A stretch of DNA of 64,000 nt from Hericium rajendrae (Eukaryota; Basidiomycota; Agaricomycetes; Russulales; Hericiaceae). Every line of letters starts with the position of its first letter. Position 1 is the first letter of the stretch. The stretch covers positions 310,001 to 374,000 of the forward strand of contig CM065881.1 in the NCBI GenBank assembly GCA_033439255.1. The letters are read 5' to 3'. A program made the position numbers and the translations under genes. Below the pieces are notes generated by a model. It had not been told where the DNA came from, did not search any database, and saw only the letters and a program-made list of their open reading frames with translations. Below are positions 1 through 64,000 of this stretch, one piece after another.

Positions 1-383
1 TGTTCGCGAGGAGTTCCTCGTCAATTTCTTCGATCGAAGTGGCGGGGCAGGTGCGCGGTGCGAGCGCGTCGAATTCGTGGCTGAAGTCCTCGGCGCGACA
101 GAACAAGTGCGTGGGGCACGCGAGCAAGATGGTCGGCGGGCCCAAAACGTCGATAGCAGTCGCGAGGACCGCGACTGCGGTCGTTGCTGAGGCGGATAGC
201 GCGGGGAAGGTGCTCTGCGGTGCGGTAAGCGTGTCTGTGTGGTTGCTGACACGCGATTGCTGCGGGGAGTTGGCGGAAACGTCGCTCGACGTGCTGGTAG
301 GCGTGGTCAACGCGGCTGGGGAGTCTGACTGCTCCGGGCATGAGTCAAGCGCGTGGGCTGCGCGCGGGTGGGGCGTTGCTATG
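1..383 (-). pseudogene. 3' part of an ORF split by element 1 (continues past the left edge)
   Basis: The minus strand stays open from about 390 to base 1 in one frame (residues such as SCPEQSDSPAAL near the junction and TSIEEIDEELLAN near the edge). This frame is the direct in-phase continuation of the ORF that starts at 25548 on the other side of the transposon. Removing 384-25222 and one 9-bp duplication joins PVAIAT to PHPRAAHAL without a shift. The protein is rich in Ala, Ser, Thr and Pro and I do not recognise it. A capsid-like (gag) protein of an LTR retrotransposon is possible, given the leader-like sequence beyond 25548, but no domain proves it. Confidence 0.6.
375..383. repeat. Left target-site duplication of element 1
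   Basis: GTTGCTATG at 375-383 is repeated exactly at 25223-25231, immediately outside the two inverted arms. A 9-bp direct repeat (8 bp if one flanking base matches by chance) fits a DDE transposase insertion. The host reading frame is restored if one copy is removed, which supports these boundaries. Confidence 0.75.
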
Positions 384-2526
384 AGTATGTTCAGTCACTT
401 AGTGCATTGAGGTAATGCCAGGCGAGCTTGACAAAGTGCCATTGTTGAATGGTCATCCCGCGCCGGCCCGTCGGTCACAATGTAGCAGTTACTCAATGAC
501 AGGCCTGCTCCCCTTATGTACCAATAAGTCATTGTCTGGCCTCTGGTCATTTAATCTGTAGTGTCCATTTATCATTGACTGGCCTGGTTCACTATGTACC
601 AATGGGTCATTGTCTGGCCCACTGGATGTGGTGGGAGGTCATTGGCTGGCCCGTGCTCATGAAGTATCTACTATCCATTTCCCATTGACGGGCCTGTAGT
701 ATATACCAATGCATCATTGACGGGCCGGTTCTCTTACAATATCGCTGTACATTCATCATTCACCGGCCTGTCCTCTGACGTCCATTGGATCATTGACCGG
801 CCCATTCCATCCCGCGGGTTGTCAATTGCTCGGCCCGTCCTCCAACGTCCATTGGGTCATTGGCCGGCCAGTCCTTCTATAATACCGCTGTACATTCATC
901 ATTGACTGGCCCGTCCTCCAACGTCCATTGGGTCATTGACAGGCCCATTCCATCCCGCGGGTTGTCAATTGCTCGGCCCGTCTTCCAACATCCATTGGGT
1001 CATTGGCTGGCCAGTCCTTCTATAATACCACTGTACATTCATCATTCACCGGCCCGTCCTCCAACGTCCATTGGGTCATTGACAGGCCCATCCTCTCATA
1101 TCACCACTGTTCATTCATCATTCACCGGCCCGTCCTCCAACGTCCATTGGGTCATTGGCCGGCCGGTCCTCTTACAATACCGCTGTACATTCATCATTGA
1201 CTGGCCCGTCCTCCAACGTCCATTGGGTCATTGACAGGCCCATCCTCTCATATCACCACTGTTCATTCATCATTCACCGGCCCGTCCTCCAACGTCCATT
1301 GGATCATTGACCAGCCCATCCTCTCATATCACCACTGTTCATTCATCATTCACCGGCCCGTCCTCCAACGTCCATTGGGTCATTGACAGGCCCATTCCAT
1401 CCCGTGGGTTGTCAATTGTTCGGCCCGTCCTCCAACATCCATTGGGTCATTGGCCGGCCAGTCCTCTTACAATACCGCTGTACATTCATCATTCACCGGC
1501 CCGTCCTCCAACGTCCATTGGGTCATTGACCGGCCCATCCTCTCACAATTTCTACTATCAATTCCCCATTGACGGGCCTGCAGTATATACAAATGGGTCA
1601 TTGATGGGCCCGTCCTCTTAGAATATACCATTGTACATTCATCATTGACCGGCCCACTCGATCCCGCGGCATCACAATTGCTCGGCCCGTCCTGTACCGT
1701 CCATCGGGTCATTGACGGGCCCGTCCTCTCACAATAACACTGTACATTGGGTCATTGGCCGGCCCGTCCTTGTACAATGTCTCCTGTACATTCATCATTG
1801 ACGGGCCCGTCCTCCACCATCCAATGGGTCATTGGCTGGCCTGTCCTCCTACCATTTTTACCGTTTATTCATCATTGACGGGCCCGTCCTCTACCGTCCA
1901 TTGGATCATTAACGGGCCGGTTCTCTCACAATGTCTACTGTACATTCATCATTCACCGGCCTGTCCTCTGACGTTCATTGGGTCATTGACAGGCCCATTC
2001 CATCCCGCGGGTTGTCAATTGCTCGGCCCGTCCTCCAACGTCCATTGGGTCATTGGCCGGCCGGTCCTTCTATAATACCACTGTACATTCATCATTGACT
2101 GGCCCGTCCTCCAACGTCCATTGGGTCATTGACAGGCCCGTTCCATCCCGCGGGTTGTCAATTGCTCGGCCCGTCCTCCAACATCCATTGGGTCATTGGC
2201 CGGCCGGTCCTCTTACAATACCGCTGTACATTCATCATTCACCGGCCCGTCCTCCAACGTCCATTGGATCATTGACCAGCCCATCCTCTCATAACACCAC
2301 TGTTCATTCATCATTCACCGGCCCGTCCTCCAACGTCCATTGGGTCATTGACAGGCCAGTTCTCTTATAATACCACAGTGCACGCTCGTTACTGGGGTGA
2401 AGGTGGGTGATACCGTGTTAATATATTCCATGAGATACAATGGAATTGCATGAATTTTGGAACCTAATGAGACAAGTGCGACATCATGGAAACATAAATT
2501 AGAACGCAGCAGGCTGCTCCTGGTCC

Positions 2527-2830
2527 GTGGGTAAGGCAGGGACAACCCACCTAGCCGCGGGTAAGGCAGGGACAACCCACCTGCCGCGGATAAGGCAGGG
2601 ACAGCTAAGGCAGGGACAACCCACTTGCCGCCCACCTGCCAAGGCAAGGACAACCCCACCTGCCGCGGGTAAGGCAGGGACAGCCCACCTCCCGCGGGTA
2701 AGGCAGGGACAACCCACTTGCCGCCCACCTGCCAAGGCAGGGACAACCCCACCTGCCGCGGGTAAGGCAGGGACAACCCCACCTGCCGCGGGTAAGGCAG
2801 GGACAACCCACCTCCCGCGGGTAATCAGCC
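2527..2830. repeat. Minisatellite in left arm
   Basis: About ten units of a 27-30 bp repeat with the core GGTAAGGCAGGGACAACCC followed by CACCTGCCGCGG, with some truncated units. The same repeat in inverse orientation forms the much longer array at about 21750-23150. The conceptual peptides from it are low complexity and are not genes. Confidence 0.9.
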
Positions 2831-2904
2831 GCCGCCGGTGATTGATATATCCTGTGAGATACAATGGAATTTAATGAGACAAGTGCGACATGATGGAAAC
2901 ATAC

Positions 2905-3128
2905 CGGCTGACCGGAGTGGATCATGAAGCCGTCGGTGAACTTCACCGACTTGGCACAGGCAGCACAAAGCTTGCCGGAAACAACGACTTCGCAACCCTT
3001 GGCACCGGACTCCATAACGAAGCGGAGCACACCGTAGCATGCACTGCAAGAGGCTCAGATGCTGAACACAACACCCAAATCGATTGAAGCACGCACCGAC
3101 GGATGGCGAGGCCACTAATGAGCTTGTA
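2905..3128 (-). pseudogene. rps3: Captured RPS3 (uS3) gene fragment with an intron
   Basis: Reading the minus strand, 3128-3097 encodes YKLISGLAIRR. A 53-bp GT-AG intron follows (3096-3044), and 3043-2905 encodes [20 protein letters not shown] and on through [14 protein letters not shown]. After a GTATGT donor another intron sequence follows. This is the conserved central region of 40S ribosomal protein S3. The retained intron shows DNA-level capture, not retroposition. A conserved Arg of the family (KLRAARAK) is Cys here, and a second Arg is also Cys. There is no start codon or complete reading frame, so this is a gene fragment. Confidence 0.88.
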
Positions 3129-3654
3129 TAACATATACCCCCACACGCCGCTTCTCTTATAATACCACGGTTCATTCATCATTGACCGGCTCATCCTCTT
3201 ATGTCCAATGGATCATTGGCTGGCCCATTCGATCCCGCGGGTTTTCAGTTGCTCGGCTGGTCCCCTACCGTCCATTGGGTCATTAATGGGACCATCCTCT
3301 TAACAATTTCTACTGGTCATTGGGTCATTGGCCGGCCGGTCCTCTTACAATACCACTGTATATTCATCATTCACCGGTCCATCCTCTGACATCCACTGGG
3401 TCATCACCATGCCGCGGGATCAATTGCAGCGTGATGCCGTGGGATCAATCACAGTGGGGGGTTTCACTGCAGACAAAATTAGTCATTCAAAATATAAACC
3501 AGCTGTATGGTATATAACATATACCCGCACATGTGCGCATTGCATAAAACACTAACTTTAACAATCACAACTGGTATCGCGCACGTGCCTGAATTGTCAT
3601 GTGGTAGGGTTTCGTGGCGAGGTCTACACTTCATCTCCATCCATCACTTTCCAT

Positions 3655-4457
3655 ATGTCAACGAGTCCCTCACCAGACCCCCTTGAAGAGTTCCGCACCC
3701 GCGATATGCAGGAACGAAAACGTCGGGTGGAAAAGTCTCTTGCTGCACTACAGGCATCGGAAGTCGGTGACACTAACCTGAATGTGAAGCAATGGGTACA
3801 GCAATCCATCTTCGCAAAGCCATGTCAATGTGCTAATCACACTATCACCATCGTTTTAGGTAGTACTTGCCAGAGATTTTGGCTTGGTTCAACTGAGCCA
3901 TGATAGCATCCAATGTTCCGATGAAGTCCAACAATCTATTTATCATCACTTCATAGAAGATATGGATCGTTCATGGCATCCTCTCATTCCTGAATCCACC
4001 TCAACCATGACTGCTCGTGCAGCTCGTGCGCACACATCCCGCGGCATTGTTAGCCCAGGACTCACCCACGGCATGCCACCATTGACCGATACACTCCCGC
4101 GGTATAACGCCGCTCTTCTCGAGAGTGAGTTGAAATGTTTCTTGCCAGATCATACACACTAAATTCTCAAATCTACCAAATATCTAGAATGGTTACTATA
4201 CTGTACCTGGCTCTGCACCTCCTGCAGATCTTTTCGAGGAAACAAACAAAGGTTTTTTGGAGGCTTTGAACGAGTCAGAAACAGCCCAACAGGAAGCGCG
4301 CGGTATGCTGCAGAGGGCGTTGGCTGCCGAGGATACCAAGGTGAAGCAGTGGAATAGCGAAATAGGGGCGGCGATGAAGGGTAATCATAGTACACGTGGT
4401 GCCAATGCAGAGGACGTCACCGATGGCAATGATACAGACGGACGTACAAATTCATAG
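3655..4457 (+). CDS. Gene D: small coiled-coil protein of unknown function
   Basis: The start ATG at 3655 opens MSTSPSPDPLEEFRTRD. A first helical, charged exon (residues like RKRRVEKSLAALQAS) is followed by at least two introns. The middle exon reads CSDEVQQSIYHHFIEDMD, and the last exon, ending with TAG at 4457, reads LEALNESETAQQEARGML and is predicted helical. I do not recognise a family. It lies between the left arm and gene E on the same strand. CCGCGG motifs fall in it at about 4040 and 4100. Exact splice sites between 3810 and 4260 are uncertain. Confidence 0.5.
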
Positions 4458-4613
4458 ACCTTTTGTTCTTTAGCCTAAAGCGTTATCCAAATCTGGCAGT
4501 AGTATTCCACAGTCCGATGATCTGATCAATGCCCCTTTCGGTATTTTGTCCACACTTCCGCACCCTCTGTCATCTCGTTCTATTTGACCAAGTTCGCTGG
4601 AAAACAAGCCAAA

Positions 4614-5631
4614 TGCAGAGCCATCCTAGCAACGACGGTTCAGACCAGGATATCAATCCATTGACGGACCAAACCCGCGGCTCAGGTGTGTGCGGAATTG
4701 TCGAGATCCTGGCATTGCTAATCAGTAGTGTAGACAGTAGCTGGCCGACCCTAGACGAATATGGATATGATGAGGAGGAGTGGGATGGACCCCCTCCCCT
4801 AAATCCAGAAGACACGGACTTTCCCCAAGCACCTCCGCATTGCCTCGCACAACAGCTCCTCAACGAGTCTGCTTGGCGCATTCGTGATGCCATCCTATGG
4901 CTGAAAGACAAGGTGGATTACCCAGATTATGATATTATGAAGGATCAGATCTATGCCGGCATAAAGGCAGAATTGGCAAGTGGTGATTGATCTGATTGGA
5001 TTCTGATTGATGCTGAACCCGACTAGGATGCCGCGGGTTTCATCATCGGGTGGGCAGCCTTCCACTGCGAACCCCTCCTAGTCCACGACTATTTAAGGAA
5101 TGCGTACAACACATTCCACATATGCACCAAGGCATACGAGGCCCATAAGACCCCTGTTTCTGTGTCTCATATACCCTTTCAAAGGGGTAAGACTACCCTG
5201 ACCAGAATTTACATGCCATTGTGGTGGATGGAACGTGGGGGGAGTGGCTTTCAAAGAAGCAAGTGAATACCCAGGCAACAGCACTGGATAAGGCTTTCCG
5301 AAAGGGAGGGGTTTCGATACCGCCAAACGTTCTGGACCATCTCATCGTCGCCATCCAGCTGGCTGTGACAGAGGTGAGCCACGACCAATGCTGCTGGACT
5401 CTACTTACTTCTGTATTCATACAGATTCGACGCAATGACCCCATGGTGCAGAACATCGACAGTGCAATTACCCTGACCAAGAACATGATAACCGGTCTGA
5501 AATCAAGGCAGGGTGAAGACGATCAGATGGCAATGGAGATGGGGGCCCTGCTCAAATGGGCCAACATAAGCAAAGCGTATCATGGTATCGAAAACATGGC
5601 GGGCAGCTCTGGGGATATATGTGACAAGTGA
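4614..5631 (+). CDS. Gene E: unknown acidic/helical protein (possibly two genes)
   Basis: An open stretch from ATG 4614 to 4990 encodes an acidic, Pro-containing segment (DEYGYDEEEWDGPPPLNPED) and a helical tail. Coding continues with YLRNAYNTFHICTKAYEAHK near 5090-5160, VVDGTWGEWLSKKQV near 5225, an intron near 5372-5424, and a final exon ending at 5631 (KSRQGEDDQMAMEMGALL). The stop at 4990 can be avoided only by an intron, which would contain the CCGCGG at about 5031. I treat this as one gene with moderate doubt. There is no recognisable domain. It is downstream of gene D on the same strand and converges with the KDZ transposase. Confidence 0.45.
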
Positions 5632-5639
5632 ATATGATA

Positions 5640-5790
5640 GGCAGTGGGATACAGTACCGCGGGGCATGGGATACAGTGCCGCGGGACATGGGATACAGTG
5701 CCACGGGATGTGATACCATGCGGTAGGATATGCTGCCGTGGGATTTAATGCCACGGAATCGCATCAAGGACATAAGTACTGCCTTAGTGA
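5640..5790. repeat. Degenerate CCGCGG-containing tandem repeat
   Basis: GGGATACAGTRCCGCGGG-like units of about 24 bp repeat at least three times, then decay into related words (TGCCACGGGAT, TGCCGTGGGAT, ATGCCACGGAAT). It fills the gap between the convergent genes E and KDZ. The decayed copies differ mainly by C-to-T or G-to-A changes inside the CpG sites, as expected from methylation-linked decay. Confidence 0.7.
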
Positions 5791-5841
5791 CAAATGTATG
5801 CATTGATTTGGACCCGACTCGAACTCAATAACCTGAATATA

Positions 5842-8800
5842 TTACATGCCAAACTGCGATGGAGGATCGTCGCCTCTAACAAGAGCAAATGCAGCTTCTG
5901 CGGTGGTTGCAAATTCTGCCCACATTGCACTCTGACGGGCTGCATATGCCAAGTGACCCAGTTTCCCCTTCCTGTCAGCCCATATCTTCCTAGCATTCCA
6001 GGCTGCTCCACATGTCCTGAACCCGCGGGCAGTCCACTCCATTTCAAATGGAAGCACTACCATTTGCTCCTCCCAGCGATGCAACCGAGCGCGGGCGCGG
6101 AGCCATTGGACACGATGGACTGTAAGACAAGGATGAACAATCGGACATGCAAGAATGATTTTGGCTCACAATCTGCCAGCCATGTAGCCTCAGCGGAGTC
6201 CCCTTTCACATCTACACTCCAGAACCATGGCAGATTTGCATTCCGCAGCCCCCTTGCTGCGGGATCCAATACCGCGGTATGGACCTTGAGCTGTGCCCTC
6301 TCCAGCAGCTGAAGTCGTTTCAGGACCGACGACTTGACTTTCAATGTAACTAATGCCTCTCTTGCCTTCCGATATATGCGGGCCTGCTGTTGTACTGTGT
6401 TTTCGATGGACATGACATCTGCCCAGGCTCGGGTTTTGCCGCGTTGACTGCCAGCATTGCGGACGTCATGTCTGAAAACAAACGCCTTATGTCCCAATGC
6501 TAGACGAAGGCTCTGCAAAGCATCATTTGCTTGGCCCTCCCTCAACTCGGCCTCCTTGGCAACAAGCGAGCGCATCTCCGGCAACGCGCGCAACTCGTCG
6601 TCCAGGCAGGATGGGATTGACAGGGCGACCCTCTCCACTGGGACATACACATTTGTGCCGTCTGCTGCAGCATTCCCTGGAGCATGTTGCTGTTCCGGCT
6701 GCTCGATATCCTCGCCATCTTCACCTACAAGGTCGAAGTCTTCCCCTTCATTTTCAGACAATGGGATGCCACCACCTGTGACATCTGTATCCTGTGGGAG
6801 ATAGTCGCCTGCCGCCCTCTCAAATGTCGAAACCCTGGCCTGGAGACGACGTCTGCGGTCTGCTAGATCATTTTTCTGCTCCGCGGTAAGGTTTTTTCCC
6901 AACTTGCGCAGATGTGCTAGGATAGATAGCCTGCCAGTTCCATTAAAAGAATGAAATGCTGAATGAATAAGGCATTCTTTGGCAAGACTTACTGAGTTTC
7001 CTGAATGCGAAGTCCTAGAGTAATCCATGCCGCGGCACCTTGCCCCTTTTCCTTCTTTCGCTCTCGCTCATTCAATTTGGATAGGATCTCTGCTCTTGAA
7101 GGGGCTGTGTATCCCACGGAAATCAACCCCTTGCCGTGGGAACACGTCGTACCAAGTTACGCGCACCTGTTTTGATTACTGTGTCATATATCGGGACCAT
7201 GACTTCAGGCTTATCGCTGCGCTTATCCTGCGCACGCTGCTCTGCTTTGAGCCACGTGTCCCTATTCTCAGCCCCGACTGTTGCGTCGATATTTTCGAAC
7301 CCAAGACGTGCCTCCGCAATGCCTGCCTTGCCCTCTTTATACTTGCGGGTAAGGTACGATACTGTGCACCATGATCAGGATCAATGATTATTGCTCGGGA
7401 GTGAATGAACCCACCCATCCCTGTCATCTTTTTCCAATTTGAGTCATTCATATGGTCGTCCAGGACCTCTCGGCGATGAGAAGTCGTCATACCAGACGTA
7501 CTGCGAGAAATCTCGTTCAGTGGTGCCCAGAGTGTTTCGACGACTTCCCCATCAAACTGTCTGGCTCCAATGATGTAGTTTGGTGAGAACGACGGGATGC
7601 AAGTATCCTTGTGTCCGTGGACATGGAACAGCCCAATCGCCTTCTTCATTTCCTTCAAACTCGTTGGAAGGTTGAGATATGGACTTCTCTCTACTCGCTC
7701 ATCGAAATGCTTCCACCATTGACAAATGACGTCATAGTATTTCAAGATGATTTCTATCCCTTCAGTATTGTGGTTGATGGCCTGGCACATGGAGTAGTCC
7801 ATGTTCATTTGTCTGGTTGAGGGGGTGCATGAGCCATGCTGCGGGATAGCGATATGGAACCCGCGGGACGCACCTTTCGCCTTTTTGAAAGTCAACAACA
7901 GAATGGGGATAGTAAGCACCATGGCCACAGGCGGTAGCACCGATTCCGGTGTTTTCAATGTTGTGACGATCCGAGTTGACACGGTTTACAGCGCGGTGCT
8001 CATTGCAGGTGGAGCGCTAAAACATGGTCAAGCAACCTTGACCCGCGGCAATGCTGAACCACCCTACCTTGGTGACCTCCAAAGCAACTTTAAGATGTTC
8101 CTGATACTCTTTCCTTCCCACCATGAATCCGGTGCCATCACTGAGCTGGACATCATTCTCTGGCTTTCGCATCTTCACCCCAGTCGAGTCAAAATTGCCA
8201 TCCATGACAAATGTTCTTAAGAAAATCCACCTGACGAGGTATGAATCTGAGAGGAATATTCTTGAGGTGACATGCAGCTTACTTCCGTGGATCTAATTCC
8301 TTCCAATCGTCCGGCAAGTTGAACCCTGGCTGAGGGCATGCTGCACAAAACAGTGCAAATGCACCCGCGGCATCTGGCTTGTCCAAGTCCGTATGGCCAG
8401 CCCCAAACCATTTTCTCAACTTCATATCGCGCCATTCTCTTTCTACTCTGAGAAGCTCTCTGTACCGATTCTGGAGGAATATCTGATCAAAGAAATTTCC
8501 CTCTGATTACAAGAAAGTATGTATCTCACCGGTACACTGGCCGGAAATGCACTGCTCGTGAGCCGACGCAGTTTCGCATAGAAATGCCAGGCTGTGGTCT
8601 TGCATTCTAAATTATCCAGTCGGAAGTCATCCAAAACATGAAACGTGAATGCAGATTGTGGTGCATTGAAGGAGGCTGGGAAGAAGCCCATCCGAAACAG
8701 CTGCTTTGCTGGTGCCTCTGCATCTGGACACTGACACCATACGACTGGCAGCTGATGGACTCCGTTCGAATCGATCAAGCAGAGAATGGGATTGCCTTCA

Positions 8801-9578
8801 TTATCCATGTCCTGCTTGCGGACTGAATCTGTCTGGAAGTGCAGTGTGTTGTCTTCGTTACTCTGGTTCATCTGATCATCCTCCGCATCATCGTCCTCAT
8901 CCTCAACCCGGACTCCATCTCCCTTCCAGCTTCCCGCGGCATGTGGACATGCTTCTCCACCGTGACCAAGGTGGACCCGAACACCAGCTAGACGCAGCCA
9001 TGAAGGTGCAAAAAATTCGCCAGTCCACTTTTCAACGCGATGGAGTGGAAGTGCCAGATGGCGCCGTGCGCAGCATGCTGTGCATTCAAAGGGTCGGCCC
9101 ACACAATCTCCACATTTCCACAGACCTGGGCGTTCCTTGCATGAGATGCACTTGCCATCCGCAGGCCGACATTCATGCTCCAACAGGATATGGAGATAAT
9201 CCTGACGCTCATCAAGCCATTCCCGTAGGAAGTCATGCTGGCCCTATTGTAAAGCCAGTCATGCCGCCGCACTACGTGACTCGATGCCAATTCAATACTT
9301 ACCTTCCTTAATGTATTTGCAAGGGGTACACGATCGGGATCCACATCCGGTATGGTGTCCTCTTTCGGGCCCTCTCCAGATTGCTGACCGGATGCGCCGC
9401 GCAGTGGTGTGCTCCTGGCCCGGCGGGCCGGGTTGCTGGGATTCACATTACGGATTGGAATCGCAACTTGGCGATATCCGCGGGACGTCTCCTTGAGCAC
9501 TAGTGCCACTCGAGCCGGTTGACTTGGATTGCCAAATTCCTTGCGACGAACCCTGGTAGTACTCTTTCTGGTTACCAT
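5842..9578 (-). CDS. KDZ transposase with CxC2 cysteine cluster
   Basis: This is the element's DDE transposase, acting in the nucleus. ATG at 9578 opens MVTRKSTTRVRRKEF; exon 1 ends at 9303 (GTAAGT) and exon 2 starts at 9237 (HDFLREWLDERQD). The CxC2 cluster follows (CISCKERPGLWKCGDC, CTACCARRH, then LPLHRVEKW). Catalytic-core signatures come in order: MDGNF at about 8205 (first Asp), TACGHGAYYPHS, FQKGER spliced to QMNMDYSMC across a short intron at about 7870-7816, YDVICQWWKHF, and ARQFDGEVVETLW carrying the last acidic residues. The C-terminal part has NANLPWFWSVD and, after an intron at about 6170-6120, RVQWLRARARLHRWEEQM to the stop at 5842. This matches the layout of fungal KDZ proteins. 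I see no internal stop inside the exons. It lies 92 bp downstream of the TET/JBP gene. Confidence 0.9.
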
Positions 9579-9670
9579 GAGATTGGGTGAAGATGACTGT
9601 AGAATACAAGAACACGGCAAACCTGCTCGACGAGAACATGTGTAAATTTGATCGATGGTATTCGTAACTC

Positions 9671-11007
9671 TTATCGATGGCAATTATCACCATCTTCATC
9701 AGCTAGACCATCTCTATCCTGCGGCAATAAATCCGAATACTCCCGCAGGTTCATCCAGCCTGGAGAAATAACCTTTGCCCGTTCGTGAACGTTGTCTCTC
9801 AAAAACCACGCATAGCAGATACGCTCTCCGCGGAATGGGCCCACAGCATGGTTCAGGGACTTCCCTGCCACGGCTATGACTGTGCGCCTGGGGTAGTTCA
9901 GGGTCCAATTCAAACCAGGAAGGTTGAATCGGGCCCCGGAGTAGTCTCCAATGGTACACAAGATGTCGTAGCCTCCAGTCAGGCCTTGGCTATCTCTGTG
10001 TGATGGGGTGATGCGATTTGATATGATGGAGACTCCGTTGAATACCGAACTCCATCGATGTGCAACTGAAGCCAAGTGTTCGTCTTCCCTCTGTACGCCA
10101 ATCACGGAAGCCGCGGCACGGTAAAGGTCTGGGTTGACCACTGCTAGAATTGCACTGATAAGAGCCGCGGATTCCGCAATATCTCGGAGCCATTTGAATG
10201 GTTTCGCTGTCATTTTGTTGCGACGTTTTGGGTTCAAATTTGCTGACACCGTCCAATCATCACCTGGCATCTGTACATACGTCAGAACGTAGCCTACGTA
10301 TACGCATATATCCACTGCACATACATCATGACCCTGTGCAAACCATCCTGGAGAGAGGGTGACCGTGCCAGGTGAGAAGCGATGGGTTGCCGCGGGATCA
10401 ATGAAGAGCCCAGCATACTCACGCCATGTTGCCTGGCTGGCGCTGGTAGCGACTTTGAAGTGTTCATTGAGGTGCTCTGTAGCCTCTAGCATCTTCCTCT
10501 GCATGTGGAAATCATAAAAATATTGCATATCGCAACTGAAACTAGGCATACTTCACGCTCCTCTGACAACAAGTCAGGCAAGTACCACAAGAAGGCCTGT
10601 TCCCCGATATCGACCCCGACGCAAGGATTGGTCTGCACTGGGCGGTCAGATAGAGGCGGATAGCGCTTCAAGAATGCAGGGGTGTCCTCAGTCCTCCTCC
10701 GCTCTGCGTAGCGAGCCATGTCCCAATGTACTTGTACTGCCAAGCACGTCAATCAGATGCCGCGGTACGATGCCGTAAACATACCTCTGGTTTCCGCGGC
10801 ATCTGCCAGTTTGTGGGCAATGAAGTCCAACTCGATCAGGACATGGAGAGGTAGTATTGCAGGCCTTCGTACATCGCTAATGCTCGATCCCGCGGCTCCC
10901 CTCTGTGCCAGAACATTTGCAAAGCGGGCAGAAAGATAGTCTGCCATTTCAACCTCGTATGGGCATGCAACCGCTCTGGAATAAGGGATGGGCAGGAGAG
11001 GTGACAT
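9671..11007 (-). CDS. TET/JBP-like 2-oxoglutarate/Fe(II) dioxygenase (TET-1)
   Basis: This is a predicted nucleic-acid-modifying dioxygenase; TET/JBP enzymes oxidise 5-methylcytosine or thymine using Fe(II) and 2-oxoglutarate. ATG 11007 begins MSPLLPIPYSRAVACPYEVE. The first intron (about 10796-10743) contains TACCGCGGCAT, and further introns lie near 10550-10495 and 10330-10260. The catalytic domain fills the last exon: NGVSIISNRITPSHRD has the HxD iron ligands (codons at 10000-9992), GKSLNHAVG the distal His (9850-9848), and GERICYAWFLRDNVH the Arg that binds 2-oxoglutarate. All key residues are present, about 390-400 residues in total. It is on the same strand as the KDZ transposase and ends 92 bp before its ATG. 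Linkage of TET/JBP genes to KDZ elements is known in basidiomycetes. The substrate cannot be told from sequence. Confidence 0.86.
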
Positions 11008-11573
11008 GGCAGGGGCAGGCAGGGTGACAGCAACGACACAGGTTCTATTGATGGTGCGTTCATTAATGATTGCTTATGTTTGGTTCCTACGCGGCTATTG
11101 CTGGGCGTAGATACATCGTGCTGCCTTGCCATCTTTAAATTCATTTTTCGGGGCGGAATGTGTTTTTGTGGGTTTCTTATCACCGCATCTATTGCTGAGG
11201 CATCGAAGCTGTGTTATGCTTTGTATGTAATCATCAAATGGCTGCTGGCACCACTCCGCGGCAGGGACAGCCCTTGCTGCATAGTGCAGTGTCGCTGGAC
11301 TGCATGACTGACGACGTCTCTTGCTCATCGACATTTCAGAGACAAGAATATAAATAGTTTGCTGTGTGCTGTAGATTGAGACCGTTGCCTACTACCTGAC
11401 TGTTGGCCACTGCAACGTCTTGCTGTGCCCCAGACTTACGATAGCTTCACGCTAACCGACCGGGTGATTTAATACCGACGGCATTCGCTTGGGTAAGTGC
11501 TACGTGGTCCTCTCAACAAGTCAACCTACACCCTTACCCTCCCACATCCTCATTCCTACCTCCATCTGACAAA
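11008..11573. promoter_or_regulatory. Divergent intergenic region between TET-1 and gene C
   Basis: A 566-bp gap separates two oppositely directed start codons (11007 minus, 11574 plus), so it must hold both promoters. A CCGCGG lies at about 11257. The stretch just before gene C is C/T-rich, as is usual upstream of fungal start codons. No clear TATA box was recognised. Confidence 0.5.
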
Positions 11574-14500
11574 ATGGCACCTCGCGGACCTTCCAAGGGC
11601 AAGACGAACAGCAAGAAGCCCAAGTCAACTGCGCCGCGGGACGTTCCCCCTCCCAAGGGTATCGATCCTAAGACCCTTTCGCTCCCGGACAGATACAAGA
11701 AGGTCATCAAGGCATATGTCGAAGAGTTCCGGGATGGCGATAAGCAGGCACGACAGACGGTCATCAACAATGCCATGAATTCAATGAGGGATAAGTATCC
11801 GAAGGAGTTCAAGGACTGGAAGGAAGACAGGTTTCTTGTGAAGCGGGTAAGCGTGCACCACATCATGTCGTTCCTTCCATATTTAATCCTTGTACCAGGC
11901 AGTCGCTCAGTGGTTCAACAACAATGGTAGAAAAAAGGAGACAGGCCCCGACCATCACTTCGTCAGCAAGTACAACAAGCGGCTGGTCGCAGCGCAAGTT
12001 AGAAAAGCAGACTTGGACGCATTCATAGCACACCATGCTCCTGACGTTAACCTCTTTTCGAATTGGCAACAATTACTGTCTGCGTTCCTCGAAGAACATG
12101 TGGATGCAGATGAGATGGAGGGATATGCTGCATTGGCACAGGAATGGTCGGAAAGTGGGCCGCCAGTTGAGGTCCAGCGGAAGTGAGTGCTTTCCGCAAT
12201 GATCTCGTCTTGCAATGCTGATTTTTACCCAGAAATGCGGACAACCGGGCAGTGAAATACATCAAGGATTTCTCGAAGGAGATGTTCCGGCATTGCGGGA
12301 TGACCCTCATTGTGATGTCCGCCCATGTGAATAGCAAGGGCATGTTGTGCCAAGCAGAGTAAGTTCGTATTTGTTGGAATGTGTCATTTTACTAACTATT
12401 TGCAGACATGACTACACGAATAACTTGATCCCGGACAAGAAAGGTTTTACGGACACCAACCCGAAATGGATAACGGAACCCAACGTGGCCGATGCATTCG
12501 GAAAGTGGGCAGAGTTCGCTTTGAGTGAGTGCATTATCTCCATCCCGCGGCATTCTCTCATGGCTCCCCCTCATGTCGTTTTGATGAATTCTAGATCCAG
12601 AAGTTCAAGGCTACGCGACATCGATGAAGAGGACGTGAGCATCATGGAGATCAAGTACGATGTAGACAGCGGCTGGCCTGTCCTTTTGCCGATGGACGAG
12701 TGGAAGGTGTTGGACCGCACGACGCAACAGAAGTTCATCGGGGGTTGGCTCACAGCACACTACCGTAAGTCCCGCGGCATCGTATACCATGCTCTGCAGA
12801 TATTGACATTTGAGAAGACATCTCTAAAGGTGTGAACCAGGGACCTGTCCCCTGGGGTGATGTTTGGAAGTCTGGAACCGGGTACGTTAAGGCCGAATAC
12901 CTTCCAGATGGCTGGGACACTTGGCACCATCCCTCAAAATGGACTGTCAAAATGATGAACAAAATCTACCAGCACTGGATAGAGAGGGACGATGACAACA
13001 AGATGCCATTCCGCTGGTCTTTTTGGGCTGACACTGTACGTGGCAAGGCGGTGCCCAAACGTGCCCTTGATCCGGTCCCTGGGCAAGGGCCATGCACTGT
13101 GCTGCCCCGCAAGAATCGGCCAGCTCGTCCCGCGGCATCGGCTCCCGCGGCGTCACATCCCACGGCATCAGCACCCGCGGCATCAGCGTCCAGCACCGCA
13201 AAGAAGCCACGGAAATCTCGGCAACGTTCTCCATCCGAGAAATCAGCTCGCTCGACCCCGGAGCGATCTGAGAGCTCTGCGTCTGACGATTGGAAACCTC
13301 AATCCAGCGGCAACTCAGACGAAGATGAGGAACAGGAACAGGAGCAGGATCCGGAAGAGGAACTGGAAGGCGAGGAGGAAGAGGAAGATTTTCAGAAGAT
13401 GATGGATCTGGCTGACATCTTTGGTGACGAATCACAAGAACCTGTGCCCATGGAAGAGGACGACGAGGAAGAACATGTTCCAGGCCCAGAGGAAAGCTCG
13501 CCAGCTCCAGACGGGGGCAATGGCAGGCAAGGCAAGGAAGCTCGGTCAGACTTGGAAGAGGACTCCGACACTGGGTTCGAGGACTTACTTCAGTATGTAC
13601 AAGAGGGAACCAATGGAGGTGGAAGCGATGAGGATGAGGATCCTGTGGTGACCAGTCGGCCCAGGGCTACCAACAAGGGGAATAGTCCAGGGCAAGCTGC
13701 GCCTGGGACCACCCCCACACCCTCCCGCCCATTAGCCGTCGGTGCGAAGTCGAGTGGAAGGCCTGACCACGGTCGAGCAGCCAGTGCGGTTCACTCCGAC
13801 AGTGCAGCAGGTGCGCAACCCACCCGCGGGATCCCCCGCTCTGCAAGAACGGTCGCGTACCCCCACACCCCCACCAGCCCCCTGTCCGCAATTCATGGAT
13901 CATACTTCGAAGATGACATATCAATGGGTGAAGAGGAGGCTGGCAGCGAACAAGATGTCGAGCGTCTTATGGCACCAAACAGAAGTGCTGGTCGCCCAAC
14001 TACCGGTGACAGCCCAGCGGCGACTGGTACCTCCGATGCAAATAGGATGGATTATCTTCGTTCCTTGAGCATGATTAAAGAGTACCACGACCTTCTGGAT
14101 GCCATCAACAGCTCTAAGGTATGTGGTCATTAATTGTCATTACACGATCTGAACTTGGATGATATTGTAGAATTCCTACCCCCCGCGGGCAATGCATCTG
14201 CCTGAAGGGTGGGACACAAAGTGGGGTGGATGGTCTTTCCAGAAGGAGTGGCTTCCAAAATCCCTGCATACCAAAGAAAGCGTCCGACATGTGGTAGAGT
14301 GGATCGATGGTGAGCCTTGGTACATTCCACTTTCTGAGAAGAGCAAAGGCAAGTCAACGAAGCCGCGGGATCTATACTCAAAGAGGGCACTGTTAGTGTT
14401 GGCACTCCTTCTGGGCATGCTGATGCATGATGTGGAAGCGAAGACATATCGTGACGAAAATGCGCCAAAGCATGTGCATCAGTCAGGCTGGTTTGAAGAA

Positions 14501-15692
14501 CAGTATGAACACGTGTTGGTTGCCGCGATTAAACGAATGTCGTCTGTGTTGGCTCGTTCTGGCAAAAAGGTTCATATTCTATTCCAATCGGGCCACGGGT
14601 TTCTGATCTGGAAACTATCTCTAGGTGGCCGGCAAGTCGTCGGAGACCAGCAAGAAGCATCAAGACGATGACCAGGAGGCTGAAGAGGAGCCTGCACCAA
14701 AGGTCCGTCTTCTGCCAGGATCCCGCGGTATCGATGACTCACCTGGAACTATTTGTTTAGAAACAGGGTGGTGCAAAGTCATCTCGGACTGAGACGCGGC
14801 GTGGACAGAGAGATGGGGCACAGCCACCTGCCAAGAAGGTATGTCTCTGGCTAAGACCTGGCCACATTGGTCACTTATCACGGTGCTATGTGTGTAAGGG
14901 GCCCAGTAAGCAGTCTGCGACGAGGAAGACTGGAGATATTGCCGAAGCTGAACAGGAACCTGCACCAAAGGTGTGACTCCTGCTAAGATGCAGCCACATG
15001 AGTAACTAACCACTGAGCCATGTCTCACTAACAGGCCACCGTCAAGTCGTCGCAGATGCTCATGAGGCGTCAAGAGCAGGATGCCGCGGAAGAGCCGCGT
15101 GCCAAGAAGGTACCACTTCTCATACGATCCCGCGGCATGGGTCACTGACTGCAGAGTTGTGTCCAGAGGGGGAATGGCTTGACGCAGTCGTCTGACACTG
15201 GCAAGAAGCGTCGCCGTGGAGATGAAGTGGAAGGGCAGCCAGCCCCCAAACGTAACAAGAATCACACGCAGGCAGACATTACCTCTGCCAACATCCTTGA
15301 GGTGCCCCGTCAACCAAAGCCCAGCCAACGGGTCCTTGAGTTTGTTGTCATCCCTTGCTATGTTTATTTGGTACTAACAGCAAGGCAGGGCGATGGCGCA
15401 GGATGCTTCGAAGGCAAAACGGGGTAAGGCCAAGGCAGCTGGTCCTGTTCGGAAGAGTGCGGCAGGACCTAGTGGCATGAATCCCGCGGGAATGATCGAT
15501 GTTCCTGCTGCTGGATCAAGCCGCGGGATTAGTACGGAAGAGCTCGAACGATCTGCAAGAAGGAAGGGGCGCCCTCTGGAGGTGGTTATTGAGACCCCAG
15601 CACTGCGAAAGAAACCCGCTGCACGAACGACCGGTGATAAAGCATCAGGCACCAGTGGGAAGGAAGGTGCTAGCAGCCGCAGAAGGCGTTAG
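11574..15692 (+). CDS. Gene C: long charged nuclear-type protein with repeated short exons
   Basis: ATG 11574 opens MAPRGPSKGKTNSKKPK. Three parts are visible. (i) A conserved-looking N-terminal half over several exons (SLPDRYKKVIKAYVEEF, AVAQWFNNNGRKKETGP, IKYDVDSGWPVLLPMDEW, VNQGPVPWGDVWKSG, YLPDGWDTWHHPSKWTV). (ii) A low-complexity Ser/Pro then Asp/Glu-rich region (about 13100-13950). (iii) After LLDAINSSK, an exon with HLPEGWDTKWGGWSFQKEW, then five short exons (14.62-15.3 kb) that each encode about 25 residues ending in EPAPK-like words, and a basic tail ending RRRR at 15692. The words LPDGWDTW and LPEGWDTKW suggest an internal duplication. Introns carry ATCCCGCGGCAT-like motifs (12543, 12770, 14720, 15129). 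Family not recognised; a chromatin or DNA-binding role is only a guess. Confidence 0.7.
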
Positions 15693-16013
15693 TATGGGCA
15701 CCGACCACGGTGATATCCCGCGGTTTCAACTCCACGGGAACAGATACTGGTGTGGTTTCAACACTGCATAGAGGCTTCCATACGAAATTACTGGACATTC
15801 ATGACTCCCTGAAACGATTGTTACCTTACCTCCCATCTCAATATATGTCAGTTCTGTTTGCAGAGCATCAAGACCATGATTGATTCAAAGACCATGATTA
15901 ATTCAAAGATCACGATTAATTCAAGATGATGATATCGTAAATAGACACGTAAACCGACAATCGAGTGATATGCAGAACAAAACAATTAGATGCGAGTGGA
16001 AAGCAGGTGTCAA
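15693..16013. other. Convergent gap between gene C and gene B-1
   Basis: A 321-bp stretch between the stop codons of two convergent genes. It contains one CCGCGG near 15719 and three imperfect copies of a roughly 18-bp word (ACCATGATTGATTCAAAG type) around 15870-15930. No gene or RNA was seen. Confidence 0.6.
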
Positions 16014-19000
16014 TTACGCATGCCCGGCACCTGCAGAGTCCTCATTGGCGCTTTCCTGCAAGTCCCGGGGGGAGTGGGAACCCGCGGCACCAGCGGCACC
16101 GTTGGACTCCTGGGAGGCCGGACTCTGACCACCACCCGCGGCACCACTGCCAGACGGACAGGGCGTCAATGACTGACGGGAAGCCCACCCGAAGCCGAGG
16201 GTCAATGCCTTGTTCGGAGCTGGAGAGGCCGCTATAGTTGGGAGCTGACCGCCATCTGATGTGGACTGAGGGAGCCTCTCCGCATGAGTAGCAGTCAGTC
16301 TAGCGAGTTCAGCTCGCATTTCACCTCCTGCAGCCCGTTCCGCGGCTACCTCCTCCCTCATGCGACCCAAGTCGTTCTGCAGCATCTCGCGGTAAGACTC
16401 CAGCAGGTCCTGCTTGAGCTGGCTTTGGCCATCCTGCATTGTCTTCTGGAAGTGGTTTCCCACTTCCTCGAGAACCGCGGGGTCGATCGTCTTTGACTTC
16501 CCTCTACGTCCGCCATCCGGTGCTCCATGCGCTCCATGTCGTTGAAGTGGGCCGTGTTGATGCAGTCCATGCGGGCATCGATGTCCTCGAATCTCGTGGC
16601 CATCGCGGTCTTGTGGTCGTCAATGTCATACGTCAGCTTCGCAAACTTTGGCTCCATCCCGCGGAGCTGCTCGATAACACCGCCTTGGGTGCGAACCTCC
16701 ATGATGAGGTGCTCCATTCGGGAGACAAGGCCATCGTACTCTGTGCGAGATACCACGGGTTGGGATCCCGCGGGAGCCGAGGACGTCGATGCCGCGGGAT
16801 CTTGCGAAGCAGCGGATGCCACGCCAGCCGGCATGTGGTTGGGAGGCGGCGGCAGGTGCTCGAACCCAGGAGGAAGGGGTGGAAGAGGGCCTTGACCATG
16901 ACGAATGAGGACATCCCAGAGCTCGGGTGTGGTGTAGTTGACCACCCCCCCACTTGTGACACCACAGGGTCGGAGGGAGCACTTCTTCTTGCCGGCGGTG
17001 CACAGGACGCAGGCAGACCCCACTCCTGGGTAGAAGCACAGTTCCTTTTTGCCGTGCGCAATACAGTTCCCACAAGGACTCAGCTGGCAACACTGGTCAG
17101 TGTCGTGGAATGGAAACAGCGAAGGGATGTACCTTCACTGCTTTGGCAGCCAGTCGGAACCGGAGTTCAGCCTCGTTCAGCTGGCTGTCGCTGTACCGCT
17201 TTGTCTTGTCCTTGACCTCATTCTGCTACTCCTAATATCAGCCTCGCAAGACTTTTAGAGTATGACTTTCCACTACCTTCTGAGCAGTATCCGCGGGAGG
17301 GGCCTGTGATATGCCGCGGGATAAGGGCTGAGTGTGTGCAAACAACGGTCAGCAATGATCATTGCTCACCTTACTCCGAAGCACCTTCTGCACTGTCTCT
17401 TGTGGTGATGCACGCTGCTTCCCTTTGTCCTTCTGTTCATGACAGGATCAGTCCTGGTCAACAATGCAACAATGCCACTCACATTTACGATGGGGATCTC
17501 CGCCTCTGTTTCAACAGGCTTTGCTGCCTGCTTACCTTTCTGCTTCTGTAAATGGTGGACCAAGTCAATTTGTGTCATCCTGATATTTGAAATACTAAGT
17601 ACCTTGGTGGGAGGAGCATCACCCTGATTGTCAGGCGATGCTACCCGCTTTGTGTTCTTGCCCTTCTAGATTCCGCGGCATTGGTGTCTACACCTCAAGG
17701 CATCGAGAGGTACTTACCTTGCTTGATGGTAATTCGGGCTCTGCTGCCTGGCTAGTAGGGCCCTTTACCCTTTGACGCTGCACAGCAGATGTTATGGTCA
17801 GCAGTGCAATCATCTTTGAAGGCGGGGCATCACCTTGGCCAAAGGCTCATCGTCGTCATCATCGTCGTCATCCTCGGTGGCGGCGGCATCCTCGTCCTCC
17901 TCGTCCTGGTGCTCCTCTTCATTCCGGACCTTGTCTTCATGCTCGTTCTCCTCGCCCTCAGCCATATCTTCGTCTATTGTGGCAGGCGGCTTGCTTCTGC
18001 GTGTCTGGAACCCGCGGGATCAGTGCACGGCACAAAATAGTTGTGGCTGCAGCTTACTTTCTTAGCCGGCATGGGCTCCTCATCCTCCTCCTCGTCCTCA
18101 GTGGGAACGAGGGCCGGCGTCTTGTACACCCTCTTCTTCGGCCGAGAGGTCCCCTGGCCACTAGGTCCAGCGTTCACCTCATCCTTCTTGGTCGACTGGG
18201 TGGGCTTGCTGCGGGCACGCTTCCGGCCCTGCTCCATCATCGTGTTGGTCTCCTCGTCCGAATTCGCATGCTTGCGGCTCTGCTGGGTGTCGAGTTCCAC
18301 GAAATCCAGCTTCTTCCGCGTTTTGGGCTGACGGCACGGTGGGGCGGGATCCAGTGCTGTGCGTGGTGCGGGGGTGGTGCGTGCAGGGCGTCCCCGGCGT
18401 GCGGTGGGTGCCGCGGTTTCCGCGGGTACCGCGGGTGCGGGTGCCGCAGGTGCTGCAGGTGTCGCGGGTGTGCGGGTGCCGCGGGTGCCGCGGGTGCCGG
18501 GTGGGGTGCCGCGGGTGTCGTCCGGGCTGGAGGTATCCCGCGTGTCGTGCGCCCAGCGGGTGCCGAGGGTGACACGGTTTCCGCGGGTGCCGCAGGTGCT
18601 GCAGGTGTTGCGGGTGCTGCGGGTGCTGTGGGTGCCGAGGATGCCGCGGGTGCCGCGGGTGCATTTGTGCTCTCAGGAGGAGGCCTCGCCGTTGCTGGAG
18701 GCGGGGTTGCTGTGGGGGCTTGGGCACCGGTGGGGACCACAGGCCTGTCTACCACAGGGCCAGGTGGATGGTGAGGCGCTGCTTGTGGGGCAGAAGGGAT
18801 ATCAGAAAATGTTGAAAACAAAAGAAATATGCTGGAATGAAAAATACCTAAGTGTGCCCACCAGATACCTGAGCCATCCGGCTGCCCCACGGGACCCGCC
18901 GCCTCTTCCATCGTGGCCCAAATACGAACCCAAGCCTTGCGCGGCTCAATACGCGGATCATCTTCGTAGACATCACGGATGCGGATGGGACGATTTTGTT

Positions 19001-19308
19001 CCTTGGCTTTTTGGCTTTCGGCCACATAGCTGAGAAACAAGGCCGAGAGGCCACAATGATCACCGGCAATCATGATCTTTTTCATGCCGGCATGTACCTC
19101 ACGCTGTCGGTGTGCGCACGGTAAGAAGAAAGTAGTTGTAAAAAATCAGTTGAAGGTAGCATACAACGTGGTTCTCCAGAAGGGCAGTCCAAGCGGCCAC
19201 ATCTGGGTTGTCCTGTTGCTTGTAACAAGCGATGGCCTGTGCCACGTATGCAACCCGCACAACGTGCTGGATCTGCAAGGGGGTCAGAGTGCGTTCTGGA
19301 GTGGACAT
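16014..19308 (-). CDS. Gene B-1: KDZ companion protein with Cys cluster and coiled coil
   Basis: ATG 19308 opens MSTPERTLTPLQIQHVVRVA. Exon 2 (about 19090-18870) reads HCGLSALFLSYVAES and RKAWVRIWATMEEAAG. A long Pro/Ala-rich, then Lys/Glu-rich, middle part is cut by many short introns. Next come KRYSDSQLNEAELRFRLAAK and a cysteine cluster (about 17090-16980) ending C-x2-C-x6-C-S, then ELWDVLIRHGQGPLPPLP, and a helical coiled-coil tail (RTEYDGLVSRMEHLIMEV; later QKTMQDGQSQLKQDLLES) to the stop at 16014. The same order is present in B-2 at 59886-62283. Near 16500 the frame of HRMADVEG and that of KSKTIDPAVLEEV differ by one base with no intron in sight, so a small frameshift is likely. Function unknown; the cluster suggests zinc-dependent DNA binding (inference). 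Confidence 0.65.
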
Positions 19309-19496
19309 TGTAAAGAGAGCAAACTAAGCAGATAGCAATGGGGAGTGGATGTGGACAGAAGAGATCAGACGCGACGGAGTTCACCGCGTCGTGTTGACTT
19401 GCGCCGCGTCTCTGACAGCTGATCACGTGATCTCGATCGGGTAATCCGTGGCTCGCCACGTCAACACGCGAACTACCTAATCTGGTCAACTTGTTG
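19309..19496. promoter_or_regulatory. Bidirectional promoter of the A-1/B-1 pair
   Basis: Only 188 bp separate the B-1 ATG (minus, 19308) from the A-1 ATG (plus, 19497). It contains GAGTTCACCGCGT at 19377-19389 and the palindrome GATCACGTGATC at 19421-19432, which includes a CACGTG E-box. Both words recur in the equivalent interval of element 2 (59743-59885), although the surrounding sequence differs. Confidence 0.65.
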
Positions 19497-20633
19497 ATGA
19501 ATTCCAACTTTGATCTCTCTCTCTTCGACGGGCTGTACACCATCCCGAAGGAAGAATCCCTGTCTCCTTTCATGCCAGTAGACGACTTGCCACCTTCTCG
19601 TGGTCCCGACACCAGCAATGCGAGCAGGGTGAATGCTCCAGACGATGACGATTGGGCGGCGATGTTGGAGGATGCCCCGGACACGTTGTGGGCTCCTGCG
19701 AAAAATGAAAACCAGGCCCAGGAGCCTGTCGATTTGATGGAAGAACTCGACATGCTGCTCGCCAATGGCCCACAGAATGCCGCGGCAAACACAATGTCCA
19801 TAGGTAGGCCAACCAAGGACTAGATCCCGCGGGATGCTCATTGCCTCCAAACTGGGACCCTTACGTCCAACAGATCAGGAGAGAGAAGTCATCATCATTC
19901 CGGACTCTGATGAAGACAGGCCAAAGAAAAAGGTATGTCTCCTGCATTCATCAATCATGCTGGCACCAAAATTCTTCAACAGCGGAAGACTGCTCCAGCA
20001 GGCAGCGAAGCCGCGGTAGGTGGTTGTTTGGATATCATGACGACCCTCGTACTGATGGAGGTCCTTCAGGTCAAGGGTGGCAATACCACAGCAGTAGGGG
20101 CCGTTATTGAGACTACATAATCAGTCTTAACACTGACTCACAGGGCTCATCTTCATGCCGCGGCAATCCGTTGCCATCTAACAGCAAGGGCAAGGCTGTA
20201 GACCAAGGCTCCAATGCACCGGTAAGAAAATATGGACTATGTGATGATTGGGTCTCATAGACATTTAGGGTTTCTGGACCACGAATATTGGTCCCAAGGG
20301 GGATCCAGAGGCCCGACAGGCCGCGTTGTCCACGATGGTAAATTATGATTTATGTGATTGAAGGTTGACCATTCACTCTCCATCTAGACAGATCTGGAGA
20401 GGAGTCTCCCACCCCTGGACCAGCCATTTTTGAATACCGGTGAAGTTGGACACCCGGCAGCGGTCATCATGCAGTCCGCCATTAGTTTGATGGCTTCCCA
20501 GAGGGACAATGCGGCGCGAAGCAGCAAGAGGTTTCAGGACATGATTGACATCCACCAGAAGGTAGAGGAATCATTGGAGGACTTGAAGGATCAGTATTTT
20601 GCATGGCGCGAGGATCGTCGTTGGGATCATTAA
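19497..20633 (+). CDS. Gene A-1: small acidic KDZ companion protein
   Basis: ATG 19497 opens MNSNFDLSLFDGLYTI. The N-terminal exon is acidic (NAPDDDDWAAMLEDAPDTLW, VDLMEELDMLLANG). Further short exons include EVIIIPDSDEDRPKKK, an acidic SUMO-interaction-like word next to basic residues, and GFLDHEYWSQGG. The last exon reads HPAAVIMQSAISLMASQRDN followed by a helix (KVEESLEDLKDQYFAW) and stops at 20633. A-2 at 59742-58596 has the same plan, including HPGSVGMMVSQQVMAA followed by a helix. The acidic start and helical tail suit a partner or transcriptional activator of protein B, but no domain is recognised. Splice sites between 19830 and 20400 are approximate. Confidence 0.6.
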
Positions 20634-21190
20634 TCAATGTGCTGTAGGATCCTGATCTGTGACGGACAATATTCAAGCATCATAGGAAATGGTGGTAGTA
20701 GACACTGTCCGATCCAAACGCTGTGCATGATCGCAGTCCAGAGCCAATTGTGAAAATGATGAATGAGTCCTTAGCAGTGTACCAGACTGGGGCATGACCC
20801 TTGGCTTATGGGTCGACTCATAAGAGTAGAGGCAATCATGAAGGTCAGAAACAGCCCTTGTTCGAGATACCCCGGGATTGGTAGATAAGAACACGGGCGA
20901 GGTTGCTGCATGCAGGGGGAATCGTGCATTTGCCGCTGCCCCTGCACATGCACGGAAACGGGCGGCCTGAGGAAAGGGACGGAATTGTGATGCCGCGGCA
21001 CATCACGAAAACATCCTAAAGCAAATGGTGGCTCGTTTGTCCCAAGACCTGCAAGCACTGTGGCCTTGTCCCCGCCGGTCACGGACGAGTCGGCAAGCAT
21101 GGAGGGGGTTCGGGTCTTGGTGGTGGTCTGCAGCACCACAGAATCAACTTCGATAAATACCATCCTGGTGTGATGTGTGCTACAACACGG
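20634..21190. other. Gap after gene A-1
   Basis: No supported gene. On the minus strand 21160-20990 there is a short open stretch ([18 protein letters not shown] and on) with normal-looking codon use. It could be another captured host-gene piece, but I cannot name it. A CCGCGG lies near 20993. Confidence 0.4.
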
Positions 21191-21440
21191 GTTCAGCAAG
21201 GTACTCGGTAACGGCCAGCTGCCCAATCTTCCTGGAACCCACCCAGACATCACCCTTCCCCTACCCGCGGCAATTGGGTTGTCCCCCCAACCCTATGGCC
21301 CGCGGAACCTATGGCCCGCGGAATGGGGTGGCTCTGGAGGCAAAGAAGCCCACCATGCATGATATGACATTATCTAAATTTTCGATGTGCTGCAGCACAC
21401 ATTCAGCAAGGTGCTCGGTAACGGCCAGCTCCCCAACCTA
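21191..21440 (+). pseudogene. Two short fragments resembling ribosomal protein uL15 (RPL28/L27a)
   Basis: The word [12 protein letters not shown] is encoded at about 21191-21233 and, with changes, again at 21411-21437; flanking sequence differs. It resembles the KVLGKGRLP segment of eukaryotic uL15. Only about 15 residues match, so the assignment is weak. It lies just inside the right arm, beside the RPS3 fragments. Confidence 0.3.
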
Positions 21441-21570
21441 CACCCACCCCTTACCCACGGCAGGTGGGGTTGTCCTTGCCTTACCGGCGGACCAGGAGCA
21501 GCCTGCTGCACTCTGATTTATGTCTCCATCATGTCGCACTTGTCTCATTAGGTTCCATTGTATCTCACAG

Positions 21571-21673
21571 GATATATCAATCACCGGCGGCGGCTGAGGA
21601 GCCTGCGTACCAGGCGGCTGACCCCGCATTTGAGCAGCCAGCTGCCTACCAGGAGCAGCCTGCTGCGTTCTAA
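21571..21673 (+). pseudogene. rps3: Possible last exon of captured RPS3
   Basis: After an intron-like stretch ending CTCACAG at 21570, the frame [20 protein letters not shown] runs to a TAA at 21673. It has the Ala/Gln/Pro-rich character of some fungal RPS3 C-termini. The same intron end and first 24 bp follow each RPS3 exon copy in the arms, which ties them together. Not verified against a real RPS3. Confidence 0.4.
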
Positions 21674-22187
21674 TTTATGTTTCCATCATGTCGCACTTGT
21701 CTCATTAGATTCCATTGTATCTCACAGGATATATCAATCACCGGCGGCGGCTGATTACCCGCGGGAGGTGGGTTGTCCCTGCCTTATCCGCGGGAGGTGG
21801 GCTGTCCCTGCCTTACCCGCGGGAGGTGGGGTTGTCCCTGCCTTACCCGCGGCAAGTGGGGTTGTCCCTGCCTTACCCACGGCAAGTGGGTTGTCCCTGC
21901 CTTACCCGCGGGAGGTGGGCTGTCCCTGCCTTACCCGCGGCAGGTGGGGTTGTCCTTGCCTTGGCAGGTGGGCGGCAAGTGGGTTGTCCCTGCCTTAGCT
22001 GTCCCTGCCTTATCTGCGGCAGGTGGGTTGTCCCTGCCTTACCCATGGCAAGTGGGGTTGTCCCTGCCTTACCCACGGCAAGTGGGTTGTCCCTGCCTTA
22101 CCCGCGGGAGGTGGGGTTGTCCCTGCCTTACCCGCGGCAGGTGGGGTTGTCCCTGCCTTACCCGCGGCAGGTGGGGTTGTCCCTGCT

Positions 22188-22315
22188 GTGTGCTCCGCTT
22201 CGTTATGGAGTCCGGTGCCAAGGGTTGCGAAGTCGTTGTTTCCGGCAAGCTTTGTGCTGCCCGTGCCAAGTCGATGAAGTTCACCGACGGCTTCATGATC
22301 CACTCCGGTCAGCCG
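22188..22315 (+). pseudogene. rps3: RPS3 exon fragment, right-arm copy 1
   Basis: Encodes [17 protein letters not shown], then [18 protein letters not shown] and HSGQPV, followed by a GTATGT donor and the same intron as the left-arm copy. The 5' side is cut off and joined to minisatellite sequence. Compared with the left-arm copy it keeps AARAKSM (left: AACAKSV), so it is the better-preserved version. Confidence 0.88.
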
Positions 22316-22573
22316 GTATGTTTCCATCATGTCGCACTTGTCTCATTAGATTCCATTGTATCTCACAGGATATATCAATCACCGGCGGCGGCTGATTACC
22401 CGCGGGAGGTGGGTTGTCCCTGCCTTATCCGCGGGAGGTGGGCTGTCCCTGCCTTACCCGCGGCAGGTGGGGTTGTCCCTGCCTTACCCGCGGCAGGTGG
22501 GGCTGTCCCTGCCTTACCCGCGGCAGGTGGGGTTGTCCCTGCCTTACCCGCGGCAGGTGGGGTTGTCCCTGCT

Positions 22574-22701
22574 GTGTGCTCCGCTTCGTTATGGAGTCCG
22601 GTGCCAAGGGTTGCGAAGTCGTTGTTTCCGGCAAGCTTTGTGCTGCCCGTGCCAAGTCGATGAAGTTCACCGACGGCTTCATGATCCACTCCGGTCAGCC
22701 G
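22574..22701 (+). pseudogene. rps3: RPS3 exon fragment, right-arm copy 2
   Basis: Apparently the same sequence as copy 1, 386 bp downstream, with the same junction to minisatellite on its 5' side and the same intron on its 3' side. It therefore arose by tandem duplication after capture, not by a second capture. Confidence 0.88.
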
Positions 22702-23159
22702 GTATGTTTCCATCATGTCGCACTTGTCTCATTAGATTCCATTGTATCTCACAGGATATATCAATCACCGGCGGCGGCTGATTACCCGCGGGAGGTGGGT
22801 TGTCCCTGCCTTATCCCGGGAGGTGGGCTGTCCCTGCCTTACCCGCGGCAGGTGGGGTTGTCCCTGCCTTACCCGCGGCAGGTGGGGTTGTCCCTGCCTT
22901 ACCCGCGGCAGGTGGGGTTGTCCCTGCCTTGGCAGGTGGGCGGCAAGTGGGTTGTCCCTGCCTTACCCGCGGGAGGTGGGCTGTCCCTGCCTTACCCGCG
23001 GCAGGTGGGGTTGTCCTTGCCTTGGCAGGTGGGCGGCAAGTGGGTTGTCCCTGCCTTAGCTGTCCCTGCCTTATCCGCGGCAGGTGGGTTGTCCCTGCCT
23101 TACCCGCGGCTAGGTGGGTTGTCCCTGCCTTACCCACGGACCAGGAGCAGCCTGCTGCG

Positions 23160-25222
23160 TTCTAATTTATGTTTCCATGATGTCGCACTTGTCTCATTAG
23201 GTTCCAAAATTCATGCAATTCCATTGTATCTCATGGAATATATTAACACGGTATCACCCACCTTCACCCCAGTAACGAGCGTGCACTGTGGTATTATAAG
23301 AGAACTGGCCTGTCAATGACCCAATGGACGTTGGAGGACGGGCCGGTGAATGATGAATGAACAGTGGTGTTATGAGAGGATGGGCTGGTCAATGATCCAA
23401 TGGACGTTGGAGGACGGGCCGGTGAATGATGAATGTACAGCGGTATTGTAAGAGGACCGGCCGGCCAATGACCCAATGGATGTTGGAGGACGGGCCGAGC
23501 AATTGACAACCCGCGGGATGGAACGGGCCTGTCAATGACCCAATGGACGTTGGAGGACGGGCCGGTGAATGATGAATGTACAGCGGTATTGTAAGAGGAC
23601 CGGCCGGCCAATGACCCAATGGATGTTGGAGGACGGGCCGAGCAATTGACAACCCGCGGGATGGAACGGGCCTGTCAATGACCCAATGGACGTTGGAGGA
23701 CGGGCCAGTCAATGATGAATGTACAGTGGTATTATAGAAGGACCGGCCGGCCAATGACCCAATGGACGTTGGAGGACGGGCCGAGCAATTGACAACCCGC
23801 GGGATGGAATGGGCCTGTCAATGACCCAATGAACGTCAGAGGACAGGCCGGTGAATGATGAATGTACAGTAGACATTGTGAGAGAACCGGCCCGTTAATG
23901 ATCCAATGGACGGTAGAGGACGGGCCCGTCAATGATGAATAAACGGTAAAAATGGTAGGAGGACAGGCCAGCCAATGACCCATTGGATGGTGGAGGATGG
24001 GCCCGTCAATGATGAATGTACAGGAGACATTGTACAAGGACGGGCCGGCCAATGACCCAATGTACAGTGTTATTGTGAGAGGACGGGCCCGTCAATGACC
24101 CGATGGACGGTACAGGACGGGCCGAGCAATTGTGATGCCGCGGGATCGAGTGGGCCGGTCAATGATGAATGTACAATGGTATATTCTAAGAGGACGGGCC
24201 CATCAATGACCCATTTGTATATACTGCAGGCCCGTCAATGGGGAATTGATAGTAGAAATTGTGAGAGGATGGGCCGGTCAATGACCCAATGGACGTTGGA
24301 GGACGGGCCGGTGAATGATGAATGTACAGCGGTATTGTAAGAGGACTGGCCGGCCAATGACCCAATGGATGTTGGATGGAATGGGCCTGTCAATGACCCA
24401 ATTGACGGGCCGGTGAATGATGAAAACAGTGGGATGGAATGGGCCTGTCAATGACCCAATGGACGTTGGAGGACGGGCCAGTCAATGATGAATGTACAGC
24501 GGTATTGTAAGAGGACTGGCCGGCCAATGACCCAATGGATGTTGGAGGACAGGCCGAGCAATTGACAACCCGCGGGATGGAATGGGCCGGTCAATGATCC
24601 AATGGACGTCAGAGGACAGGCCGGTGAATGATGAATGTACAGCGGTGTTGTAAGAGGACCGGCCAGCCAATGACCCAATGGACGTTGGAGGACGGGCCAG
24701 TCAATGATGAATGTACAGTGGTATTATAGAAGGACTGGCCGGCCAATGACCCAATGGACGTTGGAGGACGGGCCGAGCAATTGACAACCCGCGGGATGGA
24801 ATGGGCCGGTCAATGATCCAATGGACGTCAGAGGACAGGCCGGTGAATGATGAATGTACAGCGATATTGTAAGAGAACCGGCCCGTCAATGATGCATTGG
24901 TATATACTACAGGCCCGTCAATGGGAAATGGATAGTAGATACTTCATGAGCACGGGCCAGCCAATGACCTCCCACCACATCCAGTGGGCCAGACAATGAC
25001 CCATTGGTACATAGTGAACCAGGCCAGTCAATGATAAATGGACACTACAGATTAAATGACCAGAGGCCAGACAATGACTTATTGGTACATAAGGGGAGCA
25101 GGCCTGTCATTGAGTAACTGCTACATTGTGACCGACGGGCCGGCGCGGGATGGCCAATCAACAATGGCACTTTGTCAGGTTCGCCTGGCATTACCTCAAT
25201 GCACTAAGTGACTGTTTCATGT
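23160..25222. repeat. Right subterminal arm of element 1
   Basis: The inverted counterpart of the left arm: spacer (23160-23300), then GGCC-centred units (GGCCGGTCAATGA, GGACGTTGGAGGACGGGCC) about every 38-40 bp up to the terminal sequence ending at 25214-25222. Similarity to the left arm is very high over at least 1.3 kb. No gene is supported. Confidence 0.85.
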
Positions 25223-25231
25223 GTTGCTATG
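25223..25231. repeat. Right target-site duplication of element 1
   Basis: Exact copy of GTTGCTATG at 375-383, directly outside the right terminus. Confidence 0.75.
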
Positions 25232-25548
25232 GCGACAGGTATGGCTGCTGGCGCATCGGCATTTGCTGGCTCGTGAGCGAGCGTGGTCTCGACGGGGAGA
25301 TGCACGGGGGACGCTGCACGAGGCGCGCGAGTCGTGTCTGCCTCGTGGCTAACGCGCAGTTGCTGCGTGGTCGTGGGGGATTCCCGCACGGCTGATGCAG
25401 ATGGTGTGTCGACGAGGGCGGGATGCGTGTCGAATGGGGCTGCGGTGGCAACGAGCGGGTGCCCGATGTTCGCAGTTGTGGGCAGTGGGGGTGCTGCTCT
25501 TGCTGCTGCTCTCCAAGCAGCTTTGGCTGCGCGCTTGTTCTTGCCCAT
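25223..25548 (-). pseudogene. 5' part of the ORF split by element 1
   Basis: ATG 25548 opens MGKNKRAAKAAWRAAARAAP and continues, Ala/Thr/Pro-rich, to VAIAT at the target duplication. The continuation lies at 383-1. The basic N-terminus and lack of introns would suit a retrotransposon gag or a nuclear protein. No conserved domain was recognised. Insertion of 24.8 kb will abolish the full product. Confidence 0.6.
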
Positions 25549-26080
25549 ATCGGGTAATTACGCGGGTGCTGTTGAACGCGGGTGCGACCGCGCGAAAACG
25601 GCGCGCGAGCTCGAAATACGAGCGTCGGAATGCGAGCATGGGGTCGATTGACGAGGTCACTTGAACACTTGAGCACGAGAAACACTTGGGACATGTGAAG
25701 AGACGAGAAACGGGGGCAACACGGGGCACGAGAACGGGACACGAGGCGCGAGAGACGAAAAAAGGCCACAAAAAAGCTGGAAAAGCCAGAAAAAAGAGCG
25801 GATGACTCGACTCGAAGCTGAAGTGAGTCGGATCACACTCTCATCACCAAGATGGAGTGGCCCAAGGGCACGAGCTAAGCCCAGGGATGATGATAGTGCA
25901 GACTGGACTACTCTACATGAGGTGAGACTAGCTATGGACATGCTGACTAAGCCTCGGCATCCTCCGAACCTCTGCATGCAGGGAGCCTCCGGCTCCCTAG
26001 TCCAACGGGGCCAGGCATATCTGCTGAGATCCAGCGAGCTTCCCGAGTTGGACATGCGCGACGGTCCCCAATGTAAAAAA
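25549..26080 (-). other. Leader or possible LTR upstream of the split ORF
   Basis: On the minus strand this stretch begins near TGGGGACCGTCGCGCATGTC, passes an imperfect hairpin (GGAGCCGGAGGCTCC at about 25982-25996), a pyrimidine-rich run and CTCGTCAATCGACCCC, then reaches the ATG at 25548. The style resembles an LTR plus leader of a gypsy-type element. No second LTR copy is in the window, so this remains a guess. Confidence 0.25.
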
Positions 26081-26883
26081 TACAGCGGGACGCCCGTTTT
26101 CTTTATAATTCAGCCACATGCCCTTGCGTTCGAAATGAAGAGGATCGGTGAGGGATATGTTGTGCAGCTTCTTCGAACCCGGATGGATGCAAATATTGTC
26201 TAGTCTCCTTAAATTATCGTCAGAACGGATCATTTTCAAGGACTGAAATGGATAACAAGGCGATGAAACTCACTCTCGAACTTGCGCTGACATATGCTGA
26301 CCTTCTACGCTTGATACAGGGATCCCGTCGGCCGTACTGTTGTTTCCAACGTTGCTCACAGTAGATACAAACCTGAGACATCGGTTAGTCAAGCCATGCG
26401 CAATGTAGCAACGCGGATCCAAACATATGAACTTATGGTAATGGGCGAATCTTGTTCATCAACTCGCGACTTGATTGTCGATCAAATCGTAAAGTCAGAA
26501 TGTAGACTTGCAGCGACATTCACGACGTCCGACAACTCACATCTTGGGATATACAGCCTTCTTCGGATCAAATCCCGTGATTTGACAGGCGTAAGGGTTA
26601 ATAGACTTCGACTTTTTCTGTACAGACTGTAAGCAACGACATCGTATCAAATCAATTGTTTACGATGTAATAAATAAAATGAGAAAATATGAATAATAAC
26701 AAGTACACATCTTCGCCTGAGGTGCCCGACGCTCGGCCTCAGTAACAGCAACAGGGTTCGGCTTATCGTGTATAGCATCCGGGAGATTGCCGCTTCGCTC
26801 GTCAGCCGACACAGAAAGCAGTCCTTCTCTGATACATAGATATATATTGAGTTAGTCATAGTCTGGCGCAACGTGCAACAGGC
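26081..26883. other. No recognised gene
   Basis: Lower-GC DNA with scattered short open frames on both strands (for example 26396-26632 plus). None shows a family motif or a convincing exon chain. Confidence 0.4.
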
Positions 26884-27217
26884 TCACAATGCGATGACCT
26901 CGTTGTCCGACAGATCAGCCAACTCGATACCGAGATCGCCTGTCATAGTCTCGTCGCTGGCGACGGCTATGGCATCGTCGTCCGTAGCAATAGGATTGCC
27001 ATCACTAGCAATGGTCGACGTGTCGTCTTCCTTGTCGATTGTCGGGACCTTCGGAGGAGGAATATCGGAGGGGCTGAGAGAGAGAGAGAGATGATCAGTG
27101 ACAAATCAATCGTTATTATTCAATGTAAGCGAGGACTAACGCAGGAGTCCTTGCTTTCTTTGACATATCTCCGTCGTTCTTCTGAGTCGCCTTACGTCTT
27201 CCTCGAGCACTGGACAT
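26884..27217 (-). CDS. Small two-exon nuclear-type protein, 88 residues
   Basis: ATG at 27217; exon 1 27217-27141 encodes MSSARGRRKATQKNDGDMSK and on; the intron 27140-27074 starts GTTAGT and ends CTCTCAG; exon 2 27073-26884 continues in phase (APSDIPPPKVPTIDKEDD to LADLSDNEVIAL) and stops. The spliced length is exactly 267 bp. It has a basic N-terminus and an acidic C-terminus. No family recognised. It resembles in style the acidic-tailed proteins at 29474-30681 and 32499-32963. Confidence 0.5.
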
Positions 27218-29473
27218 GAGTTTGAACACGAGTAAGAGCAAGTGAAAGTCGCAAAGGAAAACGAGACAGTCTCTCACCTACTATACACAAGCACTCTTAA
27301 ATACTTTCGAAAAGCCATGGGATATAATGTAACAATGCAACACGGGGATATGATCACTGAGATGAAATGCGACCATAGTCAGGCAATTGTTCTTCGCTAT
27401 GTGCCACAACTAGAAAATTACACCAGGACCTGAATGACGCAACCTATGCGATCATATCCTCTGTGGTGGTTGGTACTCAGAAGTGCATCAATCAATGCCG
27501 TCATAGGGTCCGTCATGAAAGAGAAGATGTCGACGCACTAGTTAACCCTCATTTCGTCATAGATCAGGATGTACGATCTCCTTCTGAAGAAGATATGTCG
27601 TAAATCCACTTCGACAGACACGAAGCTATACAAATAGCATGCCTGAATATTTATGAACATCATTCCCACTACCACAGAACAGAACTTACCGCAGCGAGAA
27701 CAATCAAAACAGAAATGAACTAAGGCGGTTAGCCTGTTCCGCAAGAGTGGATACAAAGAAGTAGGCCGTGGAAGTCCTGGAGATGCCGTCATCATCTACA
27801 TTGTCATCAACACTACTGCACATTCAACTGAGCAATTGAGAGCTGAAGACGCAGAGTTACTCACTTTGTAAGACACAAATTAGATATATAATACACTGTG
27901 ATCTCTAAGTCGTCCTTAGAGGAATGCATAGACAATGCTGAATAGAGACATGTATCAGAAACCCACAGGATAATCCCATCAGAAGCGCATCTAGAAAGAT
28001 CAGATCAAAACCTCACCCTACAGAGCGTCGCGTTCCTATCTGCAAATCATTCCCAGACCATAGCAATTCTTCCCGAACAGTACTTATGGTTACATTCCAG
28101 CCGTCATATGTTTAATCAATCTTAGATCATAGGAAGTAAAGTCGTCAGACACGTAACAGATTGAAATCTGACAGAACCATTCACCTTCAGATTCAAAGAT
28201 CCTCGCGTCGCAGCGAATACGGGACACGTAACAGATTGAAATCTGACAGAACCATTCACCTTCAGATTCAAAGATCCTCGCATCACAGCTAATACGTCCC
28301 TGACAAAGCTCCTAAAAACAATACATCCGCTTGCAACTATTTGGCTATATGCTCAATGAATCTTAAACCATGGTCAGATGCGCACTCACTTATTATCCCC
28401 ACTTATTTCCCCATCATCATGAGATGACGTGCACCCACAATAAGAACTCACGCACACCGCTTCCCCGCAATTCTAACGAGAACAGGAGTTAGAATGGGTC
28501 AATCATCCCACGAAGCAGCAGTGCAAATTCCGTTTACTCCATATATCCTTTCCGTCGGAATAGTGCGTTCGTCATGATGACCAAGATCCAGGAGAACAGA
28601 TTGTTAGACTTAATGCCTGTTCCATCTGCTCTATGTACTCCTACACGAGTGGTGTCAGCTTTTCACGTTGACTCAGACATTATATCAGATATTAGTACCT
28701 ACCTTGTCCATGCGAAAGCGTCTTCGACTAGACCTAGCCTCTGAATCTCTGTCCACGTCTACATAACATGGCTGCGCAATCTTGCCGCGAAGCTATCACC
28801 ACTTAACATAAGGTAGAGGTCATTAAGAAAGGAAAATAAATAAACGCACGTGGTGAGTGTGCCTTCCTATTCGACAGCCAAAAACTAAGACTGTGATGAT
28901 CATGGAGTCAGAAAGGCCGAGATCATCATGGAAGAATACTCCAGAGGTCAAGATAATTACGCACATAATGGGCATTTCTACGATTGTCCATATGCCCGCG
29001 TCCGGTACCCGTACAAAACTGAACATCACAAACAAAAAAATTAACCAGAGTCGTAGACAGAGAATCAAAACTGACCGGTGGGAGACCGATGCATTCACGT
29101 GGAACAACAAGAACAAGGAGGATAAAGACTTCTAGAACATTTCACCACAATTCCTAGAACGGCCAGAATCAGCGAATGATATCCAAGAAGTATAAGAATA
29201 ATCATACTCAGCCGTACGAATTAGATAGACCTTTAGTCCGTATTTTTACCTCTTCCAGGTCGATCAATTCCTCTAGCAAAAAGTTTAGGTCAAGATACTC
29301 ACCTCTTCCGACAAAATCCACCTATTCACCACTCCACTTCTCAGTATACACCAATTTTGCGGTTATAGAACATTACCATTCAACTAAAGAATAACATCAA
29401 TAACGATCCCCCTTCCCGTACATTATATAAGACTCGCCTCGAACGAACAATATGTCCTATCGTCGCAGAACTC
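27218..29473. other. Long stretch without a recognised gene
   Basis: AT-richer, with many short GT..AG possibilities but no exon chain I can support. It contains a 75-bp tandem duplication at 28148-28296. An open frame at 28857-29135 (plus) is Lys/Thr-rich and unrecognised. Confidence 0.4.
28148..28296. repeat. 75-bp tandem duplication
   Basis: Two adjacent copies starting GACACGTAACAGATTGAAAT at 28148 and 28223, differing at a few positions near the 3' end. A simple local duplication. Confidence 0.85.
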
Positions 29474-30681
29474 GTGACATCGTCCTTCACATCTTCCGCA
29501 ATGAACCGCGACGCTCACTTCGCAGAACACCTTCACACTATCTCGACGTCTGGGAAGTGTTATGAAGAGCTCAGATCGGTTTCTGCATGGTACGAAGATA
29601 ATTACCCTAAACGTGACCTACTATCCTCGTTTAGTACCTATGAGGCCATTGACGACGCAATGGACATCGACCACATGATAGACGGAACGGACGTGTTGGT
29701 CTACCGTGAGGGAGAAGAGAACGAGAAGGAAGAGGCCGAGTTCGACGTGATAGGTATCCTGGCTGAGATGAACCTCCCAACATCCAACAGCTTGTTCAGG
29801 CATGTCATTCAGGTGTAAATCTGGTGGTACTGAATGCTCACCGTATGTCTTAGATTCTCTAAAAGGCCATTCTCTTTCATCCAACAAGCCAGGATAATAG
29901 GCGGCTCCTGCAAATACTTCAACGACGCTATGGACTCCATGATTAGCTTTCATACCTTTTTCGAGCAGAATACGGCGGACAGCAACTTCTTGTCGTACAA
30001 GCCGATGACTTCCTATGGCTTAGAATCTATTTCCGCTAATAATCCTATAGTTTCTCCAGCCGTATCGTCCATCAAGGACGAACAGTGCCAGGTTCCTGAA
30101 TCCATGGATCCCTCCAATATAGTATCCACATTCCTTGCACGTGATAATCGTTTTGTATTCACGTGGGATAACGAGGTAGAGTACCTCTCGATGAAAAAGA
30201 GCAGCGGAAAAGAGTAAGCTCACACATCGAGATCATAATATAAGTAGTGCAACTTACAAATTTATTAGTTTCGGGTTCAAACCAGCTACACCGGTCAAAC
30301 CGGGATTCTTCAGAGAGGGTCACATAGTAAGACTCACCGTCAACATGCGCTCAGGGATCATAAAAGACGACGGCAAGAACCTGTGCCGCCTCCTGCTGGT
30401 AGTGCGGAAGATAACGCTGATGAGTAGGGTCGGATCTATCGTAAGCATACATATTAATTCACGGAAGTCGATTATACAATTAAGATTTCTTACTCTAGAT
30501 GCTAGCGAGGCTAAGGGCAGAACGGCTGGTCAGAGGAAACCCTTCCACAAATGCAGAAGGCGTGGTCTTGAGAACGCGTCCATCCAAAAGACGCCGCGAG
30601 CCTGAAGAGTCTGACGAAGACGACACACCACTGAAGATGGCAAAGATGACGATGGATGACAATGACAGCGTCGATGATTAG
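29474..30681 (+). CDS. Gene F: four-exon protein of unknown function, acidic C-terminus
   Basis: Start ATG 29474 (or 29501, MNRDAHFAEHLHTIS). Exon 1 is acidic (EEAEFDVIGILAEMNLP) and joins at a 39-bp intron (GTAAAT..CTTAG, about 29816-29854) to FSKRPFSFIQQARIIGG. A second intron (GTAAGC..ATTAG) ends near 30269 before FGFKPATPVKPGFFREGHIV and RLTVNMRSGIIKDDGKNL, ending LLLVVRKITLM. A third intron (GTAAGC..CTCTAG) leads to the last exon with RPSKRRREPEESDEDD, a likely nuclear localisation signal followed by an acidic tail, stop at 30681. All joins keep the frame. Length is about 350 residues. Family not named with confidence; it looks like one of the multicopy unknown proteins of Agaricomycetes. 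Confidence 0.6.
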
Positions 30682-32498
30682 AGATCTGTAGGAAACGACT
30701 CAAATCCTCTCTCGGAATCGTCTGTAGCATTATAATCCGCAGAGGGAAAGATAAACCGAAGTAAAAAGAAGTAAAAACAGATAATTAGAACCACAGATTC
30801 ATACCTACTGGCTTGTCGCATCCCGTAGAAAGCTACATCTCACGCGCGTTATCCCCGACCATGTACTAGTAATATAACGCACTGGAGTCTCTCAACATGT
30901 TCTGAATGGCAGAAAATGACGGAAGACTCACACATCAAATATTTCCATACTTTAAGTTCGCCCTAATTTTACCCCTCACCCACACTCAGCACCGCCGGAT
31001 ATGAACTCCAGAGGACATCATTACTGCGACACAGATGCTTTGGTAAGAGCGTTAATCCAACTTGATAGTATGGATTCTGACGTACCATGAGCAAGATCTC
31101 TCGTCACTCATCGACCGTATACATAGTCCGTCAACCCTCCCTTGGACGACGACGTCAGTTCCATCACGCTTGGTCGAGTGGATTGACCTAAATAGATATA
31201 TTTCGTCCCATCAACCAGCCGTTGTCCCTTCCCGGTCATGATGCATAAGGTCTCTGGATGTCAAGGAAAACTAAAAGAAAAACAAAGAAAAAAAATGGTT
31301 GATATTGTAACAAAGGAACACTTACCCATATACGAGATTATCTCAAGACTGCCCGACCAACGAAAGATCAAATGAGATGAACCGTAAATCAGAGAAGTAA
31401 AGACTTAGAAGTGAACACGTCATTGAACACTAGAGCAAGCAACGACGCTCATAGACGCCGCATTGCGCAACAGTGTAGAACACGAGACTACAGTTTCCCA
31501 CACCTCTGAATTTTGAATCCTCCTCTCCCCTTATCAATTATTCCTTAGAGGCAACGTATGAAGCGATGCGACACCGACTCTGTCCACTCATATTATTCCG
31601 GTACGAATATTGACCTTCCTTGCCCAACTAGATATATTATATGGTGGGTGACGGCGGTGTGTGACTAACCCCCCCCCCCCCCTACTTCCAAGTATTCAAG
31701 CGACTCTCCTGACCAATGAGATGTCGCGACTAGACTCAGACGTTCGCCTACTGACTCATCGCGCAATAACTCGTGGAGCAGATTATTCGTACAGCCATCT
31801 ATCAGCTGGTCAAGATGACCGGACGGCCTCGATGCGAGACTAGAAGCGTCAGAATTCTCAGGAACCAATAACGGCTTTCTATCGTAAGTTTCGCTACGCC
31901 TTATTCAACGTCGCAGCCTCACAAGGTTCAGATTGGTACTCTATCCCCATACCAGAACGGCTTGGCCGCTGTGCTTGTGTCCGATGCCTCGCAATACGCC
32001 ACAGAGATGTCATATCCCTGGTGAGATACCCCGAACCGCATAACATCTTATCCTCCTCTCATTCATTCCCTCGGAATCTTCTTGCTTAGCCTTGACAATA
32101 GGAATCAGTGCTTCTGCTTGTTCTTATGACGACGATGACAAGACTTTGCTCTCAGAGACATATTGCACTGTATTGATATCCAACGGCACCCGCAGAGATT
32201 CCGTGCAGTGTGAGAACACATATCCCCATGTGTACGTTCTGCTGTACTGACTGTCCGTCTTTCAAATTATCCAATGATAGATCGACAATTTATCTTCGCT
32301 ATAAAGACATGTCTCTCCTCCATTCATGGAGAACCACATCGAGAGCGACATACCCGTCGTCGTCTTATTCACTGCAATTGTTCATCTACAGTCCTAATCA
32401 TCTCGGGCCTACTCTCACTGAGCCGTCGAGAGTGCGTATTCAATTCACAGACTATATTCAGAACCTCCTTACTCATCGACTACTGAAACAGCACTACC
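30682..32498. other. No recognised gene
   Basis: Low-complexity and AT-rich pieces, a poly-C run at about 31670-31682, and short open frames without motifs. Part of 32200-32480 may be upstream exon or leader of the next gene. Confidence 0.4.
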
Positions 32499-32963
32499 AT
32501 GGGATCAATCGAGCTCAGAATGAAAGACGTGGGGCTCATCATCCTATCACCTGAAGTTTTAGTGAGTAGAACACGCGACGTCATCTGGTCTATACCGCTC
32601 GATACTGACTACTGCATTTGACAGAGCTGTATGATGAGAATGGTCACACCGTCCGGACACGCTACCATCGTTTGCGAGGCCAGCACGTCATCCATAGGAG
32701 AATACACATATCTCCCACCGATTCACTCACCTTTGACGCCCACCGGTCAAATAATGTCTGATCTGTACATCAAAGTGCTCAGCTATCGGTTCGAATTACT
32801 CCCCATAGTTGTCTGCGTGAATATCTCTACCCTCAGCAGCATTCCTTTGTACTTGAGGGACCCCGAGTATCTAGTATTTCCTTCTCCTTTTCCACCTAGT
32901 TCCATCCATGTGTCGAAGATGTTCGAGCTATCCGAGGGATCCGATGTGGAGATGGTAGATTAG
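32499..32963 (+). CDS. Small two-exon protein, 133 residues, unknown
   Basis: ATG 32499; exon 1 32499-32561 encodes MGSIELRMKDVGLIILSPEV; intron 32562-32624 (GTGAGT..GACAG); exon 2 32625-32963 continues in phase with CMMRMVTPSGHATIVCEAS and SDLYIKVLSYRFELLPIVV, ending ELSEGSDVEMVD. The beta-rich middle and acidic end echo gene F. Upstream exons cannot be excluded. Confidence 0.5.
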
Positions 32964-33167
32964 GAGGATTCGGTGGTGTCCCTTGTACTATGCAATCTGA
33001 ATGAAATTTCGCCACTGTCTTATGTCACCCGTCTCTCATCGGACATGACCCGCACTTCAGTTCTGTCGGAGTAACCGTTACCCTGTCTAGGGTTCAGCGT
33101 AACGAGGCTCTGTTCAGCCATGTTCAATGCTCGAAGCCCATGAGCATCTGGAAAAGACGTTGATTCT

Positions 33168-33480
33168 ACAGGGATCTATAGTAGCAATATTAATCTACAG
33201 TAGCTAAAAAAGGTCCCATAGATCATGTAGCTCTTGGTGACAAGTGGGTCTCTATATTTGCTACCTGTAGCAGATCTGTAGCAGTCTGTAGCAGTCTGTA
33301 GCAGCATATATATGTCAGAATTTACTGTAGCTACTCAAAGCTATTGTAGCTATTCAATATTACTGTTGGCTACTATAATATCTTATAGCTACTTTGATCT
33401 ATTGTAGATGCATAGGCTCTTATAGTATCTACATATAGGGTATAAAAGAAACTCTTTCAGTTTCAGAGATGATAGTCAGT
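33168..33480. repeat. CTATAG/TAGCTA-rich degenerate repeat
   Basis: Dense TGTAGCTA, CTGTAGCAG and CTATTGTAG words with partial dyad symmetry. Similar tracts occur at 34690-34960 and 37050-37390, on both sides of the insert in the DUF6532-type gene. Confidence 0.7.
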
Positions 33481-33581
33481 CTGATAGTCTTCATTAGACT
33501 CTAATAGCACTCAATGTCATATAATAGCCAAGAAAGGATCAATAGCACTTGAATTATGCATAGCGTCTAAATATTAATCTA

Positions 33582-34666
33582 CTACCGGCTGCTGCCACTG
33601 CATCCAGCTGACGCAGTGGCGTTACGCTCTGCCACAGCTCTAGCCTCTATGGCTGCAAAATCTAAACCACCAGCGCTTCCATCGTAGACTCTGTTCTCGG
33701 TCGGACGTCCAATAGAGGTTCTAAAAAATAAAACAAATATTTGTGTGAGCGACGAAAGAGGAAACAAAAATCACATCCTACAAAACATCATTGCGAAGCT
33801 TGGTAACTAGATTTTTCCAAAAAACTGGCATCTTCTCCTTGAAGTCTGTCAACATATCCTTGTAATAATTGTACCTATTCATCGTTACTTCTTTAGAATC
33901 TAGAAAACCTTAGACTATAATCATTTACCGAGAAAAGAATAGAGTGTCGCTGAACTCGATCTCCTTTCTGTAGCCGTCTTGAAACTCCACAATGCAATTT
34001 TCAATCTATAATATTTGCATTGGATGAGCGATGCATTGCTAAGAAAAAAAGATTAAGATCATCACCGCTGAATATACCACAGCCAACAAAGAGATATTGA
34101 ATTCTTGATAGTGTGCGGTGTATGCTCCTTTCAAACCTTCACCTTTTTTACCGAACCATTGTTTTGCTATAATATTGACAAGGATAGGCGTGTTAAGAGC
34201 CTGAGACTCATCATATGTTCTGGCCTGTAGGCAGGTTAGTAACTATCTTGGTAGAATAGTAAAAGTGAAAAGCGTAAAGCGTACCTCTATATTTATGGCC
34301 CCAAAAGTGAAGACAGGAGCGCTACGCGATGCCGACACCAGCCACTTCACAGTACTCTTAACAGTATCAGTGTCGGATGTGGCCTGTAGCTTCTCTAGAC
34401 CAAAAAAAGTTCTTGCACGCGTCTTGAGCCTGCGTCTTGATCTGTCCGCGTACTTGAGAAACTCCAGCCCAAATCTATATTACATCGCTTCAGAAACTGA
34501 GTTCTAATAGAATCTATGAAGTACTCACAAAGCCTGTGATCTTTTCAAACTCCAGATGAAGTTCTTCATCGTGCTGAGACATGGCTTTGCTCAGCTTCTC
34601 GTACTCAGGCAGTAGAGAAGGACGTGTTGACACAATGTATTTCATAGCTTCAAAAATGACCTTCAT
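33582..34666 (-). CDS. Gene G, 3' exons: DUF6532-type domain
   Basis: On the minus strand, after an acceptor TTTTTCAG, the exon at 34666 begins MKVIFEAMKYIVSTRPSLLP. Introns near 34535-34480, 34280-34215, 34095-34025, 33935-33875 and 33785-33725 separate EFLKYADRSRRRLKTRA, ARTYDESQALNTPILVNI, AKQWFGKKGEGLKGAY, EFNISLLAVVYSA, IENCIVEFQDGYRKEIEF, YNYYKDMLTDFKEKM and a short tail ending at 33582. The order N-x-P-I/L-x(3)-I-x(3)-WF, then an aliphatic helix, ALDEW-like segment and final helix is that of DUF6532 proteins common in Agaricomycetes (function unknown). All joins keep the frame. The 5' exons lie at 38662-37400. Confidence 0.65.
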
Positions 34667-34689
34667 CTGAAAAACTTACAAGTGGTACA

Positions 34690-37395
34690 TAGCTCTATGA
34701 AGTCTACATAGATTTCATAGTTCCATAGCACTGCCCTTTTCTCTGTAGCCCACATAGCTAAAGGAAGATGCTATATAGTGCTATAGAGCTCAAGGGTGAT
34801 GCTATGAAGTGCTATCATAGCTATGATAGCTAACTATGTAGCTACCATAGTATGCATAGCTATAAGAGCTATGAGTATCTATCAAAGCTATGAGACTTAT
34901 GTTACTTATATATTCTATATTCAATATATAGATCTGACATATCTATTGAAGCAATAAAGCCTATTGAAACTATAAATTTTGATCAGATTCACTTGCAAGA
35001 TCCAAAAAAAAAAAAAGGATCACACAAATATAAGTTTTGTTTAATATATCAATATTATATTCATAATATTATACTACTACAAACAAAGACACTACTACTG
35101 ATTACAAAAAGATACAAACACCAAACTTACTATTAAAAAATAAACACAAAATAAATATACTAAACTTATAAAGATTACAAAAAGCGAAAATAGTCTACAA
35201 AACAAAGGATTGATTAGTAACAAACCATCAATGACAAAAGATTTAAAACATACCAGAAGTGTTAAAAAGCGAAAATGAATAATCCTAAGATATGAATGAC
35301 ATAAGCATAAGACAGCAAACCTAAAGAAGAAAGACTTACCGAAGGTAAAGAGGAAAGGCTCGAGAAAAGCCGGAGCGAAGAGGGAATGTAGTGGTTGAAG
35401 AGAGAGAGAGAACGCACGTCATGCGAGGGTTATATAGGTGAGCGCGGGTTTGCCCGGCGGAGCCCCAAACGTGGCTGCCGGGCGCTGCCGGGCGCTGGGG
35501 CTCGGGCTAAGTGGCAGACTTCATTAAATGGCCGTTGCTGCCCAGTAGATTACAATACGATATATACCTAGTGAGCTCATTTGATGTACTGAAATAAATG
35601 ATCTTTTGCTTCGGTTTTTTATTCGGATTTGATAGTGTTTTATTTGATTTACTGTATGCGAGACAGTATGAGCTCGCGCGTTCGGTGACTGAAGCACTGA
35701 AGTCACGTCGTTCGACTTCGACTTGTGTCCGTTTACTCACTACCTCCCTTCCCCTATTCCCTCTCGCCTCGTCTCCCTCCTTAAGTCGAAGGCTGGAAGG
35801 ATTTGATAGGAGCTGGAAGGGCATAAGGTGAGTAACTAAACTCTCCTATTCTTGTATTATACTAATCTCGAGGGTACCGCTCGATAACGAGCGGTACTCT
35901 CGTTTCTTTTCGTTGTTTCTCTACTCCCCGCGACACCCCACCATCTTCGACACCTCACCACTCTCCTCGCGCATGTCCGCGCCTCTTCGCATCACCCGTG
36001 CTCCACAACCCCCTGCCCCACCTGTGACACTCCGTGCACCAACGCATCGCCCCTCGCCTCTGCTCCACCCCTGCCGGCCTCTCACAGCCCGCGCCCCCTC
36101 GCGCGCCGACCACCCATCGCCTCTGACGCCTTCTTCTGCCCGTGCGCACGGCCTCCGACTGTGCGCGCACGATCCTGCCAACGCACGCACATGCCGGCGC
36201 CGGCGTTCACATGCCCGCATGCCTGATCTCGTATGCCAGCACCAGCGACCGGCCGCGCACGCCAGCACCTGCGCACGGATCCACGGCCCCGCCAACACCC
36301 GCGCATGGTCCCAGCTGGTGCTTTCCCGGACCCATGCACGCTCAACACACGGCCACTCACACGCAGATCAGCGCATAACATGAGCGCGCTGTCGTATGGC
36401 CCCGCCTGTGCGCGCACGGTCTCGCACGACACTGCCAGCGCACGGCGACGAATCCCTGCGCATCCCCGCACACACGCGCGTACGGCGTTCAGAGTCTCAG
36501 CCCGCCCCGCATGGACTCAACGAGCGACGCACGGCTGCAGCGCACGTATCCACGGCTGCAGCACAAGCACCCACGCCTACGACACCCTGCGCGTGATCCG
36601 CACGCCTCATGCAAGACCCGTTCACTTTGCGCACGGCCCTGGCCCTCCGCGCACGCCCGCCCGTGGTCCGTCTCACGCATGGCCCGTGCGTATCGCTTGT
36701 GACCCACAGGCTTCACGCTCAGCCCGTGCACATTACGCGCAACCCGCACACCTTGTGCATGGCCCTGTCGGTCGCTCACGGCTCCGCCGTCTCGTGCACG
36801 GCCCGTGCGCCTCACGCGCGACCTGCGCACACGGCCCATGCCCATGGTGTCCGCCCACCGCCCCGACATCCCATGCCCTGCCCTGACATCCCGCACCCCG
36901 CCCTGACAACGCGCGTGCGTCCCTAGCAACATCCGCGCCGCTGCACTTTCCGCACCAGCAGCCGCACCTATATCAATGGTGCCTCCCGTGCCTTGCGCGC
37001 CTTTCCAGCGTGTTGCCTTGCCGATGTCTTTGGCGGCCGGGACTTGAGTTATAATTACTATAGCTAGTGACTGCTGTAGCTACTTTGGCACTATTAATAA
37101 ATTCATCTTGACAACTTGGCTTGTGATCTAGTCTGCAATATAATAAATTTAAACTTGATGTCTTGGGTGTCTACCTGTTTAGTCATAGGGCACATAGCTT
37201 TCATAGCATGCTTAGGAGGCTATATAGCAGCCATAGCTATCCCTCATGACTACATAGTGCTATATATCTTGTGCCTACTGCTATGGAAACTATGATGGCT
37301 ATCATAACACTATATATCTGAGGAGGGAACTATGTAGACTGCATAGCCATATGAGAGACCACATAATCTGACACCAGGCTATGTAGATTTCACAT
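34690..37395. other. Insert-like segment inside an intron of gene G
   Basis: The other introns of this gene are 45-75 bp, but exons on both sides of this segment are 2.7 kb apart. Both edges carry CTATAG-type repeats (34690-34960; 37050-37390). Between them lie AT-rich DNA, a GC-rich block (35900-37000) with a sharp change in composition, and the 10-bp-stem hairpin GTACCGCTCG-ATAA-CGAGCGGTAC at 35874-35897. No transposase was recognised, so it may be a non-autonomous element. Confidence 0.5.
35900..37020. repeat. C-rich, CpG-rich degenerate satellite-like block
   Basis: Strongly C-biased on the plus strand with recurring words such as GCGCACGGCC, CCGTGCGC and GCACGCCT at irregular spacing. 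All frames are open over long distances because of composition, which explains the apparent Pro/Ala/Arg/His-rich frames. No gene is supported. Confidence 0.6.
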
Positions 37396-37399
37396 TTTT

Positions 37400-38662
37400 C
37401 TGATGTTCTCCCTAGATTGGGAGGATAAAGGAAAAGCGTCCACAGTGCAGACCATGACGCGTAAGTATTGCCGTCCTAGAGAGCTGAGCATAGATGCCTC
37501 TTCGCCGAAGTTCCTTTTGATTTCGCCCAGATTCCAAGGCCCCTGCTTGAGAGGCGCACCAGATGCCAGAAGAGAACTGGAGAAGCAGACATTTTCATCA
37601 GAACTCTAGGAACGTCCGATGGAAGATGCTTACCGAACCTTGGGTAGTTTGTCTGACTCGTCATCGACAGCAACAAGCTTTGATAACGAATGAGTCATAA
37701 ACAATGTGGGTATACTAGTTATGGACATACCTTTGCGCTGCAGAAGGGGCCCTTACGTCCAGCACGTCCGGTGATGTTGCGCTTCTTTCCAACACCAGCG
37801 CTGACCTTCTCACTCTTAGATACCTTCTTTCTCTTCCTACCATCGTCTTCCTCAACCACTTCCACTTCAGACTCATTCTTGTCACTGACATCCTCCTCCA
37901 CGTCAGACTCTTCTTGCGCGGCTACAACTATAGTGAGTTTGCCTGTTCTCAAATGATAGCAAAACATACTCTTATTGTCGGAGTCCTCCTCCTCCTCATC
38001 GCTCAGACCTTGTGCGATCTCCATCTCCTCATCATCTAGGCCACCATGGCCATCAGTGCTGAGGCCGTCTATTACACCAACGTTGTCATCTCCATCGTCC
38101 TCCTCATCCTTGTTGGAATCATTATCGCGGTCGTCATTGGCTTCGGCATGGACGAGATTCAAGGTTCGCGCTGCCAGCTCTGGTAATGTAGATGTGAGAA
38201 TGACGTTAAAAAAAATTATTAGAGCGACGCCAGTACCGACTGGCAATGGTGAACCAGCACTTACCTCGTTCCTCTTCTGCCAACTCCGCCTGAGTCTTTT
38301 TCTTCTTAATGGCCCTAGGCTTGGGCTTGGGCTTAGTTGGAGGGATAGGCTGGTCCTCATCTTCGTCTGAAACCTCGTCGTGTTCTCTTTTTTTTGCAGT
38401 TTTCTTGGCCGCTACAGCAGCTGCCTTAACAGCAGCCGCTGCAGCGGCAGCAGTTTTCTTTGTCGTCGTCGTGTCCTTGTATTATTCAAAATGTAAGCCT
38501 TTATTATCTCAACTGGCAGGCGTATGTACTCACCTTCTTGGGTAGCGTCTGCCCTGTCTGCACCTTGCTAGTATTGGCTCTTGTGTTCTTGGACGGTGGG
38601 CCCTTGGCAGGCTGAGTACTGGTACTCTTTGTCTGAGTCTGAGATCTGGTTTGGCCAGCCAT
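37400..38662 (-). CDS. Gene G, 5' exons: Lys/Glu-rich N-terminal region
   Basis: ATG 38662 opens MAGQTRSQTQTKSTSTQPAK; exon 1 ends at 38534 (GTGAGT). Exon 2 is poly-Ala/Lys (KKTAAAAAAAVKAAAVAAKK) then acidic. Exon 3 (ELAARTLNLVHAEANDD) is Asp/Glu-rich, exon 4 ends RKGPFCSAK, exon 5 reads LVAVDDESDKLPK, and a further exon encodes QGPWNLGEIKRNFGEE and QYLRVMVCTVDAFP near 37400. The splice between the last two is uncertain (one option needs a non-standard GTTCGG donor). Charged N-termini followed by a DUF6532 domain are usual, so I join it with 34666-33582 across the insert. Confidence 0.55.
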
Positions 38663-38914
38663 GAAGGACGACGGGAAGGGTGGATGTAGATGAGAGAGTG
38701 AGAGAAGAAGGATGGACTACGTGGCTCAGGCCAAGCCTTCGAGCCGTCGCGCCACGTCGCATATCTACACCCGGTTTCCATCCTCCTCTAAGCGAGGGTG
38801 GGAATTATTTTGCTGTCCCCAACCAGTTCACACACTCTTGAAATTCAGACGTTGCACTCGAAACTCTGTAGGATTAAGAATAGCTGAATAAACTACGCCA
38901 AGCAAAGTAAAATG

Positions 38915-41828
38915 TCAGTGAAGAGTTTTGTTATCCTCCCATCCGTTCCGACTACGCATCCACTCTGCCATGGCAGCATCTGTGTGAAAAACAAAGGATG
39001 CGCGCTCTCCGGAATAATGAAGATTAAGATGAGTAGTATCCTTCGAATTGAAGACAATGATGTCACCATTCTTCGCCTCAATCACCAGCCCCTGCTCGTA
39101 CAACACAAGAGCACCACCCGTGAATTGACCGATGGGGATAACGAGACAATGAGAATTGTCCTTGTCATCTCGGTGACCCTTTGTCGCAACGTTGATGTTG
39201 ATGACGAAGCCTACAAAAGGGCGCACAATAGATTGAGAGTTGCCAGGGAGTTCCGATGAATAGTACGAAAGTTCCATGTACTCCCATGGCAAACAGTCCA
39301 GAAGCTACGACATATATTTTAGTGGACAATTATTCTGAGCATGCGCAAACAAAAACTTACCTTAGCTTCAACCCATCCGAAAAGCTCCTGGAAAATTACC
39401 TCCATCTTCTCTAAGGTTGCAGCGTGCTTCTTCATGTCTGCGGATGTATATGGTATAAACTGTGAATAATTAGTCCTTGACGTGCCGTCCCGAGACAGAT
39501 AGAGTGGTTGGACACTGGTGGGAGCGTTTGTGCCCTGAAATTAAAGTTAAAAAAGAAAATGCAGCAAAACAAATTTTATACCTTGGTTGCATGTCGGTTG
39601 TACCAAGAAAAATGATAGGTGCCAAATTTCAAGGCTTCTCCATCCACACTGGAGTCTCGAGCGTGCATCATCTCTCCAACACAAGCCTTGAGCCCTGAAT
39701 GCAAGTTGTCACGGATGTAAGACGGCAGAGACGTGCAGATCCAGGCCATAAGGCTTCTGTCGCTGTTCTCTAATCGAACATTATCCCTAAAGATGAGTTC
39801 AAAAATATATAAATATAGTAGCAGAGAAATCAAATGTGTTCGTACGGAATGATGTCGGTAGAAAAACCAAGATAGGACGTCAAATCCCGTCGAACACCGC
39901 TCTGATAGTGTGATTCCAACTGTAAAACAAATCAGATCATCTAGCCAACAAAAAAAAAGACAAAATCTACCTGGAAAGAAAGCTCTTCAAGAGATGTGGC
40001 AGCATGTGCCAGGCCCTCAGAAGCAAGCTCACGCTGGGTCTCTGTCCAAGTATAATTCTTGTCGTGGTCGACTACGGCAGAGGTTGCCAGATTGACCGGG
40101 TGGTCCTGCTCATACGTCGTATGGATGATGACGGCTGGTCCAGAGGGATCCATGTCCATCGGAACATCTACATCCACAGATACGTCGGGTAAGGGCGAGA
40201 GCAAAGAAGCAGGCGTAGAAGGATTTGAAGGCTCCGGCGTGGGTAAAAACAAAGCTGACGGAGCATCTGAGAGTCCTCGCACGAGGCCAGTGTGACGAAG
40301 TACAACCTCCCTCAATGTTAGAGGAACAGTGGTTGATGATGGGGGGTTGAGCAGGCAGGGCGCCCATGCTTCTGGGTCCCTTGACAGAGGCTGAAAATTG
40401 CTAAGAATATACTTAGCACAGAATAATAAGTACCGGGGAACACATACTTGAACGGAATTATTTCAAAGAACCTGTCCGAGTAGTGTAGATTAAAACCGTC
40501 AAGAGAAGGAGGAATGCTCCAGGGCTGCAAGTCCTCAGGCGAAAATAGGCCTGTTAGATTCAAGGGAAGAATTTGGCTAAGATACGAAACGGCCGGAATG
40601 ATTTTTGAGCGGATAATGACGCCGACATCCTGTGTACCAGGAGGTGGACGGCGAAGAAGATTGGCCATGGTGCTGGGGCTCAACTCGTCGATATGGTGCA
40701 ATTTGTCATGTAGGGTAAGCCCGGCGATGAGTACGAGAACGTACACAGATCCTGCAATTACATCAGTACAGGGCAAAGACGTTGCCTATGGTCTCACCTC
40801 CAGACGCAATAGCAGCGTATTTACTGCCTTTGCTATGCCAGTCAAGGAATGTGTTGTACGTTACCGCAGGGAGATCGCGATCTCCCTCCACGAAACGTTT
40901 CCAGAACGGATACTTGTGATGAATCCTGTGTTGCTTCAGGAGGCTAAACGCGGCACAATTATCATATATCCTACAAACGTAGAGCCAACACTTACTTCTC
41001 CACTCGAACAACGAGCGTCATAAAACTGATCATGGCGACGAAAGTCACCCCGACTTGCCGACTGGTGATTGTCCAGCAGTGGTGTAGAGCTGTCTGAAAC
41101 TCTGTAGCACCATCTCCGCTCCGACCTCCACGAGCAGGCCCCATTCCTCTATCCAACTCCAACCGCACGTCCTCCGCCCACTGCTTCAGCCTGCCAAAAT
41201 CAAGGACGTCGGCCGCGTCCTCCGAAGATCCTGCCCCTCTCTCTGGCTGCGTACGGCGCCGCCGACGCGATCCAATTCCGGTCGTACCCCACGCCCCAAG
41301 CATGGCAATAAACCCTCTAGCGTCCCTGGTTACGACAAAAGCCGGGTCGTTGTTAAGGACCCAGATGGGAATCCCTCCCCGCCGGCAGCCGTCATGCCAA
41401 TAGTGCTGGACGTTGGGATCCCCGTTGCCTCCGCCTCCGCCTCCGCCCTCACCCTCTCCGCCGCATCCGCCCATCCGTAACGCCAACTCATCGGCGTCGA
41501 TCTCTGGCTCCCCGTCAGAGTCCGGCTCGCTACCGTCAAAAACTCGGAAGGGAGAAAGGTGGCCTGAAAGGGTTGGAGACGTGGGCGGAGGGGTGCAAGG
41601 GGGAGGTGTGAGCGGCGTCGGAGAACCAAAGGGCAAGTCCTGTGGCGTGCTGGAGGGTGTTTGCGGTGAGGTGGTGCTAGTAGACAGATGGCCAGTGCTC
41701 TGAGCCAAAGACGTCAGCCGGCGTAAGAGCCGCGACGTACAGTTGGCAGCCTCTGCAGACTCCAAGCGCTGCAGGTTCTCTAGCGCCTGAAGCACGTCCC
41801 GCAGCACGTCGTCAGGGACTTCAGGCAT
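38915..41828 (-). CDS. TET/JBP-like 2-oxoglutarate/Fe(II) dioxygenase (TET-2)
   Basis: Eight exons can be joined in phase. ATG 41828 opens MPEVPDDVLRDVLQALENLQ (upstream start possible). Exon 1 is Pro/Ser and Gly/Glu-rich, ending about 41005. Then IYDNCAAFSLLKQHRIHHKY, GSVYVLVLIAGLTLHDKL, FQPLSRDPEAWAPCLLN, LESHYQSGVRRDLTSYLG, DNVRLENSDRSLMAWIC, GTNAPTSVQPLYLSRDG and the last exon from 39304. The catalytic domain is there: INVATKGHRDD (HxD at 39175-39167), PIGQFTGGALVLYEQG, GDIIVFNSKDTTHLN (distal His) and GERASFVFHTD (2-oxoglutarate Arg), stop at 38915. About 850 residues, much longer than TET-1 and clearly a different subfamily. Predicted to oxidise modified bases in DNA. It lies between Ulp1 and DUF6532 genes on the same strand. 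Confidence 0.86.
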
Positions 41829-42070
41829 TCCGGACGGGGTGACGGTGCGCCGCGTTCGTGGCGACTTGGTCGTGTGCGGTGCTAGCGGTCGGCGCTTGGC
41901 GTGTATGCTGGCGGCGAAGGTGGGCGGAATGGGGTGAGATGTCAGGCAGCCACCGGTACGCGTAGGAAGTTCGCGTCTGAGGGCTGCCTGGTCTGTGAGA
42001 GAGAATAGCAGAGAGTGGATGGCAAAACTCACGATTTGCAGGGAGGGTGCCAGCTAGTAAGGAGGAGCCT

Positions 42071-42152
42071 TGCACGTTAACGTGCAGCTCGCGACTGGCC
42101 CGTCGCGGCGTGGGGGTCGTGGGAAACGTTTGGGTGTACCCAAACGTTTCCC
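42071..42152. repeat. Cluster of perfect palindromes upstream of TET-2
   Basis: TGCACGTTAACGTGCA at 42071-42086 is a perfect 16-bp palindrome. GGGAAACGTTTGGGT at 42121-42135 and its exact reverse complement at 42138-42152 form a 15-bp stem with a 2-base loop; outer GGGGG/CCCCC extends it imperfectly. A weaker pair (GCGAC..GTCGC) lies between. They sit between the Ulp1 stop and the TET-2 start. Confidence 0.85.
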
Positions 42153-42245
42153 GCGCCCCCTTTTCCAAAAATTTCTTACAGTACAGCTGGACCACCGGGG
42201 GACGAAAGTGAATGATATTACGCCCAATAAACGGGCAATACTACG

Positions 42246-44057
42246 CTAAAGCATTTCGGTAGCGGAATCGTCGCCGTCAGAAACGCCAACCTCTCCGCTG
42301 CCCTCCAGCAGGCCCCTTTCCCCAGCCTCCTGCCCTTGAACGTGCCGACCTTCCTCCCGATCCCTCATGAGCTCCTCCATGAGCAAAAGTCGTACGCCGT
42401 CCAATGAACGGGGCCTCCAAACGTGAACGCATATTCGGGAGGGACCGTATGCGCATGCAGATCGCCGTGAAGGTGATGGAGGATAAAAAGCAGCGTGAAC
42501 ACACCGCAGTCTACCCCGTTGGACTGCGTGGGGCACTAGAGTAAAGAAGTAAATCAGCATCCACGTTATAGAAATTTGAAACAAAACACACCTGCGCATG
42601 CGGGCAAAGTTCCCAGGTCGGCCAGTAGTTTGATATGCGAATGCTATGGTATTTAGAGAGCCCCCTGAATAACCTGCTCACAAAGAATTTCAGTTTGGCT
42701 ACGATGTGCCAATGGGTCTGCTCCTCAAGCGGCAAGTCTTTGTTTGCCTCGTAGATTCTGGGTAAGCTGTCGTAGACCTTGATATGTAGACGTTCGAAGT
42801 CGACGACCGCCGTTACCCAATGAGTTTCATCTCGCAAGTGAACCGGGATCAGAATTTGTTTCCAGGGAATGATTCCCTTGGCCGAGACGACCTGAAAGCA
42901 ACATCAAATTATCAAGATACAAGGAAACAAAATATTGGAATACCAAACGTACCCTAAGACCAAGATGTTTGAGAATGAGGGATGGGTTCGGGGGTGGCAC
43001 AGTGGGCAGACGGAGTGGCATGAACTCCGTACGCAACACCAAGCTGTCAGGGAAAAGGCCGCACCACTTGCAGGCGAAGTAATTGATGATGGCTTGATTG
43101 AGCATTGTGCGAGGTCGGAGTCGTTCCACGTCCAGCCGCTTGCAATCCTCAGTTTCGACCCTGCCATCCAGAAGGGCGCGGACCTCAACAACGAAATTGC
43201 CGACCAATTGCTCCTGTAACGTCTTCATGAATAGAATACATTAGCAGCGAGAAAGAGAAGAGGGAAACCACGAAATATCACGCACCTGGTCGAGCACGTC
43301 CCTGACGTTCTTGCCTCCGATATCTCTCCAACTGATTACCTCTGACCGGATGCATAATCCCCACATCTTCACGGCCACGATGACATCTCGCAAGCGACCT
43401 GCAATTGCGAGAAGGCCATCCTGTGGCTCTCCGTGTGGTACAAGCCTCATTATGATGGACTCAAAGTCCCGTGAAAGCTCTAGGCCATGCCTAACGCTGT
43501 CCTCATAGCTGGACTGGAGCACGCGGACCAACGCATAACCATCTGTCGAGTCCTTTAGTACCGCAGTGACCTGGACCTGGATGTCACGCTGCTGTGAGAG
43601 TGCACCGTTATCAATATCGTTACTGGTCCACAACCACATGATATCGGATGCATCGAGCCAATCCCGTATACGGTCGAGGAAATTGACCACTTGTGACAAG
43701 GCCGGTCGGGAGAGCCGAATTGGAAGCTGGGATTTTCCAGAAAGGAGTTGGTGAGAGAGGTTGCTCAAAGACAGTGCGCGAGGACGAGACATGCGGCGTC
43801 GTACATGAGCCCGTGCATCTTGCTGTGTGATTTTTGCTGCCAGGGACTCGGAGGATGAATGGACAAAAATCGATCCATTCGCCCACTTCTTGGCACGAGC
43901 TTGACTTAGAATATGCAAAGAAGTGAGCCATGTTCATCTTATTAGGGGCATATACCACTCACCTTGCCTTCTTCGCATTGTACTTGTCCATCGACGCACG
44001 CTCCTCCTCGCTATACGGGACACCGGCGCTCGAGTGGGTTGAGCATGCACGAGCCAT
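42246..44057 (-). CDS. Ulp1-type (C48) cysteine peptidase-domain protein
   Basis: Ulp1 peptidases cleave SUMO and related tags. ATG 44057 opens MARACSTHSSAGVPYSEEER; exon 1 ends 43963; exon 2 starts at about 43904 (SQARAKKWANGSIFVHSS) and carries a long helical region (FLDRIRDWLDASDIMWLW; VKMWGLCIRSEVISWRDIG). Later exons read LNQAIINYFACKWCGLFPD and the peptidase core: ETHWVTAVVDF (catalytic His), HIKVYDSLPR (Asp), TQSNGVDCGVFTLLF (oxyanion Gln and nucleophile Cys). The triad is complete. After the Cys motif the frame stops at about 42366, but another frame (LLLMEELMRDREEGRHVQ to DSATEML, stop 42246) looks coding, so a one-base indel or hidden intron near 42415 is likely. It is immediately upstream of TET-2 on the same strand. 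Confidence 0.82.
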
Positions 44058-44208
44058 GTCGGTGCTCCCGAGGCTAAATCAATGTCAGTGATCAATCACT
44101 GAATGGAATAGTGTGTACTTACTCAATGTGTTGTACTCGTGGTTGCAGCCTCTAAGTACGAACCTCGTTAGCGTTCCAACTGTTGGATGTTGAACTTACG
44201 GCTTAGTG

Positions 44209-44280
44209 CGGGCCGTGAGCTCCGTTTCATTTGAGCTACCAAATTTGGTAGCTCAAACAAAACGGAGCTCGCGGCCCGCG
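44209..44280. repeat. 72-bp near-perfect palindrome upstream of the Ulp1 gene
   Basis: Each arm is 36 bp (GCGGGCCG.. to ..GAGCTACCAAA) and the arms meet at AAATTT without a spacer. Thirty-three of 36 positions pair. It contains GAGCTCCGTTT and AAACGGAGCTC and lies 152 bp upstream of the ATG at 44057. Such a structure would extrude as a cruciform. It may be a miniature element or two fused transposon ends. Confidence 0.9.
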
Positions 44281-45169
44281 GACAACCGGGATAAGCCTGT
44301 CGAAGTTGGACTCGGCGTGCCCTCTCTGACATCTACCCCATTCCTTCTGTCCTGCAACAACCTGGATATTGCACGTATCATATCCTCATGTCAGTGCCCA
44401 TAAAACCCTACTGACCTGGCAGCAGTAAGTATAGATTTGATCTGGTCGCTGGTCGGTGAGTATCTTCACTTTGTTGCTCATTTTGCTTACCTTCGTGTGT
44501 CATAGGCTCTCCTCTACTTCTTCTTGCTTTTGCACCTCAATTTCACGCATTCCACCATATTCGCGAACACGTTTGCGATGTTTGCGAAGCTCGAAGTCGA
44601 GTGTAAGAACAAGTGGAGTGAGCACGAGAAGCTGCCAAGGTGCGTCTGCCGTTCACTCTCTTCCAACTTTCTGCTCACTCCCAGTCCTTCAACGCCTCGC
44701 CGTCACACCCTTCATCCACTCCAGCACAATTTATTGCTGCTGCTGGGAATGGAGCTTCTGCACATCGCTATGAATAGCGATGAGAACGCAGCAAGAGCAA
44801 GGCACGGCGTGAAGCTGCAGCAATGCTGCATGAGCACGATGCGAGCAGCGCGCGCTCGGTGGAGGTGAAACACGCAACGTTGTGTGCTCGCATGGCGTGA
44901 AGGGCACTAATGAAGTTTGTTCCAGTCTTCCTCCCGGTCTCCCTCCTGCTGTGCATGCCGTGCAGAGGGCAATCACCTACAAGCTCCAGACACTCCATCG
45001 CCGTCCCACCTCATTATCCCTCCACACCCCCAGAGCATATCGCTAATTCCGGCGGGGCTCGCAGTTTCTCCTGAGATGTGCGCATATACGTCTTTTTGCA
45101 TGGTATCATAAGCTGACATCTGATGAATGCCAGCTGCCTCAAGGGCGTTTGGTACATCTATGTACTCTG
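44281..45169. other. No recognised gene
   Basis: Open stretches on the plus strand at 44524-44868 (LHLNFTHSTIFANTFAMF, FAKLEVECKNKWSEHEKLP) have plausible codon use but no start, exon chain or family match. I see no RNA gene. Confidence 0.35.
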
Positions 45170-45545
45170 CGCACAAGCCCTCTCAATGTCATGATATATC
45201 CAGCTCTGCGCAAGCCCTCTCAATGTCATGATATATCCAGCTGACCCATTCATATCTTCAGTGTGCGCGTTGCAGCACATACGGATGCCATCCACCTCTT
45301 CAAGCATGGCAGCGCATCTTTTCCAGGACCTCAGATGGCCACCAAACGAACCTCTGAATGTCCTGATAGCGTCAAGTGATGTACGTATCCATCTTTTCAT
45401 GTACAGCAAACCTCTGAATGTCATGATAGCATCGACCGACGTATCCGTCTCTTCACCGACGTATCCGTCTCTTCAAGTACAACACACCTCTAAATGTCAT
45501 GATAACGTCAACGGACATATCCGTCTCTTCAAGGACGATGTAGGG
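45170..45545. repeat. Short dispersed tandem repeats
   Basis: CCTCTGAATGTCATGATA-like words recur at least five times (about 45180, 45214, 45351, 45410, 45487). GACGTATCCGTCTCTTCA repeats beside them, twice in direct tandem near 45440-45475. No coding signal. Confidence 0.75.
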
Positions 45546-45889
45546 CGACGGTGATAGTGACGCCATCTTTTCCGAAGGGCAAACCAAATGAGAGGAGTTC
45601 TGGAGGATTTGGGGATGGTACGGCGACTTTCAGATGGTGGACATATGGTCTTGCACATGTAGGTTATTACATGGAATGTCATTTGTCTTGATTTAAGGTC
45701 TTTTTCGTGTTGGCTGGCCCTTTTGCTTGAGCGTGGGAATGACTTGGTTGCACCAGAACAAGTCCCACGACCGGGCCCCCCTCCCTAATACTCAATAAAC
45801 TACCCGTCTGGGCTGTCCTTACATTCCAATTTTTGCGGGTAAGTGTAATTGCGAACAGACCCCAGTATAAACTCACGTATGGTCAGAAA

Positions 45890-48800
45890 ATGGGTAAACG
45901 ACAACGTATCTCCCTGGGTGGTTCCTACGTTCCCGGACAAGCCCCTGTCGATCCCACAGTCTGCGCCAATTGTGGTGGGCAGTTCAAGAGTGTTCGGGGC
46001 GTAATGTCACATCAGAAAACTTCAGGATCTTGCAAGGACTATCATATGGGCAAGAGGAAAGAGGTATGGCAAGCTGCGGAGGGTCAATGGGATGGCGTCA
46101 GAGCTGCTGCCCTATGGCCTGATCAGGTGGAAGAAACTGAGGAGGAGGATATATCAGAGGACCCTGCAGATGTCCTGGCTTCATTTCACGAAGAGTTCTA
46201 TAGGTTTTTGCCTTTGGACGGCTCCGATCGACCTCCCTGCGATGAGGAGAAGCGCGATCTTGATCCCTCTCAGATGGCTTCCACTTCCCGTTGCCAACTC
46301 CCTGCGGTTGTGAATTCGCTATCGCTAGATGACAACGAAGACTCTCGTGTGGAGGATGTCCACAAAACAGCAGCCCGTGAATACGGAGAAGACCGAACGG
46401 CGGACGAGCGTTGGAAGCTCTTCTTCGACAAGATGGGCCAAGCAAGTAGCCCTGTAACCGGATCTTCGGCTTGGACTCCCTTTGCCTCTGAGATGGACTG
46501 GCTTGTGGCGAAGTGGGTGGTTCAAGAAGGAGTGGGGCATAACAGTTTCGATAAATTCTTATCGATACCGGGGTGCGTATGCAAGAACCTGCTGCTTGAA
46601 TCTTGAATAACCTGTTGGCTGGGACATTACAGATGGTCCATCGACTGGGCATCAGTTACGACAGCTCTAGCGCTCTTCTGAAGATCGTTGACTCTATTCC
46701 AGCAAGGGCTGAATGGCTTACCAAGTATCTTATATTCCCTGACCGCCCCGACGAAGAACATTTTGTTCAATATCGAAATCCTTTGGACGCAATCCGCACA
46801 CTATTAGGCAATCCAGCTCACAAGGAGCATATTGTTTATCGTCCTTCAAAAGTGTTCACCGACAGCAAAAGGAAAACACGAATATATCATGAGATGTGGA
46901 CTGGAAAGTGGTGGAATGCGGTGCAGGTAAGTATCTTCGTTCTAGTTCTGATCTTGGTAAAATATACTTACCAGTACATCAAGCAACGTGTTTCAGAGGG
47001 GCATTGCATTGCTCCTGTGATCATTGCCACGGATAAAACACAGCTCACCCAGTTTACGGGGAACAAAACATCGTACCCTGTGTATCTCACGCTGGGAAAT
47101 ATTCCTCGTTCTCTCAGAAGGCGACCAACGCAGAATGCCTGCATTCTTATTGGTTATCTGTCGGTGGCAAAGATTAAGAAGAAGGGGCTCACCAAGGCTG
47201 AGCGTAAGGCGCGAGCTCAGAGCGTATTCCACGACTCTATGCGCATGATTCTACAGCCTTTGAAGACAGCTGGCAAGAAGGGTATATCTGTCACTTGTGG
47301 TGATGGCAAGATTCGCAAGGTCCACCCCATCCTGGCAACCTACGTCGCCGATTATCCTGAGCAATGTCTTGTCACATGTACGAAGTACGGCACCTGTCCC
47401 AAGTGTAGGCCCAAGTCCATGGATGATCGAAAGCCTGGCACCAAGTGAACGCACAAGGAAACTCTAGATATCATTGCAGACATTCGTGCAAAGACCACAT
47501 CGCGCTCAGCATTCGCAGAGCAATGTCTTGCTAAGGACCTTGCCGGAATCGAGGAACCATTTTGGGTGGGCTTTCCCTACACAGACATTTACAAGTCCAT
47601 TACACCAGACGTGCTGCATCAGCTGTATCAGGGTGTCTTGAAGCACATCCTGTCATGGTGCGGAAAGATGCTTACATCTGTAGAACTGGATGAGCGAATT
47701 CGGCGCCTTCCTCCAGCCTTCGGTGTCCGACATTTCAAGAATGGCTTCTCAGCTCTAGCGCAAATATCGGGGACAGAACGCAAGAATATGGCGAAGATCC
47801 TTTTGGCCTGCTTGGTTGGACGGGTGCCTAATGCCGCGCTCATTGCTATTCGTTCCATTCTAGATTTCATCTACATTGCTCAGTATCCAACCCAGGACGA
47901 AATCACCTTAGGTTATCTGGAGAAGGCTCTGGATGACTTTTATCAGCATCGCAACGTCTTTAAGCAGCTAAGGATACGGAAGGACTTCGACATTCCCAAG
48001 TTCCACTCTCTCATTCATTACGTGGAATCAATACGGCTGTTTGGAACCACAGATAACTATAATACAGAAATGTTTGAACGATTTCACATCGACTTTGCCA
48101 AAAAAGCCTGGCGAGCTTCCAATCACCGTGACGAACGACCCCAAATGACACAATGGCTCAGTCGTCGTGAAAAGGTTGCCATGTTTGACGAGTTTCTTTT
48201 GCGGACAAAGGACAGTCCGTCTGTTGATGACTGGCCACCTCCGAAGTCAAAGCCAACTATTCAAATTGCAAACCGCCCTCCTCGTCCGAAGGTTGCCATC
48301 ACAACAATTGAGCAGGAACATAATGCGCCCTTCTTCTCACTTGCTCTCAAGCAGTATATCAATCAATTTTTTCCTTCTTCTGAAAAGGCCACCCGACGAC
48401 AAATCCAAGAGGGAAAACTTCCTTTTGACTACGTCTCCGTGTATAATGGATTCAAGTTTTTGCGCACAGAGTTGGGACACACCGACGTGATGAGAGCTAA
48501 GGATGAAGATCGAGAGACTGCGAAGGCTCAGCCTGCTGTTGGAAAACGCCCTGCACGTTTTGACACTATGATCGCCTGGTACTCTGACAACGCAGAGTCC
48601 ACTGGCGTAGAAGGTGGGGGTTTCTACTCTACACTCAGTATAATATACTAACTGCACATAATTTATAGGAACACGAGTTGGACGTATCAAAGTTATATTT
48701 AAGCTACCGGAGAAAGTGGGATATTTCAAACCAGCCTGGCCCTCTGATCCCCTAGCATATGTGCAGTGGTACACACCATTTCAGCACACAGCGAACGAAA

Positions 48801-49006
48801 AACATATGATGTATACCGTCTCAGTCCCTAGAGACGGAACTGGACAGATCATACCTCTTACCCGTATACGTCAAACATGTCAACTTATTCCTCATTTTCC
48901 AGAGATTGTAGACAAATCTTGGGCATCAGAGATGGTTCTAGATCAGGCTCAGACTTTCTTCGTGAATAACTGGGCCAGCATGTATGCATATCAGACCATT
49001 TGGTAG
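45890..49006 (+). pseudogene. Plavaka (CACTA-like) transposase with one in-frame stop
   Basis: ATG 45890 opens MGKRQRISLGGSYVPGQ with a zinc-finger-like motif (CANCGGQF, then MSHQKTSGSCKDY). Introns at 46571-46632 (GTGCGT..TTACAG) and about 46927-46999 join to ENTIRELY typical Plavaka blocks: VHRLGISYDSSSALLKIVD, YRPSKVFTDSKRKTRIYHEM, GHCIAPVIIATDKTQLTQF, NIPRSLRRRPTQNACILIG, FPYTDIYKSITPDVLHQLYQ, and DNYNTEMFERFHIDFAKKAW. A last intron near 48616-48668 precedes VGRIKVIFKLPEKVGYF, ending QTIW at 49006. A TGA at 47446-47448 interrupts the frame between CPKCRPKSMDDRKPGTK and THKETLDII; a CGA-to-TGA change would explain it. Otherwise the reading frame is intact. Terminal repeats were not found. 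Confidence 0.9.
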
Positions 49007-50173
49007 TCTTGTTTTGAATATATTGCTTGATTTGTCTTAATTTAATATCACTTCTACTAGTGCTACTGTACCCATATTGATGCTCTCCATAATGACGTAT
49101 CTTCATCAGGTTCTGCAGTACGGCAATCATAGAGTACCGGTCTTCTATTTGTAGCCAAGCCTCGGCTACAGAAGGCAGACTTCGGCTATCATCCAAAAGG
49201 ACGGTTTTCCAGATGAGTGTCTTTTCCCGATGAAGATATTGTACAATAAATACTAACATCGAGTAGCTCTCGGTCTAGTTCCTCTACCTTCTTCTCCACG
49301 CTAATTCAAGCGCTTCGCCCTCTGTTATCGTTCTTCATTCCACCTTCTTCCTCGCGTCTTCTTTTTTATGAACGGCATCATCGATCTCATCGAGAACACC
49401 CCGTCGACCTGGCCCAATTACAACAAGAGACAGACTTGCATACAGACAGTAACTTTACCGCCCATAGCCGAGTTAACGCTGACGCTTCTGCACACGATGG
49501 CGGTGTAGTTGTTGCGGCTTTTCACGCACCAAGACAAATGCGCTATTAAACTGCCCCTCCCCCCTCCATCCCCTCGAATACACTGTCTTCAATACAGAGT
49601 TAGCTGCTGCGGGAATGCATTACTCCCATACCAGTACCACCCTCCCGGCGACCAATTGAGCATTTGGCCCGTTAGCCTTGGCCTTTTTTTTCTGTTTGGT
49701 TGATCGATTGATTGAATAGCCCGACCTGTTCAGCGCGTTCGGGCCAAGCCCGGGCTCGTGCTGGGCTAGATCATTGGCAGCTATGGGCCTCGCCTCCTCC
49801 TTCATGAAGACGACCGCAGCCCATCCTACGGCGACGATGCATAAACGAGAGCAGCTGCAATCACATAGATATGTGTTTCGCTACTCACTTACTTTGCCTG
49901 GCGAGTCGGCATCCTCCCGCAAAGTAGTCTTCGATTGATATACAATCTGTACGTCGGTATCGAACCAAGCGGGAGCGGTGCGCGGCCGTGGCGAGCGCAC
50001 GGCGCAGTGATGTCTCCGTCTGTTTGAGCCTGCATCAAGCTGGCTATGAGCACGACGGGATGGTGATAACGCATCACGATCCTGATGCACTCTGCGTCAA
50101 TGAGCAGGATGCCCGAAAAAGCGGATGGGCTGTCGTCGTTGTGCTGTGGGCGAGGTGGTCAGGCTCTGCGCGG
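49007..50173. other. Gap between Plavaka and the coiled-coil gene
   Basis: No gene supported. It includes AT-rich DNA just after the Plavaka stop, presumably its 3' end, and unique sequence with short unrelated frames. No inverted partner for the left side of Plavaka was recognised. Confidence 0.45.
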
Positions 50174-51585
50174 TCAGGCTGGGGACACTGAACGTACGGG
50201 TCTGGGGTGTTGGGTGGACACGGTAGCAATGCGACGGCGTTCTGATTTGAGGGCCTCCAGATCGCGCGAGAGGGTATCAATCTGGTGGTCAAGCGCGCGC
50301 ATCGATGGGGGCAGGGACAGATGCTGTTCCGGCCTGTGGGGCTCAATGAAATCAGTCGGAATGGAAGAGGGATCTGCGTGTGGCCGGGGGATTTGTTCTT
50401 CGTTGGGTGGAGACCGCAAAGGCGGGTTAGTTGGGCTAGATGCAGGCTCGTCACGAGGAGGACTGCTAGTAGTTGTTTGAAGAAAATTTATTCGTGGCGA
50501 AGACTTGCGCAGAATGGGCTCCGCCCATTGCATTGCGCGGGCTTCCTCCAGCTGGATGACATCAGCATTTATTACGCGCTGAAACGCAAAGACCCACCTT
50601 CGCCGCCAAGTCCTTCACCTCCATCTCCGACTGCCTATTTTTTGAGTGACGAGTGACCAAAAACCCGCAGCACGTCTTCACGGGTGAGGGGTTTGGCGCT
50701 AGTGCCAACAGAGTCAGGGACTGCACTAAAAGACGGCACCCCTCGCATCTTCCATCGTCGAGAAGAGCAGCTGGGGCAGCTGGGCTCCAATGTCGCAGCC
50801 TCCAGCTCTGCTTCACGACGCGCCACCTGCGCTTACAGCGTAGCTATTCGCGCCGCGCTTTCTGCCTCCAGATCTTCGTGAGCATGGCGTTCGTCGTCGC
50901 GTGCTGCCGTGAGCGACAGGATCATGGGGACCACGGAGGCGCGGAGGTCTGCATTCCAGTCATGGTCGTCTGCTCTCGATTCACGTTTGTATACAGGATC
51001 TGGTGTGTCAGTTCATCAAATATCGACAGTTCAAGCCTGCATTCACTGCTCACCTGCAAAGCTGGTCTGCCGCATGCCGCTTTGGGGCCACAGCGTGCAG
51101 TCGGTGCACACCTGGACTGCAGCATGAGAAAAAGCCGTACCTATTCTGCCCCGCCGCGCACAACGCACCTTTATCCGCGAGCACCTGCACGGCGTCGCAC
51201 AGATCGTCATACTCAACCTGCATCGCGCGCAGAAGCTGCGAACGGCGGCGCACGTCCTTGGACAGCGCCTCCTTTTTCCGCCGCTCCGCGGTCATTTCCA
51301 CGGTATGGCTCAGCTGCGTCGCGTCGAGCGTGTCGAGCGTGAGGAGCAGCCGCTCCTTCTGCTGAGAGACCAGACATTCGTATGCGGCAATCTGCAGGGC
51401 CCGGGTGATCGAAAGCCGCGTACTAGGATGAGCAGCCGACGACGCACGTGTTTGCGCTGTTCGCGCACAATTTTGGGTAGGTCTTCTGCAGGGTGCTGTG
51501 GCGGGCCCATGCAGCCTATGGCATTGGTGCATTCGTCCGTATCGGCGCGGATAGAGAGGTGACAGGATGTCGAAGAAGTGGCCAT
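50174..51585 (-). pseudogene. Coiled-coil protein gene with two apparent lesions
   Basis: ATG 51585 opens MATSSTSCHLSIRADTDECT; exon 1 ends REQRKH before GTGCGT. Exon 2 is strongly helical (AAYECLVSQQKERLLLTLD; MTAERRKKEALSKDVRRR). Exon 3 reads VSSECRLELSIFDELTHQI. The next exon (ARDDERHAHEDLEAESAA) meets a TAA just before AQVARREAELEAATLE; a CAA-to-TAA change fits. Further on (EDVLRVFGHSSLKK) a one-base shift in a run of six A restores RQSEMEVKDLAAK. The last exon (EARAMQWAEPILRKSSP to RRIATVSTQ) stops at 50174. No family recognised. It is either a recently damaged gene or affected by assembly errors. Confidence 0.55.
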
Positions 51586-52119
51586 GGTATCTCCGAGTCA
51601 GTTCAACTGTGGGCGTCTGTCGCCGGGAGATGCCGAAAGTCATGGAGAGAACAGTTCAGCGCCGAAGTGCCACGTCAGTCAACCTTGTCCAAGACCGCGG
51701 CTGCAGGTATGGATTCGGATTCATCGTTCTGCGCACAGACATTATCTTTAATTGACGCATATCACGTAGGACATGAACCCCGTTCCGCATGTGAGGGTAC
51801 GACGTTGATGCAAGCAACGATCCCACCCTTGTCAGGCATCTCAGCGAGTGGCCGGCCTCAGACGGTGACGGGGAGAGAGTCAAGTTGCTCCAATCCCCAC
51901 AACGACGCCAAAGAACACAGTTGAATGTGTTTATCATGACTCTCCACCTAACCATGACCTCCATCATGACAAATCCGACAGTATTCAAGATCATTATTCA
52001 ATACAGCCGTCAGCCTTTCTCTATTCTCCCCTCTTATTAATCTCTCTTTCGTGCTTGCTCCTTTTTGGTCCTCACAACATACAATGGTAGCTAACCCATC
52101 TTCGCTTCTAATTCAACCA
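51586..52119. other. Gap between the coiled-coil gene and the helicase
   Basis: A mixed, unrepetitive 534 bp. Short open frames on the plus strand are not supported by motifs. It should include the promoter of the coiled-coil gene and the 3' flank of the helicase. Confidence 0.45.
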
Positions 52120-55100
52120 TTAAGAAATAACTTTCACGTAGATGCAAAGGTTGGCCAGTTTGCCTCGATACGCATCGCGCCGAAGACCAGGTTCTGCATC
52201 TACAGGCCGAGCGTCTTCTTCCATACACATACCTCCTCTCACTTGACCGTCATAATGGTATCTTTTCTGTCCCTCAATCATCAACGAGCTATAATGGTAA
52301 TCACCGAAATACACCACAGAGCACAGACTGTATGTCAAGACCGAACGAAGGGATCGGACTCTAATGGTATCAGACGGAGACAACTCTCCCGACCCAGGTG
52401 TGTTTATTTCGAACGTCAACCACAAGGGCTCCTGCTGAAGTTTTTTAACACTAGATGTAACATCGCGACACTCGACCCCATGAGCGTCACTCATATCTTT
52501 TCCTTCCATAAAGCTCGACACATAACATTGGATGGTATGCACCGTATTCACGCCTTCAGAACTATTCCTTATCAACTGAGGGAAGTGCTCCTTTCGCCTG
52601 GCCGTTCCTGAGTCGGATTCATACCCAACGGTGAGTCCGCCGTCGCTTATAGATCGATTCCATATATGACTCAACAAATCTCCGGCAGATGTCATCTCCA
52701 ATCCGAAACGAGGATATAAGGTAGCACTCAATGTATGCATATGATCTCTATAGGCATCACGGTACGTGTCCATATCACCGACATCAAGCGCATCATCTAA
52801 CGTTAGCATTATATCAAACAATCCTCCAATCATGGCAGCACCTCCGCTCCATTCCTTCCATTCATCCATCCATTCGCCCGATTTCTCTTTGTACATTGAC
52901 CACATTGTCATAAACACTGCATCGTAAGCACACGACCAGTTTTCTCTAGACCATTTACATCCTGGATATGAGCCACGATAGGCGTCATCAGAACTTTTGA
53001 GGATGTCCTTGATCTTACCGGAACCAATATCTTCGCCGCTATAAGAAGGTACAGTTGATACTTTACCCTTTATACTAGAGATGTCACTGACCCTTTTGTT
53101 CGCAGGAGCTTTGCATATGAGTCGCCCATCTTGTAGATCCAGGCGTTCTAACCTCTCGATATCCTCGTCGCAGCGGGTGGGTTTGGTCTGGTTCTCTTTC
53201 GGGGCCGTTGGGCTCGCGTCTACCACTTTCGCTTTAGACTTCATCTTCTTCGCTCCGTCTTTGGGATCAGGAACCAAAACAATCTCTCCGATACGATATC
53301 CATACCTGACGAGCGTATTATTCTCCATCTTTAGCATCCGCTTGTGCTCTTTTCGAAGATCAGGCGGTAGATCCATGTCTAAATCGCTCATTGCGATGGG
53401 CCGCATTAAACACAGGTCTGTCCTTCTCCTAGCTCTCGAAGCAGCCACGTAGACGGCGAAACCTAGATGATGCTGACTTTCCTTAAAATCGATCACTACC
53501 TTAGGAAGAGTTTTGCCCTGAGCAGATTGACCGGTGACGGCGTACCCAGGTTGTACAGGTATCTGTTTCCTGCTTACCCTGACTCTCTCATACGACACCC
53601 CTGACTCCGTATCTCTCTTTATAGTCGTACTGAAAGACCAACTACACGGTTTCAAAGGATAACACCCAGGATCTAGGCCAGATATACGAACGCTGCTGTC
53701 AGGAAACTCTACAACAACCAGGGTTGCGTGAGTGAACCCTTTAATGTTCGAAGCGTCGATTTCTCTGACGAACCCCTGGCTTCCATTAGCAATACCTAAC
53801 TCCACAGCGGGGTTTTTACTCCGAAGAATCACAGGCATACCGATGAACAGTGGCAAATATCCAAGTAGCGCCCCATCCGAAGATAACCTAGACAAGTCTG
53901 TAGAGAGAAGATCGCGCTTAGATATTCCTCCCTCATCGTCGACAACTCTGCCGTTCACACTATCCAATGCAGTACTCAATATTAGCTTGCCCGACGTGCG
54001 CCGTTTGCTCATGTACGTTCCTTTGCATATATTTACAAGTTCCCTCACGCGATTCGTCCCTACAATCAGAACTGATTCCTCGTTTCCGTTAGATCCCATA
54101 TCCACTCCGTCTGGATTATCCACGGACATAATGACCCTATCATTGAACATCCTGATGTCATCCTCGGTAGTTTCTCTCATTCTCAACCTGTACACGGCTT
54201 CGGCATAACCAATATCATCTCTCATCCTATGCTGTTCTACAAAGTCTATCACCTCATTCACAGTCTTCCACGCTAATCTTCCAAGTCTATGCCTTAATTC
54301 CCAGTCGTTGTCAGTCGTTGTACCTCTTATTACAGAATACAAAGGATGACCCACGATAGGTGGGTACTGGAACAAATCCCCCGAGAACAACACTACCATA
54401 CCTCCGAACCAATCTCCGGGTCGTTCTTTGGCGTATCGAAGGGCACTATCAATGTCATTCAATAACTGCGCGCTCACCAAGGACATTTCGTCTATCAGCA
54501 ATATATCCACATCCTTCCAAGATGTTCGGAGAGTGAGTCTACCCTGAACTGTTATGTTAGGGTACTTCTCATCTGCCTTGCTTCTAGGTTTTCCTTTTAT
54601 TTCTTCGCCGGAATTTCTTATTCTCAAGCAAAGAGCTTTATGACAAGTAGATCCGCCAATCAACGATGCCGCTGACCCGGTAGGAGCCGTTAACCTAAGT
54701 CTATACCCACAATCATACTCATCCATCAGGTATTTCAGCGCTTTAACCACGTGCGTCTTACCAGTACCACCCGGCCCCGTCATAAGTAATCTCAACGGCT
54801 CGGCTGAAGAGGTTATGTGGCTCTTTCCATTGTTTTTACTATTCCGCTTATCAAGACAGTCAAAAAAAGCCTCTGCCACTATCCCAAACGCGAATCTTTG
54901 CTTCTCATTCAGCGAAAACCTAACTTTTATGCTGTCAACAATATAATGTCTATCGCTATCTGTCTTTATCACCCCTTCGTTTAAGCACGGAGCAACTGTT
55001 CGCTTTGCGGGCAAATCAAAACGATAAGTCTTTCTCTTTTTCAGTGGCCCATCGTCGGCAGATTCGCTGATATCGTCCATGCATTCGTCTCCATGTTTCC

Positions 55101-56055
55101 TTTTTCTTCCAGTTCTCTTCACGCCTTCATCTCCATCGCCCATAGACTGAGCATTGGGGTCAGAAGCCCTTCGTCTATCGAGTTCAACCTGCTTGTCTTG
55201 TGCCATAGCTTCTCTAATCCATTTATCTACCGGGCGTTTTACATTGAACTTGATACACTCACTGCGATCAGGATCATTCGATCGAATTCCCGTGATCTCG
55301 TCAGGTTTTGCTGCCGGATGCACGCTATCTACGTAGTTTGCGTCCATCAGCCTCCTTACAACCTGCATCGCTTTGAAATCCTTCAGCATAGCCTTACCAA
55401 TATCTACATGGTGAGCATCCGCTTCGTTTGTCAGTTCAAAAACCTCTCTTACATTGTCTATTCCATCCGCTCTTTCTCTATTTCTCTTCAGATTTTCGGC
55501 CTCCCTAGCATCTTCGCATTCATGAATGGCCTCCCAGTTATCCATAACTTCCATAGACAACGGCATAAAGTCGTAAGTTCTCTGAGTTTCTTCGATATAT
55601 TCTCCTTGGCTGATAAGGGGTTGGGTGATGGAAAATGGCTTGAAATGCCCAAGTACAAATATGGCGTACTTGTACGAATCGCATCGACGAGGGATGTTTG
55701 AACCGACGACTCTAGGCACTATAGGTAATCTATGTCTTCTGACTGACGAACCTTCATACCTTTCGATGATCTCATGAGTCAGGCTGCACGGGTGTCCTAT
55801 CTTAAGCTCGTAAGTCTCAACTCGAGGCAAGTATCCCTCTCTTACTTCTACCTTTCTTGTAGTGTATCTACACACAAAATCAAAGAAACACAGATTTTCA
55901 AGACGACAATCCCTATACAGATAGTCTGTAACTTGATTGACATAAGCGACCCCTCCTCCATTCACGTTAGACATCTTAAGTCGCACGTACTCGAGCCCAT
56001 TCAGTACTAATTCCTGTACGGGAATGGTGAGCCAAACTGACACCGTCGCATTCTA
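52120..56055 (-). CDS. PIF1-family (Helitron-type) helicase with papain-like C-terminal domain, N-terminally truncated
   Basis: One uninterrupted frame of about 1310 codons with no ATG at its beginning; an in-frame TAG at about 56055 marks the break. The N-terminal part (VTDYLYRDCRLENLCFFDFV; RYAIFV-like KYAIFVLGHFKPF) is the segment that precedes the helicase in fungal Helitron proteins. Helicase motifs: GPGGTGKTH (Walker A), TAPTGSAASLIGGSTCHK, DILLIDEMSLV (Walker B), VVLFSGDLFQYPP, and VTGQSAQGKTL with YVAASRARRRTDL. The last 300 residues contain NWSCAYDAVFMTMW and YFGDYHYSSLMI..YHYDG, which look like the Cys and His boxes of a ubiquitin-peptidase fold. The Rep/HUH domain is not in view and may lie beyond element 2. 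No terminal Helitron hairpin was identified. Confidence 0.88.
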
Positions 56056-57340
56056 GATTGGTGAGCTCACGTTGGCCAACGTCCTAGTGTAGTCATAGTA
56101 GTATGGCCAGAATGACAATCTTGATTATCATACCGCATTGCCCGGGAATGTTCGCTTATGCCCCTATACCTGACAGTTAGTTACCATGCAGTATTGTCTG
56201 GCCAAGTATACCATTTCTGCAATCGAATATGCCTGGCCAAGCACAAAATATGCCTCAGCCTACCGCGGCATATTGCGGCATATCAGTATGCTTGGCCAAT
56301 ATCCAATATGCCACAAGGCTGCATGACCTTATGATTGGCCAATGTGCATATCCTTTCTGCACCAACATGCCGCTATGGTTGACCAACATCCCATATAATT
56401 ATACACTACCATTCTGGCTTGATTGGCCAACCTCACATATCTTTAACTGCGGCATGCCTCTGCGGTTGGCCAACGTCCCGTATATTCATACGGTGGCATT
56501 CCGGCTTGGTTGGCCAACGTCGCGCTGAAATAACTCAACCATGCTGCCATGGTTGGCCAATGTCCTACTGTATTTGACTCAACCATTCTGGCTTGGCTGG
56601 CCAGCGTCTGATATTATATACCCCACCATTGCGCCTTGGTTGGCCAGCCTCCGACGTATTTTACCGCGGCATGCCACCATGGTTGGCCAAACACGTACAT
56701 CCTGCCTGCATCATCATCCCGCTATGGTTGGCCAACATCCGAAGTACTATACCATACCATGTGACGTTGGTTGGCCAACACAAATATTGGTTCTTCTGTG
56801 TCATGCCCGCATGATTGGCCAATGTCAGACATGGTTTACCGCACCATGCCCCTACGGTTGGCCAACATATGAAATAGTGTACCGTACCATGCTGGTATGG
56901 TTGGCCAACACGGACATCCTGTCTGTGTTGTCATGCTGCTATGGTTGGCCAACTCGCATATTCTCTCTTCAGGACCATGCCCGCATGGTTGGCCAACAGC
57001 CGAAGATACTATTATACCGTGTGACATTGGTTGGCCAACGCACGTATTATCTCTTCTGTACCGTGGCCGCATGGTTGGCCAATGTCTGACTCACTTTACC
57101 GCGGCATGCCCCTATGGTTGGCCAACATCTGACGGACCGTACTATACCGCGACATTGGTTGGCCAACCCACATGTTCGTTCTCCTGTACCATGCCAGCAT
57201 GGTTGGCCAATGTCTGACTCACGTTACCGCGGCATGCCCCTATGGTTGGCCAACATCTGAAATAGTATACCGTACTATGCTGGTATGGTTGGCCAACACA
57301 CATTATAGATTGCACATGCTCATTTCTTAGCATACTACAT
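56056..57340. repeat. Subterminal TTGGCCAAC array of element 2
   Basis: The palindrome-like word TTGGCCAAC, or a one-base variant, recurs about every 43 bp, usually preceded by GCATGGTT or TATGG and followed by an AT-rich spacer. TACCGCGGCATGCC appears in several spacers. It has the same design as the GGCC-centred arrays of element 1 but a different sequence. Confidence 0.88.
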
Positions 57341-57477
57341 ACAATGTCTATTTACCGCTATTTCACGCCACACTGCCATACCTACATTGGTTGGTCAGCC
57401 ATGAACTCACCACTGCTCGTATGGATGCTCTACATCAACAGGGAGGTGATGCTGGTGGTGACCGGCTCCTCGTGTTG

Positions 57478-58130
57478 TACCGCAATACGAGCGATGCTAC
57501 AACCTTATCCAGAAGACCGTACCCCATGCCCGTAACATCCCCAAGCAGCCACGTCCCGTGATTCTCTGCGTACCTCTGGTCGTCATTCGTTCCATTGTAT
57601 GCTCATATGGACTTGTATCGCAGACCGAGTGCATGCGTGCTAATGTACTATGCTTCCCAGGTATGCCGCGGCATACTTACAGCGTATGCCGCGGTTGATC
57701 TCTGGAATGTACAGGAATACGAGCGATGCTACAACCTTATCCAGAAGACCGTACCCCACGCCCGTAACATCCCCAAACAGCCATGTCCGGAGATTCTCTG
57801 CATATCTCTGGTCGTCTGTGGACTTGTATCGCAGACCACGTGCGTGCGTACTAATGTACTATGCCGCCCATGTATGCCGCGGCATAATCTCAGAATATGC
57901 CACGGCCTAGCTCCAGAATGTACAAGGATACAAGTGATGCTAGAACCTTATCCAGAAGACCGTACCCCATTCCTGTAACATCCCCAAGCAGCCACGTCCA
58001 GAGATTCTCTGCATATCTCTGGTCGTCTATGGACTTGTATCGCAGACCACGTGTGTGCGTACGAATGTACTGCATGGCTAATATATGCCACGGCATAATG
58101 TGGACCAATCTCATACAGATGCAATGAGTG
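57478..58130. repeat. Three-copy tandem repeat of about 210-232 bp
   Basis: Units share GCGATGCTACAACCTTATCC, CAGAAGACCGTACCCCA and GTCGTCTATGGACTTGTATC-like words, with starts at about 57491, 57723 and 57934. Each carries TATGCCGCGGCATA or its decayed form TATGCCACGGCATA. Confidence 0.85.
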
Positions 58131-58595
58131 GCAGTTCGGAGTTTGACGAACATTCAGGAGCCTGGCCTCATTTACTACCTTTTGATATATGTGTTGCATT
58201 TGTTTTCGATTTCAGAAATTGCAGCGTCCTTGCACTTTCAATATCGTCTGATCTGTCTTGATTCTATGCTCTCAACGACTTGAAGTGCCCATAATATGTT
58301 TCGACAATCCCCACAGATGCCGCCTCAGCTGCCGCTGCATTCGTACGGTCTCTGTCTGGCTTGCATGTAATTTGGAACACATTGTAGGAGGCTGTCCATG
58401 TACTAATTGAAGGAATACAGTTTCCGTCTATGCCGCGGAGACTTCTGTATAGCGTATCCATCCCCATGTCGTACAATCATTATAGAATGCCGCCAATGTT
58501 GTTATCATTCACGCGGCATTTTGCTGGTATATGAACCTCAATCTCTGATATAAAGTATATCTACCCTACAAGAATACTAAGATACGGATAGCCAC
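58131..58595. other. Gap before gene A-2
   Basis: No gene supported. A minus-strand frame at 58476-58264 is short and lacks motifs. One CCGCGG at about 58433. Confidence 0.4.
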
Positions 58596-59742
58596 CTAGT
58601 ACTTTTCAACTGCCATTCGGTAGCTATCCCGTGCATCCTCTAGGTAACTCTTCATTCTCTCATGGCCTTTCGCTAACGTTCGGAAGAGGTTTAATTCCGT
58701 CTCGAACCGCGCTGCTTCCGCTGCCATGACCTGCTGAGATACCATCATACCGACAGATCCCGGATGGAGGCGACGGGACGTGCTGAGATATTGGTGAAAC
58801 AGGAAGTCCTGTGATATTTTGACCATCAGCTATAGGGACAGTCACTCATCTCAAGTTAAAACGCACCTCGACCAATGGTGGCGGACTGCTACTATCCTGT
58901 TGGCCAGAAGAGAGGCATCATTAACATCTCATCACACATCAGCACAAAATGTCCGCACCTCAGCCTGTTCAGTAGCCATGATTACCGGTCCATCACCTCC
59001 CTCCACCATTCTCTCCTTTCCCTTTCCCTTACCGGATACCTGGATTAATTTAGGACTTAGTATGTTGGCCACGGTCATAGCCATAGTACATACCGATCCC
59101 GCGGGACCGCCTACTCCAGCCTTCGCAGGTGTCGTGATGGCATTACGACCCGCCTCGCACTGCACATCCGGGCTTATGCCATCATCACGAATGACACCGC
59201 TGATCGTCGTTTTGGTAAGCGCAACCACAGCCGATATGTCCCCTGGACCTCGCGAGGCATATCCCACCCCATCTGCAGATGCAGACTTCGGTAAATCAGT
59301 TTAAATTCAGGTAGAATGGGTTGACAACATACCTCCTCACCCAGAGTAGGACTACCGCATATGTCCATAAACATGCCCTCCATCTCCCGTAGCTCGTCCA
59401 TTGCTCCCTGAGAAATATCAGCAACCAATTTCCCAGGGCTCGCACCCTACTCACCTTTTCAACTTCCTGGACATCGGACCCTGTGCGCTCGTGAGCCACA
59501 TTCATAGTCGGCGGATCAAGGACACCGCAGAACATGTCCTCCATCGCCTGAATGTCATCAGGATCTCCCTGCCCGCTATAAGCATTGAAATCCAATGCTC
59601 TAACAATAGCACTCACCTGGTCCCCGCGTGCTGCCTGGCCTGCGGGCATATGGTTCTGCAGGTTGTCAGAATACATATCCGCATCATGTTCAGACTCCTC
59701 AGCGAGTCCTACCATGAACGAATCCAGGTCGTCAGCGTTCAT
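58596..59742 (-). CDS. Gene A-2: small acidic KDZ companion protein
   Basis: ATG 59742 opens MNADDLDSFMVGLAEESEHD; the first exon is acidic and includes DIQAMEDMFCGVLDPPT. Short exons follow: MDELREMEGMFMDICGSP, a Gly/Thr-rich exon (ISAVVALTKTTISGVI; LSPKLIQVSGKGKGKER), then SQDFLFHQYLSTSRRLHPGS and a helix (FRTLAKGHERMKSYLEDA), stop at 58596. It parallels A-1 in position next to B, acidic start, basic middle and an HP-x2-V-x-M motif before a final helix. Overall identity is low. Splice sites are approximate. Confidence 0.58.
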
Positions 59743-59885
59743 TGTAGTAGAGAGTCAACAGTGACACCAGTGCCAATCTACGCGAGTTCACCGCGTGGCG
59801 CGACGGTCACGTGATCTGGCTCTCACTTCCCCACGGACGCGGCTAAGTCGACATCCTGTCCCACTCTCACTTTGCACTCACCACC
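59743..59885. promoter_or_regulatory. Bidirectional promoter of the A-2/B-2 pair
   Basis: A 143-bp interval between opposed ATGs. GAGTTCACCGCGT lies at 59784-59796 and TCACGTGATC at 59807-59816. Both words are shared with the interval 19309-19496 of element 1, where they are 46 bp apart (start to start) instead of 23. Confidence 0.65.
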
Positions 59886-62283
59886 ATGTCATCCCCCTAC
59901 ACCCCACTTGAAAAGGATGTCATGCGCTGTGCTCTTCGTGTCCTCCTTGCCCTTGGTTCTCTAAAGCACCGGGACATTATCAGCAGGGATGAGTGGGAGC
60001 GACGTTTCACTGCGGAACAAGTACGTTTTCAGTTCTTAACTTCATATGCTGCTGACCACGTTACGTCTCTGCAGAAATCTCTAGCACAGGCATTTCTGGC
60101 CGTGCAACAAGCCGGCGAACGCAAGATAATCCCGCCGCTCATCATCAGCTGGATGCTTGAGATGGTAGATGCCCGCCGCATGTCCCGGCCAGTGGACTTC
60201 GCTTCCATCTCCTCTGCGGATTCCCGTCTCAAGGAGGAAATGATGGGGCACTACCACTCTGAGTTGTGGCCAACAAACTACCATGATCTCGACGATTCCC
60301 AGGGTGGCAGTGTGCTCGAAGGTGGGTGGTGGTTAGAGCTAGGTGCGTCGGTATTCGGTCCTGCATCATATTCAATCCATTGATGTATTGTTAGATTGTA
60401 ATGAATCCCCAGTTTCCATTGCATCGTCATCCGACCATCCTGCTGGTCGTTCCTCCACTCAGACCACCCGCCCCGCCGCCGTACCTACTGCGAAACCTCC
60501 CCAGCCTGATCCTGAACGTCGCCAACCCCCACGACCTCGGCCTAAGGTTGTGCTCCAGCCCACGAAGAATGGCGTTCGCATCCAAATCCCTGCAGATGAT
60601 GCCGCCCAGGTCCAAGAGCAAATTGATCGCAACCGCGCGCGGGTAGAGGCTTCTAAGACGCTCTCAAGGCCTGCAGAGCATGTCCCTGCCGCGCCGACCC
60701 CACCAGAGCCCTGCCGAAGCAAGCGCCGTGCGGAAGCCATGGCCTCTGATGACAATGCCTTACCCGATGCCGCCCAACCAAAGACAAAGGCGCAGAAGAC
60801 GAAGAACGCGCCCGCATCCAAGAAGGCTGCACCAACGAAGGCTGGGGCCAGCAAGACCACTTCCGCCTCGAAGAAGCCAGCAGCAGGCAAGACCGCTGCG
60901 AAGCCCCAAAAGGGCGGACGTGGCCGCAAGAATGCAGTGGCGACTAGCCAAGAAGTCCAGCAGTCGCAGGCCATTGAGGACGCCACAGAGCAGGAGGAGA
61001 ACCAGCAGGGAGATCAGGGTGTGGAGAGCGAGCAGCAGCAAAATGAGGACCAGCTTCCTCCACAGGTAAGTCTGTAATTTGTTACCATATTCTTCCAATG
61101 CTCACATATACCTTTGCTCCAGCGGGTATTCACAGCTGACGAGCTTCGATACATCAAGCAGGCCAAACTGGTAGCGGTACGCTTGCAAATTTCATTGTTA
61201 CTTTATCATAAGCAATACTGATGAAGGTTTCAAATATCTTAGCTGGATTCCTGCAAGCGCTGCGTAACGGACCAGAAGCCTTGCTTCCCCAGGGGCCCAT
61301 GCAACACCTGCCTCGCCTGCAAGGGCCTCAAGCACAAATGCTCCCACCGGGCCCAAGGCGCGGGCAGCAGGAATAGGCGTAACTGGGACCCAGAGGACTA
61401 CTATGATGTGCTCTGGCGGCATGCAGCTGGGCCGATGCCCAAATGGCCCCTGGACCGCTCTGTCGACTGGGAACCTGAGGTGCAGGGTAATGTCTCATCA
61501 TGGGGCTACTGGTCTGACGCAGCCTCGGCGACAGCTGCCGCAGCTCAGGCAGCCTCGGCTTCGAAGGCGGAAGCACAGCAGGCCGCGGTTACTCAGGCAC
61601 CCGCTGACTTTGACGTCGACATGGAGGATGAGCCGCGTATGCCAACGCCACCAATGCAGGTCAACTTGGATGACCGTGCTCCTGGACCATCTCGGCGTAA
61701 GGACAAGGGCAAGGCTCCAGTGCGCGCCCAGGACCAACACTTCGACGGTCCTGCACACGCTGATCCAGATCACCAGTCTGAAATTCCCCTGGATGTCACC
61801 CCTCCTCGCCGACCGAATCTGTCTCCCCATCCCCCTATTGCTTGCATTGACGATCCAATGCCGCAAGACCGGCGGGAATACGACCCACACTCCCAACAGC
61901 TGGTCGAGGATCTTGCCGCGGATATCAAGCGTATCTGCCTGCAATTGGGCACGCACGAAGGTGTCATTCAAGGCATGGCCCATCTCTCCGCGGACGTGCA
62001 ACGCCTCTCCGAGCGAGTGTCCAGCATTGACACCACACAAGGCCGCCATCAGGAGTCAGTGGAACAGCGACTCAAGGAGCATGAGGACCGTCTTCAAAAC
62101 ATTGATAGGGGCCTCACCACACTATCCAGCAACCTGCACACCGACATCTCCGACATGTCCTCCAGGATGGCCTCCCGGTTCGAAGAGCTGCATGGCATGG
62201 TCAACCACCTTATGCATATCATAGGATTAATCCAACCCATAAGTTGTAAGGGGTTATGGATCGATCCAACCCACAAGTTCTAA
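59886..62283 (+). CDS. Gene B-2: KDZ companion protein with Cys cluster and coiled coil
   Basis: ATG 59886 opens MSSPYTPLEKDVMRCALRVL; exon 1 ends FTAEQ (GTACGT), exon 2 from 60076 reads KSLAQAFLAVQQAGERKI and RLKEEMMGHYHSELW. A long basic, Ala/Lys/Pro-rich exon follows (KKAAPTKAGASKTTSASKK; Gln/Glu-rich end at 61065). A short exon RVFTADELRYIKQAKLVA precedes the cysteine cluster C-x2-C-x6-C-x5-C-x2-C-x2-C-x6-C-S at about 61246-61350, then YYDVLWRHAAGPMPKWP and a coiled-coil tail (LAADIKRICLQLGTHEGV; QESVEQRLKEHEDRLQNID) to the stop at 62283. Same architecture as B-1, with C-x2-C-x6-C-S and DVL-x-RH-x2-G in common. No lesion seen. Role unknown. Confidence 0.7.
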
Positions 62284-62790
62284 GGCAGTTACCCACCCTA
62301 CACAAATGTCATCCGATACATATACAGATGTATCCATTGTTCCAATCCCATTTAATCCAATCCAATCGGATCCACCATTCCGCATACACTATCAATCAGA
62401 TGAGAATAGGACAGTCAAAATATAATAGATTAATCCAATCCAATCTGATACAATCTGACACTGTAATTATATACGAGATGCAATCTACTCGTCAATCAAT
62501 CCAATCCGATCCTAAGTCATGATCTGATCCTACAAGCTCCCATATTATCTGTTAATCCGACTTGTGCGATTCAAACCAATCCGAACTCATACAAACGTAT
62601 CCAATGGCGTCCGATCTCTACAATCCCATCCAATCCGATACCAGGCCCTCATTCAATCCAACCATCATCCCATCCGACTTCATCCCATCCGACTTCATCC
62701 CATCCGACGTCATCGAATCCGACTTTATCGAATCCGACTTCATCGAATCCCATCCGATACTAACCAATATCATCCATCTATCATGACCAT
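62284..62790. repeat. CCAATCC/ATCCGACTTC-type simple repeats
   Basis: Recurring AATCCAATCC and ATCCGAT words, ending in tandem CATCCCATCCGACTT-like units at 62660-62755. The distal part is read through by the minus-strand frame of KDZ-2, giving a C-terminal SDxMKSDG repeat. Confidence 0.75.
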
Positions 62791-64000
62791 GATCAGTGAC
62801 AGCTAACGGGCGATATTGTTCAAGCACAGGACATACATCAGGGAATTTAGCCTTTTTAAGTGCCCTTGCATGGAAAGTAGCTGCATCCTGGGCCAATCGC
62901 TCGTACATCGACCTGTGCTTGTGGGCGTATGCTCCAGCACCACGTGTCATTGCCTCGGAGGCCAAGACCATCCAGGCCTTGCTCATTGTTGTGTGCGAAC
63001 GTCGTGTGTTTATGAATTCTTGATCAGTTATGTCAATTTCTTCTTGCCAGCGTTGGCAGTCTGCTCGATCGCGGAACCATTTGACACGTTCACCTAGTGC
63101 ATATCGCGTCAGTGTCAAGACAGGGAAGGATGAAAAAACATGAACTCGGCGTACTCTCCATGCTCCATTCGGCTTGTTCTTCCTCGGTCAGCGCTGATGG
63201 ACCAATTACTGTCCAGAACCAAGGATCCGGCTTCGCTGTATCACCTGGTTACAAAGTCAGGACAATGCAGCTTATGATCTAACATGTCACTTACCAATCT
63301 GCCGAGGTCGAGTGGTGTCTTTCATCCAAAGGTCCTCGTTGTGTAATGGCTGCAACACCACATCATCCTCGGCCAGACCCAAACTCACTAGCGCAGCACG
63401 AGCACGACGATATTTGTCAGCTGCGCTGACTTGATCACGTTTGAGGTCACGAAGGAATGCCTGAGCTCGCGTCGTTGGACCCTGGTTGAAGATGTTGGAT
63501 TTCTTGAATTTGAGGTTGTAATTGAACATCTTGATCGCATGCCGGACGTCGCGGAGGGCATCATGTGCTTGACCAACACGTAAGTTGTACTCCACCGACT
63601 CTGCATCGCCAAGACCTTGAGCCTTCCGAGTAGGTTCATTGAAAGACGACGGCAGCAATAACTTGATGTCTTCGGGCTCTTCATCATCGTTAACATTGAG
63701 AAACATACGAAGGCTGGAAAACATTGTGACTTGACGCTGCCGCCAACGGTCAAGCTCATTACGAAATTTGAGTCGGCCTACATCTAAACGCTCCTGTTCC
63801 GCAGGCGTGCGGACTTTGATGGATGCCAATACCTGCAGACGTGCTCTGCCAGATATCAGAACAAAAGAGTAGTGATATAAATCCTGCACTCACTGTTCTG
63901 CTTCAAGACGTAACCCATCATTGACCATCGCAACTACTCCCGCAGTCCCTTGGTCGCTGAGAGTGCGAACAGTCTCATCCTGGAGTAGTTCTTGAAGTTT
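62618..64000 (-). CDS. KDZ transposase C-terminal part (KDZ-2), continues past the right edge
   Basis: Minus-strand exons encode VRTPAEQERLDVGRLKFRNE, LLLPSSFNEPTRKAQGLG, RVGQAHDALRDVRHAIKMF, ADKYRRARAALVSLG, PDPWFWTVIGPSALTEEE and VKWFRDRADCQRWQEEIDI. The order and the PWFW and W(L/F)R-RA motifs match the C-terminal part of KDZ-1 (RVGQAHDAL against EGQANDALQSL; RRARAALVSLG against RKAREALVTLK; PWFWTV against PWFWSV). After KKAKFPDVCPVLEQYRP the frame runs into simple repeats before stopping at 62618, so the true end is unclear. Catalytic residues lie outside the window. Confidence 0.82.

Follow-up and report, generated by a model that had tools for sequence, protein, structure and literature searches.

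A dense CCGCGG palindrome suggests that a fungal KDZ transposon marks itself for one of its own proteins to find and keep unsilenced

The palindrome CCGCGG is scattered at high density through a KDZ transposon of Hericium rajendrae, and the view that it is a dispersed signal selected at the DNA level is strongly supported. The density suggests that the transposon marks itself for one of its own proteins to find and keep unsilenced; we infer each of binding, the identity of the binder, recruitment of TET and anti-silencing from the sequence. The window, i.e. the whole stretch of DNA analysed (64,000 nt), holds the element at about 384-25222, inside which Pfam detects a TET/JBP dioxygenase gene. 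Its ends are long inverted arms, flanked by a 9-bp direct repeat. It belongs to the first (I) of three TET-bearing families, and an element of family II lies partly inside the same window. The features are as follows.

375..383, plus strand: target-site duplication, left copy GTTGCTATG, an identical 9-mer just outside the inverted arms, with 1-2 of the 9 bases possibly due to chance
25223..25231, plus strand: target-site duplication, right copy, the same 9-mer GTTGCTATG, giving element bounds of about 384-25222
714..2376, unstranded: left terminal array of 76/143-bp units of the GACCGGCCCGTCC type, tandem and inverted repeats
2525..2824, unstranded: left 30-bp array, 10.3 copies, CCGCGG in the units (at 2555-2815)
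3400..21450, unstranded: core, with 67 dispersed CCGCGG by count
5645..5708, unstranded: 22-bp tandem array with CCGCGG
6057..7067, minus strand: ORF stretch lying downstream of the KDZ core, with conservation of 59% in family II and 39% in family III
7176..7985, minus strand: KDZ transposase domain (Pfam PF18758, E 5.5e-27)
8443..9243, minus strand: CxC2 cysteine cluster of the KDZ transposase (Pfam PF18803, E 2.8e-26)
9671..10552, minus strand: TET/JBP dioxygenase (Pfam PF12851, E 8.9e-23)
11445..14671, plus strand: protein B, four ORF stretches, parts conserved in family II and the last stretch also in III; no Pfam family over the cut-off
13128..13187, plus strand: 15-bp tandem array with CCGCGG, within protein B
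16014..17134, minus strand: zinc-cluster-like, putatively coiled-coil protein, C-x2-C-x8-C-x8-C-x2-C-x6-C at 16979-17074
18406..18662, minus strand: 9-bp minisatellite containing 9 CCGCGG, its minus strand open; ORFs here are without homology support
21755..23139, unstranded: right 29/30-bp tandem arrays, CCGCGG in the units
23290..24892, unstranded: right terminal array of 76/143-bp units, tandem and inverted repeats
56263..61988, unstranded: 12 CCGCGG of the family II element partly inside the window (12 vs 1.6 expected in 56001-64000)
61246..62157, plus strand: exon of the family II zinc-cluster-like protein, sharing 37% identity with the family I domain and keeping the cysteines, K31, K33 and S35

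The first-pass annotation had claimed massive over-representation, counting by eye about 65 CCGCGG in about 18 kb of core, over 100 with the arms and about 3 in the 30 kb between the elements, against 4-6 by chance. Counting bears this out: the 18 kb core holds 67, which with 13 in the left arm and 29 in the right makes 109 in the 24.8 kb element, or about one per 230 bp on average, and 3 are found in the 30.7 kb between the two elements. Models of order 0, 1 and 2 expect 6.3, 3.8 and 4.3 in the core; orders 3 and 4 expect 25.6 and 59.6, high values that arise because these models themselves contain most of CCGCGG. As a composition-matched null, 500 dinucleotide shuffles gave a mean of 3.93 (sd 2.06) and a maximum of 12, so that the real count lies far above all of them. 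Among all 4096 hexamers CCGCGG ranks first in the core (z of 32), and ranks 2-5 are hexamers overlapping it. Hexamers of equal composition show no excess (GGCGCC 2, GCCGGC 7 vs 5.1, CGGCCG 1, CCCGGG 2); CCACGG, one transition away, is elevated (13 vs 5.0). The core density of 3.7/kb compares with 0.34/kb genome-wide (15,912 in 46.77 Mb), and the 12-mer ATSCCGCGGSAT occurs 363 times in the genome against 15 for the control ATSGGCGCCSAT.

We consider it very improbable that base composition, codon use or the expansion of minisatellites produced the excess. Short tandem arrays do hold 16 of the 67 core sites, but the other 51 lie in 17,553 bp outside arrays, where they occupy 17 of 18 1-kb core bins, and minisatellites were therefore rejected as the whole cause. 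Base composition and codon use were rejected as well, since the dinucleotide and synonymous-codon nulls fall short about 17-fold and 8.5-fold, and hexamers of equal composition are not elevated. The codon test covered eight ORF stretches (2201 codons) with 21 CCGCGG, for which 1000 synonymous-codon shuffles gave a mean of 2.46 and a maximum of 8; the sites fall in all three codon phases. The motif had been described as occurring in exons and gaps alike, and this was confirmed, with 3.32/kb in 11 ORF stretches (26 sites in 7838 bp, the unsupported ORFs P1-P3 omitted) and 3.59/kb outside the listed ORFs. As the density is similar inside and outside ORFs, and the synonymous-codon shuffles fall far short, we take the motif to be selected as DNA. 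Exons aligned between the two families contain 12 family I sites, at 9 of which family II lacks the motif within 12 nt. Motif selection strong enough to shape codon choice in transposase and TET exons is unusual in itself.

Enrichment in other KDZ copies was looked for and found in part: CCGCGG is dense in the two diverged TET-bearing families I and II, but not in the third. It is the top palindrome in all nine family I loci, and a family II stretch has 42 against 4.8 expected in 20 kb, whereas family III has 4 against 5.0 in 18 kb. Two family II loci, L059 and L060, are exceptions with 2 and 0. It should be noted that the division between families II and III is based on TET frame length and score, that the TET frame of L072 (265 aa) is longer than in the remaining family III loci, and that one family II TET, the ninth (C10:1181665), has a shorter frame and lacks a locus. 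To see whether family III has a motif peculiar to it, 13 kb of its 18 kb were scanned, and no dispersed dyad emerged (best z 5.4). In the copy on contig 1, one piece of 10.5 kb has 30 sites and another of 9.5 kb has 33, and the 16.4 kb between them hold 2 sites and another KDZ gene. Short elements with arms about 80% identical to family I hold 41 of the 50 listed places of ATCCCGCGGGAT (175 in all), and 8 of the 50 listed fall without element assignment. Because the motif is dense also in the second diverged family and in these short elements with family I-like arms, the case for a dispersed DNA-level signal is strengthened. Neither a TET match nor a candidate-gene match was obtained in the short motif-dense stretches. 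One array (L077) consists of 167 motif-carrying units of 20 bp, a second such array was found by pattern, and no TET match was obtained in either.

The motif-dense short elements without a TET match are what would be expected of sites for a transposase acting in trans. Hence CCGCGG might be a binding site of the KDZ transposase, gathered near the ends for transposition and spread to the interior; tandem CCGCGG units in both arms and the CxC2 cysteine cluster in the transposase speak for this as well. We nevertheless think it unlikely, as the outermost arrays are made of other, family-specific sequences (GACCGGCCCGTCC in I, TTGGCCAACC in II), the interior is full of CCGCGG, and family III has the transposase and not the motif. 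The presence of TET and of part of protein B (26% identity) in motif-free family III likewise weakens the suggestion that either of these two proteins is the binder.

A wider palindrome, AT-S-CCGCGG-S-AT, had been said to occur often. In its exact form (ATSCCGCGGSAT) it is found at just 7 of the 67 core sites, but the looser WSCCGCGGSW fits 38 of them; over the 134 half-sites, S stands at +/-1 in 106, T/A at +/-2 in 87 and A/T at +/-3 in 63. Spacings between neighbours fall at 339-378 bp in 14 of 58 cases (8 minisatellite sites dropped), above every one of 2000 random placements. A peak at 326 bp (9.2) in a test for periodicity was rejected, as it lies just above the random 95% level of 8.6 and below the random maximum of 15.8. 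The neighbour spacings, along with the conservation of protein B in families I and II, would fit a motif that belongs to protein B or serves as a spacing or nucleosome signal instead of recruiting a protein. This appears quite improbable to us, given that part of protein B is present in motif-free family III, and that the listed family II spacings do not repeat the 360-bp preference.

The observation that decayed motif copies differ at the CpGs is real, as close copies differ chiefly by CpG transitions, but CpGs in general in the element decay likewise, and CCGCGG sites are kept no better than other two-CpG hexamers (4/7 vs 33/44). L053, the family I copy that differs most, was rejected as an independent lineage for site conservation, its aligned exons being 98.8-99.1% identical and its upstream part unalignable. 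The first-pass proposal of a dispersed binding or methylation signal stands as to dispersal; of its two alternatives, protein binding is a better fit than methylation, since CpGs within the motif decay by these transitions at least as much as the rest.

Our candidate for the binder is the six-cysteine, putatively coiled-coil protein. Of the 9 family I TETs, 8 have its gene at most 24 kb away on their own strand (the TET at C17:27609 has no match), and 9 family II TETs have it at most 40 kb away, also on their own strand, so that gene and motif co-occur in families I and II. Genome searches gave no match within 40 kb of any of the 11 family III TETs; started from family I, they recover the family II gene at 34-39% identity and could overlook a more distant one, and the 18 kb family III stretch covers just part of the region expected to hold the gene. 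A six-cysteine pattern in that stretch was rejected as the same gene, as it is read on the opposite strand, in a place downstream of KDZ with adjoining stops. Against the candidate we count homologues at C1:1696658 and C12:2154969, about 9 and 27 kb from TETs and on the opposite strand, as the TET loci near them (L043 and L044) have 0 and 1 CCGCGG; the ATSCCGCGGSAT 12-mer is missing from C1 between 461,718 and 4,452,987. A motif scan of the L043/L044 family gave nothing prominent in 7 kb, which is too little sequence.

In both families the six cysteines show C-x2-C-x6-C type spacing in both halves. The invariant residues of the domain are K31, K33, C34 and S35, which we take to fit the base-reading half of Gal4; that the half resembling the DNA-reading one comes second was counted against the candidate. 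Pfam Zn_clus scores 11.5 bits on the family I domain, below the cut-off of 21, and gives nothing on the family II domain. When the window was shuffled 30 times in codon blocks, the cysteine pattern gave no match; it is unspecific alone, with 3 matches in the 60 loci L013-L072. In a structure model, made as a monomer, the six-cysteine part is uninformative (pLDDT about 42) and a long helix spans residues 145-192 (pLDDT 64-81 over 151-193). A profile search against solved structures returned chance-level matches only.

Taken together, CCGCGG may be a cis-acting site for an element-encoded, dimeric, zinc-cluster-like protein that targets its own family for activation or TET demethylation, a reading we hold to be about evenly balanced between right and wrong. 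The transposon would have accumulated CCGCGG recognition sites along its whole length, and a dimeric protein of its own, most likely the one encoded at 16.0-17.1 kb, would bind the everted CCG/CGG site. Coating at sites some 230 bp apart on average would concentrate activity on copies of the same family. The bound protein would most plausibly activate chromatin or transcription and bring in the neighbouring TET dioxygenase, whereupon methylated CpGs of these copies would be oxidised or lost, and the copies expressed and moved. More tentatively, we speculate that this amounts to sequence-addressed DNA demethylation, in which the predicted reader steers its own TET to family members only and the TET-less short elements and arrays exploit the address in trans; this is possible, though we lean towards doubt.

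Exploitation of a host zinc-cluster activator, or recognition of the element by a host silencing factor, could also explain the motif. Fungal zinc-cluster regulators binding everted CGG repeats are known, and the CpG-transition decay in close copies is a sign of methylation. Yet any element could use a host factor, while among the TET families with loci it is the ones having a candidate binder of their own in which the motif is dense; as for a silencing tag, selection would remove it instead of maintaining it in arrays. A host factor is thus an improbable explanation in our view.

Literature searches, some naming CCGCGG, returned no report of the motif in such elements. In maize, the En/Spm element encodes TnpA, which recognises a short repeated CpG-bearing motif and is linked to demethylation. 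Both systems thus have a short repeated CpG motif, but the maize motifs are confined to the element ends, and En/Spm is not known to carry a TET.

Kojima 2025 described TET-bearing Kyakuja/Zisupton elements of mushrooms, suggesting non-target-specific oxidation (PMC12730594). The present element shares with them a KDZ transposase and an adjacent TET/JBP gene; Kyakuja is described with CA..TG ends, no TIR and a 7-bp TSD, unlike the long inverted arms of the present element, which a 9-bp direct repeat bounds, and the parts of that account drawn on here describe neither a dispersed motif nor a zinc-cluster partner. On why transposons carry TET genes and how the enzyme could favour its own element, a family-specific dense address with a linked candidate reader would offer a testable, targeted alternative to non-specific TET action. 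In yeast, Pdr1/Pdr3 bind CCGCGG within the PDRE, TCCGCGGA (PMC3091778, PMC8211738). These are fungal zinc-cluster dimers on spacerless everted CCG/CGG, as in the proposed reading, but they are host regulators at promoters, and the PDRE has T/A at +/-1 where S is preferred here.

On our best reading, the proposed self-recognition would most resemble that of plant VANDAL/VANC. In Arabidopsis, VANDAL21/VANC21 provides sequence-specific anti-silencing of a DNA transposon family, through the motif YAGTATTAY, which is mainly non-coding and in one orientation (PMC5735166). A hallmark of such systems is that copies bearing the motif lose methylation in trans. Both cases show a short motif that is dense in a family and differs among related families, an element-encoded candidate trans-acting protein, and motif-bearing arrays, tandem repeats being the route of motif gain in VANDAL. 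The plant motif is family-specific, mainly non-coding and oriented, whereas CCGCGG is common to families I and II, is a CpG palindrome and is about equally dense in ORFs. VANDAL combines a MULE transposase with VANC; here a Pfam scan of the ORF stretches gave no VANC domain, and KDZ, CxC2 and TET instead. The candidate binder is a protein of a different kind from VANC. If the proposal is true, the element would provide fungi with an equivalent of VANC anti-silencing in which the effector is an enzyme.

The window corresponds to C4:310001-374000 of a 46.77 Mb genome, whose KDZ and TET content points to a fungus. Long inverted arms bound the family I element of the window, whose genes encode a KDZ transposase carrying a CxC2 cluster, a TET/JBP dioxygenase (Pfam), protein B and a candidate reader, a protein with six cysteines ahead of a long predicted helix.

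Family I element of the window and two of its genes
~384-25222, family I element, 9-bp direct repeat on either side
11445..14671, + strand, protein B
16014..17134, - strand, candidate reader

The first-pass annotation had put CCGCGG at about 65 in the roughly 18 kb core (chance about 4-6), over 100 with the arms and about 3 in the 30 kb between the elements. Our counts agree closely: 67 in the core (3400-21450; 18,051 bp) against 3.8 expected, 13 and 29 in the arms, and 3 in the adjoining 30.7 kb. As a composition-matched null, 500 dinucleotide shuffles of the core reached at most 12. CCGCGG ranks first among the 64 palindromic hexamers in the core and in each arm, and with short arrays excluded it is still present in 17 of 18 1-kb bins of the core. 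The wider palindrome claimed earlier stands as a flank preference, WSCCGCGGSW (38/67 core sites), but not as a fixed sequence, the exact 12-mer ATSCCGCGGSAT occurring at just 7 of the 67. Genome-wide, ATSCCGCGGSAT was found 363 times and the control ATSGGCGCCSAT 15 times; on contig 1, 16 of 20 ATSCCGCGGSAT places lie within stretches surrounding TET genes of family I or II. The partial family II element (56001-64000) carries 12 CCGCGG. In the motif-poor stretch separating both elements we also noted a weak second TET/JBP match (38987-39298, E 9.6e-6), which belongs to a group of six weak TET matches genome-wide whose frames run to 125-129 aa, and a 74-bp tandem duplication (28148-28296, copies 96% identical).

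Sites were said to occur in exons and gaps alike, and the density is indeed 3.32/kb in 11 ORF stretches (26 sites, 7838 bp; 3.82/kb on adding three unsupported ORFs with a 9-site minisatellite) and 3.59/kb outside. CCGCGG is selected at the DNA level: eight ORF stretches (2201 codons) hold 21 sites, split 4, 11 and 6 over the three codon phases, and 1000 synonymous-codon shuffles preserving proteins and codon use averaged 2.46 and never exceeded 8. As the first-pass annotation also observed, decayed copies differ at CpGs. CpG transitions make up 25/28, 26/30, 26/31 and 27/31 of the differences in four close copies taken singly, and 7/11, 7/10 and 6/7 in the three closest. This excess suggests methylated, deaminating CpG, under which a two-CpG word should erode rather than be enriched. 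The motif CpGs decay too; at alignable places of the family I locus L053, CCGCGG was kept at 4/7 and other two-CpG hexamers at 33/44, so single sites are without visible protection in these copies. What persists is probably the motif density in a lineage still moving, rather than individual sites. Families I and II have diverged considerably (47% identity in TET), and of 12 family I sites in aligned exons just 3 lie within 12 nt of a family II site, two of the three where protein B aligns weakly; the word has therefore stayed dense at positions that mostly differ between the families.

Among the families with loci the motif is specific. The loci cover the best 30 of 46 genome TET matches, counted per 3.4 kb: family I (L045-L053) has 5-12 CCGCGG each, as top palindrome in 9/9, family II (L054-L061) has 4, 4, 4, 4, 2, 2, 0 and 2, and family III (L062-L072) one in each of 11. 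A 20 kb family II stretch holds 42 against 4.8 expected, and 18 kb surrounding a family III TET is not enriched (4 against 5.0). Across the 30 loci centred on KDZ (L013-L042, the top 30 of 172 matches), two of which (L028, L029) belong to family II elements, there are 19 in total, and one of these loci, L041 (4 against 1.1), has CCGCGG in its top three palindromes. Enrichment in other KDZ copies, raised in the first-pass annotation, extends to families I and II, but not to family III. At the start of contig 1 a family I copy carries 30 CCGCGG over 10.5 kb and another 33 over 9.5 kb; the intervening 16.4 kb (C1:13304-29688), with 2 CCGCGG and a further KDZ gene (C1:23563), appears to split the element, and motif density ends at this apparent nested insertion. 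A similar TET-to-partner distance (22-24 kb) is seen in the family I copies of C3, C17 and C18.

With 8 minisatellite sites dropped, 14 of 58 core neighbour spacings fall at 339-378 bp, a number that none of 2000 random placements reached; a band-scan control gave the same outcome (0/2000). This ~360 bp preference was noticed after the fact, and family II does not visibly share it.

Gene and motif co-occur in two families. Matches to the candidate reader (21 rows; repeated with the family II protein as query) fall at 8 places in family I and 9 in family II, on the TET-gene strand 7 to 24 kb from TET in 8/9 family I and 7 to 40 kb from nine family II TETs; genome searches gave no match within 40 kb of any of the 11 family III TETs. 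Its cysteines are spaced C-x2-C-x6/8-C-x8-C-x2-C-x6-C, and K31, K33, C34 and S35 are invariant. These residues have their counterparts in the half of Gal4 that reads bases, a half that stands second in the candidate reader. Pfam Zn_clus (cut-off 21) scored 11.5 bits for the family I domain and nothing for family II, 14.8 and 16.1 bits with the halves swapped, and a RING model gave 18.7 (cut-off 27) on the swapped family I peptide; the protein is therefore zinc-cluster-like, short of established membership. Zinc-cluster dimers of Pdr1/Pdr3 bind CCGCGG, according to the passages cited (PMC3091778, PMC8211738). Further homologues (35-37%) lie at C1:1696658, C12:2154969 and C3:487465. The first two speak against the gene-motif link, having no visible tie to CCGCGG (TET loci L043, 0; L044, 1), and ATSCCGCGGSAT is absent from C1 between 461,718 and 4,452,987. 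These homologues may recognise a different motif, or the genes may be unrelated.

The motif also stands in tandem arrays, with units of 22, 15, 9 and 16 bp in the core and 30 bp in the arms. L077 (C2:782001-786000, 4 kb) has 167 tandem 20-bp units matching a template we chose, ATATCCCGCGGCATT plus spacer with C/T and G/A allowed in the core; 155 of the steps measure 20 bp exactly, and the array forms two inverted halves. Its units are close to ATATCCCGCGGCATT, with changes mostly at CpGs. As CCGCGG is intact in 10/167 units (commonest core CCGCAG, 19) and A is the majority letter at the last CpG (91 against 75 G), it is from the pattern of transitions that we infer an array of decayed CCGCGG. 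By pattern alone, a second array of this kind lies at C14:447911-451593 (28 matches). Family II ends (window 56420-57302; L074:7903-9181) carry TTGGCCAACC repeats, perhaps transposase sites, which recur at the one L077 border examined; TTGGCCAA occurs 22 times in 56001-64000.

ATCCCGCGGGAT has 175 places in all, and 41 of the 50 listed fall in four clusters with stretches that share ~80% identity with the family I arm; one lies in a family I copy and 8 are unassigned.

ATCCCGCGGGAT clusters and family I-like arm stretches (~80% identity)
C2:4167694-4172386, cluster; ATCCCGCGGGAT-dense arm stretch C2:4167343-4172386
C2:4401983-4405430, cluster; ATCCCGCGGGAT-dense arm stretch C2:4401920-4405430
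C2:4413343-4413786, cluster; ATCCCGCGGGAT-dense arm stretch C2:4413006-4413844
C3:2481155-2483905, cluster; ATCCCGCGGGAT-dense arm stretch C3:2481092-2487879
C5:1489725-1494402, further arm stretch
C7:153015-158702, further arm stretch
C11:2007652-2015809, further arm stretch

The four clusters have no TET or candidate-gene match and none among the KDZ matches listed. In the C3 cluster, facing arms at 2481092 and 2487879 lie 6.8 kb apart within a larger family I copy; several arm stretches are facing pairs 4-8 kb apart. All seven short stretches look like non-autonomous relatives, the four clusters having retained the motif. Such short elements with family I-like arms slightly favour the alternative that CCGCGG are sites for the KDZ transposase, which we still consider unlikely. 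Five ATCCCGCGGGAT also occur in 3.7 kb at C2:4135261-4138950, where none of the listed arm, TET or candidate-gene matches falls.

The simplest model joining the facts is self-addressing. The candidate reader would bind CCGCGG sites along the element that encodes it, and the bound protein would, with TET, direct activation to copies of its own family, which would thereby be demethylated. A comparable case is VANDAL21, whose YAGTATTAY motif is bound by VANC21, a protein that requires motif density, according to the passages cited (PMC5735166). The proposed addressing through a dense motif would be alike in both; judged from those passages, the present system differs in that its motif is palindromic, exons are used and an enzyme, TET, is involved.
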